Shown here one piece after another: positions 1 through 64,000 of a stretch of DNA of 64,000 nt. The translations under genes were made by a program, and so were the position numbers. The DNA lies in the NCBI RefSeq assembly GCF_000003815.2, contig NC_049982.1:7053596-7117595 (forward strand), written 5' to 3'. The notes below the pieces were generated by a model. The model was given only the letters and a program-made list of their open reading frames with translations, was not told the DNA's origin and did no database searches. The stretch comes from Branchiostoma floridae. Its lineage: Eukaryota > Chordata > Leptocardii > Amphioxiformes > Branchiostomatidae. Numbering within the stretch: position 1 is the stretch's first letter; every line of letters begins with the position of its first letter.

Positions 1-705
1 GTCTGAAGCATTTGTGTCACGCTGCTAGTCTGCCGGTAGTCATTTAGGGTCACTCGGGCTGCCCTGCGCTGGACGGCCTCCACCGCCTGTATCCCTTTGT
101 TGGTGTACGGGTCCCAGACGATGGCACTATATTCCAAGTGAGGCCGTACCAGCGCTTTGTAACAAGTGGCCTTGACCCTAGATGGACAATGGGTCAAGTT
201 GCGCCGAATGACTCCTAGGACCTTACCAGCTTTGCTAGTGGCGTGGTTGATATGGGTGTCCCACCGCAAATCGTCGGACAGTTGTACTCCAAGATAGGGG
301 TGGGACTTAACACCGGTAAGGGCTTCTCCACAGAGGGAGTACTGAGTTATGATGGGGTGCTTTTTACGGGTGATATGGAGGATGTGACATTTAGAGGGGT
401 TGAACGACATGAGCCAACGATTTTGCCATTCTGTTAGCGCATCGAGGTCAGACTGCAGCCCTTGTGCGTCAGAAGGCTTGCTGATAGTTCGATAAATCAA
501 GCAATCGTCAGCAAACAGTCGAACATGTGAGTCTACGGAATCGGGTAGGTCATTAATGTAGAGCAGGAATAGCAGAGGGCCTAACACAGTACCCTGCGGA
601 ACTCCAGAGGTGACCTTGACAGCTTTAGATGTTCCACCGTCAAAGACAACCCTCTGGGTTCTCTCCGTAAGGAAGGCCCTAAGCCAAGACTGAAGTTTTG
701 CCTGC
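1..705 (-). mobile_element. Non-LTR retrotransposon (LINE) reverse transcriptase fragment
   Basis: Read on the minus strand, this stretch translates as one continuous reverse-transcriptase palm and thumb region. It shows the fingers/palm motif SGVPQGTVLGPLLFLLYIND, the catalytic FADD box (around 510-520), and the downstream PYLGV, WDTHI and LEYSAIVWDPY motifs typical of CR1/jockey-like LINEs. The reading runs off the left edge of the window, so the 3' end is not seen. Toward higher coordinates the resemblance stops near 705, with no endonuclease domain, so the copy looks 5'-truncated, as is usual for LINEs. It lies about 3 kb upstream of the NLR gene and is unrelated to it. The clade (CR1 versus jockey/RTE) is not certain. 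Confidence 0.88.
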
Positions 706-3498
706 ACGTAACGTTCCGAAGTACGGCGTGTCTGCGTGCTCCAAAATCCGTCGGATTCCCTACGAGTTCGTACGGAGGCGGTACTTACCACTTACGGATC
801 CCAAAAGATTGCCCACGTCTTGGCACGTAGACAGCACGTATTTGCACGTACGGCGGGTTGTGCCCTTCGCTTAAGCGAGGACCGGACTAGTCTCTCCCAG
901 ACTAACTACTCCGTCTATAGTAATATTAGTATAAAGAGAACAGCTGCCAGGGTAGCTTGGCATAGGGCCCACTGATTGACTCTATTGGCCAACTGTTCAC
1001 CCTATTTTTGCCAAATTCTACTATCCGTATCTTCGTACCAAGCAAAGCCCGGTGGAGGCTACTCATAATGTATCCTGTATAGGGTCTGGATACATTTGGG
1101 TAAACTATTACGTCATAGGGGGGCCATCACCAAAAATAGCTATAGATTATACCAATTTAAAATGCTATTGTAGTATCGAGTTGATCAAAGAGATATAGAT
1201 AGTGGGGTCTTTGCAATTGACACATATATGTGTTTGTGACCATACCTAAGCTCCCCTGTCACTGGAGGTTACTCACAAAAATTGTGTCTTAAGAAAAAAG
1301 ATCTTACTTCAGGCTACCATGGTGTCGTTGTGACAGCTGCGGCTTTATACAGGAAAGAACGCCACTGAAGTGCATTACTGAAATACGTAGTCCAGGAATA
1401 TTTTAAAAAAACATAGAGGATAGAGCATTCATTGAGGCCGCGGCCATCTAAGCCTTGAGAATAGTATAAGTACGAACAGTCACAAAACTGTAAGACATTC
1501 GTTCGTGACTTGTGACACAACTTTATGGATGATTTATCACCTACTTTTTATGGTAGATTCCTACGACGCAATGATTTAGAAAAATAAAGCGGTAAATCAC
1601 GATATACGTAAAATGCATCGACTACACTCTTTATAATTTCATTTATTCTATATTTGAAACAAATATCATTCATCATTCCCGCCCACAACATGCGTGACCG
1701 TGTATGTATTATATCATTCCACAACTTAAGCAGACTTGAAATGCCACCTAGCGATTCACAATCAAATTGCACGGCATCGCCTGCGGCATGAGCTTAGGTG
1801 ATGACGTCACTGTTGAAGCCCAGCCCAGCGCGTCCTTAACCCGGAATAACTTAGTCACTCTTCTGCATATACTATCGGGTGGTCTGGCATCGAAACCACA
1901 CGTTCGCTGGTGTTAGGCGGACTTCTTGGAAGGAAGCGACTTTATGTGCACTCATAACATGGCTGTGGACAGTTTCGGTGGACCAATGGTTTGCGGTTTG
2001 TCTTCTAGTGACGCAGAGCGTAGTTTAAGGGTGGAGACAGCGGGGATTTAAGGGCGTCACACGACAGTAGGTCGACTTCATACCACCAGGAAGGTAAGCG
2101 TCAGAGTCTCTTTGTCTTGTCAGTTGAGCTACTATCTTACGCGTATATCAGAAGGGGGTTTTGCGGGGATTTCCTGAATTCGCTTGATATTTACTGACGT
2201 CTCTGAAAGGCCTGAGCAATTTTCGTCGTTCTGTACCGTGAAAGGTCTTGTTGTTCTGTTTAATACTTGCGGTTTTGTTGCTCCATGGCTGACAGGATTT
2301 GGTTAGGGACGAGCCAGAAAAGGTTCCGTGAGGGGGAGGGTTACGTGAAAAAAGGACCTAAAGCAAAACGCACAATTACAATGGCGGAAAGAAGAAAAAT
2401 ATATACTCTCATAACACATGCGCATAATCAAAACTGCACTGCCGTTACCACAAGAGTTTCATATAATCCGTTATGTTATATAGGAAGGCGGAAGTAACGA
2501 ACAGTCAGGAAAGCATGTTTGAATATCCATAAATTTGATTTAAGTTGGCACGTTTGAAGAACACTCTAGATGCTATAGCCACAGCCGGCACTGTAAAGCT
2601 TATGTGAATTACGGTTTTACTATGGTTAATATTGACCGACGGAGGCCATATATAAGGGCTGAGATTGAAATAGAGGGTAGGTTATTGCCTAGAACGTTCC
2701 ACGCCGTTGTGTGTTATGTGTAATATATATCTAAACACTGACACAACGTATACTTCGTTTGCAATTGCAAATGTCTGCGTTTCCATTTCATCATGATTCG
2801 TGTTCACGCTGCCACGTACATGTACTATGATGTAACACAAAGGAGCACATAAATTATGCAGCTCCGATCTTCTATGACAATGGAGGTACCGGTAGCGATA
2901 CAGGGGCCTATTCTGGCCAACGTTTTGTTAAAGTACTAGTACAACAAATGAATACCACTCTTCCAGTTACAACTGACATATTTCAAACTCCAAGACAAAA
3001 TGGCGTCTAATTGTTGTGTTACCGCCACCTGTGTCATGCCTGTTGAACCAAGGGGATTTTCAGTCACAGACCCGATGGACGGGTCTTTGCTTGCTATCTT
3101 TCGATCAAAATTTCCCCCAAGCTATTCAAACATGTGATTTTTTAAGTCCTTCTATCTAATTATGCTTTTGTTTGCTGGATGGTATGCTCTGCAAGAAGTT
3201 GCTTCCTGGTGTCGTTTTCATGGGCGTGGCTGCTGTTCGCCTGGCCTCCGCATGAGGTCGTAAAAAGTGGATAGAAAGCCGACAGAAAATAGACGTACCC
3301 CAAAATAACAGCTACAAAATTCGGAAGGAATATCAGTTGCAATTGAAATCACGAAGAACTAATTGTATAGTATCAATTTTCACTGTTAATATTCATAGCT
3401 TTACGATCATCATTTCCTTACTGTGATTTATATCTGTGATTTATATCTGTAGGTTTTACTACTTTCTACCTCAACTTTTAAATCATCTACTAGTAACT
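706..3498. other. No gene recognised; upstream region of the NLR gene
   Basis: I see no convincing coding sequence here; the short open frames have no family resemblance. A stretch at about 2030-2095 ends in a good donor-like AAG/GTAAGC and could be an untranslated first exon of the NLR gene, but this cannot be proved from sequence alone. CRE-like TGACGTCA occurs near 1802. Confidence 0.4.
2649..2656 (+). promoter_or_regulatory. Possible TATA box
   Basis: TATATAAG followed by a purine-rich stretch lies about 1.1 kb upstream of the NLR start codon, on the same strand. A splice acceptor directly before the NLR start codon implies an upstream untranslated exon, so a promoter in this area is plausible. 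TATA-like strings are common by chance, so confidence is low. Confidence 0.2.
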
Positions 3499-3627
3499 GT
3501 TTTGCTGACATCCTGTATCATAAAACACTATGTACTACAGTTATGCAGGTCTTAACATTGTCATGGAAGTCGATGAGAGCTGTTTGAAGCGCCGCCTGGT
3601 GTACCTGTTGAAGTTTGAGGGTGCGAC
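3499..3627 (+). repeat. Degenerate tandem copy of the NLR first coding exon and its upstream flank
   Basis: The segment 3499-3627 repeats 3635-3790. Both begin GTTTTGCTGACATC, both contain an AAACACTATGTA block, and both continue into ATGGAAG...CGCCGCCT..., then CTGTTGAAGTTTGAGGG. The first copy has a start at 3563 reading MEVDESCLKRRLVYLLKFEG, very close to the real exon's MEEEESRLRRRLVNLLKFEG, but it diverges right after this and has no donor in register. It looks like a decayed duplicate start exon. Confidence 0.75.
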
Positions 3628-3729
3628 ACTTCCCGTTTTGCTGACATCTCGTATCATATGACCACATATAAACACTATGTATTACAGCAATGCCAGTCTT
3701 TACACTGTACTAACAGGAACCAGAGAGCC

Positions 3730-6700
3730 ATGGAAGAGGAGGAGAGTCGCCTGAGGCGCCGCCTCGTGAACCTGTTGAAGTTTGAGGGAGAAGACAGGGT
3801 GCGGCACTTCCTGAGAAAGACCCTCCCCGCCGCGCACGGCGCCTTTACGTCACTGACGTTATCTGACGTACTGCAGACCAACAAGTCCGTCATGGACGAC
3901 CTCCTGAACGGCACCAACGGGAGACGCAAGGTAAGCTCCAAGCAGATGTTAGGTGGTAAATCGTAGTATCTTCATACTGTTTCCTTTTTCTGGCACACGT
4001 CGGTTATGTAATTTAAGTCATTCTGGCACCAGATGGCTCATGGGACGGCGCCCATCCAGGTTTCTGTAACCCTTGGGCCACATAACATTATGCACAGTTA
4101 AGTAGTGGGTTAGTCCACTGGTAATATGTAGTGTGTGTTCAATCTTACTTGTCAGAAAAACGGAGCAGCCAGGAACCATTAAAATTCATCGTCCTTACAT
4201 CCGCATTCAGACAGAATAAGACTATGAGGAATTAATCTGACGGTCAGTAAGCGTATGGAGTTACGTCTAGATATTTTTGACTTTTGTTTGGTTGCTTGTT
4301 TGGTTGCTTGTTTGTTTGTTTGCTTGATTGATTGATTGTTTTGTTTGTTTAGTTTTTATATGTTCGAAATGCGTAAAACGGAAATAGACCCGCGGGTAGA
4401 CAACATATATGAAGGATATATGTTCATGTACTCGTATGACTGTATTTGGTTGTAAATGTGTGATAGTTTCACGGCCTCTTGTCCCTTCCTTTTCTGTCGG
4501 CACAATGTGTGTCAAGAGAGTTTAGACCAGGACTAAGTTGTAGGATTACGTTTGAAAATCCTTAACTTGAACTGCAATAGTGCTGCTGTGAATTGTTGAA
4601 ACAAGCATGTGAATAATTTATATTCCTGGTTATCACTATCCTCCCTTCCTACGCACAGGTGCTGAGCGGAGAACAATATGACCTCTTGTTTCCTGTAAGC
4701 GGTCACGTGAGCCCGGGATCTTTAGACATCGCCGTTATGTTCCTGCTCATTCGCTACCTGTGCCAAACAAGGTCAGTATAAAAACACAGCCGAGCGAGGA
4801 AAACCGGATATATTAGAAGCGCCTCGATCGCTATTATCCTACACCGTTTAGAGATTGAAAACTCTAGAGATAGAACCAAGGAACTTTCATAGAAGCATAT
4901 GATTAAAAGTTTTCACAGGTCTTTTTTGATTCGCAAGGAAATAATCACAGTTCTGAAGCAGGATATAGCCAGGTATGTTAGGTTTTGATGAAAGTACATG
5001 GAAATGGAGTAAATGAAGACCTGACATGCACAGTGATGTGTTAGATTTATCTGAAATTCGACAACCTTCGTGCTGTGAATGTGCTGCCTGTCAATATGAA
5101 CTTACATTCCTTCGTGTACTTTGGCCTCGCAGGTCCATTGCCTGGGAGGGCTGGGACGTCTACCCCTCTCCTACGCACAAAACACCGGTCCACGACATCG
5201 TACGGGTTCACAGCATATACCAGGACCTGGTCGTCAAGGCAACAACGATCGTGACGTCAGACAGTTTCAGCAGCCTGTGGGACGAACTGTCGTCTGCGAT
5301 CCTGAGACTAGGCGGCCTGAGAGACCGAGTGGAGAGGTGGAAAAATGAAGTACCGGCAAGTGAACTCCCCGCCAGGGAACGAGAACCTGACTCGTCCCCA
5401 GGTTCACCTGTGGGTGCATGTGCTGCCCCGGCCTCGTGGTCAGATCCCTATCCATCTGAAGGTCAGTGTGGACTCACAAGGTCATTCAGCTGCGAGTCAG
5501 ACGCCAGTTCGGAAGGCAGCGTGCTGTATTCAGGGGAAGGGCTGCCGCCTAGTGAGTCTACAAACCCCAAGCAGGCACAGCCAGGTAAGAAGTAGGGAAG
5601 AGTCGACGTGGAGTTCTTGTAATCTCCAAGCAGATCCTACGGTAGCAAACTACTGGCAAAGTAGTTAGGGCCAGCGTAGGATTTTGCATTGCCTACCGAA
5701 GTCGTTGACCAGGGTGTTCTCTGGCAGATCCTTTTGTTGCAATACACACTCATAGGCACTCTTTTACCAGCTTTTGATACTATCTTATGCGACCGTAGGA
5801 TCAGCTTGGAGATTAGCGTTTAACTTATTTTATTGGCGACAGACCTTTGTTTACTATCCCAAAGGGCTCTTCCCTTCATCAACATCGGGACGTTCATAGG
5901 TAAGGAAATAGTCTTAACTCCAATTGTCACACCTTAGCACGCTGATTGTCGTATATGATGATATACTGTTCTGAACTCAGTCTTTTTTAACGTCTTTCAA
6001 TCCAGCCAGTGCCGCAGCGGCCCCTAGCGGAGTTCAGCAGTACTACCTGAGCAACGTGCAGAACGTACAGATCGGCATGCAGACCCAGATGAGTATCGCT
6101 TCCGAAGGCTCGCAGAACAGAACTTCATCGGAGATAGCAGCAGGTATGACATCTTCGGTGCATAGTACCTCAAATGTTCAACAGTTACAACAGAAGCACA
6201 TGAGAAGAATTAAGACAAATTCAAACATTTTTTACGATGTTTTCCTTCTCTCTTTTTGTTGCAGCGTCAGATAAGCTAACGCTAGATGCGATACTCGCCT
6301 TTGTGATTCGAATCGCAGTGACATGACCTTACTAATGGCACTGTGCCATACATTAGTCTGCTTGTCACACAGCTAGGTATAATGTGGATGGTAGGACTAT
6401 GTGTGAGCAACGACATCCATAGAATGGGAGGGTCTTTTTAGCGAATGCCCACAAACGCCCACTCTAGAGAAGTCCGCGCTGCACGGATCTCATTTTTTTT
6501 GCTTGGAATATGTCCACGTTGTGCTCCCATGTATTAATCCTGAGTTTCAAGTCAATCCATTGACCCGAAGTGACATAAATCAAAGTTTTCGATTCTCGAT
6601 GGTCTTTTTAGCGAACGCCCAGCAAAATGTCTTTTTAGCGAATGCCCACTATATCCACAAAAATATCGGCCGTCGCGCAACGACACCTAAACCTACCGCC

Positions 6701-9700
6701 ACAAACATGTTCAAGATTGTGTCCCATTGATGTGTACGGAGTTTCCGTGCTTTACAAGCATTTTAAGTCCCTGTTTTTGGTCAAAATGTACGGCGACGAT
6801 ACTACCATACTTTAACTATAGCAATTCAAAATGGCGGGCACTAGTCATGTGACCTCCTTGCGGGACTGTTCTAGAAGTATCGCGGGAGGGACTGTTGTAG
6901 CATAGCTTCTCATACAACCATTTTAGAGTGAATTCTGAACAAGATTTTCATTTCATAGTGCTATCATCTGACTAATATTTACAATGTGGTCATTTTTTCT
7001 GTGCTATTATTACCCAGGTTTGAGGAACTTAGTGCAAATATGGATATTGATTCACCTCAGTGCCCAATTAATGTACAAAAGGCTCAGACACATTAGTGTT
7101 ATAAACCTGAATAGGGGCAGGTAACCAATGCTAGAAAAACATAGCTATTTATTATTAACAATACTATTTACATTATAATAATAACTCTTCACCAAACTGG
7201 ACTTTTCTTATCTTTATTTATCACAGAAACATTGTTACAATGAGGATTTGATTAGATGAGTATCTGTTACAGTGTGTACAAACTTATTTCAAATACAAAA
7301 ATGTATTTCGTTTCACTTCCTAAATATTTTTAAAGTATTGGAAGAAGTTAACACATAAACAATATTAATTGCATTATTTATGTGCAGTAAAATGTGACCA
7401 CATGCTATCAATAGCCTAATAAAATGTTGGAACATGGCACAAGCGGGCTCCTCTTCTGAGTACAGAAAGGAAATGTTTTATAACATTTAGTTATGACGTA
7501 GAAAATTTCAATTGTAAAATGTACCTTTATTAACATTTACAAACAAATTGTTTTTTTCTCTTATTAATAAATGACAACAATACAGGTAAGTAAGGTGTGT
7601 TTCCTTTTATAACAGGCCAGGTAAGACGCCGTACAGGTAAGTAAGGTGTGTTTCCTTTTATAGCAGACAAGGTAAGACACCGTACAGGTGAGTAAGGTGT
7701 GTTTCCTTGACTACAGACTAGGTAAGACACCTTACAGGTGAGCAACGTGTATTTCCTTTCATTACAGACCAGGTAAGACACCGTACAGGTGAGTAACGTG
7801 TATTTCCTTTGATTACAGACCAGGTAAGACACCGTACAGGTGAGTAACGTGTATTTCCTTTCATGACAGACTAGGTAAGACACCGTACAGGTGAGTAAGG
7901 TGTGTTTCCTTGACTACAGACTAGGTAAGACACCGTACATGTAAGTAACGTGTATTTCCTTTCAGTACAGACCAGGTAAGACACCGTACAGGTGAGTAAG
8001 GTGTGTTTCCTTGACTACAGACTAGGTAAGACACCGTACAGGTGAGTAACGTGTATTTCCTCTGATTACAGACCAGGTAAGACACCATACAGGTGAGTAA
8101 CGTGTATATCCTTTGATAACAGGCCAGGTAAGACACCATACAGGTAAGTAAGGTGTGTTTCTTTTTATAACAGACCAGGTATGACACCGTGCATGTGAGT
8201 AACGTGTATTTCCTTTGATTACAGACCAGGTAAGACACCATACAGGTGAGTAACGTGTATTTCCTTTCATTACAGACCAGGTAAGACACCGCACAGGTGA
8301 GTAAGGTGTGTTTCCTTTGTCTATAGACCAGATAGGGTATTATACAGGTGAGTAAGGCGTCTTTCCTTTGCCTATATACCATATAGGCCATCATACAGGT
8401 GAGTAAGGCGTCTTTCCTTTGCCTATAGACCAGATAGGGCATTGTGCAGGTGAGTAAAGCAACTTTCCTTTGCCTANNNNNNNNNNNNNNNNNNNNNNNN
8501 NNNNNNNNNNNNNNNNNNNNNNNNNNNNNNNNNNNNNNNNNNNNNNNNNNNNNNNNNNNNNNNNNNNNNNNNNNNNNNNNNNNNNNNNNNNNNNNNNNNN
8601 NNNNNNNNNNNNNNNNNNNNNNNNNNNNNNNNNNNNNNNNNNNNNNNNNNNNATCAAAGGAAATACACGTTACTCACCTGTACGGTGTCTTACCTGGTCT
8701 GTAATCAAAGGAAATACACGTTACTCACCTGTACGGTGTCTTACCTAGTCTGTAGTCAAGGAAACACACCTTACTCACCTGTACGGTGTCTTACCTGGTC
8801 TGTCATGAAAGGAAATACACGTTACTCACCTGTACGGTGTCTTACCTGGTCTGCAATCAAAGGAAAGCCGCCTTACTCATCTGTGCGGTGTCTTACCTGG
8901 TCTGTAATCAAGGAAATACACGTTACTCACCTGTACGGTGTCTTACCTAGTCTGTAGGCAAGGAAACACACCTTACTCACCTGTACGGTGTCTTACCTGG
9001 TCTGTAATCAAAGGAAATACACGTTACTCACCTGTATGGTGTCTTACCTAGTCTGTAGTCAAGGAAACACACCTTACTCACCTGTACGGTGCCTTACCTG
9101 GTCTGTAATCAAAGGAAATACACGTTACTCACCTGTACGGTGTGTTACCTAGTCTGTAGTCAAGGAAACACACCTTACTCACCTGTACGGTGTCTTACCT
9201 GGTCTGTAATCAAAGGAAATACACGTTACTCACCTGTACGGTGTCTTACCTGGTCTGTAATGAAAGGAAATACACGTTGCTCACCTGTAAGGTGTCTTAC
9301 CTAGTCTGTAGTCAAGGAAACACACCTTACTCACCTGTGCGGTGTCTTACCTGGTCTGCTATAAAAGGAAACACACCTTACCTACCTGTACGGCGTCTTA
9401 CCTGGCCTGTTATAAAAGGAAACACACCTTACTTACCTGTATTGTTGTCATTTATTAAGAAGAGAAAAAAACAATTTGTTTGTAAATGTTAATAAAGGTA
9501 CATTTTACAATTGAAATTTTCTACGTCATAACTAAATGTTATAAAACATTTCCTTTTTGTACTCAGAAGGGGAGCCCGCTTGTGCCATGTTCCAACATTT
9601 TATTAGGCTATTGATAGCATGTGGTCACATTTTACTGCACATAAATAATGCAATTAATATTGTTTATGTGTCAACTTCTTCCAATACTTAAAAATATAAA

Positions 9701-12700
9701 AATATAAAGATATTTAGGAAGTGAAACGTAATACATTTTTGTATTTGAAATAAGTTTGTACACACTGTAACAGATACTCATCTAATCAAATCCTCATTGT
9801 AACAATGTTTCTGTGATAAATAAAGATAAGAAAAGTCCAGTTTGGTGAAGAGTTATTATTATAATGTAAATAGTATTGTTAATAATAAATAGCTATGTTT
9901 TTCTAGCATTGGTTACCTGCCCCTATTCAGGTTTATAACACTAATGTGTCTGAGCCTTTTGTACATTAATTGGGCACTGAGGTGAATCAATATCCATATT
10001 TGCACTAAGTTCCTCAAACCTGGGTAATAATAGCACAGAAAAAATGACCACATTGTAAATATTAGTCAGATGATAGCACTATGAAATGAAAATCTTGTTC
10101 AGAATTCACTCTAAAATGGTTGTATGAGAAGCTATGCTACAACAGTCCCTCCCGCGATACTTCTAGAACAGTCCCGCAAGGAGGTCACATGACTAGTGCC
10201 CGCCATTTTGAATTGCTATAGTTAAAGTATGGTAGTATCGTCGCCGTACATTTTGACCAAAAACAGGGACTTAAAATGCTTGTAAAGCACGGAAACTCCG
10301 TACACATCAATGGGACACAATCTTGAACATGTTTGTGGCGGTAGGTTTAGGTGTCGTTGCGCGACGGCCGATATTTTTGTGGATATAGTGGGCATTCGCT
10401 AAAAAGACATTTTGCTGGGCGTTCGCTAAAAAGACCATCGAGAATCGAAAACTTTGATTTATGTCACTTCGGGTCTATGGATTGACTTGAGACTCAGGAT
10501 TAATACATGGGAGCACAACGTGGACATATTCCAAGCAAAAAAAATGAGATTCGTGCAGCGCGGACTTCTCTAGAGTGGGCGTTTGTGGGCATTCGCTAAA
10601 AAGACCATGCGCATTTGGGAATAGAAATGTAGATTTCATAATCTCTACATTCTCAACTTTCGAAACAAAGTACGGCTGCATAGGATGTGTACTACCAGAA
10701 ATATGTGTCGTAAAACACCGAATCTGAGCCATATCCTTACATCTGCTTGGAGATTTTCTGTTCTAAAAGAAGCCGTTTTTTGTCGTACTGTAGAGGATCA
10801 TCTGGAGCTGGTCCTGGCGTCCTGTCGGTCCGTCCTCCGTGTCGAGTACAAGCGGAACCTGAGCCGCATTCAGCCCCTGCCGTGGAACAGGAGCTTCTGC
10901 GTGCCGATAGATGACGTGTACACCAACCTGGACCTGCTGGAGGAGACCATGGAGGGCTTTAAGGTCGGTCTACGGAACTGCGAGTCCTTATCAGGACTGA
11001 GACCACAAGAATATAGAGTATTAATGTGTTGATCGGAAGTGTTGAGGGGGGGGGGGGAGGGTATGCTTTCTTCCAATATGGTACATTGGTTTTAACTGTA
11101 TTCGGTTTCTTGCACGTTCGCTTCTGTAGGACTTTGAGTACAATTATATCTGATATGCCATCACGACACAGCCCATTTATAAGCCCCCAAATTGGCCCAA
11201 AGCCTAGCTGATATGGCCTGCTAATGCGACAAGCAATGCAATTTCATGTGCTGTGGATAACTACACAGCATTGAGTCAGGAAAATGAAATACAGGCTGCA
11301 GTAATGTTAGGAAAAGTAGAAGCTTTATGCTAAATGGTCGATGATGGTAGTTTATGATATCGTAGGTACGAATATGTGCTAACATATCTGATGGGCGTCG
11401 CATCGTCGACTCTTGTATTCTTATCTGTGTTGCCTGTTGCCCTACCCAGGTTAATCGTGTAAGCCTTGCGTCCATGGAAGATATCTTCCGACCGAGGAAG
11501 AAACTGGGAAGGCGCCGGCCTCTGAGGATCGTGATGCAGGGTCAGGCAGGAGTGGGGAAGACGACGTCACTGACCAAACTGGCCGTGGATTGGTCAATGG
11601 AGAAGGTCCAGGCCTTAAAAAGGATCAACCTCACTTTCGTGTTGAGACTGCGTCTGATTGGTCAGGAAATGAGCATCATAGACGCCATCTTTGACCAGCT
11701 GATGCCGAAGGGTTTCCCCTTCACGAAGGAAGACTTGGCAAAGTGCCTGGTAGAGAAGCAAGACCAAGTGCTGATCCTGCTAGACGGGTACGACGAGTTC
11801 GACGCGGCAAGGTGCCCCGAAATCGCGGAACTGTTGAAGGGGAGGATGTATCCTAGGGCGGTCGTCATGACGACGACACGCCCATCGAAGGTTGACGAGA
11901 TCCAGCCCACAGCAGACACGGTGGTGGAGATCACCGGATTCTCACCAGAAAACGTGAGGCAATATCTGCAGCGGCATTTTCAAGGTCAGGGGGGCAAAGT
12001 TCAGGAGCTCCTGCAGCACCTGGAGCCACACATCGCCAACAGGGGCATCGCAACCATCCCGATGTTCACCATGCTCATCAGCGTGCTGTACGAGGACAAG
12101 CCTGACATCGTCCTGCCGGCAACCATCACCGGGCTGTACCAGGAACTCATGAGCTGCATCATCAAGCGGTACCGGGTTAAACATGGCGAAGGCGTAGAAG
12201 GAAGTGGAGACATGACTAGCGTACTAGAGGTTGTAAGCAAGGTTGCCTTCGAGTGCCTGTTGTCTGACAGAGTGTCCTTCGGAGAAGCGGATCTGCTAGA
12301 TAAGACCAAGGAAGGGCAGGTGGCAGAACTTGGCGTTTTCACTTACGACGATAAACAGGCGCACAGCAGGGTCAATGGCGGCCGCCACCTTACGTTCTCG
12401 CACAAAACCATTCAGGAGTACCTGGCTGGTTGTCATCTAGCCAGCATACTCACTACGTCAAAGAGGGAGACGAAGAAGTATCTGACTAGCCTCGACACAC
12501 TACAGCGTGCGTCCGAGTTGAAGTACGCCATCTTGTTCGCCTGTGGTACTTCGGAACGAGCAGCGACGGTGTTAATCGAGCATCTCCTCCGCATCTGGAA
12601 AAACTCTCCCGGCGAAACTAAGAAGCAGAAGCAACAAGACTTCGTCAAACTCAGCATGCAGTGTCTGTACGAGAGTAAGGCAAAAGACAGGATACAGCTC

Positions 12701-14851
12701 CCAGTGTTGGAACTGTTTCCCTCGGGGAAGGTCGAATTCTATGACGTGAGCGCCGATGTGGTGAAGTACCTCGCCCACTACCTGCAACACCTGAAACAAG
12801 TCGAGGCAGTCACCGAGGTGAGTCTGGGAGACGTGCGGGGCACCTCGCTCCAAGACGCCGACGATCTTGGGACAGCGCTGCAAGGTCTGAATGTCATGCA
12901 CACACTCCGAGTGTCTAGAAGTCCGCATTTCAAGATAAAGCCTATTATCGAGAAGCTTGAGAAAATGCCATCGCTCCAGCATCTGTATCTCTGTGGCATG
13001 AATCTCGGACAAGAAGGTAAGACGTTAGCTGTCGCACTGAAGCGAATGCACAGAGCAAAAAGAACACCCAGGACACTGCGCGTGGCAGACAACAACCTTT
13101 CCCAAGAGGCGTCGGAGTCGCTGCTGACGGCGATCGGAAAGCTGACTTCCCTGACAGATATAGATGTATCTGTCAATGACCTGGGAGATACTCTGGAGAC
13201 GTTGAGTGGCAGCCTTCAGCATTTGAGTGAGCTTCGAACCCTGAACCTCCGAGAGTCTGGCCTGACACAGAAAGCGTGTGTTGCGCTTGGAAGCGCGTTC
13301 AAGACGTGTCCGTTAGGTAATTTGGAAGAGTGTAACCTGGAGGGGAATCAAGTCGATGACCGTGCAAGCGTCCAGGTGCTGCTAGAAGGCTTAGGTGCCC
13401 TGATGAACCTGCGCAATCTCAACCTGAAAGGCTGTCGGATTGGGCCGGACGGCGCCGTGACGCTTTCGGGGAGTCTGCAGAAACTGGCTCACCTGAAAGT
13501 CGTGAATTTGGAAGGGAACGGGCTTGACCTTCGCGCTGCAAAGAGCCTGTTCACATCACTGCACCACTGCCCTGACCTAGAAACGGTCGACTTGAACACC
13601 AACTTTCTCGGGAGCCAGGGAGTTGGAGAGTTCGCTGCAAACTTCGAGAAGACTGGAAGTCTAACAAGTCTCAACCTGTCACACAACGTGGTGGGGGACG
13701 AGGGTCTGGAAGCGGTTTCGAGACACGCCCACCACCTGCAACACCTGCAGTACCTGGAGCTGAGTGACAATCCCGTAACGAACGACGGATTCGGGTAAGT
13801 TATAAATCATTCTTTCCTCACGCTGGTACCTCCTACTTTAGGGTAGATAATGCCACATAGTCTTCTCTTGACCTTGTGTTATCTTTGTTGGCTCAGTTTT
13901 CCGCTCTTCAAGCCATACTCTGCTCCCTTTCATAGATTAACCGGAATGTTTCTTCACAGGGCATTCTTTAAGAGTCTGCCCACGATGGCGGCCCTGAAGG
14001 AGTTGGATGTGTCCGGTCCGTACGGAGGCAAACTAGACGCGACTGACGACTGCGTGGAACACTTAGCACAAGCGTTGTCCAGGCTTCCAAGCTTAGAGGT
14101 ACGGCCCTCGACAATCAATTCAAACTCTTCTGTTTGAACTTCTTTTCTCTGTTTTATCTGAACTTTCTATCATTATATTCTATACTTTTCAGTTACAACG
14201 ATAACATTTCNNNNNNNNNNNNNNNNNNNNNNNNNNNNNNNNNNNNNNNNNNNNNNNNNNNNNNNNNNNNNNNNNNNNNNNNNNNNNNNNNNNNNNNNNN
14301 NNNNNNNNNNTTGCATCTCCGACGCGTTGCCATGACATCCGATGGGTTTGACACTTTCATGGAGGCAGCGGAGAGTCACGGCAAACTTACAAATGTGTCG
14401 TGAGTACATTATTCTGTACTATAGAAAAATTACATTTCCTAAAGAATTTTAGGAAGAACTTTTCACAGGACTGAGTCGTGTATACGAATTTGTACTCTTG
14501 TTTTGTGTCTCTTTATATCTATCTATTTTGTTCTGTAATATGGGTCAAGTGCCTGAAATAAAGCTAAAATAAATGAAATAAATGAGTGAGCTTATCGATG
14601 TGCCCTATGTGGCAGAGACTGCCATTCTCGTATAGGACTGTTTCGCCATAGCTGAAGCTGCAGGGCTGATATCAACTAGGATCTTACCATGGTCAATACT
14701 GCCATATTTACGGTATCAGTATTCATACTCCACAAAGATGTTGCTTTATCTGGTTTACTATAGACATCCTATCTTTTCCCACAGATACAGGAGGGAGAAT
14801 CTTCCGCCGCTGTCAGCCTACAGTGACTCCAAATTGTTGGTGCTCTGGTGA
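3730..14851 (+). CDS. NLR protein: HEPN_DZIP3-like, RHIM-like motif, NACHT, LRRs
   Basis: Cytosolic sensor of the NLR class. Coding exons, all phase-compatible: 3730-3930, 4659-4771, 5133-5584, 6006-6143, 10794-10963, 11450-13794, 13960-14098, an exon entering from the gap and ending at 14399, and 14785-14851 (stop TGA). An acceptor at 3715-3716 before the ATG suggests an upstream untranslated exon. Residues ~1-165 resemble the HEPN domain of DZIP3/hRUL138 (EQYDLLFPVSG, LDIAVMFLLIRYLC, LWDELSSAILRLGG). Residues ~165-255 are a Ser/Pro-rich linker, and 276-286 are a RHIM-like motif. A short exon carries the VYTNLDLLEETMEG linker. NACHT follows: P-loop GQAGVGKTT near residue 390, Walker B VLILLDGYDE near 465, then TTRPSKV. 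About ten LRRs of ~28 residues come after it. The protein has at least 1,237 residues. The 100-N gap may hide further LRR exons. Domain roles (oligomerising immune sensor) come from the NLR family; the ligand is unknown. Confidence 0.88.
4020..4142 (-). mobile_element. 3' part of a tRNA-derived SINE
   Basis: The minus strand matches the tail of the SINE copies at 16633 and 54981: a GTGGACTA...CCC block, then TGTGGCCCA, then GATGGGC(A/G)CCG. The tRNA-like head is missing. It lies in the first intron of the NLR gene. Confidence 0.65.
4275..4350 (+). repeat. Simple GTTT/GATT-type repeat
   Basis: Degenerate runs of TTGTTTGGTTGC and TTGATTGATTG form a low-complexity tract in the first NLR intron. 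Confidence 0.7.
5621..5814. mobile_element. Short TIR element (CTCCAAGCAGAT family)
   Basis: The left end AATCTCCAAGCAGATCCTAC (5621-) is matched by the inverted right end at 5792-5814 with one mismatch. The ~194-bp element has no coding capacity and lies in the third intron of the NLR gene, starting 37 bp after its donor. The same terminal motif recurs across the window. Confidence 0.75.
6065..6097 (+). other. RHIM-like amyloid motif encoded in its own exon
   Basis: Residues 276-286 of the NLR read VQIGMQTQMSI. This fits the RHIM core (I/V)Q(I/V/L)G followed four residues later by a hydrophobic residue, as in RIPK1, RIPK3, TRIF and ZBP1. The surrounding exon (6006-6143) is small, rich in Gln, Asn and Ser and low in charge, as expected for an amyloid-forming segment, and its boundaries are phase 1-1, so it could be inserted or skipped without shifting the frame. 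The function, death-type signalling through amyloid contact, is inferred from the motif only. Confidence 0.55.
7581..8476 (+). repeat. ~51-bp tandem array, left arm, made of splice-site-like units
   Basis: About 17 units of 50-51 bp. Each unit on the plus strand carries ACAGGTGAGTAACGTG, then the pyrimidine-rich TTTCCTTTGATTACAG, then ACCAGGTAAGACACC. So each has two strong 5' splice-site matches (CAG/GTGAGT and CAG/GTAAGA) and one 3' splice-site match, in the sense direction of the NLR gene. Two unit types alternate (GTAACGTGTATTTCCTTTGATTAC and GTAAGGTGTGTTTCCTTGACTAC). The long open frames across it arise only because 51 is a multiple of three. Confidence 0.9.
8477..8652. other. Assembly gap (176 N) at the centre of the foldback element
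   Basis: A run of N exactly where the two inverted arrays meet. Palindrome centres are hard to sequence and assemble, so the true loop sequence and size are unknown. Confidence 0.99.
8653..9441 (-). repeat. ~51-bp tandem array, right arm (inverted copy)
   Basis: About 15 units with the same sequence as the left array but on the minus strand, for example ACTCACCTGTACGGTGTCTT. The unit order near the outer end mirrors the left array, including the variant outermost units. Confidence 0.9.
14211..14310. other. Assembly gap (100 N) within the LRR exons
   Basis: One hundred N, the usual placeholder for a gap of unknown size. It cuts the start of the exon ending at 14399 and may hide more LRR exons. 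Confidence 0.98.
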
Positions 14852-14897
14852 CCACCACTATACTGACTTCTGGTCAAACTAGAGTTCGGCGACCTCA

Positions 14898-15962
14898 TAC
14901 CTCCATGAAAATTTAAAGCTTTCGTAAATTTCATGCAATTGACTAAGACATTAACCTAATGTATGCATGGTGTTGTTAATCATTGACTAACGTTCACATG
15001 TCACAATTATAAAATTCCCATTATTAATCATAAAGAGGTTTTGCAATTTTTACATAAATTATGCAAATAAGTTCCTCATTACCATATTTGGTATCTGCTT
15101 ATATTCCACCTATCATAATTAACATGTGTTACATGTATTGAGGTCCAGTTATTGAAAACAATGGAACTGTACAATTTCCTCATTAATTATGCAAATTCAG
15201 TCATCATTTGCATAACATGTATATCATTATGAACATCTTTGCCTAAGCTACCTGCATGCCTAAAATGCAGGCAATCGGTCGTTCCTTTCTGCAGTTATCC
15301 TCTTTGGAGTGTCTTGACAAAAACGCCCCTGCAGTTCCACAATTGAATGTTAGGGGACTGAAACTTGCCCCACTTTGTCATGACGCTAAAAGCTATCTAC
15401 CACCCAAATGTCACGACCATATCACGTACGGGACAAGAGATACATTGAAAAAACTGCTATGATAGAATATTCTCATTAATTATGCAAATGTACTCCTATT
15501 TTGCATAATTAGTATTTTATCTTGTACAACATTGTCTAAGGTACCTACATACCAAAAATCATGAAAATCCGTTATTCCCTTCTTGAGTTATCCTCGTCAG
15601 AAGTTTTTGACAAAAATGCCCCTGCTATCCCAAAACTAGACGCTAGGGGGCCCAAACTTATGTCATTTTTTCCTGAGCACAAGAGCTATCTAATACTTAA
15701 AAATCTTGACCATAGCATGTTCAGAACACCGAGATAGCAAAACCGGAAGTTGCGCTGCAGTACCAAGGTCACACACCAGGGGGCCCAAAATTGACATTGA
15801 CCTTCGTCTTCCCAACCCCTACCCACATACCAAATATCATCGTAGTCCATCAAGAGATTCTCAAGTTATGCTGACCACACTATGCGGACACACAGACACA
15901 CACACACACAGACACACACACAGACACACTCAAAACTATACCTCCATTTTTTCATGGAGGTA
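14898..15962. mobile_element. TA-flanked MITE with CCTCCATGAAAA termini
   Basis: The left end TACCTCCATGAAAA (14898) and right end TTTTCATGGAGGTA (ending 15962) are perfect inverse copies, each bounded by TA, as for Tc1/mariner-type elements. The inside has two degenerate ~290-bp repeats (each with ATTATGCAAA, TTGACAAAAA(A/C)GCCCCTGC and a GAGCTATCTA-like block) and ends in a (CA)n stretch at 15894-15930. There is no transposase. Confidence 0.72.
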
Positions 15963-16632
15963 AATATGTATCTTTATAAGCGAGACGTTTGTATCATATC
16001 ACGTCATGTCTTATAATGTCATGTACATATCAACTGTTATGTACATTGTTGCTAGTTGTAATAAACTCTCTATGTTAATGCTCGATAGAATGAAAGTACA
16101 ATTGAGCCCAATGTAAAAAGCCATGAATATCATTTAGCAATACTTTGTATCATAGCCTCTCATATTTTATATATATTATATTTCTACGTCTTCTTTCTGT
16201 ACCATCGTACAATATACTGGGCACGCGATGGTCGTTCTTTTTGTGTTTTGTGGTATTGTACGTAAACATAGTAGAGTAATATGAAATGTGATGATTTCAA
16301 CTTCTGTCTTTTAGAATAATGGGTTCAAAAATTGCAGCATTTGTAATATAATTCTAGGTGTCGACCCATGACCATGTGAAGGAATATACATTAATGTTTG
16401 TGAAATAAGAGGAAAGATTTCATAAATACGATACAATACCAAGTAGGTCATGAATCAGTTTCATCTTTTGAAAATCACTACAGAACTATTAATAGTGATC
16501 GCTTGTGACACGGCGAAATAGCCATCACATACGGGAGACAGTGCTGCAAAATTAAGCTCATATTGAGTAACACAATCACAATATATATATGAAATGCAAT
16601 GTAATGTAATATGTTGTATGCATACCTAGTTT

Positions 16633-16925
16633 GCCGGTGCAATGGCCTAGTGGGTAGAGTGTTCGCCTTGCATTCGGAAGGTCGTGAGTTCGATCCCGGC
16701 CGAGTCATACCAAAGACTATAAAAATGGTACATGCTGCTTTCTCTGCTTAGCACTCAGCATTCGGGAAAGAGTATGGAAGTTGAACACACACCACTACCA
16801 GTGGACTAGCCCCCTGCTGTAGTGATTGCGTTGTGTGTGGCCCAGGGCTAACGAAACAGAGATGGGCACCGCCCTATGCGCCAGAAATGGGCACTGCCTT
16901 GGCGCGGGAAGGGTTTAACTTTTTA
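16633..16925 (+). mobile_element. tRNA-derived SINE
   Basis: The tRNA-like head has an A box (TGGCCTAGTGGGTAGAG) and a B box (GAGTTCGATCC), followed by a unique body ACATGCTGCTTTCTCTGC...TGTGGCCCAGGGC...GATGGGCACCGCCC. The body recurs at 54981-55255 and, inverted and partial, at 4020-4142. The head cannot fold as a normal tRNA with a matching acceptor stem, so it is not annotated as a tRNA gene. Confidence 0.82.
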
Positions 16926-17007
16926 ATACCTAGTTAATTGCCAGTCTGGAACAAAAACCAAACGCCAACAGCTTCAGTTCAATTCCGACGAGAATCGGCA
17001 AAAGCCA

Positions 17008-17089
17008 TGGCAGCGGTGGGATTCGAACCCACGCCTCCGAAGAGACTGGTGCCTTAAACCAGCGCCTTAGACCGCTCGGCCACGCTACC
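17008..17089 (-). tRNA. tRNA-Leu (AAG)
   Basis: An 82-nt type II tRNA. The acceptor stem GGTAGCG pairs with CGCTGCC, followed by discriminator A. The anticodon stem CTGGT/ACCAG encloses the loop TTAAGGC, giving anticodon AAG. The variable arm is CTC-TTCG-GAG and the T loop is TTCGAAT. A TTTT terminator follows a few bases downstream on the minus strand. Confidence 0.96.
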
Positions 17090-17429
17090 TACGCGATGCC
17101 AACTTTACGACATGCAAAATATAGGCCTTAATGACTAACGTTAGTTACATTGGACATGAGTGGGAAAAGTGCCAAGGTAAACAATGATAAATCAATCACT
17201 TGATATCTTTGTCAGCTGTAAACTTGGGGTAGGCTGCTTAATTGACAGGCCATCGATGCTAATGTGTGGGATTTTCCTTACTTAGAGGCACCGTTAGTTC
17301 AATACATTGAAATACAGGCTGAAACTAACCTGCGAAGATGGCGTCGCGCTTCTCAGCACCCACCGACAAGGCACTTGTACGGAATGATCAGTCAGAGAAA
17401 TAGAAAATACATGTCCTGACCCTCAGTCA

Positions 17430-17502
17430 GATTCCGTGGTGTAGCGGTTATCACATCTGCCTAACACGCAGAAGGTCCCCGGTTCGATCCCGGGCGGAAT
17501 CA
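17430..17502 (+). tRNA. tRNA-Val (AAC)
   Basis: A 73-nt tRNA. The acceptor stem GATTCCG pairs with CGGAATC, with discriminator A. The anticodon loop CTAACAC gives AAC, and the B box is GGTTCGATCC. TTTT begins one base after the gene. It is identical to the copies at 18835 and 19487. Confidence 0.96.
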
Positions 17503-17810
17503 TTTTACTTTAAAAGGTTGTAAGTTCATCTGTTTGAAAATCTGCCCTATCATTGTAATACAACATAAACATCCTTCAGGGTCAATAAATCATACAAATA
17601 ACTCAAAAGAATAACATCTCAATAACAATAACAACTCAACGTTAAGTTACATCTGTGGTTTACAAAGACGATTAATGTTTTAACAGCATGAAACAGAAAA
17701 GTCACAAATTACCACAAAGAGAACACAAGAGAACTACCTATGCAGTAAAAACCGTGAATGACTTGCAATACTTAAGATAAAAGGACGGGTGGAGGGGGCT
17801 ACTCCCTGAT

Positions 17811-17978
17811 ACTGTAAATGCAGAAATGTTCGCGGGGGATTAATGTTCGCGGTTTTCGCGGTGACCACTTCACCGCGAACTTAAAATCACCGCGAATATT
17901 TTTCTATTATGGTATTAGATTGCAGTCTATGGTGTTACCGCGAAATTAAATCCCCGCGAACGTAAATGCATTTACAGT
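17811..17978. mobile_element. Palindromic MITE (ACTGTAAATGC...TTCGCGG family)
   Basis: The left end ACTGTAAATGC and the right end GCATTTACAGT are inverse copies. Inside are several TTCGCGGGG, TTCGCGGT and ACCGCGAA blocks in both orientations. Relatives without clean ends are seen at about 33553-33700 and 63143-63200. It lies between tRNA genes. Confidence 0.75.
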
Positions 17979-18067
17979 CAATCTTAACCCAAGTAAATAT
18001 TTAGAAATTTCACGTTTCAAAATCATCTGTTTTAAATCAAACTTTAAGGATCGGTTCACAAAAGAAA

Positions 18068-18149
18068 TGGCAGCGGTGGGATTCGAACCCACGCCATCGA
18101 AATGACTGGTGCCTTAAACCAGCGCCTTAGACCGCTCGGCCACGCTACC
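18068..18149 (-). tRNA. tRNA-Leu (AAG), second copy
   Basis: Same as the gene at 17008 except for four bases, all in the variable arm, which reads CAT-TTCG-ATG instead of CTC-TTCG-GAG, so pairing is kept. TTTT follows downstream on the minus strand. Confidence 0.96.
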
Positions 18150-18834
18150 TACATGTCGATATTAGTCTCTCAATACAATCTGCTAGGGCCTTATGCGTAT
18201 TAAGTCAAAGTCCAAGTTTCACGATCTGATTTAAAGTTTAATGCTTAATCGTCCCTGACATTCCTATGCCATGTAAGTGTAGAGAATATGATAGTGGGTA
18301 CCGGAATCGATACATAGTACTAGTAGTAGTAGTGAGAGCTATTTATAGAGCGCTTTTAATGGGATGGGTGGTTCGGCGGTATCAAAGTTCAAAACATTTG
18401 TTTTCATACGAAAACGAGTGAACTCACATACAAATCCACTGACCGCTCCCTTTCCTTTACAAACGTATTGTTGTTGTTGTCAAAAGAATCCGCGGCTGGA
18501 ATCCATGCAAACAATCGCGATGATGTCACAGTGACGCACATGGCAGGCAGAAAGCGTGTGGAAGAAAAATAAATAAATTACCAATTGATTTGTAATTTGA
18601 TCTGCTAATGTAAATAACTAGTGACCTAATCTGCTGACGTCCTGGTAGGCACCTGTCGTAGAATAACAACAAAAACAGCGAACAGTTTTTATTCATAAGA
18701 CCATGTCATATGGCCTACACGCATTGAAGAGCACGCAACAGGTGCAACGTATTGCATGTTGTCTGAAGCCGAAGGGCAAAGGTTACAGATACATCGGTCG
18801 TTATGTCAATATTTTTGCCTGACTGTAGCAAGCG

Positions 18835-18907
18835 GATTCCGTGGTGTAGCGGTTATCACATCTGCCTAACACGCAGAAGGTCCCCGGTTCGATCCCGGGC
18901 GGAATCA
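18835..18907 (+). tRNA. tRNA-Val (AAC), second copy
   Basis: 73 nt, identical to the copy at 17430, with TTTT one base after the end. The flanks beyond the gene are unrelated, so only the gene body is conserved. Confidence 0.96.
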
Positions 18908-19486
18908 TTTTGTTTTATAGTATGACATGCAATGTTTACATTCGCCAATGAGATTAACGTTATATTTCCGTGAGTGTGTTCCTGTGAACATCATAACTCG
19001 AGAACTAGTGAACGGATCTTAATGATTTTCTGTAGGTAGGATTGTAGGCAAATGTGAGGGAGGGAGGGACATTTTTGCAAAACGAATACTTTATTAAATC
19101 TTGATCCCTTAGCGGATTTCCAAGGTCCTGCAACAAAAATTCGGCTTTTGATATCTCTGTTCTAGACCGGCTAAGGTCACGATCTTTGGGTGGCAGATAT
19201 TCTTGTACAAGGAAAAAAGCAGTTTTCTTTGAAAGTGCAGAGACGTTTTTAGTTGCTGATTTTGAAACAGAATAATTCAAGAAGGGAAGAATAATTTTTT
19301 TTCAGGTTTATATTTTTGACGTGTATTTACCTTTGACCACGATCTGACCAAGCAAAATCGACAAACTACCTTCGCCATTTGTATATGTGTCCGATCTACG
19401 TACATTTTAGATAAAAGTACAGATGTATGACGGTTATCCCGCATTCACTTTCAATTCATTTTTCATTTTCTTAGCAGCCCGCACCC

Positions 19487-19559
19487 GATTCCGTGGTGTA
19501 GCGGTTATCACATCTGCCTAACACGCAGAAGGTCCCCGGTTCGATCCCGGGCGGAATCA
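19487..19559 (+). tRNA. tRNA-Val (AAC), third copy
   Basis: 73 nt, identical to the other two Val copies, with TTTT one base after the end. Confidence 0.96.
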
Positions 19560-19649
19560 TTTTGCAATTCAAACCTCTCCTATATGTTAACGGTGACCTA
19601 TGTAGTCTCCAGGCAGAGGTTCAGTCAGTCGGTTGTTGAAGCCAAACCT

Positions 19650-20545
19650 TGTTGCCCAAAGTCAAACCTAATTAATTACCCTTTTTACTGAAATTCAAAC
19701 CGAATTAACCTTGTTACCTAAATTCCAACCGAATTAACGTTATTACTGATATTCAAACCTAATGCACACCTTCTTACCGAAATTACTTAACATTGTTAAC
19801 CAAATCCACCCCTAATTCCTTAATTCTGTTACCAAATTGAACATTATGTAACCTTGTTCCTAATCCCTTAACCTTGCTACCGCAATTCATGCCTATTTTC
19901 CTTACATTTTTATCCAAATCCAAGCATGATTCCGTACCTATGTTACCCAAATTCAAACCTACTTAACCTTAATTCTAACCCCAATCCAAACCTACTTACT
20001 CATTCTTACTAAAATCTAAACCTGCTTGACATTGTTATCCAAATTCAAAGCTAATTACTCAACCTTATTAGTCAAATTTAACCTAATTCCTTACTTTTGT
20101 TACCCAAATTCAAACCTATTTAACCTTACTACCCCAATTCAAACCTAATTCCTTAGCCTTGTTTCCCATATTCAAACCTACTTAACCAATCCAAACTAAA
20201 ATCTAAACCTACTTGGCATTGTTACCAAAATCAAAACCTAATCACTTAACTTTGTTACTCAAATTTAAACCTAATTTCTTACTTTTGTTCCCCCAACTCA
20301 AACTTACTTAAACTTCTTACTCGAATTCAAACCTAATTCTTTAACCTTCTTACCCATATTCAAACCTACTTTACCTTCTTGTTCCAACCCAAGCTAAAAT
20401 CTAAACCTACTTGACATTGTTACTCAAATTTAAACCTAATTTATTTTGCTTTTGTTACCCAAATCCAAACCTAATTCCGTAACCTTTTTACCCATATTCA
20501 AACCTACATAGCCGTGTTACCCTAATACAAAATAACCTAATTCCG
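19650..20545 (+). repeat. Degenerate G-poor minisatellite
   Basis: About 900 bp of loosely repeated ~30-bp units resembling TTGTTACCCAAATTCAAACC followed by TAATTCCTTAACC. The plus strand has very little G, so the array is strand-asymmetric. Periodicity is irregular; some higher-order copies (ACCCATATTCAAACCTAC) recur every ~150-200 bp. Confidence 0.8.
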
Positions 20546-20622
20546 GATTCAAATCAAAACGCATCTCACATGATACTTGCTACCTACTATCATTTCCCCA
20601 TTTTTTAGCACCACCTATTCTC

Positions 20623-20625
<3 letters not shown>

Positions 20626-20708
<83 letters not shown>
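20626..20708. repeat. (TA)n microsatellite
   Basis: An uninterrupted run of TA of about 41 units, directly after the G-poor minisatellite. Confidence 0.98.
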
Positions 20709-20710
<2 letters not shown>

Positions 20711-21109
20711 GTTTTTTTCACAATTCAATGCAACTCTGGTACAATTACAAGCAAAAAATCCGTACATGCTGAGCGGTTTCTGGTCTCCATTGTATAAATC
20801 GCTTAAAATTTGTTCACATTAAAATTAAGCATCCTGACCGCTTCACGACGAGATGACGATGAAGACAATTATATAGCCATATGTATTACTACCGTATATG
20901 AAATTTATCTATGGATATAAATTATTTTCATTAGTGACGTATACATTAAGGGAAACTCATGTAAGACATATTTAGGACTTCATTATGTGAAGTAACTATC
21001 ACTTGAAGATCAGCCCATTATCGCTAGGGGCATTGTATAATTACTAGTACTAAGAAAATACCGGCATAGACTGAAGACTTTCATATTTTGGACACATTCT
21101 GTTTCGACA

Positions 21110-24100
21110 TTAAGTATCGTTCTTGACCGGATGAAGCTTCACCCATATCCCATCCTTAGCCTGCACAGTTAAACTGTCAAAGGGAACAGCTGGCGATTTG
21201 GTCTCGTCCAGCTCCAGCTGGAAATGCTGCAGGATCAGCGCCACCGACACCTTCATCTCGTTCATGGCGAAGTTTTTCCCGATGCAGTTCCTGCAAGCAA
21301 ATAAACTATAAGAACCTTTGAAGGCAATCCTGTCTTCTTGAGCATTTTTATACATGTACAGTTTTGTTCTCCTAAAATAGCCGGCAAAAAATATTGGTCT
21401 TAATCACACGTTGATTGTGCTGCTCTAGACTTCCAAATCAACTCAGTTACTCATAATAATCTTTACATAAATTGAGATATCTTAGTTTCAAGACAATATA
21501 TGCTTTACCTTTGTGCCAAATATTTGATTTAAAAAATGAGCTTCTTTTAAAACCAATTGCATTACTTTTTGAGTCCTCCTCGAAAGTTCATTTGACGAAA
21601 GTTTATATGCTTGAGCCTGTTATCGTACTAAATACCTATGTTCAAGGAATATTTGAACAGATTGGTGGCTCACAGAGAGCCTTACCTTGGTCCTGCGGAG
21701 AAGGGCAGGAAAGCGTAGGGATGTCTGTTCGCAGAGTTCTCGGGTGAGAAGCGGTAAGGATCGTATACCTAGGGGATTCATGAACATTAATGCTCGCTAT
21801 ATGTGGAACAGCGCTGATGGGAAAGGGTACGTCAGTGAACACGCACCACTGCGAGTGAACAAACTCCCGATGTAGTGTTTCTCAAATGTATCGTGGTGAG
21901 GAAGTTTAAAGGTGCGCCACTAGACAAAAGTGTTGCACAAAACACTCGAAAAGCTCGAGTACACATAGGGAACAGAGGACACATAGGAATTAACAAAAAT
22001 AGTAAGCTCGACACAATGACAATTGGTAAGTGAACAATGAAAAAATAATACCGTTGGATTTGGCCAAATGTCTCTGTTCCTATGAGTTCCAGCAATGTCA
22101 GTCATTGTTGGGCTTCCTGAAGAAAAATGTGGATGTGTTATTGCGGGTATTGTCACGTATTGTCCTGGAACAAATTGGCATCAGATCTTATCCCAGACCA
22201 GTTTGGCCTGAACCGGTGAAACGGAAGAGCATGCGATGTCACCGATATTGAGAATCCCTGGTCTTTCTCTCGCGGTGCAAAGGTCAGGTAGTTGCCACAA
22301 CAAAATACACGACAGAAAGCGCCGTGGGATCGAATTAATGAATGAAATCTAAATATATACTGCGACATATGTATGGAACAGCATATCATATACATACACT
22401 AAAATCCATGGAATACCTGCCAGCAGATATAGATAATGGAATAGAATATTGCTCACCCATTGGTAACCATTTTCCACCAACGAAAGTCAGGTCCTGCTTC
22501 AAAGACCGTGCCACTCGAGGAACAGGGGGGACACAGCGCATGCTCTCTTTGATGCACATGGTGATGAACGGCAGTTTACCAACGTCATGCCTGCACAAAC
22601 AGTAACATTGATCGGGAACAATACAAGGGATCCAATGATACGTTATATATATGGACGTTTAAGTTTGAAGCTTTTGTTCGGCAGTGATGAAAAAGCAGGC
22701 TCACCAGTCAAATGGGCCAATGTTTTGCAACAGCGCTTACCGTGCCAGAACTGCACTGATAGAATGTGTCAATAAGATGGCAGTAAGCATTTAACTTACT
22801 ACAGATATCATCTTCATGGACACGGTAAGAGACCGGTAATGAGAAAGCATTGGGGGTACAAAAACGGTGTGCGTTCTCACCATGTCATTTCTGCCCGTCC
22901 TTGCAGCACCCCTTCCACCTCCCTCCTGCACTTGTCCTGATAATCCTTGTGTTTGGCCAGATGGTAGAGTGTCCAGCTGATTCCACTGGCCGTGGTGTGG
23001 TGACCACCGAACAGGAAAGTGTTGACTTCGTCTTGGATCTCGGAAATGCTCAGCCCGGTGCCGTCTTCATCCTAAACGCGCCATATACTAGTATACTGTT
23101 TTATTTGAATAATTAAGTTTTTGTATCGGTTGCTATTGAATATTAAAAAAAAATTCCTCGTCAGCAATATGATTATCTTGTACAAATGTACTAACGTTAC
23201 ACACTAGAAACACACATATTAGCAGCTATTTAAGTCTTCTCACAACACATAACAGTTACCTCTCTTTTTTCAAAATTAGTCATTTTTACATTGTACGTTG
23301 CAGCTGAATTTATATATTTCCATGAAATTCTCATTGACAAACCCGTAGAACATTAGAACCCTCTCTATGGTACAAGGTTTGGCAATGGTACATTAGTTCC
23401 ATTACACTCCTCAATGTGATGCTAAATCGTGACAGTTATCTAAAAACGACTAAAGAGGTGAGAGGAGTTAGAGGAGAAATCGGCAAATGTATGACAAGCA
23501 TGATATTATGCAAGTATGATATTACCTTCGCTTTTAGCAAGATATCTAACAGGTCCAAACACTTCCCGCTTTTGAAACTGGAGTCTTTCTTCTTCAGTTC
23601 CTCTTTCCTTTCTTTTATTACCTGTGCGGAGAAACTGTGGACGATCTTGCAGGCCCTGCGGAATCTTCAGAAAATAGAAGAAATTCACAAACGAGACAAA
23701 GTCTGATAAACGATGGACGTGATATAGTATGATGAAGTTTTGGATCGTATTCATGCATATGATTGTTGACTTTGACTATGATATTGATAGTGGCAAAATC
23801 CAGTCAATGTAGTAGTAGCCTGGTTGTCAGGTTCACCTCACTAGACGATAAACCCTTCGGCTGGAGAGGCCACGCGCCACACCCCATGCCCGTTTTTGGG
23901 GCACCTGATCCCTAATATATATCGCGCCTTGATTAGAGGTCGTGTGCTAACTTTGGAAGCGGGCATGTGGCTTTCCTGGCCGAAGGGGGTATCGTCTACT
24001 ACGGTCTAGTGTGGTAGGTATGGTAACCAGCAGCACTGGTAAAACTCAACAAACGAAAACTCCCAGCTTACCGACGTCCGTCTGCGCTGAGGTAGTAGAT

Positions 24101-27100
24101 GAAATCGATGTGGTTGGAAAGATAGTCAGGCCGGTCTTCGATCAGTTTGGTCAAGTCGTGTACAGCCAGGACGTACGGGGCCGACTGGCTGCAGGAAGAC
24201 CACAAAGAATAATCTCTTTCGAGCCCCGTGAAGAGTAGATGGAAAATACTATAGAAATCCACCAAATAGGGCAAATAGTTGGAAACAGGATTTATGGCTG
24301 GTCACATGGTCATGCATAGGCAACCTATGAGACCGGCCAGTCGTGTGGCAAATCATTAACCCTATTTGGGCCGAACTTTTGTACTTTTTTTAGGGAGGAA
24401 AGGAAAATATGCCGCGAAAGGAAAAATACAGCTGCAGGGAAAGGTATATATACCGGGAAGCTTGTACGGGCCCGTCCAAACTTTCCCGGCATTTTGTCCT
24501 TCCCCGGCATATTTTCTTTTCCCAGCGTATTCCCGCGGTTACAAACCTTACGCCAAGGCCCCCAGAGACGCCGGTGAAGGAGGCTGCAACAGACAACTTT
24601 TTAAAAAAGCAAACCAACTTACCCGTCAGTCTGGCACCTGCTGTTGTAACCAAGGCTGCATTTCAGGATGTTGTCCAACGTCATCAGCCCGATGTGGTCA
24701 AACAGCTCAACAGATGCACCAGCTGCGCCACGTGACAACCACTTGTTCTAAGAATAGGAATCAACGCTTTAACTTTGAACATCATCTTAAACTTAATGAC
24801 CATGTTTTGATATTGATTCTGACTATTTTTATCATGATCTTGAGAACCATGAGAGCAATCGGTCAACTTGTCTACACCATAGTCAAATATTATCTGTGTA
24901 AAGGACCAAGGGACTTTCAACTGATTTTCCTCAGATTTGCAAAACCAGGCTATAAGAAAGAAACCGAAATATCTGCATAGCTGAAGCGTACCAGAAGCAC
25001 AGCAGTTGACTCAGAGAACAGCTTTACATAGTGCTTCAGGATGTCGAAGTGAAACGCGGGAGTCAGCAGGCGTCTGTTCCTCTGCCACTTGGGGCCATCA
25101 CTGAGTAGAAGACCGTCTCCTACATGGAATGTACAGAAACACTGAGTTATCGGGGAGTCTACTTAGCGTTTTTTTTCATCTTCCGTATTTTTTGCTTATG
25201 CAGTAAACATAGTATACGAAAAGGTGTAGGACCATAAGTTTGCAAAACCACACCACACAGTCATATCATTTCACGATACTACAACATTGTTAGCGTTTTT
25301 AATTATCAATATCAAAATCGAAAGCCATCCATTAGCTGATTTCTTAGAACTTGAACGTGAACTCAATTTATTTTATATCTGTGAAGCAAACGTCAGGTTG
25401 ATAATGCAGATATCTAGTACTTTTTGACAATCAAGTTTTCATCGAATACTATTGTTTTTTTTTTCAAGTAAAGGTTTTTATGATTGTCAATTGCTGAATT
25501 CAATAAACCAGTCTACTACTGATACTAAAACGTACTGCCAATAGAACTGTACAGACTCCCCACCTACCGAGCCATGGTCTAAAGAACCTGTACACCCACT
25601 CCGTCTTTCGTGCTGAAAGGAAAATCACAACGGATTGTCTGACAACATCAGGCACTGGAGAAAAATCGTCACTGCAAGTGGTGGCCTGGTGAGACATTGC
25701 TATGAAAGTAGTTCTATAATATATTGGTTTCTCGGTTGGAACTTGATAAAATGTTATGAAATGAACAGATATGGCGACGGCCGGCCCCCATGATAATCTC
25801 GTTGTTGGAACTAGACAGACCGCAAAAATAGTGAGATAGGGCGAAAGAAAACAAAATGGGTAAAAAACACAAGATGAGTTCATTTTGAAAATAGACACAA
25901 TAAACGTTGTAACAAGAATTGCAGTGACAAAACATATCACAGCCATTCATTACTGTGTACTAGTCTAGTGCCAGTAGTAAAAGTGACACTTTTGTGATAG
26001 ATTGGTACCACTTACCAAGTTGGCAACAACTATACTTATACTCCATATTGGTGCCACCATTACAACTATCCAACTAGTTACACTTCTACAACTACGTAAT
26101 TACTATGCAGTCATGGCTACCTCGCTAGTGCTACAACACATTTGCCCATTTTGTTCTTTCTCGTCACTTTGACCATCTCCGGAGAGGGAAACATTTTTTT
26201 TCTTTTAAACCAGGCGAAAATTGATGAGCTTGCTTACGTCATCCATAAAATTTATTTGCTATTGCCGTATACGAAGAAAATGGATGCTCACTTTTGTTAC
26301 TGAGGATGAGTTTGACGGTCTCGGGATGGCTGCAGAATGTTAAGGCGATTATCGGAGTCTGCCAGCAGGTAAAGTAGTGATAGTTATGATCATGAGACAG
26401 TAACTGGTCCTGTAAGAACGGAGACGAAACGGTGTTGTGTTGGCTACGCTGGGTTATACAAACAAGAATCAAACTTTATTGAATCAACATGGCAGTCATC
26501 CAGACTGAATTGCGTTGAATTGACAGTGAAACAAGTTAAAAATACTAATATATTGGCAGTTAAAATCATATATAGGATAGTTAAGATCAAGACATAGGTA
26601 GAATACAATTTCTACAACCATTTCGTGTGTCAATCTCTTAATGACGTGCATAACAATACAACAATAACAACTGAGTACATGTATATTGCACATAATGGGG
26701 GTGATTGATATTGCACATAGTGGGGCACACACTAAGTCTGGTAAGTCTCTCGCTGCCCTCGCCACAAACGAGTTCCTATGCCTCTCGGTACGGCTGACTG
26801 GCAGAACACAGATAACAGCGCGTCAATGCTCTCATCACAACTTACATTAGCTCCTCAAAGAGGCCTAGGAAAAAAAATTGCGTTTCCTGTTTCCCTACCT
26901 ACTCTAGAAAAACCTGCCGACTCTAGTCTAGACTTTGTATTGTATGGGCAGTGGAGTCACATACTAGTAGCTTGCACTTAGAATTTTTTCCAGCCTGCTT
27001 CCTATTGTAGTAATAACACTGCTTGTCCTATCTAATGAAGGGTAAATGTATCTATTAGATTAAAATTAAAATTTGACATTGAAAGACAAGTGTCCTCATG

Positions 27101-27994
27101 CATATCAGATTACTTTGTTCAACTGTATTGTAATATGTGCCACTAGTCTGATTTTTAGCCAGCCTAAAAAAATTGAAAGACAAAAAAAGATAATCTCTAC
27201 CTACAGGCCCTAATTGTTTTCAAGAATGAAACAGGAAACACAATATTTTATTTCTTAGGCCTTTCGGTGAGTCTTCTGCATTGGATAATGCTTTGGATAG
27301 ATAGCTAGAACCTAATTGTGAGATAATTGTTGGAGGATCAATGCATGTTGCAGGATTAATGCATGTTTCAGGATCAATGCATAGGAACTTGTAATCCCCA
27401 AGATCGATCTACCGGTACCGGCAGCATAGTCAAAGACAGTCAGTATCCAAAGGCCTGAACATCCAATCCCGCCAATGCACACTTATTAGTTTGATACGAT
27501 ACTGCCTTTGCCCCCCCCCCCCCCCCTAACTCTGCTCGGAGATTATACATAGGAGGCAGTTGAAGTGCTTGTGATGATATCTAACGATTCTAAACAACTT
27601 AAGAATTTTACTCCATTCTGTAAGATCAACGGTATTCAGAGACTACTGCTAAGGGGTAACGCTGCAATGTTGATTAGATGAATAAAGATTAATTGAACTT
27701 ATTATCTACTTTATGAATAACTGTTAAAGTCATAATTATGATATATGGTAGCTCGATGATAACCCCACATACCGAATGGAATTCATCTTCAGGAAACTGC
27801 TTCACGACCCTCCTGATCTTTACCTGCCACGCTATGAAGTTCACCACGTACACAGCCAGACGGACAGCCAGTACCAACGCCAGGGTCCACATGACCAGTG
27901 TGGTGCCGGTAACGCCGGCGGGGAGTCGGGCAGACAGGAGGCGGAGGAACTCAGAGACATCACGACTCTGCTCATCATCTGCTGACGCAGCCAT
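21110..27994 (-). CDS. Cytochrome P450, CYP4 family
   Basis: ER-membrane monooxygenase; CYP4 enzymes typically omega-hydroxylate fatty acids, eicosanoids or related lipids. Exons in reading order: 27994-27773, 26409-26292, 25612-25568, 25119-24992, 24747-24623, 24188-24072, 23664-23526, 23071-22881, 22590-22457, 22116-22052, 21768-21686, 21290-21110. All joins keep frame; total 515 residues. Visible are an N-terminal anchor ([20 protein letters not shown]), the CYP4 stretch [15 protein letters not shown], the I-helix [12 protein letters not shown], the K-helix KESMR (ExxR), [10 protein letters not shown], and the haem loop [14 protein letters not shown] with the cysteine ligand. The usual W-x-x-G-H block between the anchor and exon 2 was not found; a short phase-0 exon may be missed in 26410-27772. 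The start could also be the in-frame ATG at 28048. In the I-helix, the conserved acid before Thr is His and the CYP4 haem-linking Glu position is Gly. Subfamily not assigned. Confidence 0.92.
23815..24019. mobile_element. Imperfect TIR element in a CYP4 intron
   Basis: TCACTAGACGATAAACCCTTCGGC on the left is loosely mirrored by GCCGAAGGGGGTATCGTCTACTACGG...CTAGTG on the right, and a GGCCACGCG/GGCATGTGGC pair lies inside. It begins with TAGCCTGG, like other small elements here. It is noncoding. Confidence 0.5.
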
Positions 27995-28768
27995 TTCGAG
28001 AGAGTAGGCAGTCCTGAATCGACAAAAAAATGCCACATTTCTAAGCATTTTATTCCTATTCTTCTCGTACCGGCACTTGTATGTAACTATAGGTACTAGT
28101 GTCAGGATAAAAAGTCGTGAGGGTCTATTGTTTTGTTTAAGTTACAGATTAGGGTGGCTGATATAAAAATTCAGAAATAGCGATACATGTCATTCTAATA
28201 TGCCGAAAGAGATCATGCTGATGATATCGATTAACCTTTGTCCTGCTGGCATTGTGTTTACAATTTGACAACATTAGACCCTATCCTAATACAACTGACA
28301 GTAGTTCGGGTGGACTAAACTTGTAACATTGCTCAACGCATCTTGTGTTGCAATTGTTTCATCCATTTCAGTAACAAAGTTTAGTTTATCGTGAATGTGG
28401 TTTTACAAGTGTAACATTTTCAGGTTGTGTAACACTTCGACATACTTTGTATCTGATAACTAGACAGCTGCGCTGTTCCTAAACAGTATCACAGTACAGT
28501 AGTTCTATAACCGCTCTCACGTCACACACGCCATGGACTCACGGTAATGTAACATTGTAGTCAGTCTGGTTGTAGTGATGATCACAAATGAGAAAGGCAG
28601 AGAAACAGTACCTTTTCGCTGTTGGCGAAGCCTATATGGTAGCTATTCTGAAGAGGACGCCGATGTTACCGATCTACTGATACCTTTATATCTAGCGGTG
28701 CAAAGGTCAGGTCAGGTATTTGTTAAAACAAGGGGTAAAATAAGCAACACAATTGCAAGACACTAGCC

Positions 28769-28935
28769 TCCAAGCAGAGGTTAGGCTCCGCCTGCTTTTG
28801 CCGGTCAATTTAGGAGCTTTCGTCGGGCTATTTTGTACTCTACCGAGTCGAAGAGAACGACATGAAGAGAACGGTGCACTATAGAAAGCCCGTCAAAAAC
28901 GACCTAAAGACAGCCTGAGCCGAACCTCTGCTTGG
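28769..28935. mobile_element. Short TIR element (CCAAGCAGAGGTT family)
   Basis: The left end TCCAAGCAGAGGTTAGGCTC is mirrored by GAGCCGAACCTCTGCTTGG at the right end. About 167 bp, noncoding. Confidence 0.72.
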
Positions 28936-30895
28936 CCTTTTGGACACCGTGAGATCTGGGTACAAGGCACAGTGTAATCACAGCATAAGTCTCCGTGGGA
29001 GCACAGTACAAGTCTCCGTGGGAGCACAGCGACAATGCCGAAGCTGATTTCGCCAGGCAATGGTTAGACAGCTTGTGTCACAGATGAAGTAATGCCATTT
29101 ATGAATATGACGGTCTTGTTTGCATATTAATAAATGTGTCCGGTAGGTAGGTCACAACATCCGTGTCGCAAGATTGATTCCAAACAATAAGGAGCCCGGC
29201 CGAGACACAAAATAGAACGGTGGCTGCAAGCTGTCCTACGGGGCCGTGCCCGAAAGTGCAGAAAAGGAGCCTGTAAACTTTCTCCAAAAGGTACCGTAGT
29301 ATAAACAAAGCAAAGTCAATGGTACGTATACAAGAGAATGCAGAGAGAGATGACTGAATTTGTTGTTACCGATGGCAGTACGTTATACATGTAAGAAAGA
29401 AATTCTTCTATTATTGGATGATAAAAGCATACCATGAAGCGTCAGTATTAGTCAGTTTATTTACATCATGTAGTACTAGAATCTATTAACACATTGACTC
29501 ATCACTGCAACGATATAACTTAAAATTGAACAGAATTACTCCCATTTCTAATGATCACTAGTAGTATGTGACACGGGGACATGTAACATGTGCACTAAAA
29601 TACAATCACCAGTTCAAAATCCCACACCCACACAAATATGGTCATCTCTGGTTAATTGACTACTAAATTTAGATATGTAACTACAGGATTCCTGTCAAAT
29701 GTTTACACCTAGTGGTCACAAGAACTCGGTCAAAGTTTGCGAAATGCTAGAAGTTGCTTTATAAAGAGGAAACATACAACAGAAACATACAGGTACATGA
29801 AAGCTGTGCTGCAGACTCAACACTTCAACGTATTTCACTATTAGCATTTAAGTTAATCTAAGTTGGTACATTACATAATGAGAAATAAAATGTTCTTCAT
29901 GTCAAGGAATTGCCGTGATTCGGTCGAAAATTCCGTTAAGTAAATTCTTTGAGTCGGAAAACAGCTTATCTCTCATCGTATTCTTTAAATACTGTATGTG
30001 AGAAGCTTATGACAGTAAACACATGGCAAAGGTAATTCAACAGTACAGAAGCCGTATATGTACTTTGATAACTTGGAATAAAAAAAAAACTGAATTTCGT
30101 GAGGCATTTAACAGGCACAACACTGCAACAGTTTCTATCTACCTGTAAAAATATAGATTTATCCTATAATGGAATACATTATCACTATCACATTTTGTAC
30201 ATTCTTTCTTCCTCAGGGGTATATTGCTATTTCTACAGCAAGGCATACTACTTCAAGGCAGCAAAATTCCAGAATCAAAACAAACTTGAAATTGTCTGAG
30301 CTCTGATGCATTGTCACAATTCCTTTTTAATTGGTAAGTAACAATGATATGTTTAGCCTACAACAACGATAGTTTTGTGCAATACCAACATAACAGAGGG
30401 CTTCTGTCTTCTAAAGGCTTGAGACTCATATCCATTATACTCCGGAATCCTAAAAATATCCTAAGATCGTAAACTGCTCTGTTGTCAGTTAAAATCTTAA
30501 CATTATTTTAGTTACAACACTGCCAGCATAGCACGACAATTTCTAAGTACTACTGTTGTCCTTGTTAGTATCACAATCATACTCACAATTACGCATAAGT
30601 AAGGCCGTTAGTTTCACAGCAACATAACTTGTTTGGCAAGACAAGAAGCACAATGTGCATGCTGCATTGCAGTACCAGAATGATCTACAACAGAATGGTA
30701 AGTAGATGAAAACCATGTACATGTACATGTACATGCATATGCTGGTGGCTATCATAACACTTTCAGCATGGAACATGTATGGAGCAAAGTCGTCCTCAGT
30801 TATCATGGAGACGACTGGCCAAAAAGTTGGTGGTTCCAATCAACGAGTTGGGAAAAAACATTCACCAAGGCAACATGCATTAGCCGTAGCCTGGA

Positions 30896-30992
30896 TGCCA
30901 GCCTTTTTGGCTCTAGCGCTCTCTGTTGGTACTTTTTCCGGGGAGCAGCCAAGAGAGTGCCCTAATGCCAGAAAGGCTGGCATCTAGGCTAC
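30896..30992. mobile_element. 97-bp palindromic MITE
   Basis: GTAGCCTGGATGCCAGCCTT at the left is mirrored by AAGGCTGGCATCTAGGCTAC at the right with one mismatch. The centre holds GGCTCTAGCGCTCTC/GAGAGTGCC. Confidence 0.8.
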
Positions 30993-32567
30993 AAACATGT
31001 ATGTTTGAAATGAAACTATACAAAGGAGTTCTTCATACTGGCATAATTTGTATTAGCAACAAAGCTTCACAAGAGTGCTACAGGCAAATTAATGCCAATC
31101 ACACACTAACTGTGCAATGTTAAATGAAAACATCTATTATACCTTCTACAACGTCATATCATTGCTTAAAAACTAACTGTTATCCTGATCAGTGTAATTT
31201 ACAATACTGTACAACATACTTTACATATACCACTGTCTCACACTAGAATGTACAATAACTGTTCCACAGCAGAGCAGCGAGGCAAAAATGTAAAATACAT
31301 TAGACACAGCATACCACACCTTATTACTAGCTAGCATTCTGCACCCAATCATACTGTACACTAATGTACACATTTTACACCATAAAGATTTTCAGATGGA
31401 ACATATATTAAAAGGGGTGCTTACTTCACCACTGAAATCTTTCTCAAATATTGCTCTAACGTTCACGTCTGGTGTCACCTTTATTTAAACTCTGGTTTGC
31501 TTCAATCTCCAATTGCTTTATTTGCAGAATAGTCTGGCATCCGTTAATTAACAACTGGCATTTGTATACTTGTCGATAAGAGAAGTGAACGAGAGCTAGA
31601 CTAAGTTACAAAATGTAGAATAGGATGGATACCATGCTAGCTGCATTACACCATAACCTTACATGTATATCTTATGTTTTGTACTTGTAGTTTTTACCTA
31701 ATTTGGTCTTCCACCTTTCAATTGCATGTTTTCTGCAACGAATTAAAATCAATCTTGATTTTTAGGTCTGTAAGTTTATTTTCCCAATCATCTCGGGCGG
31801 AAAAAGACATTTTGGTAGTGCATATTAAGTACGTGGATAGAGTACTTCTGAAATACAGGAGAAATGCAAACCAACTGCATATTGACATAGTGGCCATATT
31901 TGGTTCTTTTACAATGATCTATAAAAATAATATCATAAGATGATGCCATGGCTGTCTCTATGAAAGGGAAAATAAGAATAAGGATCAAATGCCTTATCTT
32001 ATCTGGTCAGAATTCAATGTGAATATAGCAAGAACACAAACTTTTAGGCAATTCTTGCGTATCGTTAACATCTGCATCATTTGTAGAGGAACTTTCATGA
32101 TCATGATGGACTATGTAGATGTTGGTCAATTTAGGGTCCCTGTTTGTGCATATTAATTCGATTTCTATTATTGTCTTGTGACTGAGATCTACAGGGTAGT
32201 AAAAGAACTGCTGTGGATGGGTGGGAGATACAGTTATGTATTACTAAGTAAGTAATTTATCCATCACTATTGAAAACATATGCGGTGCATTAAGGTCACC
32301 TGCATCAACATTGTAACAGGTCACTGTTACAATGTACCTCTGCAAGAAAACATATGGCTATGTCCAGGAATACTTGAAAGTATCATTTGTACTGACATAT
32401 TGAGTAATATCATAAGTTAGACAGTTTTATATTTCAGGAATCAGAGACAGAGCAGGATGGAGAAATAGGAAACTCCCTGGGTGTAGCTGCTCTGTATCCA
32501 GTGTTGTATCACATGGCTCTGTGGAAGAGGTTTACTTCCACGGCCTGTTCTGGGACTGACTGCACAT

Positions 32568-35500
32568 TCACGACTCGATCGGTCTAACCCAGTCGTGCGA
32601 CACTCTTCCGAACTGTGAAATATGCAAAAAGATACATTCAAAATCATGTTGAACTTCTTAGTTAGAGTAAAGACATGCGCTTTTTGATTTTACAGCCAAA
32701 TATCTTAAAATAGGACAGACTTGAATAACCTAGGTGCCATCCTAAGTTTTCAGTGGTTCCAAAACTCAAGCGAGGTTAGCTTGGTAAGAGAGGAATGTAA
32801 AAGTCACAGGGAACTATCTAGGATGGCACCCAGGCTAAGACTTTAACAGAAAGAAGAAGTGACCTGAATGTCTGTCAGCTCTTGATACAGCCTTCTGCAC
32901 ACTACCGCTCCCGTGTCCATTGTGGGGATGTGCAGATCCTACAAACCCACAAAAGAAAAAAAGATCTTAGTAATAGACTTTAATAATAATGCACATGTCT
33001 AAGAATACCAGTAATACATGCACATATGCCTCAAGAAGCTTATAATTTACGAATATGCCAGTAAGTGAGAGCCAATTTTAGCCAAAGGGAACAGTTCTTG
33101 CAGATTGTTAAGCAATGCATGTGTGTATCATTATTTTGCACCATATCATGAAAACCTGTTCAAAGTCTGTTTTAAGCAAAAACTTTCTACCTTTTCCCCA
33201 TACAGAATTCTGTCTATGGGACAGACCACACAGGCAGTTCCAGCCCCAAACAACTCCTTGACCTGTAGTGAAGATAAAATCATAATGATTAAATTTAACA
33301 AATATCTTAAGTCATGTAATGCACACGTGCATGACATACATGTATATTTTGATAAAAAATTTTCATTGAAAATTTCACTGGAAACAAGAGTCTATGACAC
33401 TGATTTCATGGACACATGCTGTAGACAAATTGTACAGTAACAGTACTGTAGGAACTGAGGTACATGCATGTGTGTCTTTGCAAAATATAGTTAAGCTTCA
33501 TGGGTGTAGAGGATACTTTGGCTATGAAGTTTTTTTAAGCAGCATACAACCATGTACTGCAAAAGTTCGCGGGGATTTAATTTCGCGATAGCGGGAAAAT
33601 GGACTTTTCACGGTGGATTTAATTTCGCGGTAGCACCATGCACTGTAGTCTCTTACTGTTATTAAAAAAATTTCGCGGTGGTTTTAAATTCGCTTCATAG
33701 CTTCATAGGTGCAAAGGATACTTTGGTAGTAAAGTATTTTTAAGCAGCATATACATGTATATGATTAGAAGACAAAATACAAGGTACATACAGATACATT
33801 AAAAACATAACCTACTCTGTTCTCCTCGAGTCCCTTGATCAAATCTTGCATCGTGAAGGTTCTCTCTGTCACTTTGCACTCATTCTGTGAAAGAAGTTCA
33901 AAATTAATGCACTGTGCAAAAAGATCATGAAAACTCATACTAGTATAAGATCATAAATGGTTGTGGGGTTTTAAGATGAACTTTCTACAATTAGAAGGTG
34001 GACCAAATCCACAAATCTTGAAACTTGAACAGTTTTATTATGCCATTATCAACAATCTATTTGTTAATGTTCTCTGATGCAGCACATCTCTCATTTTCGA
34101 CTATCTGCCAGCACAATTTTTTCTTCTTCTTGTAACATAAACAGTGTACCAACTGGTAAGTTGGGCCGAGGACCGCAGGGCTTGGAAGACTTGGCGTGGA
34201 AGACTTAATATGTGGATTGTACAAATGCATTTCTGCCCCTACAGCTGGTGAGGGTTTGGGACTGGTGAGGCAGTGTTCTTGCCAGCCTGAATTTTTTTCT
34301 GTCCCCTGGATTTTGAATGGAAATCCTCAAGGCGCAACGATTCTAGGGGGTCTCTGCAGAATCTAGACCCTCTGAAATGCTTTTTCCTTTATTTTTAGGG
34401 GTAAAGTTTGTCTATTACAGGGGACAGAATGGGCAAAATTTTTGTCCTTCCCCAGCAACAAAATTCCGTCAAATAAAAAATCAAAGAACGGAAGCTGGAT
34501 AGAACTCTGTGGTCAGGTGAACATAACAGAGGTCCTTGACAGCTACACTGTACCAAGTGAAGACAACACAAGCCATGAACTGACCCATCCTCGTGCCAGG
34601 TCCAGCAGGCTTCTCCTGGTCACCCCCGGGAGGATGATCCCCTCCAGGGGAGGGGTCACCAGCTCAGGCTCTGTACAGGAAACAAGTCAATGTTGTGCAC
34701 ACCCATATTACATTATACTGTATGAAGTAGAAGCCAGTTAATGACACAACGGATTATCTCACACTTCTGTTAATTGCATGGAAGCCAAAAAGTCCTGTTG
34801 TGGTGCAGCGCAGCTGCATAACGAAATACACTAGCAAATGGGGTGTGCAATTAAACGGCTTCTATTGTATAATACAGGGTATATATGACGAGTGGAACTT
34901 TGATGAATACTCATAATTGTACAAGTAAAGACCGTCATTCACAATCTGCAAGCAGATGTTGACTACAGGTAGATGATCTTAAGGTTTTCTGATCAGATAG
35001 TTGAGGTAGTGTACGGTTAAAGGAAAAAAAGTACATCAATAAACGTTTTAAGGTTTTACATTTGTTTTTGTACCCCTACATCTGCAGGGAGATTGGATCA
35101 TTCATGCTAACAAAACGTATTACATATTATATTATTAAGTCAATTCCATCCTGTTGTGATTGACACTATAGTACAAACGGTGGAACATGATGATCTCACC
35201 TCCACTTTCATTCTCCCAGTACATGAAGATATTCATGGTGCCAACCTCTGTTAGCTGCAGGAAGGAAACAACAGTCATGTAGACTAACATAAAGCTCAGA
35301 ATGCAATTCAAGGATGAACAAATGCTGAATTCAAGTAAGTGAAATGGTCATATTTGGACCAGAAGATATTGTACTCATTCGTCTGTGAATAGGTTAAATT
35401 TCAAATTAGTCACATCTCTATCACCTTAATTTGACATTGATTTCAAACTGGTTTAATTCAGAGTAATGCCCAATGATAATTTGAAGGGGGAACAAGTCTG

Positions 35501-38500
35501 GGACCAAATCCTTCTCACTACATTGCCACCTACATTATGCAGGTGCAATGCACGGGGAGTACTTGGCGAATCAAAATCAGAATTGACCTGAACAACTAAA
35601 CAAGGTATTAGAGGTACCTAGATACCTTCTGGGCCTGTGTACCTTAACAAATTTCAGGTACAGGTACAGGTACAGGTACAAGGGTTTAGGTACAGGTCCG
35701 AACCTGCACCTGTACCTAAAAAAAGTTTAACCAAGTATTGTAAGTTAAACATGTATCTAACTGTCTTTTCTAGTGGTAGATTGTCATCTTTGTATGGGGA
35801 ATTACATATTTGAATCTCAAAACAATTTCTTTGCAAGTTTTCGTAAGTTTCAACTGCAAGATTATCACCAATGTCATTGTTGATTCGGGATTTACTTGTC
35901 CAGCAGTCTTAAATTTAAAAAGTAGTGTTTAATAGTGATTTAGTTTGTTTAGGTACAGGTACAGGTACACAGATGTTCAGGTCCGGACCTGTACCTAAAC
36001 AATTTTTTAGGTACGATACAGGTAGGGTATTTAGGTACACAGCCCTATGTTGAAGTTCTGGCTGAGTGTGTACAAACAACATTCTTCTCTTATCAAATAT
36101 AGAAATGAAGTCCCAACATGAGCCAGACCTGGTGATCGTCTCCATACAGCCAGAGAACCTGCTGACAGCCGCGCCGCTCTGCCTCCTTCTGGATCCGGAT
36201 AGTGGGGCCGTAGTTACTGGAAATATAATGAGGACTGATTGAACTGACTCCTACAATTGAACTCTGTGCTGCTTACTTACTGCTTAAGTCAAGTCCATCC
36301 GGCCTCAAGTTGAAATGGCAGCCCATGTGTCCCTGTCAATCATTGCTCTATGTAAGTTGTCGACTTCCAGGCCTGTGTCATTCCTAAGGGTGTCTATGTG
36401 CAGAACTCTGTGCAGAACTCTGTATAGAACTGTTACAGCTGTACTGTAATACATAACTCACCAGTTATTTGAAGATACATGGGGGGTATTTCCGGTGCTC
36501 ACCATGGCAACTGCCCCGTGACAAACATCCCTTACGATTATTGTTCACATGTGCTGGTTCCAAGGATGAATATAGATGCATGTTACATGTTTCTGCAATC
36601 GGTGTATAATATGTGTATCATTCTTTCAGCTCGACCTAATGGCATCCATCTCATTCAGTGAAACATGTACTATAGAACTTTTTTGTTCTTTTCTGCTGCA
36701 AATTTTCTGTTACATGAAACAACCTTTGTACTGACATTATTGACAAAGAATTTTACTCCTTCCAAGATTCTTAGGATTAGGCTACATGACTGTGTACTTA
36801 ACTCAGAGTCAGGCATGGCTTAGGTGGTGACTCTAGGAAAAGGCCTTTTTACTATATATTCTATTAGCCTATTTATGGACATTACAACTTTATAATCAAT
36901 ACAAAATGCAGGCTACTGATTGGTTAACCAATTCTAACTACATGATAATAAAGGGATGTCCCGGCCCTATCACTCTGAGAAATGAACAGAAACTCCCACT
37001 CACGATCCGAGCTTGTAGTTCCCGACGCCTCCCCTGAAGGCACGGATGTACTGCGGGTCTGCCATGAGGGACACCGGGTTGAACGCTCCCGTCTTGAAGT
37101 ACGAGCCGACCGGACCCAGCAGCACAAACAACATGGCCTCTTCTGCCTGCGAAACTCCCAGGGTGGGCTGGGCATGAAAGTAGGCAGCAAAAAATTACAA
37201 AGAATTTAACAGAAACTCTCATAATTCTAACGGGTGCCAAAATACCACAACAAGAGAGAAAAATAAATGAATTTAAAGTGATTTAAGGAGATATACCAAA
37301 TGAATGCAGCATCAGTAATCCTGAGGTATATAACATACACTTCACTAGCTGGCAGATATTTAGGTGTTCAAGACAATCTTGATAAGGCCTCTAGAGCAAT
37401 TTTTTTTTTTCAGGTGATGGTATTATGGCACTTGATAGAATTGAGTGTTGATGTTACAAATTTCCTTTCGTACAATTAACTTAAAGATAAAATTTTTCCT
37501 TAAAATTTCTGTTACTCTATCTATATTTATATGATAGTGGTTTATACGAGCTCCAATGAATGGTGACCGAACAAGGTTGGATACTGGCAAATTTCAAACA
37601 CACACTTAGACAAGAACATTGTAAGCATGTCCTTTTTTCACTTAACTTTTGTTGTATATTCATCCGTCTACTGGAACCTGACAATTTCTGTAAAAGCTTT
37701 GATCCTGCCTCCAAACCTTACATACAAAACATTAAAGCAAAGACATCGAATCCTGACCCACCTCTGTGCCGATCATTGTAGGTCTGATGTACAAACTGCA
37801 GTCTTTAGCAGCTGGGACCCAGTCTTTGTCAACATCTATCAGCTTGGAGATGCACTGGATCAACTCTTCACCATCAAAATTCTGAAAGATTAAAAAAACA
37901 AAATAACAAACAAAAACAACAACAACATGAAATCAGAATACAGACATCTCGAACATTTTTCTCCATTCTACAACTGTATAAGCTTGTCTTTGTCATTTAA
38001 TCCTCGTGAGAGGGTAAACAACACACAATAACCCGCTGATAGTGGCTGTGGTAAAATTTCTGCAGTACCCGTCTTACTCTCTAGGAGGCAGTTTTTACTG
38101 CCAAGCTGATGCCCTGATTGGCCTGAACAGGAATTTGGGCATACTAGTACTAGTAGTCAGGAAAAATGTTTGAAAAGTGAAGAATGAAGATTATGTCAGT
38201 TTGTTATGGATAGCCACCCTTTGTATATTCTGCAATCCTTAACTTCTTAAGTATTTCTTCAAGTTGTTCAACTTCATGGCACAAATTTGCTTTAAAAAAT
38301 ATTACAGAGGTTGCAATAACATGTATCTCAAAATTTAACATCCAATGAATATTGACTGTGCATTGAAAGTACATTATGGACAAAACTGCATGCAGGGATT
38401 TGCCTGGATGTTGTCTCCCGATTACGCTATAACAGTCACATCTACAAACCAAGACCTGGACAGAAGCTTTTGGGAACCCGGAGAACAAAACACAAAGAAC

Positions 38501-41388
38501 ACCTAAAATTCAGTCATAAGCATAACTTGTGTCTATTCCTTTAAAAACACTTTTATTTTTCGTTTCCACAAACATAGAAGCTAAGCCCCTATATGGAAAT
38601 GTGACTGTGGCATAAGACATTATTTTGGGAGAATTGCTCTAAAATCATACATATGCCAAGCTAGGACAGTGCCACCAAGGCTTTGCAGCAAGGAGAAAAG
38701 ATCGGACGGGTAACTTACAGGTAGGGCGGCTCTAGCAGCAGTGCTGTTCATCCTCTCCATGTTGGCTTCAGGACGGAACAGTCTCAGTTTGTTGTCCACA
38801 CCTCGGTAGGCCTTCATGCCCTCAAACAGCTACAAGTGCAACCAGAGGAGGCAGATAAATATTATTAATGTTGGTCTAGGTGAATTGTTCATGGAGGAAA
38901 AAAAGGAGAAACTTGGCAGTTTACTTGTGCCATGTGTCAAGTGTAGCTGTGTAAGGTCTCAAAAGCATATCGGTCATTCAAACATGAGGAATAGTGCAGA
39001 GATGGCAAAAAATTTGGTGAGTTGTTCGTTTGAATGGCAAATGCTATATTGTGACTTTATGATTTATTGCTTTTCGGTGAGATTTCAATCTGAAAACAGA
39101 CTCATTACACTCTGGCCACTTGTGTTAGGAAAGTAGGTAAAACAAAGGCTTTGAATAAATGAGAAAGTGTATACAAATTTAAAGCACAAAAAGAAGAATA
39201 ATGAGAGTATATAATTTAATCAACAATGAAGTGAGATATTTTTCTCAGATGAGCATTTCTAACCCTGGTTGACGTCAAAGCTCACTCTAAAACAAACGTC
39301 ATGTCGCCAACTTCAAGTACCAAATGGAAGCTGAGCATCCTAAAGATGATAAGGAGAGGATATTTTCATAGAAGGAGAGGCTGTTTTCCAATTTATGTAA
39401 TGGAGGCCTGCACGTAATCAATGTGAATGAACTGTAATGACAGACTGTGAAAAGTTCTTGAAAAGCACATAAAGTGAGCTAAATAAAGCAGTTAAATGCT
39501 GCATCACGCTAGAAGTGGTGCTTATCATATACCATCATAAAGTGTTTTCTGGGTTCTGTGTCAAGACTGTGTCATCATGCTATTCCTGTACACATGGCAA
39601 TTTGTGGATTTTATGGGACAGAATGAGTGCTTTTGACATTTCACTCTGCCTTGAAGATTTAGTATTCTCCTGACACACTCAAGCGTTCCATCCCCGAGCA
39701 CACTACTGTTATAGCATCCTTACAGCAAAACACATACAAACATGTCATAAACTCATACTTTCAATTATAACAGCTGCCATTTTTCATCAGACTTTCAACA
39801 GACTTTGCTCGAGGAATCTCGAGGATCTGCCTTCGATGTAGGAAAGCCCTCCCTCCTAGATCTCCATTAGCAAAGCCTACAGTCTCCCCAAAGGTAGGAG
39901 TTGTTCTACAGCACTTCGTAGGTATTCTAAAAGATCAGAGGGAAAATCTTACAAGCACTTTCCTGGAGGAGTACATTCATTTTAGTATTTTTACTTTATG
40001 GTGTTTCCAAACAAGCCTTCAACGCATTACCAAACAGCAATGAAAACTTTTAGTTGTGCCTTGAAGTTGTGAATGCATGTAAAGTGTCAATGAGAATGTG
40101 GCAACGTGGCAACATGCTACATTGTGTGGTTAGGCAAATCAATACAGATATTGCCAACATGATAAGAAAAAAAGACACAACAACAACTTGAGAGTCCAAG
40201 CCAACTTCAGGAAAATTAGGAGATTGGTTTCGGGTACTTATGGGGCAGTAAAGAAAAAAAGGTGCTTTCAAGGACTGCTTACGTGTCAGAACACAGGGCT
40301 GGGTACTTTAAGTTTACATAGTAGTGTTGTGTGTGGCATAACTGTGGCGTTCAGTGTTGGGCTCTGAATCAAGAGGTCCCCAGTTCAACACCGCCATGCC
40401 CACCACGTTTTGCCCTTGGGAAAGGCACTTTACACGACCTTCCTCGCTTCACCAAAGAGTAAAATGGGTAAATGATTTCAGTAGGGAAGATAAAATACTA
40501 TCTAATACCTTCATTCTGTACGTATGTGATACTGTTAAAATAAGTTACTAAAACTTAGGACAGTGCAGTGCCATATCGTCCTCGTCTGTCCGAAAGCAAA
40601 TATAGAAAAAAGGATAGAAATAGAAAAAGAATTACTTTTACCTAAATTTTTACTTTCACCCAACACTAACCTCCACAGAGTAGTGCAGTGCCTTGGCCCC
40701 TGGGTGTAGCTGTAGGGGCTGCAGGGGGGTGATTTTGGGGTGCTTCCAGCCATCCTTGCTCGTCCACTCCACGGTCAGCATGTGGTCAGTGAAGTTCTTG
40801 CCGAAGACCAACTCGCTGGGCTCCGGCTTAGGCTGGGGGTTCTTGGTCAACTCGATCTCCAAGTCTTTGTACTGGAAAGCATGTACATTATACTGTATGG
40901 TTGAAATACTGAAGCTCAATATTGAGCTGTGATATAGTGATGCAAGGGTCTGAATATTGATATCAGTGCCTCCTCTACCGATTAGAAGTCGACATAAGTT
41001 AGAGGAGGCACAAGATATGTTGACCTTGGGTAAGGGAGACTCTATAGAAAAAATCTAACAGGTACACAAAACAATCATCAGTGTACTATATAGTATAAAA
41101 TAGAAAGTTTGACTGTAAATTAGTCGTCTTAAAAGTTGGGGCTTTGTAAAATGTACTACCGTAGACAATAGTTGATTCTTTTCAGCAGAGGGAAGACATT
41201 TCTTCTTTTGTATGTCGGCCACTACTGCAGAAGTAAAGACTGGTAATTGCTTTAATTTCCCCCACAGGAAACAAGGGAGCCAATTGGGTGAAGGTCCTGA
41301 CTGTCAAGTTAAAACTGAAATGTCCATTTTGCCCAGAATGACTCACCCTGAAAGAAGCAGCAGAAGCCATGCCTCTTCTCCACAACAT
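32568..41388 (-). CDS. BCAT: Branched-chain-amino-acid aminotransferase
   Basis: PLP enzyme that reversibly moves the amino group of leucine, isoleucine or valine to 2-oxoglutarate. Exons in order: 41388-41347, 40871-40671, 38829-38719, 37881-37762, 37167-37004, 36216-36129, 35254-35200, 34670-34585, 33884-33816, 33262-33191, 32938-32864, 32612-32568 (TGA). They sum to 1,128 nt, giving 375 residues, close to human BCAT1/BCAT2 (about 386-392). Visible are [26 protein letters not shown], the PLP lysine in NYKLGSNYGP (family KLGGNYG), [25 protein letters not shown], and the redox CXXC as GTACVVCP. An acceptor at 41419-41420 and an open frame upstream of the ATG mean that the N-terminus may extend into an unseen exon. 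The visible [14 protein letters not shown] is Arg/Ala/Ser-rich, mildly suggestive of a mitochondrial presequence; mitochondrial versus cytosolic location stays open. Confidence 0.96.
32727..32836. mobile_element. 110-bp TIR element in the last BCAT intron
   Basis: AACCTAGGTGCCATCCTA at the left is mirrored by TAGGATGGCACCCAGGCT at the right. Noncoding. Confidence 0.75.
33553..33700. mobile_element. Fragment of the TTCGCGG MITE family
   Basis: TACTGCAAAAGTTCGCGGGG, GATTTAATTTCGCGGTAGC and TTTCGCGGTGG blocks match the element at 17811-17978. The right terminus is not preserved. It lies in a BCAT intron. Confidence 0.6.
34943..35094. mobile_element. Short TIR element in a BCAT intron
   Basis: AATCTGCAAGCAGATGTT at the left and TACATCTGCAGGGAGATT at the right are imperfect inverse copies, in the same family as 5621-5814 and 53140-53266. 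Confidence 0.55.
35655..36045. repeat. (CAGGTA)n blocks with inverted copies
   Basis: Two blocks (35655-35720 and 35950-36040) carry GGTACAGGTACAGGTACAGG runs. Each contains an inverted partner (AGGTCCGGACCTGTACCTAAA), giving hairpins. The ~230 bp between them are AT-rich and unremarkable. The repeat lies in a BCAT intron. Confidence 0.75.
39140..40330. other. BCAT intron sequence without further features
   Basis: AT-rich intronic DNA between BCAT exons 2 and 3; I see no additional gene or clear repeat. Confidence 0.5.
40335..40475 (+). mobile_element. tRNA-related SINE fragment (second family)
   Basis: GTTGGGCTCTGAATCAAGAG, a B-box-like CCAGTTCAACACC, then TGCCCTTGGGAAAGGCACTT and CGACCTTCCTCGCTTCACC. 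From memory, this body type occurs as dispersed SINEs in invertebrate deuterostomes. It is inserted in a BCAT intron on the opposite strand. Confidence 0.6.
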
Positions 41389-41419
41389 TGTTCCTGAGAC
41401 TTTTCCATGGTGAACTGCC

Positions 41420-42036
41420 TGGAAGTGGAATAAAGAAGAATGTATGATTAATCTACCATTGATTTATACTAAGTTCTTTTCCTTATGTGATTGTAACTAG
41501 TCTATCTTTATTATAATGATGCTGTTTTACCTTCTTTAGTTGGTGTTCTTTTCTTCCCATTGTAGTTTTGTTAATCATCTTTTGGATCTGTGGTTTAGCT
41601 TCGTATCTGTTAAAGTTTACTTTAGTTAGTAGCCTCTTTCTCTATTTCATTTATGTAATCTTTTATGCTTCCATGTATGAGTTTATTTATGTTTATTTGA
41701 AATGCAATAAAAAAAACTTATGAATGAAGAAATAAGCAAATGTATGAATGAATGAATATTACCATTAGATCGATGGATGAAAAACATCAATGTGGCTGTC
41801 TTGAGTTATTTAAAATCCATTTCCTATTGATATCACAGCAATATGGAAATATGAAAATGTAAAGAAAACTAAGTAGGGACTACCAGGTACAAGATCCCAG
41901 CTAGGCTTGCCTTAAAGGCATTTACAACTGTTACACCTGGTCTATACGTCTTGTGTTCAGACACTTACTTACACACTGGCCTTTACATATACGAAATCTT
42001 AGCTAAGCTTGCATAGGAGGCAGTCTCTGTCTTAGA
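41420..42036. other. Region upstream of the first seen BCAT exon
   Basis: No gene seen. A short (GAATGAAT)n-like tract lies near 41715-41760. Confidence 0.4.
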
Positions 42037-42038
42037 TA

Positions 42039-43218
42039 CAGTCAAACCTCCCCGAGCGACCACCTCTTCTCAGCGACCACCTGGCCAATTCGACCGCTTT
42101 TTCTCGGTCCCGATTTTTTTTCCTATTGACGTAAGCATTAAGCGACCTTTTCTCAACGACCACCTGGCCAACGCGACCGCGACCGGCCCAAATTGGGCCC
42201 CTTAACGACCGCATCATTTTCAAAATTGAGGTTTTCATCGATTTTTTATGATAACTAGCGCGATTTTGTGCCGAAATCGACCAGTTTGCGTCGGATTTTG
42301 ACTGCCATTACGATGTTATGTTTAGAATAAAAATTGCGGCGGTCAATGGGTGGGTCAATGGGGCAGTCTACTGTAATATGGGAGGAAATTTCTTAGAAAG
42401 ATCTGTGTAGCTCATACCTTTTAAATAAAGATCTGTGTGAGTGCCTTTGTCCAACTGTACTGTACATTCACCCTTGGGTAAGTACGCTATTGGGACGTAC
42501 CGGGCATAGAATTCGAAAGGTGCACCGTAGTTATTTCAGATACGGCAATCAAGAACACAGCTTGTATAATGGTAACTGACAGCATCAAAGTTCCCTTACT
42601 GTCTCAAACGTTAGTGCAGGGCTTTAGCCAGCGTCCGTTTTTCCGTCAATTGACGGAAATTTGCTGCGTCTGACGGAAAAATTTTAAAACCAATCCGTCA
42701 ACCTTGACGGACAAAAATCCTTGGTGGAAGCTACAGGCGGCTTGGGGACGCTGTCCACGGCCGTAAAAGCCACACACTGTTTGTTTTGCTATTGTTATGA
42801 TTGTTGACAATGTGTGTCGGCGCCCTTTCGCATACGATAATCTCATTAAAACCCGTTTTTCAAGGTCTCAGTTCAGTCCTTCTAATTAATTTTCGCGGTT
42901 TTCGCGACGAATGTAATTGGCTGACGGAAAAAAATTTCGAGCTGGCTAAAGCCCTACGTTAGTGTACAAATATTATACTGTATCGTATAGAAGCTGGGGT
43001 TAAATTTACAATTTACAGTGTGCGTGTTGTATTTGACATTAAATACCTCGCTTCTTTGCGTACGTGCAGTGTGCTTGCTATTTGCCATTAAACACAACGG
43101 AAACCGTTATACTTTGCATAGGGCATGTTTTGAGTCGATACTCTTCTCAGCGACCACCTGTCCAAATCGACCGTTTTTGTCCGGTCCCCCGGGTGGTCGT
43201 CTTGGGCAGGTTTGACTG
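42039..43218. mobile_element. Tc1/mariner-like MITE, interrupted by a second element
   Basis: The ends CAGTCAAACCTCCCC and GGGCAGGTTTGACTG are near-perfect inverse copies and are each flanked by TA. The subterminal repeats CTTCTCAGCGACCACCTG occur near both ends. No transposase frame is seen. About 348 bp of the length is the nested element at 42617-42956 plus its site duplication. Confidence 0.85.
42617..42956. mobile_element. hAT-like MITE nested in the 42039-43218 element
   Basis: A 340-bp element with ends CAGGGCTTTAGCCAGC and GCTGGCTAAAGCCCTA. It is flanked on both sides by the exact 8-bp duplication CGTTAGTG (42609-42616 and 42957-42964). An 8-bp duplication with a CAGGG-type end is the hAT hallmark. 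Inner TGACGGAAA blocks also occur in both orientations. Confidence 0.9.
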
Positions 43219-43220
43219 TA

Positions 43221-45460
43221 TGCTTGTATTCAACGCTTAACTGTCCTTACATACCAATTGTGCTTGTGTGTTGAAGGAAGTTACAGTCTTAAAATTCTAG
43301 TTAATACTAGATTAAAAGATATTAACTTCTATCAACATAAATTTGGAGAAAGGAAACAATGAAAGCGCATATGTACAGGCACCTGCAGTGTTTACAAATG
43401 TGACAGTACAAATTGTACAATCAATACATGTACGTACTAAGTTCATTGTACATGTGCACGTCAGTCTGCTTTCCCTGGCTGACTTGAGCAGGCTTTGCCG
43501 CACCCTCCCCTGTCTGCAGAATTAATTTAGCTGTTGCACAGAGAGGCCAGATTAATGAGGGTGTCATTCGGCATGCAACAAAGACGTAACAGTACAAAGT
43601 ACCAGTCCTGCTGCCTAGAGGGAGGGTTTGGGGACAGCCAATATGCGATATTCATCACAAATGAAGTCCCAAAAAGGGAGCAGCGATTCACCCTGAACTA
43701 AACTGACCGCAGCGTTCTGCGAAGGCGAAGATTTATGGCACAAAGAAACTTTCCGACCACTTAAACCCGAGAAGAAGATCACGGTTGGCTCTTTGTTTCT
43801 GGTGGCGAAATCTTTGCCAACAGTCACAGATGCACGTTACGACCCCCTTGGAAGCACCTTTGCCTGCCATATTGTGCCTAATAGATACCGACACCATTAG
43901 GGAATCACTGGTTTGTAAGTTACATCTCGGGTCAAGGTGGGAATGAGCGAGAAAGTGTGCCTTTGGCTGGATTGTAATATACACGGAGCAGAAATGTTTG
44001 TGAGAAGTGGTGGTCTTGCCACCCCTTTTAAAGGAAACGTTCGGTGGAAGAAAGACGAATATGCTAACTTAGTTAGGATCGCTGAAGTTCAAGTTGCACA
44101 GTTCCGCTTTCAATCATGGTTGTCATGAACTTGTATTCAACTTTTCACCATAATCTTCATTGAAACAACAAAAGTAAAGTTATTGTAAGGGATCTCCTAA
44201 TAGAATGTAATTGAATTTATATTAGGATGGAGTGTATCCATTCTTTTGAGAGATCAGAAAGAAACTGGAGTGCAGCTTTGGGCACTATTTGCTATTATCT
44301 TCAAATCCATCATTGTCATCTCATTCTGACAGAATGAGCAAAACTTCTGGTCGCTGGGAATTCTGTGGTACCCTCCAACTTTTACACATGTACGTTCAAT
44401 CTATAACAGCTACAGTTTCTTATCTTTGTGATAACATATACAGGCCTGGTCATCTTGAAAGATTTGAACTATATCAAAGATTCATGCAAGGGATATTTTG
44501 CTATATACCTTGGAGGGAATGTAATATAACTGATGACTGTGAAACTTGTATATCACACAGTTAAAAACAGATTTTCATCTACATTTTGATCCACACATGA
44601 AACTCATCTGTTCTAAAGCCCACAAAATAGTTGCCCACTCTACACTAAAACAGTAAAAGTAGCATATTGGTCTTCAAAAATAGTACAATATTATTTTTCT
44701 GTATTTTTTATGATTTACTCGTCAACAAATATTCTTGTCAATTTTCTATCAATTTTTGTGGCCTTACAAATCCTTCAGTCATCTTGTCCGACTGAAGAAG
44801 TATCACTCTTTAAGAGCCTATAGCTTTAAGCATAATCTTCCACTCAGTCAATATTGTACACAATGATGTATGTAGTTATTTGTATGTCTTCACCTAATTT
44901 ATCGTAACAGTTGAAGCTTTTATTTGACAGATAAAAAAGGGCAAGGTAGGAAAAGTTGCACATTAATAAATCTCCACCTGTTCGCACTTATGTAGGCACT
45001 GCCATTGTGGCAGGGCCTTTGGCAATGGCGGAAGTTGACACGAAAAAAACAAGAAAGGATGCGGGAAATTGGCACTTACAGGTGCTCCCTTCAGCTGTGG
45101 GCTGGGATAAGTGGTATCGTGATTGATACACAAGGAAAAATACACAATTTCTGACAATTTGTCATCCATTACTCTTTGTGTACCTTGGGGAATAAACCAG
45201 GTTTTTATCTACCAAGTTGAATAGCTCGGAGAGTCTGATATGGACAGGGGTCTGTAGGTGATGAGGTGGGTTCGATATTTGTGTACTGTTACTTTACGTG
45301 TCCACCAGGCAACGATTAAGGTAACAGTGATGCACGGGCCCGCAGTGTGGGCATGATATCTATAGCTAGGATTACATGATTTACAGCTACAGAACTTTAA
45401 GTAAAAGTCCAACTTTTGCAGGGGGAGAACAGTCCTATAAATCATTGTAAGCTTGGAGCT
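43221..45460. other. Gene-free stretch
   Basis: No coding exon, RNA gene or clean repeat was recognised. Short open frames here have no recognisable content. Confidence 0.4.
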
Positions 45461-45570
45461 GAGTGAGTGAGTGAGTGAGTGAGTGAGTGAGTGTGTCAGT
45501 GAGTGAGTGAGTGTGTGAGTGAGTGAGTGAGTGAGTGAGTGAGCAAGTGGGTGAGCAAGTGGGTGAGCAA
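45461..45570 (+). repeat. (GAGT)n microsatellite
   Basis: Runs of GAGT with occasional GTGT and CAGT variants, decaying into GAGCAAGTGG repeats at the right end. Confidence 0.95.
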
Positions 45571-48520
45571 GCGAATGTGCTAGAAGAAGGGAAAGAGGAG
45601 CCTGCAGAGAAGAGGGGAAAAAGGAGTTCTATCATACAAATGAAATACATTTGAATAATGTATTTGCTCATACATTGATGCATTGATGCATATGCTCACA
45701 TTATTAATAAGTTTGGTCACCTGAAAAAACTGAACATTATAGTTTTATACACAGCAGTACTAGTATCTCATCCTGAGGCATGGTACATCAAACAGTGTGA
45801 ACTTTTAGATGATTCCAAAGGAATCCTAACAACTCCTGAGTATCTGAGTATGAAGAAGTAGCCTGTAGCACAGATCAGGGAAGACTGTTAGAGGGAAGTG
45901 TCAGCAAAAATGCCAGTCCAGTAACTGGGTTTCAACATCCTTTTTTTAATGTACGGAATCTGTCAACTGAGGGCATTTAAGTACAACAGCCTCTACTACT
46001 CCACTACTAGACTAGTAGCAACTTAAATATCCATCAGAAGGTGTATCAAGGAACAATAGTATGCAAAAGACATAGTGTTATGAAGACAGTACATTCAGAA
46101 AAAGGTCTGGAAGTTCTTAATGCTAATTCAGTAATTGTTGTAAAACAGGAATAATTTCAGCACTTTTGATTCTATGTTGTCATAGATTCATTCTACTTAT
46201 ATAAATCAACAGCTGTCTTTGGCTGACATCCAAACAGAACTTGTTCTACAAAATCAGCTAAACTCATCATTTAGTTAACTGACTTCTTAAGTTACTTCTA
46301 GAAAGCTGGGAGATTCAACAGAGCACATGAAAAAAGTCCTTAGAATCCATAACATTTTTTTTAAAAACAGCGTGGGGCTTACTGGTTTTCTGGGAGAGAC
46401 TACTACAGGATGAGTACGGAACGATCAGCCGACCATCAGCTTTCCAGCGCTACAATTTATTGAACACTATGTTCTTAACGAGCCGAATCCATATGCAACA
46501 TTTCAAGAGCTTTCATTATGGTTATAACATAGTATCCCTGCCCGACTGCGGGATGTGCAGATACATGTGTCAGAGCACCAGAACCAGATACGCCGATATC
46601 TCCCTTCTTTCAACTAAGTAATGTACCAGGAAAAAACATCTTCCCAGCACTCTGACAAAACCCATTACATTCCGGGACCATTTTGCCTCTAAATTCCCAG
46701 TGAAGTGCAAGCCTTTATTGTGCCTGATTTTTATCTATCTGCGACTTCATATGCTTTTACAGGCGGGGTCAAGCTCAAGCGGCCATTTTGCCCGCGCCCG
46801 GAAGTGGCAGCGATAACCCGCAACACGTCTTTATTACGTGTACCTTGACTTTTGTGTGTCAGGAAGGATTGGTGCTTGGGTTGTGATTGATGCCCTCTCT
46901 TCCGCCATCAAAAGCGGTAATGCCGGGATGATATTCGCGACAAGATGGCAAGAAAAGGTCCTTTGTCAGGGTCTCGAGTCGGACCATCAATTTCGGTCCA
47001 TTTGCAAAGCCACCATGGGCCCTTTGTGGCTATAGCCATTCTTTCCTTTTACCTTTCATACGCTTGTTGATGAAAAAGACAGGAGGACGGCACTTTGTCC
47101 GTGGACAATCCGGCCAGCGATCAACGCGTTTTTGCGACACCCCCGATGAAGGGGACGTGCCATCTTTTTGTCTCCTGAATGCAAAGCTGTGACATCCCCG
47201 AGACAAAGGCCTTTGTGCTCTGCCGTGTATCATAATTCCGCCGCGCTAAACTTGTCCTTGATGGAGAGATGCGATAATAAAGTGCCTTTCACAGCTTCAG
47301 ATGTCATATCTGGACATCTCCGGCTCCTCCAGGGTCTTCTTTATCGGGACATTCTCTCCACTTTCTCCCCTTTGTGCTCCTGTATTTATTTATGGCTGGG
47401 ATTCGACAAAAGTCTGAATGGGGAATACAGAAGCATTGATCGATAAGAGGAAAGTATTCTCTAATGTAATGCCACAATCTTGAAGTGCTATCAAGACATT
47501 TTGTGGCTCTCTATAGCAACCGATCATTGCGGCGTTATCGGCCATTCTGCGCACTTCACTATTTTCCTTCATCTTACAAACTGTATAAAAAGGGGATTTG
47601 TGAAAGTTTCTGCAAAGTCATCAATTTCAACTCAAGCTCTTAAATCTTATTCTCAGCATAAGTGGCGCTGGTCCATATCATGGACTGCTGGGCACTGTAC
47701 ATGTACACTGTGTAACACACACATATGCTGTCTCCTACATGTTCTGGTGCGACAAATTGCTACGCACTACCTTTAAAAAAAGATAGGGAGAATTTGTGTT
47801 GAAAATTGTACAACTTAAAAAAAGGATTTGTACCTGTGGGCATAGTTTTTACAATGAAAAATTATTTCATCAAATTTTTCTCAGTAAGAAAATTTTCTTC
47901 TATAGCAGTACTAGTGTCAGTCTGTACAATATCACGCCTGTGCAATTGCTGGCCAATTTCAATTTGTTTAATTATCAACATGACCAAATTACTACAACTG
48001 AAAAGAAATCCAATTCCCAAAGGTATCTGCACTTCCCCTTGTCCAGTGCAGGTGGATGCATGCAATCTTACTAGCTGACTACACTGAGTTAACTTTTATC
48101 AGTTAACCCGTCACTTTGCAAAACTTTCTTCAAAGACAGCACCCTCCATCTCAGAGCTCCAGAGTTGAGTCCAGCCCCTTTATTTCTCCCCATCAAGCCT
48201 GGCACAGTTAGAGCAGGGTTTGCCTGTTCTGGCGGTATGGATTACCTGCTATGTGATGTGCAGCAGTGATAGAGAGCGGTCTGCTGAAGGTGGCGGTTAA
48301 AGAATAATGCATGTCATCCCCCGTGTCAGTTCCACGCGGAGCTGTCTCCCCGTGCCGGCCGACCGCCCCTCGCCACATTTGTACCGTTGTCACATTCGCC
48401 GGCCGTGACTTGGCGGCCGCCCGGCCCCGCTCCTATCTCCTGGGTTGATGAACGAGGAGATCTTCCACCAGTCGGTGTCGCTGCATCTGTCTTGTATCTT
48501 CCGCTGATCTGGGCCGCATC
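45571..48520. other. Gene-free stretch with a promoter-like block
   Basis: No coding gene is supported. From about 46690 to 47580 the base composition is more even and GC-richer than around it, as in conserved or promoter DNA. Confidence 0.35.
46779..46810. promoter_or_regulatory. Promoter-like cluster: YY1-type and ETS-type sites
   Basis: CGGCCATTTTG (YY1-type) is followed within 10 bp by GCCCGGAAGTGGCAG (ETS-type CCGGAAGTG) in a GC-rich stretch. This pair is typical of housekeeping promoters. It lies about 5.4 kb upstream of the first seen BCAT exon, which has a splice acceptor before its start codon, so it could drive BCAT. Confidence 0.3.
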
Positions 48521-48916
48521 CAGATGAGATGGTGGATGTGGAGGTCTGGGTCCAACACCCAGACACTGTCACAGCTCCACCACTTAGACTTTTGGAATGA
48601 TTTTCCTTGATAAGACTTTATAGTACCAATGTTGTCCCTGGTGACTTCCATCCAGATGAGATGGTGGATGTGGAGGTCTGGGTCTAACACGCAGACACTG
48701 TCACAGTACCACCACTTAGACTTTCGGGCTGATTTTCCACGATAAGACTTTATAGTACCAATGTTGTCACTGGTGACTTCCATCCAGATGAGATGGTGGA
48801 TGTGAAGGTTTGCTTCCAAAACCCAGACACTGTCACAGCTCCACCACAAGTCATCTGAGACTTTTGGGCTGATTTTCCACAATAAGGTTTTATGGTACCA
48901 TGTCACTGGTGACTTG
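48521..48916 (-). repeat. 132-bp tandem repeat, three copies
   Basis: CAGATGAGATGGTGGATGTG recurs at 48521, 48653 and 48785, and each copy continues through AACACCCAGACACTGTCACA to GTGACTTCCATC. The period of 132 is a multiple of three and leaves a 184-residue frame open on the minus strand (48433-48987), with a 44-residue repeat containing LHIHHLIWMEVT. There is no family resemblance and it is probably not a gene. Confidence 0.85.
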
Positions 48917-48989
48917 AACCAGATGTCTGTGCCACAGTCAGTGTAACTTGTACATTGGAATTGAACTTCTTCTGTGATTGAGGTCAACT

Positions 48990-50064
48990 TTAATTACACT
49001 GTTATTTGCAAATGGGGAAGGCATCGTTTCAAGGGGCTAGACTCTAGATAAGTTTATAATCATTCGTGATCTACAACAGTAGTACAACAAAATTACACCA
49101 ACACCGAGAACTGGCAGTGGCAAAAAATCAGGTTTTAAAATAGGTGGAAAAAACAGAGAAGGTACCTGAACAGGTTGTAAATATGTTACACTTTCTATCT
49201 TACATTTTTGTATTATAGTCTTCGTTGTCGTTTGATTCCTTTCGTGTAATGTTATAGTCCGTATAGACTGACTGACAGAAGTAGTATTCTTATTTCTCAC
49301 ACAAGACAAAATAACAAAGACATATGAAGAAGACAAGATAGCAAAGACGTATGCAGAAGAAGAAGAAAACACATGAAAGAACTTGGTCGTCCCCTTTGTC
49401 TAACACCCCGCGTACTCTGAAGATAATGCCTCTCCAACCCAAATATGCCAGACGCGCCCTTTGACATTTCTCAAAACGTGCCACCTAACACTTCTGCTCA
49501 ACAAGTGTCATCAGTAGGGGCAGAATCAGACACACACCATGACTTATTGACTCTACCTCTTCATCTACAAACGTCATCCCTCCCCTACCGTGGGTGGCGG
49601 GCTTAAGAATAATGTCGATAATGAAAATAATTCATGACGGCGATAAATCACGCTGTCATCTGACAGGGTCTGCTCGTAATTAATTTCTTTATGGCACAAT
49701 TGTACTTTCCACTCCAATGAAAACATCGGAGTGGAGAATGTCACCACCCTCCGAGTAGCAATCCAAAACTCATCAACTTGGGCCAAACTCATCTAATATC
49801 ACTTTTTGGATCACACCGGAGGAGCGAGGGGCGAACAAGGGAAGAATTGTTTGTTCGTAATTAGACGAGCCAAGGAGCTTAAACTGAGTTTGGAAAAGAT
49901 GTTGTTAACTGTTAAGATACATTGTGAATCAGGAATCGCATTGTCAAAGACCCTCTACTGCAACAGAGACAAGCGCAGCTGTCTACTGGAAAGATACAAA
50001 GACGTATGCAGCAGGCAAGACAACAAAGATGTATTCAAAAGAAAAAAAACACATGAAAGAACTT
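48990..50064. other. Gene-free stretch
   Basis: No gene recognised. The block AACACATGAAAGAACTT with AAAGACGTATGCAG upstream appears twice, near 49333-49383 and 49991-50064. The segment 49590-49780 is compact and homeodomain-site-rich (AATAATTCAT, CGTAATTAATTTC). Confidence 0.35.
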
Positions 50065-50732
50065 ACTAGTTATTCTTTGTTACCGTGAGAGAGACGAGCG
50101 CATCTTTTCACTGAAAATCTACCGTGCTATCCCGGATGCTGGCAGTAAAATGTGAACTTCTGATTAACCATCAAAATCACACAGTGATCAAGAGAACACA
50201 GGGTTGTAGAGCTGGCAGACATGTCGGACGAGCTATTTTACTGCTAAGTGACGCCAAACGTTGTTGAAAGTTGATTATTGTTGGTCAATAACATGCTGGC
50301 ATAGTCAACACACACCATGTACATTGTAGATTGTACTGTATTCAGAAGGAAGTTCAAATCTAACATGAGTCCATCAATCATTTTTTTTTCATTGTCATAC
50401 TAGTTATTCTTTGTTACCGTGAGAGAGACGAGCGCATCTTTTCACTGAAAATCTACCGTGCTATCCCGGATGCTGGCAGTAAAATGTGAACTTCTGATTA
50501 ACCATCAAAATCACACAGTGATCAAGAGAACACAGGGTTGTAGAGCTGGCAGACATGTCGGACGAGCTATTTTACTGCTAAGTGACGCCAAACGTTGTTG
50601 AAAGTTGATTATTGTTGGTCAATAACATGCTGGCATAGTCAACACACACCATGTACATTGTAGATTGTACTGTATTCAGAAGGAAGTTCAAATCTAACAT
50701 GAGTCCATCAATCATTTTTTTTTCATTGTCAT
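50065..50732 (+). repeat. Exact 334-bp tandem duplication
   Basis: 50065-50398 and 50399-50732 read the same from ACTAGTTATTCTTTGTTACC to TTCATTGTCAT, with no difference found by eye, including the run of nine T near the end. It is either a very recent duplication or an assembly artefact joining two haplotypes or overlapping reads. Confidence 0.9.
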
Positions 50733-53139
50733 AGTGCTTGCCATTGGTTAGTTGGGACCACTAAAAAAAGAGACTTGCAAAATATTAAGATGTTGATCAA
50801 CAACTAATCAACCAGCTCATTGACAAACTTATCAATAAACTAGATATCAAATCTAATCAAGCACTTTAATCAATCAACCGTCTGATAGTCAAATGAAACA
50901 TTCAGATAACAACTGCAGTCAAGTACTTAAAATTCAATTCAGGTACTTGTTTTATTAAACTATTAAGTTGTTTTATCAGGCTAGAACATTCCTTAGAAAT
51001 ACAACTGTAATAAAACAGCCAACAGATTTTTAAATCATAGTATACGAATACTCCTTGGTTACATTATCAGGGATGAATTGGATCTAGCCTGACTAAAATC
51101 AATCCTAGCAGCCGGCCTTACAGTTTACCAACACCTACGAGAGGGGGTCATTAACCCCAGCCAGCAAAATATTGTGTAAACACGGGTTACTTGGATCCTC
51201 TGCTATTTTTGACTACAGTCAAACCTGTTAATAGTGACCATTCAAATGGACTGGTCATGGTCACAATAGACAGGTGGTCACCTGGTTTGGGTCAATGGAG
51301 AAATGATTACAACCAAAAAGTCCAATCTGTAATGGGCAGGTGTGACACTAGTACAGGTCTGACTCAATGTACTGATAACCAATGTCCAACAAATATCAAA
51401 TAGAAAATAAAAAAACGACCGATCACCAATGTCCAACAAATTCAAATATAGAATATAAAAACGATCGTAGTAAAAGTATGATACATGTTGTAGATTCAAG
51501 GTACTATCTGGTACTACAATGGTCAGAGAAAAATACCTCAAGAAAATACACATTTTTCATCAAAAACAAGAAAACGTATGAGATGGGTTGATTAGTTTAT
51601 TTTGTAACATGAGTGAAATGGTCATATAATATTAAAAAGCTTAATTTGCCAGAAAATTATGAATCAGATTGTGAATATCTAATCTATTAACATTAGCTGG
51701 ACCAAGGAGGTTAGGACCATACAGCTCCTTACATTTATTGATTTTGTAACATGTGTGAAATAGTGATTATTATAATAAAAAGCTTAACTTGCCATAAAAT
51801 TATTTTTTCCCAAATCCGATCATGAATTTCTTATCTTTAACATTAGCTGGACCATACGGCTTCTTACAACACAATGACTTGCCACGTAGGATGCAGTGAT
51901 TTGCACCTGATCCAAAATACATCCCACATTAGAAATGCGAGCCGTTGATTACACACATGACAAATACGTGCCATCTCGACCAACCCATGCCGAACAGTAA
52001 CACTAAGAGCCCGGCTTTTATTATTAAGTCCACTCTCCTGATATAGCATGTCATGGTTCCTGACACCCCTTCCAACAAAAGCCAACAAGAAAGCTAATTT
52101 GGCCGTGCCCGTATAACAATACCCCCTGGCCTTTCTGCTGCGCTCCCTTTACAACAGGCCTGAATGCCCCTTTATTAATCCATTCTCCTCCCCACTGGTC
52201 GAGCTGATTTATCCCTATGTGTTATGGCCTATTGATTAACTTGAAGGTCATCCCTGTATACTTCGGCCAATTTTCCCCTTTAATGCAGCTGCCCCCGTGC
52301 TCGAGTTTTAAATAATAATGCCCTGTGTTATGGAAATTGCACCAGCGACCTAAAAGTCACATTGTTAGCCCCGGACGGCAGCTCAAAGTCGATGCGAAGT
52401 TCTGAGCCCGCTGGCCGACCGGATACGGAGGAGTTTGGAACTTCCTATGGATCACATTTCAGAAAAGGGTTGGGATTTGTCTTTTAATTTACAAGTCTTT
52501 TGATAAAAAATCTTTTGAAAAAGATCTAGTTCCTATGATAAGCACTTATCAGAGAAAGGCAGAATAAAGCTGCAGGAGAAATCTATTTTCTCGCAATATT
52601 CAGATATTGTATGTGGGGAACAGATAATGCTAACCTTAAACCATAACTCCATTTGCTTATTAAAATGTAAGAAGGTCATTAAATGCTAGAATTGGCAGCT
52701 TCATCCAGAAACAAGTTATTACAAGAGCTGTAAAAAAACACAACCCAGCATCAGTTGGAGTACATTTAAAGGGCATTTACGTTTATAGATCTCTTGTTAC
52801 CAAATATCATCGGACAATTTTCTTTCATGGAGGCCCGCGCTCCGATGAACACGTAACAAGTAAATATTTTCTCGACTTAGCTCCCCAAATTTCCCATCAA
52901 TTCGCTGGAAATGTCAGGGCATCCCTCCGGGGCATGTGATGGATACCGGTGGTAATTGTACTGTTACTGTTCGCCATATGCCCGCAAACACAATTTACAT
53001 CTACTTAGTGCCTGTTAAAGAAGGGAAAAGGGCCGGGCTGGGAGGGTCCGCGGCATGGCTCGCGACTGTGTGGATGGTCTGAATATACTTACATAACATA
53101 CGTGGGCATGCTTAAGATACATCAGGCCTGCACTAACTC
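50733..53139. other. Gene-free stretch, possibly regulatory
   Basis: No exon recognised. An end resembling the CAGTCAAACCT MITE lies at 51219-51300 without a partner. The segment 52090-52470 is GC-richer, lacks simple repeats and holds AATAATAATG and TTGATTAACTT-type sites. Confidence 0.35.
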
Positions 53140-53266
53140 ATCTCCAAGCAGATGTTGGGAGGCAAGAACATCACATTTTTATACAGCTGCCCTCTGCGCA
53201 TGCTGTAGGCAGTTTGAAATGGAAACAACTAGCGATCTTGTCTCTCATCAACATCTGCCAGGAGAT
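53140..53266. mobile_element. 127-bp TIR element (CTCCAAGCAGATGTTG family)
   Basis: ATCTCCAAGCAGATGTTG at the left is mirrored by CAACATCTGCCAGGAGAT at the right. Confidence 0.7.
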
Positions 53267-54980
53267 TAAGCTCAATAGACGTATCTATTGCCTTTTTTGC
53301 ACCTGCTTTGTTTTCTTTCAAGTCAGCATTTCCTTGTTACTTAACTCTACTGACATGCTGTGATGAAGTCTGAAAAAACAAATAAATGTAAAAAAATTAA
53401 GTTTACTTGCAAGTTCGTGCCCGAGGGCTAATTGGAAATACATGGTATAAATATAGTAGATATACAACTCACAAGTGACAATGAACAGTTATTAACAATA
53501 TTCTACTCTAATACTAGTGTTGGCTATTTATAACTGAGAGCAAGGAGAGTAATTAACCAGTGATATACTGCACCTTATTCCACCTGGACCAATGGACAAT
53601 GGCTAACCTGGCACTGCTGTACAAATGACCATGCTTTGATTATCACATCCCACTTGTTTCGATGCTGTAATTTGTTTCCCAGCAATTGTCTCCCCCATGC
53701 AGAAACCATTGGTGACCATATGGATATACAGATGTTAGCAATCACACTGCAGGACTGGGGGCTACATTGGTGTGTGCGTGTGCGTCCTTCTGTGAATTTC
53801 TCATTAGCGAGAGAGGACGCCCGGAGCAAGGTGGCGGGCAGTATGCTCCTCACATGCACGCGGGCCTGAGAAATCGCTCGCGTTCAGCCCCGAACAATTC
53901 GTTTCCAAATTAATCCACCCCTGATTGATACGTCCTACCAAATAATGGGGAAACATTCGCTTTATTGGGTGAAAATACCTCGGTAACTGACTGTAAATAC
54001 TCCGCCTACATTAGGCCCACCGCTGATTCATACTAGCTCAGGTCCAATAATCCGATCCATTTATAGTTAAATAGACCTTCTATTTGGAATGCCATAACAG
54101 GGGCATTGTTAGGTGGCTGGGCCAAAAGGTTATCAGCCAGTGGAGGGCATTTTCCAGTGGAACAACGGAGGGCTATTCCATTTTACTCCGAGGGGGAGGG
54201 AGCAGATTTCTGTTCTACTAGTAATTATAAGTGGAACCTTTGCAAGCGACAACCTTGCCAATGGGATCACTTTTTGGTGGTCCCTTCGATATAATTTTCC
54301 CCATTGAAAATCTTGTACATAGTGAACACCTTTCACAAAGACCTGAGTAGCCCTTTTGAGCTGCTTTCGACTGTATAGTCCTTAATGGTGTAGCTGGTGG
54401 TTATCAAATAAAGAAACAGAGACTGTTTTTTACTTAAGCCATCCATTCCGTAGATTGTAGAAAATACACAGTGTCATATATTACATAGTACATACATTTT
54501 GATACAAGAGTACATGTAGTTACTACATCAAAAAGAAAGAACTTTTAAAAAACATGGTTTTGTGAATTGGGTTCCTGAATCTAAGTGTCATCAATACATG
54601 CTCTTTATCATAAAGTAAATTGAATTTTCTGCCCATGCAGCCAACAAAGACGTTTAACGTTCCAGTTTTTATGACCCACAGAAGGTCTGCGTAATAAGCC
54701 GGTAACTAGAAATTTAATAAACTTTACAACACCACCACATCCTGATTTACTAGCATCATTAACACAATAACTTCCAGACTAAGGAAGTTTATATTAGAAG
54801 TAACCTTGTTCATCTATCAAAAGGGCACCAGGTAACAGGAATGCTAGAAACATTATAAATTTATTCCCTGGTGCAGGCTCAGTAGAAAGGCAGATAAATT
54901 TCATCTAACAAGAAAAAGGAGTACACCACTTTCATCTAATTTCACTGAATTTATCAATGGCCTTAGGGATGCTTAGGGTG
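53267..54980. other. Gene-free stretch
   Basis: No coding exon recognised. The segment 53570-54110 is compact, repeat-free DNA with a GGACAATGGC Sox-type site near 53592. Confidence 0.3.
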
Positions 54981-55255
54981 CGGGTGCAATGGCCGAGTGG
55001 GTAGAGCGTTCGCCATGCATTCGGTAGGTCGTGAGTTTGATCCCCGGCTGAGTCATACCAAAGACTTTAAAATTGGTACATGCTGCTTTCTCTGCTTAGC
55101 ATTCAGCATTCAGGAAAGAGTATGGAAGTTAACACACACTATACTAGCCCCCTGCTGTGGTGATTGCACAAAGTTGTGTGGCCCAGAGATACTGAAATGG
55201 AGATGGGCACCGCCCTAGGCAACATCAGGCGAAGGAAAGGACTTTGACTTAGGGA
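54981..55255 (+). mobile_element. tRNA-derived SINE, second full copy
   Basis: Same head and body as 16633-16925: GGTGCAATGGCC(G/T)AGTGGG, GAGTTTGATCCCCGG, ACATGCTGCTTTCTCTGC, TGTGGCCCAGAG, GATGGGCACCGCCC. The B box is slightly decayed. Confidence 0.82.
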
Positions 55256-55507
55256 AGCTTGACTAGAAAATAGGTGAAAAAAGGTAAAGCAGTCATAAGT
55301 CACACTCAATATGATACTTCACTTCTCGTCTAGCTAACATTAGTGCAATACGGCGTCACTACACCTCATGTATTTAGCCAAGCACACCATCCAGCAGATT
55401 CCCAGTCGGGGGAGGGGTGGGACAGGGCGGATGTTCCATACCAGCAGCTGAAGCTCGAAGATTGCAAGGTCCCACCGCTTCTAGCTAGCCTGAGTACCAT
55501 CCGAATT

Positions 55508-55572
55508 CTACTGGGGCTCTTTACACTCGCTACCATATTTTTTAGAGTAGCGCGTGTAAGGAGCTCCGGTAG
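55508..55572. repeat. Palindromic core of a small MITE-like repeat
   Basis: CTACTGGGGCTCTTTACACT plus CGCTAC (55508-55533) is mirrored by GTAGCGCGTGTAAGGAGCTC plus CGGTAG (55547-55572) with a 13-bp loop. The preceding TAGCCTGAGTACCATCC resembles the ends of the other TAGCCTGG elements. Confidence 0.65.
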
Positions 55573-58500
55573 AAAGCACCTCTACAGTACTTCCCTTCAT
55601 TATGACTCTTCCTCCAACTTCTGCTTAGAGACTTATAGGCCTCTAACTCAGGGGAACTGGCTTCAAAAACTAACAACAAACGAATAAACGCCATATTGAG
55701 AGTCACTTCAGAAACAGACAAAAAACAGACTAGAACTTAGTAGAAGCACTCGATAACAGCTATCTGATTCAAAGCACCTAGACACTCGGTTTTCAAAGTG
55801 TCGCTAGGTACAATAACTAATCTGGTAATTATTTTTTCAAAACTGTACACTGAATGTACATCTTGGCTACAAAAATTAGCACACAGACGAATTTATAAAA
55901 CACCGGAGGGAAGAAAGGAACACAAATTCTATCAATCAACCTCATCAACTCTGCAATATCCCTTCATTACAAAAAAATATTGTTGATATCAGATTTAGAA
56001 TAGTTGCCATGGTGATGACTTGGGGTAACCTCTGGTTACAAACAGGGCTTTTCTTACTTAGGGCAGATGGTTCATTCTAATTCACTGATATACCGCTGTA
56101 CACACACTTCAGTGCGTGACATCTGTAAGAATAGCACTAGCACTATTAGGGAATAAAGAGTTCACAAATAAATGAGATGAAGTGAAAATAAAAGAAATGC
56201 TGAATGCAGCAGATGCTTTAAGTACTGGACGTCAGATTTCGAGCAGTTGCCACGGCAATGATGCTTGACAGCGGGTGCTTCTTAAAATACACGGAACCCC
56301 TACAGGTGGTACGTAAAGACAAGGCCACCGCAATTTGGTAGTATATTGGTAATAAACAAAGAGGCGCCTAAAAATATCACATGAAAGGGGAAGGCTGGCA
56401 CCACCTTGAGAAGAACACTTATCAGGACACTAAGAAGATGTTCTCAACTCTCAGTGATGGAAAGAGAAGACAAAAAACAATGTTATAACTACACCGTAGG
56501 AACTATAACTGTAAGAGCTTACAGGTCTGAGTACTAGATAGTTTGTCTCAAAGGACATTTGGCAATACAAACTCTGATTCCTGGATGGTTTAGAGTGTCA
56601 TCTATAATACATGTTGTACTATAAAATCAGCCCTTTTTTGGAAGTCGAAGTAAGGGGTATGCAAAAAGATGTAATAGCAATACATGTATAATCAATAAAA
56701 GAAAAAATACAGGATGGACCACACCATGAAAAATATGGTCGATTCAACTGCCACCTCAAAGCATTTCTTTTAACGAGTTTGCTCAGTGAAAGGCCATTGA
56801 CTTCTTCTAGGCACTGAACTCATTGATACAGCATCTCTTTTTTCCAAAGTCAGAAACATTGAGCTTTGGCAAGTTCGACTAATTGACTCAATAGGCCAAG
56901 CAGGAGTTAAAGCTGTCACACAAAACCAAAAAGTTTAGACAACCTCAACAATTTAGTATGTTTCAGTGGCTGAAGATTTTAACCTGTTCATATATGTGCA
57001 TCTTATGGCCATGTGCATAGCGAGGATTAGTCCCCGGAGCATACCATTGTCTGCTCTGATGCCTAACAGTGTGGCCTGGGCCACTGAAACATGCCCGAGT
57101 TCAACGCCTTAACATCTACACCTGACGCACTCCCCAAGTCCTCGGCGCTGCATCTGTACACATCCTATGAACTTGTTAATCAGACATCAGTTACAATCAC
57201 CGAGGAGATCCACCACACAAGGGGTGACCTTTCCCAGCGCACACGAGTATGACACCCGCGCTGCCCCCCCTCCGCCCTGGCTGTACATAGAGATTGCTAC
57301 TTCTGTGGGGCGTGCTTTTGTTGTCTGCCCCACGTCCATGGTCACTTCATTTCCCTTCTTCCGCAGCCTTGCAGGACGTGACCCATGCGCCGTGGGGCGG
57401 CCACCCCCGCGACCCCCATTTTCCCCCACTTACAACTGCCTCAGATTTACCCCTGCCTAGTCGACCGAAACTGTACATTTCTTGCATGTCATTTTCTGCA
57501 TGACATTTCCGTTGCAATTACGCTAAAATTGGCTCCCACATACGGCATGGAGGGGGCTCCCAGAGTGGTCTTAAATACATTTTTTTGAAATATGCGCTTT
57601 TGTCAATAATGCGACTTTTTAATCTGCCATTACCGAGTTTCATTGTGGGAAGCTTTTTAGAGCTTTGATAAATTTTTCATTTGACAGCACTAAAATATAC
57701 AGAAGGCATCATCAGGCAATCCAAATGATGATGGCACTACCAACCACTGTACATGACACTTTGACAACATTTTCCTCTCAATCAAAAAACAAGATTCCAA
57801 GATCTCTTTGTATCTGCTATGTTTACATGATGTAGCTTAAAACCAAGGACTTTATACCTCCTTGTTACCATAAAAGCAATAACAGGGATTGAAATCATTT
57901 TTTCTGCAAACTTAACACTGGTAGAGGTAGCAATTGATAGCTTGTACAATAATAGAAAAAGAATTTTATTGCACAACAATTGTAAAAAGTGCAATGTAAG
58001 GTAATCTGTATATACATGGAAGTTGAAATATGTACTATTGCTAAGAATATAACAACTAAAGTAATCTAATCTAATTTAACAGTAAGGACAATCTAGTTGA
58101 TATCCTGACAAACAACACATATACCGCTCAACTGGAAAAGGAGATTGTAGAAATTTTCTGATTCTTCCAATGCAATTCTCAACAATTTAGGTTTACGATC
58201 AGTTAAGCAAACAAAACTTCCCACACACAAGTTTATATGCCAGGAGTAGGTAGATACAATCACAACTGCAGTGAAATGCAGAATGTTCTGGCATGACAAC
58301 AATTTTACCTCCACTAATGCTCATATACGCAGGTGCTTTTTCTAGCCCTGCTGACGGATTGGTGATGTATGAATTCTTGGAAGAGATTCTAAATGTGTGA
58401 ATCATCTAATGTAAACACCAGCAGCTTTTGCAGCGAGCTATTAAAATAACTAGGAACCCTGCAAAGTCATTACACAGAGCCTCCACATCATTAAAGAAGC

Positions 58501-60330
58501 TGACCCCAATAAAATCACTCCTCAGCTTGTTTCATCTTCTACACGCCTTTGCGATACCGGCAGTCTGTATCTATTACGTGCAATAACAGGATGTGTAACT
58601 GACTGCACTGTCTTCTATGTCTACTGTGGCTTGAATATTTGTGGTGAGAAGGAATACATCACACAATGACACAAAGATGAAACAGCATGATAGAAAAACA
58701 GCTCAAAGAGTAAGCCACACATTCTGTGCTAAAGTTAAACCCGCTAACTTTGATTTGGTCTCCAACAGAGCTTCGACCTTGAAACTTCAGTAGGAAAGCA
58801 GAAGAAGGAAAATGCTTGTTGTTTTCCTATGAAGTATAATGTACTCTGCTGAGATTAGGAGATGTATTTGGTGGTTGCCATTTTTCATAGTTTCTTTGAT
58901 TCATTACATTGCAGCGAGAGTAAAAGAGATTATTCCATGGTTTCTATAATAAAATGTGTACACACAATTCCATCTATGGCTTGTCAATTGTTAACAAAAC
59001 CCACATAAACAACATTGGACTGCTATCATTAGTCTAGTCCAATCAGATGGCTTGTTATCTCCGATATAATGTGTTAGGAAAGCAAATTGATGGATAAATG
59101 GGTAAACAAGTACTAGTAAGCATTTTATAACCCCCAAGCAGACCCTTGAGTGACAGATTGCCTGGGGCTCCCCATAGTTGCCCCATACTGCACCGTTCTT
59201 CAGGACCAGGATATGAATCTATGATTAATACCACCCTGCCTCCTGACTTTTGAAACAATATGAGATGAAGAATCATGGTTGCCAGCATGACAGCTTTCTG
59301 CAGCAGATCAGATGTCAGCACGCAGCCCCTGATGAGAGCTGCCTCCCATGGCGTTGTCTATTAGTATATGGTACAGATAAGGGATTGTCTCGTAAATCTG
59401 TACGCACCTCCTGAATGAAGTCAATGTCGTCTGGCACGAATACAGCCAACAACAAGTGAAAGATAGTCATATACTTTTCATGGTTGCTTTTAAATTCAAG
59501 CAAAACCAACAATAACATTAAGGGGTGCGGCACATTTTTTTTTGTAATTAAGAAGAGTCACAAGCATAACGCTAAATCTACAAAAGTTTAAATGTTAATA
59601 TTGTTATGTCAGATCCAAACAAAGTGAACCATGGAGAAAAGAATTCAACTATGCAAGTTTCAAGTTTGTTTCAAGAGCATACTTAAAATCAGCAATTCAT
59701 CATTTAGGAATGAGCCATCATATGCCAGATCTAAACAACAAATAAAGTATCGTAACATATGTTATCAAGAGCTATTGCGCAAAGACTACATATATTTTTT
59801 TTATATGAGTTTTGCAAATTACACATATGTCTTTGCTGTTATCCAGATATCACCACACCAAAACTATGAGTGGGTGCAGAAAAGTTTGTACACAGAGGAA
59901 GGGACCTCCACTAATCGTTTGTTGTAGTTGGGAAGAAGGAATTCAAAAACAATGGTGACTGCGAAACCTCCTGGTATTTCTAGTACACAGCATCAAAGTG
60001 AAAAATACTGGTGACCTTGGAACCTCTCCAGACTGGTATCATATGCTGTTGACAATGGAGCCCGAGGAATTCTGGGTCATGATCCCAAAGGTCAACAGAG
60101 GTCAAGGCTTCACCACATTGTGCTTTGATTAAGGGGGCTGGCCATTCTTTGGTGTGGACTTTGGACATTTGCCTTTTAATTATAGGACACCACACAAGCG
60201 ACGAACAAACAGCGGCGGTTGTGTTAAGGACACAGGGATGGTGTGAAGTCAAACACAAGGCGGTGGTCCGAGTTTTTCCAGCGTTAGGCTGACTGGTCCA
60301 GCTAGCTTATGTTGACTGAGGGGAAAACGT
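55573..60330. other. Gene-free stretch
   Basis: No coding exon is supported. The segment 57100-57660 is the most GC-rich and structured part and could be regulatory. A CCCCAAGCAGACCC motif of the short TIR family lies near 59132 without a clear partner. Confidence 0.35.
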
Positions 60331-60523
60331 AATCTTCAAGCAGACGCAGGCTCCGGCTCAGTTTTTGTTTTTGTGGCAGTTATTTTTAGCAATTCTTTTT
60401 AGTTGTTTCTTTCATCCCTTTGGAAAAGAGGAAGAGAAGAATATATGCAGACTATTAGGATAAAGTAAAAAGCCTAGAAAATGTGTAGACCACTCAGCTA
60501 AACCCTTCACCTGCTTGGAGGTT
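60331..60523. mobile_element. Short TIR element (AAGCAG family)
   Basis: AATCTTCAAGCAG at the left and CTGCTTGGAGGTT at the right are imperfect inverse copies about 190 bp apart. Confidence 0.5.
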
Positions 60524-61132
60524 AGAGAAAAAGTTGTCTTTTAGTTTTGACAGCTCACGCTGTGTGCATGTTATTCTGTAGGAAGAGTGCTTTTAATTAG
60601 TTGTCAGCTGGCTCTGTGGAGTTGTCATCTTCACTGAGCAGTGCCTTCTGCTATGGAGTTGTGCCTTTCAGACTGTGCTTTGTCTTTGTGGATTTACTTT
60701 ATAGTCCTCTCAAAAAGTCAACACAAAATTCTGTCCTTAGTAGTGAGACATACAATAAATAACCAAATATTGATTAAAAATGCTTTTAACCCATATACTT
60801 TTGGTCAACTTGTTTTGACCAAGACAACTTCTACTCACTCAAATCCATACTTTGTACATACCAAAAAAGACCTTCCTGAGAAAGTACAGTAAAATTACTT
60901 TGTCTTGGGACAGCAATGACCTTGGTGATGGTTCAGAACAACCATTCTAAAAAGAAAGAGAATCATTTGGCCTGTGAGATAAAGTATCATGTGTAGTTTT
61001 TGCTGGACTTCAAACAGGTACTGTGTATTATAAGTTGATAGAGCTTTGTTCCGGTGAAACAAATCTTCCATTAGTCTAGCTGATGTAACTCCGCATTGGT
61101 ATATCCCAGTAGTAGAACAAACCAACTACTTT

Positions 61133-62572
61133 CCAAGCAGAGGTTCAGCTCCGGCTTTTTTGGCGTTTTTATCAGGCTTCCTATTTTGCACCATTTTCTT
61201 TATATCTTGTGCGCAAAACCTCTGCCGGCACACGGAACTATCAATGCCCTATAAACCAAGGAGCTTTTATCAGGAGGAGAGAGTATGAAGTTACCCGCCC
61301 GCTGTGCGGCTTTGTTTGGCCCGTTAAATCCCGCAGCGCCGGCTTTGTTTACTGCCCTGCGCGGCGCCCGTCTGATCTGATGTTCGTAGCGCCGGTTGGC
61401 ACGGTTTCTATGCTAATGAGCCACGCCATTACGTCATAGCCCTCGAGCCAGCCCGAAGCCCGATCGGCAAGAGGCGAAGTGGGTCAGGTTTCCGACGATT
61501 CCCTTATTTGGAAAACTCGGCAGGCATGTGACTACGTCATCTTGCTGTAGAGCGCACAATGGCGGACAGTTTGATATGTTTCTCTTCGCCGTACAACAAA
61601 CATGGGCCAGTTTAGGCCTATTTTCGCGGATCGAGGTCTGTTTTCTTGCGATAGAATTATGAATTTTCACATGTATTTTCAGATGGCTACTAAAAAAATA
61701 TGACGTTTTTCTTCATTTAGCTGATATTTTTTCGTAACTGTTGATGATGTGCTCGGTAAAATGGCGTGTTCACTGTTGGTCGAACCTTGCTCATTTTTGT
61801 CGAACCACCCGTGTTTTTAGAGGATACATCGGGCCTGGAATAAGGTGAAGGTAAGGCGGGAGAGCATAGTTTTCATGGTTTTCGTTACGATCGGGTTTTC
61901 GTATATAATGTCTTGAGTTCTCCAGGCATAATTTTGAACTTTGTATTTGTATCGATTTATGAAATATATCTGTTGCATACTTAAAAAAAACTTGGTTCCT
62001 GTGATCATTGAGTCAGGTTTTTCACAGTCATCATTAATTGTAGGAATATTACCAGTTTTTTTCGTAGACTTTGCCTCAGACAATTTTGCCTTTAGGCTTA
62101 GCCCGTACCCGAGCGGCGGCGCTGTCCGGTCGCCGTATGGCTTTGAAATTTCACCCTCAGTCAGAGAGAATATTGCCGCCGCTGTATGTATTCCGAAGTT
62201 ACTCTTCTGTTCAACATCGTCGACAAAATCGCAAAAATCAGATCGCTACACACAATGTTTGTATCCCCAGGCCGCCCCACCATGAATGACCACAAAACAA
62301 AGGGAAAACAAAAGCTTGCGTGGGTGAAATGTATGTAGATGCGGGTTTTTGACACGTGGGTGTTAATCAAATTTTGTCGCCCACTACGAACATAGCTGAA
62401 TGGAAAAAAATTCTTGCTCTCTCCTCCTGATAAAAGCTCCTTGTATAAACCTAATCATTACAACACAGAAATTTGGGCACGAGACATATAGAAAACGGTA
62501 CAAAATAGAAATTAGTCTGTTTAAAAAAACGACTAAAAAAACGTCAACAGCTGGAGCCCAACCTCTGCTCAG
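61133..62572. mobile_element. 1.4-kb inverted-repeat element with a GC-rich interior
   Basis: CCAAGCAGAGGTTCAGCTCC at the left is mirrored by GGAGCCCAACCTCTGCTCAG at the right. A second inner pair, AAGGAGCTTTTATCAGGAGG (near 61258) and CCTCCTGATAAAAGCTCCTT (near 62424), is perfect. The long unique interior has CRE-like TACGTCAT (61431 and 61532) and CACAATGGCGGAC (61555). No transposase frame is seen. Confidence 0.6.
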
Positions 62573-64000
62573 AGTACAAACCCACTAGACGCTAGACTTG
62601 CTGGATCTGAACACTTGCCAATTAATGAATCATCCAATTTGCCAGTATGGGCCCCTGTTGTATCCCCATTTAACCCCTCCCAGTGATTAGAAAGTCCCAC
62701 CCACCCTGCAGCACACACCAGGCTGAACTGTCCCCCCTGCCTGTCACAACAATAGCACAGGGCGGAGAACATGACACAATGGAATCTGACATCATGTGAA
62801 AACAATTACACACGTTTCTTTGTTGCCAGGCAACGGTGTGTGGTGGGGATAACCAACTCCAGGGCTGGGTGCAGGGGGATGCAGGGGTGGGGTCACGGGG
62901 GTCAAGATGTGGGTCAATACCCTCCCATCCCCCCATCCAAATCATTATCAACAACATAAAACATGGTGAGCCTAGGGAAGAATGTGAGGTATGCACATAT
63001 GGTAGGCAGGTGAGGGTGAGATCATATCCAACACATAGTGTAATTTTTCTTAGGAGAAGAAAAGAAAAGTCATGATCCCCAAGACATGAACTGTAAAGAC
63101 TTGTTCCATCACCTGAGACAGTTTCCACCCATTGATTACTGTAATTGCATTAAACTTTCGCGTTTTTTGCGATGGCCACATCACTGCGAACTCAAAACCC
63201 ATTTTCCTCATGCTCATGCCGCCTATGGCACCCTGCTCTAGCTACATGTATCGCTAGTTGTCTTATACAATCTAAAGTTTGTCATACATTGTACCCGTCT
63301 CTACAAATGTTGTGCAATAAACTTTCACTTGACTTGACTTGTACGTACATGTACTATAAATTGTCAAAGTACTATTATCAATAATGAAATTGTTGAGGTA
63401 CTTGCTCAGGTGAAGACACAAAAATACTTACAATACACAAACTTTAGTTCGCTAATTCATTCACTTATCTAGACTGGAAACAAAACTTTTTGCTCGTAAC
63501 CTAGTGCACCTATATACACAAACACAACAGTAATACTAATAGGGATATTATATACCCTTCATAACTTTTCAATAATCTTCAAGTTTACAATACCTGGTAC
63601 AGCAATAAACCATTTATTGCTGTATGCAATATGCTTGTGCATCATTGATAATACAAACATACAACTTCATTAGTATCTGATATTCTACAAACATATTTCC
63701 ATGTTATTAAAACTGGGTAATAAAAAGTACCAAATTCTAGTATATTTCTTTTGTATCTACCTAATTACCTGCTTCAGGCTTGAGCTGATTACATAAAAAT
63801 ACTAGCAGATGCTTAATCAACTAAAATAACCCATTCAATATATGCATTATCTTTAGTTTTTTTATAACCTTGAAAGACTTCTGCTTCTCTTCATCCTTTC
63901 TCCTGCATCCTAACCCAGTCACTCTCCAAACAGAGTTTGCCCTTCACCCGGTTTCAGCTTCTTTTGGACATCTCTTAATTTGTTGACCCTTTGATTTTGT
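62573..64000. other. Right edge, no gene recognised
   Basis: Contains an X-box and Sox-type sites at 62750-62835, a TTCGCGTTTTTTGCGATGGC fragment of the MITE family at about 63143-63200, and otherwise AT-rich DNA. Confidence 0.35.
62822..62834. promoter_or_regulatory. RFX-type X-box
   Basis: GTTGCCAGGCAAC is a perfect pair of inverted six-base half sites with a one-base spacer, matching the RFX X-box. ACACAATGG and AACAATAG Sox-type sites lie within 80 bp upstream. Whether it is used is unknown. Confidence 0.35.

Follow-up and report, generated by a model that had tools for sequence, protein, structure and literature searches.

A foldback transposon family of amphioxus whose arms carry arrays of splice-like sites

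Within the 64,000-nucleotide stretch of the Branchiostoma floridae genome analysed here (the window), a foldback element occupies 90% of an intron of an NLR gene. The element is clearly a transposon, and it belongs to a genome-wide family with nothing peculiar to immune genes. Each of its inverted arms carries an array of ~51-bp tandem units, and the resemblance of these units to splice sites is real. By structure and target-site duplication (TSD) the element fits the Mutator/Foldback kind, represented by Tm1 and Tetris, as a new non-autonomous variant. We consider it probable that it is a non-autonomous DNA transposon of this kind in which the array is a passenger minisatellite.

The host gene was recognized as an NLR by matches to the HEPN_DZIP3, NACHT and LRR domains. 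Four of its exons could be joined into 1073 codons without a stop (Table 1), which together with the domain matches confirmed an earlier placement of the element within an NLR intron. Having inserted there, the window copy should be removed together with the intron, whose donor (CAG/GTATGA) scores 83.7 and whose acceptor (...GTAG/A) scores 67.3. An Rfam search at gathering thresholds returned tRNAs only.

The two arms of the window copy align over 1957 positions at 94.7% identity, in agreement with the ~2-kb hairpin proposed in the first-pass annotation, and their outer 909 nt are 99% complementary. The two inverted arrays of 50-51-bp units described there were likewise found. Cores of the CTTTTTAGCGAAYGCCC motif start at 6435, 6605 and 6632 in the left arm. 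The boundaries first assigned, 6431 and 10606, did enclose a foldback; each end is better placed 5 bp outward, at 6426 and 10611, because the tips carry GGGAG on one side and CGCAT on the opposite side in 27 of the 31 other copies read at both ends as well as in the window copy. No TSD surrounds the window copy (flanks CCATAGAAT and CATTTGGGA). The missing TSD, together with an assembly gap of 176 N at the very centre of the element, could point to a false inverted duplication created during assembly. However, many independent copies have the same plan, several of them ungapped, and the NLR exons stay in frame across the element, making such an artefact extremely improbable. The ungapped copy L010 has a short palindrome at its centre, where the arrays meet, and in L012, L013, L016 and L022 the last array units of either direction lie 36-39 bp apart.

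Table 1. Positions of the foldback element and of the surrounding NLR exons in the window.
Feature	Position	Strand	Basis or remark
Whole foldback element, 4186 bp including 176 N	6426..10611	.	End motifs common to the family; one Mutator/Foldback-like copy
Terminal motif GGGAG, left end	6426..6430	+	Family end motif
Left single-copy arm	6431..7580	+	Carries three copies of the CTTTTTAGCGAAYGCCC motif
Left array, 17 whole 50-51-bp units and a part	7581..8476	+	NLR sense
Assembly gap, 176 N	8477..8652	.	Between left and right array
Right array, 15 whole units and a part	8653..9441	-	Antisense to NLR
Right single-copy arm, inverted copy of left arm	9442..10606	-	Arm alignment
Terminal motif CGCAT, right end (ATGCG on +)	10607..10611	-	Family end motif
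NLR exon with HEPN_DZIP3	5017..5584	+	Open from 5017; exon end 5584 modelled, start provisional
NLR exon upstream of element	6006..6143	+	Exon joining
NLR intron holding the element	6144..10793	+	Exon joining; 4.65 kb
NLR exon downstream of element	10794..10963	+	Exon joining
NLR exon with NACHT and leucine-rich repeats	11450..13794	+	Domain matches, exon joining

Searching the 513-Mb genome at up to one mismatch yielded 121 GGGAG and 129 CGCAT ends, with no matches to reversed-pattern controls. These numbers supply the genome count suggested at first pass, at some 120 copies. When the first 100 listed ends of each type were paired by nearest neighbour within 1-12 kb, 80 elements were obtained (median span 4.1 kb), 79 of which combined one GGGAG with one CGCAT end; 20 GGGAG and 21 CGCAT ends of these first 100 were left without a partner. 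Perfect 9-bp TSDs flanked 18 of the 31 copies read at both ends. Two more had a 9-bp TSD with one mismatch (L022, L049), two a 10-bp TSD (L021, L050) and one an 8-bp TSD (L043), while in L028 eight of nine bases agreed with a shift of one; seven copies had none (L013, L026, L027, L039, L040, L045, L048). The left ends of L019 and L025 lay outside the fetched stretch. Arm positions 1-1150 were matched on both sides in most fetched copies, with interruption or shortening in some. Array units were present in all 34 copies inspected (20 chosen by array match, 13 by end or arm, and the window copy), in numbers that vary among copies; the small copies L039 and L050 have few or one-sided arrays. Most copies (22/31) consist of arm and array only, with no unexplained stretch of at least 150 bp; in four the sole unexplained stretches are N gaps, and five contain foreign-looking inserts (L021, L026, L028, L046, L048). 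The insert of L048 is flanked by repeated CATTAAT and therefore looks like a nested insertion.

We scored donor-like 9-mers with a Shapiro-Senapathy matrix and acceptor-like sites with an approximate matrix; the resulting strengths rest on vertebrate data, applied here to an amphioxus host. On the + strand of the left array, 38 donor-like sites score at least 85, and 29 of them at least 90. The corresponding number (at least 85) in 200 dinucleotide shuffles of the array averaged 1.66 and reached 6 at most, and outside the arrays each strand has 0.52 such sites per kb. On its other strand the left array has no donor-like site of at least 85, and the right array has none of at least 80 in NLR sense. 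Acceptor-like sites scoring at least 75 number 17 in the NLR sense of the left array, or 19 per kb versus 2.3 outside. Thus, the initial view of the arrays as something other than random satellite DNA, with about 30 strong donors and 15 acceptors pointing in the sense direction, was upheld.

Most array sites are stronger than the donor and acceptor of the host intron, and four types of array site are predicted to pair with the 5' end of U1 at -9.4 to -13.8 kcal/mol, compared with -7.2 for the host donor. Array sites might accordingly compete with the weak host sites and give rise to aberrant NLR messages, the array serving as a splicing decoy or a source of alternative exons. The 17 acceptor-like sites in NLR sense would favour such use, and in maize Ds1, according to an excerpt of PMC5432752, three donors and two acceptors are used in exonization models. 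However, the shortest exons that array sites could define are only 5 or 21 nt long, the two arrays are complementary to each other, and the strengths compared come from vertebrate matrices. We regard this role as unlikely. The would-be 5-nt segment ACCAG noted at first pass is present in the unit. AG/GT junctions of the kind that had been likened to recursive splice points are also there, but by eye a pyrimidine tract precedes them only before the first unit (7552-7585). Several features speak against a stepwise-splicing ladder, also proposed: donor and acceptor within a unit are ~30 nt apart, the microexon would be 5 nt long, and pairing is possible between the left and right arrays.

To evaluate conservation, we collected 303 distinct array units and used 301, two being dropped for length; 27 of the 301 belong to neither the A nor the B class and were counted among all units. 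The splice-like columns have the lowest entropy of 51 rotations both in the outer units and in all units, and no mirrored rotation is as conserved in either set. In the inner units they rank 6 of 51. By these ranks, the first-pass expectation that splice-like bases are preserved more than others in related copies holds weakly. In a comparison by age, based on 261 of 297 rare units, old changes showed no significantly stronger avoidance of these columns than young ones (p=0.18); both age classes avoid them, each with rank 2 of 51. At the level of single features, the donor 1 GT takes only 13th place among 50 dinucleotides in outer units and 17th place in inner ones. The donor 2 GT is kept in all distinct outer units, partly because of how that class was defined; in inner units the second donor is missing, and 69% of distinct inner units retain the acceptor AG. 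The outer and inner consensus sequences show 10 differences, none of them in donor 1 or the pyrimidine tract (hypergeometric P=0.010, with a mask drawn after viewing the units). In the diverged copy L039 the acceptor is lost in three of seven units. A hairpin within the unit was rejected as the cause of conservation, as dimers of three unit types fold like shuffled sequence (z 0.90, -0.72 and -0.04).

Copies combine inverted arms of ~1.15 kb with variable arrays of ~51-bp units and, as a rule, have one end of each motif. In our preferred explanation, a Mutator-type transposase acting in trans would recognize the element by its asymmetric ends and by the CTTTTTAGCGAA motif repeated in it, and gene conversion may keep the two arms alike. 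The array is most likely a passenger minisatellite that would grow and shrink within the arms; this is the step of which we are least sure. Its unit may by chance have held four splice-like parts (donor, pyrimidine tract, acceptor, second donor), and its uniformity would be upheld by copying and conversion. Transcripts of the array may bind U1 yet not be spliced productively, since the shortest possible exons and the in-unit introns fall below a workable length and the two arrays can pair with each other. We counted against a passenger array the first rank of the splice-like columns among 51 rotations, the array units in every copy read, the lack of outer/inner differences in donor 1 and the tract, and the retention of the donor 2 GT in outer units.

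Another, rather unlikely reading makes the array a working part of the element: U1 snRNP bound to its many donors, which lie in the 5' half of any transcript crossing the element in either insertion orientation, would suppress premature polyadenylation at AATAAA signals of the arms, an activity of U1 described in a review (PMC6199362, seen in excerpt). Such protection would lower the cost of intronic insertion and so help the family to spread. The inverted layout of the window copy offers one sense array whichever strand is transcribed, and its five AATAAA per strand all lie in the AT-rich arms beside the arrays. Strong predicted U1 pairing, the constant presence of array units and the rank of the splice columns also agree with this role. 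On the other hand, the density of AATAAA in the element (~1.2 per kb) is no higher than outside, old changes show no significant excess of protection, inner units lack the second donor, and L039 and L050 make do with few or one-sided arrays. More specifically, though unlikely, the array could be a mirror-symmetric set of U1 sites through which the first half of the nascent transcript is coated, whichever orientation the gene has. Were this so, it would guard the transcript from truncation, mis-splicing and silencing dsRNA, and the element would sit cheaply in introns of busy genes. Alternatively, read-through transcripts might fold into the 2-kb hairpin and yield small RNAs or editing that silence the family and possibly the NLR gene. 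We think this improbable; the length and identity of the arm alignment are in its favour, but nothing in the element goes beyond what any foldback would offer. Note that polyadenylation control, decoy splicing and dsRNA formation are not exclusive in our estimates, and all three can co-occur.

The family constitutes a natural dose series of ~120 related elements with differing numbers of strong donor-like sites, in which two-armed copies offer a sense array in either orientation. It could show whether clustered intronic U1 sites alter polyadenylation, splicing or dsRNA formation, and it bears on the survival of transposons within genes. The strict combination of two different 5-bp ends on otherwise mirror-image arms (79 of 80, from the first 100 listed ends) provides a handle on how a Mutator-type transposase reads polarity.

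With regard to classification, TSDs in the family are mostly 9 bp (range 8-10) among the 31 copies read at both ends, the window copy having none. The family also has long terminal inverted repeats (TIRs), two different end motifs, one per end, and tandem units whose number varies among TIRs. Galileo elements duplicate ~7 bp of target. As far as the available excerpts go, they share long, internally repetitive TIRs with the window family but belong to the P superfamily, to which they were assigned by transposase. The comparisons below likewise draw on excerpts of the cited papers. Mutator elements (MULEs) have TSDs of 8-11 bp (PMC6446971). Tm1, a Mutator/Foldback family of root-knot nematodes, has 9-bp TSDs, composite TIRs in which the number of tandem units varies, copies without coding capacity, and two different terminal motifs, one per end, in 24/39 and 20/22 copies (PMC3169594). 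The motifs printed there are 7 bp long and differ in sequence from GGGAG and CGCAT. Tm1 also has ~14-bp units, 1-9 per TIR, and some of its copies encode a Phantom-like transposase, whereas none was found here; the window family is set apart by its ~51-bp unit with splice-like signals and by the palindromic structure of examined ungapped copies up to the centre. Tetris, a foldback of Drosophila virilis, is similar in that each TIR has a single-copy domain on the outside and a tandem-repeat domain next to it, that TSDs are 8-10 bp long and that coding capacity is apparently absent; it differs in its 220-bp units, a middle domain and only three structurally complete copies (PMC4079207). The MULE-related Rehavkus, reported from insects and annelids, is Mutator-like and contains a minisatellite, but this precedes the 3' TIR and the transposase has a PHD finger (PMC6446971). 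Maize Ds1 resembles the window element as a transposon with several splice donors and acceptors, but it has five sites rather than tens, belongs to the Ac/Ds system, and is described in the excerpt without arrays (PMC5432752). In the open-licence literature we found no paper joining amphioxus, foldback and terminal inverted repeats, and no transposon with tens of splice sites in the excerpts seen.

No transposase bearing the family ends was found when 26 of 27 places with a MULE domain (C139 omitted) were compared with the first 100 listed ends of each type. None of the 26 lies inside a listed element on this comparison (100 of 121 and of 129 ends); the nearest is 3.6 kb outside an element (C18) and the next 10.7 kb away. 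The MULE-domain loci L029-L038 carry no TIR motif. This outcome and the missing TSD of the window copy were counted against the preferred explanation. Four ORFs in inserts (two in L048, one each in L021 and L026) had no Pfam match at E<=0.1. The arrays themselves can be read as coding on the strand opposite the donors, where the 51-bp units stay open and would specify a peptide of 17-residue repeats. The longest ATG frames have 343 (L013), 309 (L024), 277 (L017) and 271 (L026) codons, and that of L013 does translate into such repeats. Yet by our arithmetic any one frame of a random 17-codon unit has a ~44% chance of lacking stops, so that open array frames are expected by chance; two of six frames are open in A units and one of six in B units, where 1-3 are expected, and 50-bp units disrupt the frame. 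A coding role is therefore hardly credible.

Splice-like signals within a transposon also recall introners, which land in exons and create introns there, their splice sites lying at the element ends or directly beside them (PMC9860276, seen in excerpt). Copy L028 interrupts a coding exon, open on both sides, of a proton-coupled folate transporter-like gene. It is the single exon copy, however, and has no donor of at least 70 in 1201-1500 around its left end; in addition, array signals lie more than 1 kb inside the element. The open frames that span 18 insertion sites have a mean length of 91.1 codons, compared with 91.3 for random positions in the window, and no preference for exons was seen at these sites. 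An introner-like origin is thus very unlikely indeed. In the flanks, a Pfam scan of 10 of the 47 ORFs of at least 110 codons revealed a domain in five.

The B. floridae genome (513 Mb in 431 contigs) was searched with the left array of the foldback element. This gave at least 154 matches (189 candidates, 40 scored), and among the matches listed, 40 loci including the window copy were grouped by eye. Beside the window copy, 33 copies were read: 20 reached via the array match, 11 via the list of end motifs and 2 via arm and end matches. Array units were present in all 33, as in the window copy. Arms were found at both sides, except at L019 and L025, two loci with the left end outside the fetched stretch; some copies had interrupted or shortened arms. 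The first-pass annotation had placed a foldback element at 6431-10606; it is indeed a copy of a foldback family, but its tips reach 5 bp further out.

Both ends were read in 31 copies; 27 of these carried GGGAG at one tip and CGCAT at the other, as did the window copy. A perfect 9-bp target duplication was observed in 18 of the 31. The duplication had one mismatch at L022 and L049, measured 10 bp at L021 and L050 and 8 bp at L043, and at L028 matched at 8 of 9 bases, shifted by one. Target duplications were absent from L013, L026, L027, L039, L040, L045 and L048 among these 31, and from the window copy. Genome-wide, with at most 1 mismatch, we detected 121 GGGAG and 129 CGCAT ends (0 for reversed-pattern controls). 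Nearest-neighbour pairing of the first 100 listed ends of each motif yielded 80 elements, which span 1.1-11.2 kb (median 4.1 kb), leaving 20 and 21 listed ends unpaired. GGGAG was paired with CGCAT in 79 of the 80, indicating that two distinct tips are kept on otherwise near mirror-image arms.

The halves of the window element align over 1957 positions (94.7%). Opposite-direction arrays join in a short palindrome at L010, and are separated by 36-39 bp at L012, L013, L016 and L022. A stretch of at least 150 bp that is neither arm nor array was absent from 22 of 31 copies, consisted of N gaps only in 4 and of inserts in 5. The small copies L039 and L050 contain 7 units in a single direction and 5 units, respectively. 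At L048, the right arm is interrupted by an insert of 3 kb (3237-6218), which has CATTAAT repeated at both borders and contains two neighbouring ORFs of 338 and 288 codons (- strand), both without Pfam match; it is perhaps another, nested transposon.

The outer (A) unit reads CAG/GTRAGTAA...TTTCCTTTGATTACAG/ACCAG/GTAAGACACCGTA, with a donor, an acceptor ~30 nt on and a second donor 5 nt further. Inner (B) units retain the first donor and the pyrimidine tract, with CAG changed to TAG and the second donor gone. The inner units of L013, L024, L017 and L026 also contain frames of 271-343 codons, which are expected from periodicity; at L013 the translation consists of 17-residue repeats, read antisense to the donors.

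The layout of the present family is shared by the Mutator/Foldback family Tm1, which likewise has asymmetric tips, target duplications of 9 bp and TIRs that contain tandem units (PMC3169594). Tetris has a single-copy domain followed by a tandem domain (PMC4079207), an order also seen here. The family is thus a variant of Mutator/Foldback elements; this layout is already known, and what is unusual is the unit content and the palindromic centre. No transposase with the family ends was found when 26 of 27 MULE-domain places were compared with the first 100 listed ends of each motif, and full assignment to Mutator would call for one with GGGAG/CGCAT ends. At C18:7781501-7785398, and again at C18:7856700-7861100 (L052), a copy has a MULE transposase domain 3.6 kb beyond its right end; these places are 75 kb apart and perhaps a segmental duplication.

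The left array contained 38 donor-like sites scoring at least 85, compared with 1.66 on average in 200 shuffles (maximum 6), 0 on its opposite strand and, beyond the arrays, 0.52 per kb on each strand. Acceptors scoring at least 75 numbered 17, or 19 per kb versus 2.3 per kb outside. The matrices were vertebrate-based, the acceptor matrix being approximate. As composition, the splice-like sites exceed chance, bearing out the earlier description of the units as rich in donor and acceptor consensus. Since an array copies whatever its unit contains, the 38 sites are not independent and amount to the evidence of a single unit.

Whether the splice-like bases are better preserved in related copies was assessed on 301 distinct units from 21 copies. 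Among the 51 rotations of a mask of 29 splice-like columns, mean entropy was lowest for the unrotated mask, both in A units and in the full set, and no mirrored rotation matched it; this result is suggestive only, because the mask was drawn after the units had been seen. In B units the splice columns ranked 6, and 6 mirrored rotations reached that value. Among 50 dinucleotides, the donor-2 GT ranked 1st in A units (a class partly defined by donor 2), the acceptor AG 5th and the donor-1 GT 13th; in B units the donor-1 GT ranked 17th and the acceptor AG, retained in 69%, 41st. Of 80 old changes (among 33 common units) 40% fell inside splice columns, as did 49% of 395 young changes (from 261 of 297 rare units), versus 57% for an even spread. 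Both sets ranked 2 of 51 rotations for avoiding these columns, and old and young changes did not differ significantly (p=0.18, Fisher test). As most young changes are expected to be neutral, their avoidance of these columns points to uneven mutation or conversion rather than selection. The columns would thus appear to reflect mild unevenness rather than demonstrated constraint.

The element accounts for 4186 of the 4650 bp of the intron in the host NLR gene, the joined exons of which give 1073 stop-free codons. The intron's own sites (donor 83.7, acceptor 67.3) score below most array sites with the vertebrate matrices. Introns within a unit (~30 nt) would be very short, as would exons, at 5 or 21 nt; unit-skipping introns of ~81 nt would be possible. 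In 100 of the 301 distinct units (one third), a C at column 12 creates a branch-like TAAC core, which lies 22 nt upstream of the AG. Judged by sequence, the left array can base-pair with the right array. Splicing at the array sites may occur, a question for which sequence features are no substitute for reads.

At L028, the element lies within a coding exon; the gene it splits resembles that of the proton-coupled folate transporter (SLC46). Frames are still open on both sides (1301-1411 and 6533-7283 of the locus): an open frame runs to the end of the left flank, and the right flank carries on with a transporter domain. The joined peptide aligns over the junction to proton-coupled folate transporter (query residues 8-224, E 1.3e-17). 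This copy does not look like an introner, because no donor scoring at least 70 was found near its left end.

Features of the host gene, the element and the remainder of the window
Feature	Position	Strand	Remark
NLR exon	end 5584	+	HEPN_DZIP3-NACHT-LRR gene
NLR exon	6006-6143	+	in-frame join
NLR intron	6144-10793	+
Strong acceptor (86.5)	6265-6325		120 bp inside NLR intron, upstream of element; opens short in-frame alternative last exon for NLR
Acceptor-like sites, right arm	9566, 9906, 9930	+	NLR sense
NLR exon	10794-10963	+	in-frame join
NLR exon	11450-13794	+	in-frame join
tRNA-Val(AAC), three genes	within 17008-19559	+	equal scores
tRNA-Leu(AAG), two genes	within 17008-19559	-	equal scores
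CAGGTA simple repeat	35655-35697		letters donor-like
132-bp unit x3	48517-48915	-	in 186-aa open frame; no Pfam match
334-bp tandem duplication	50064-50733		perfect (100% match)

The 334-bp tandem duplication is either recent or an assembly effect.
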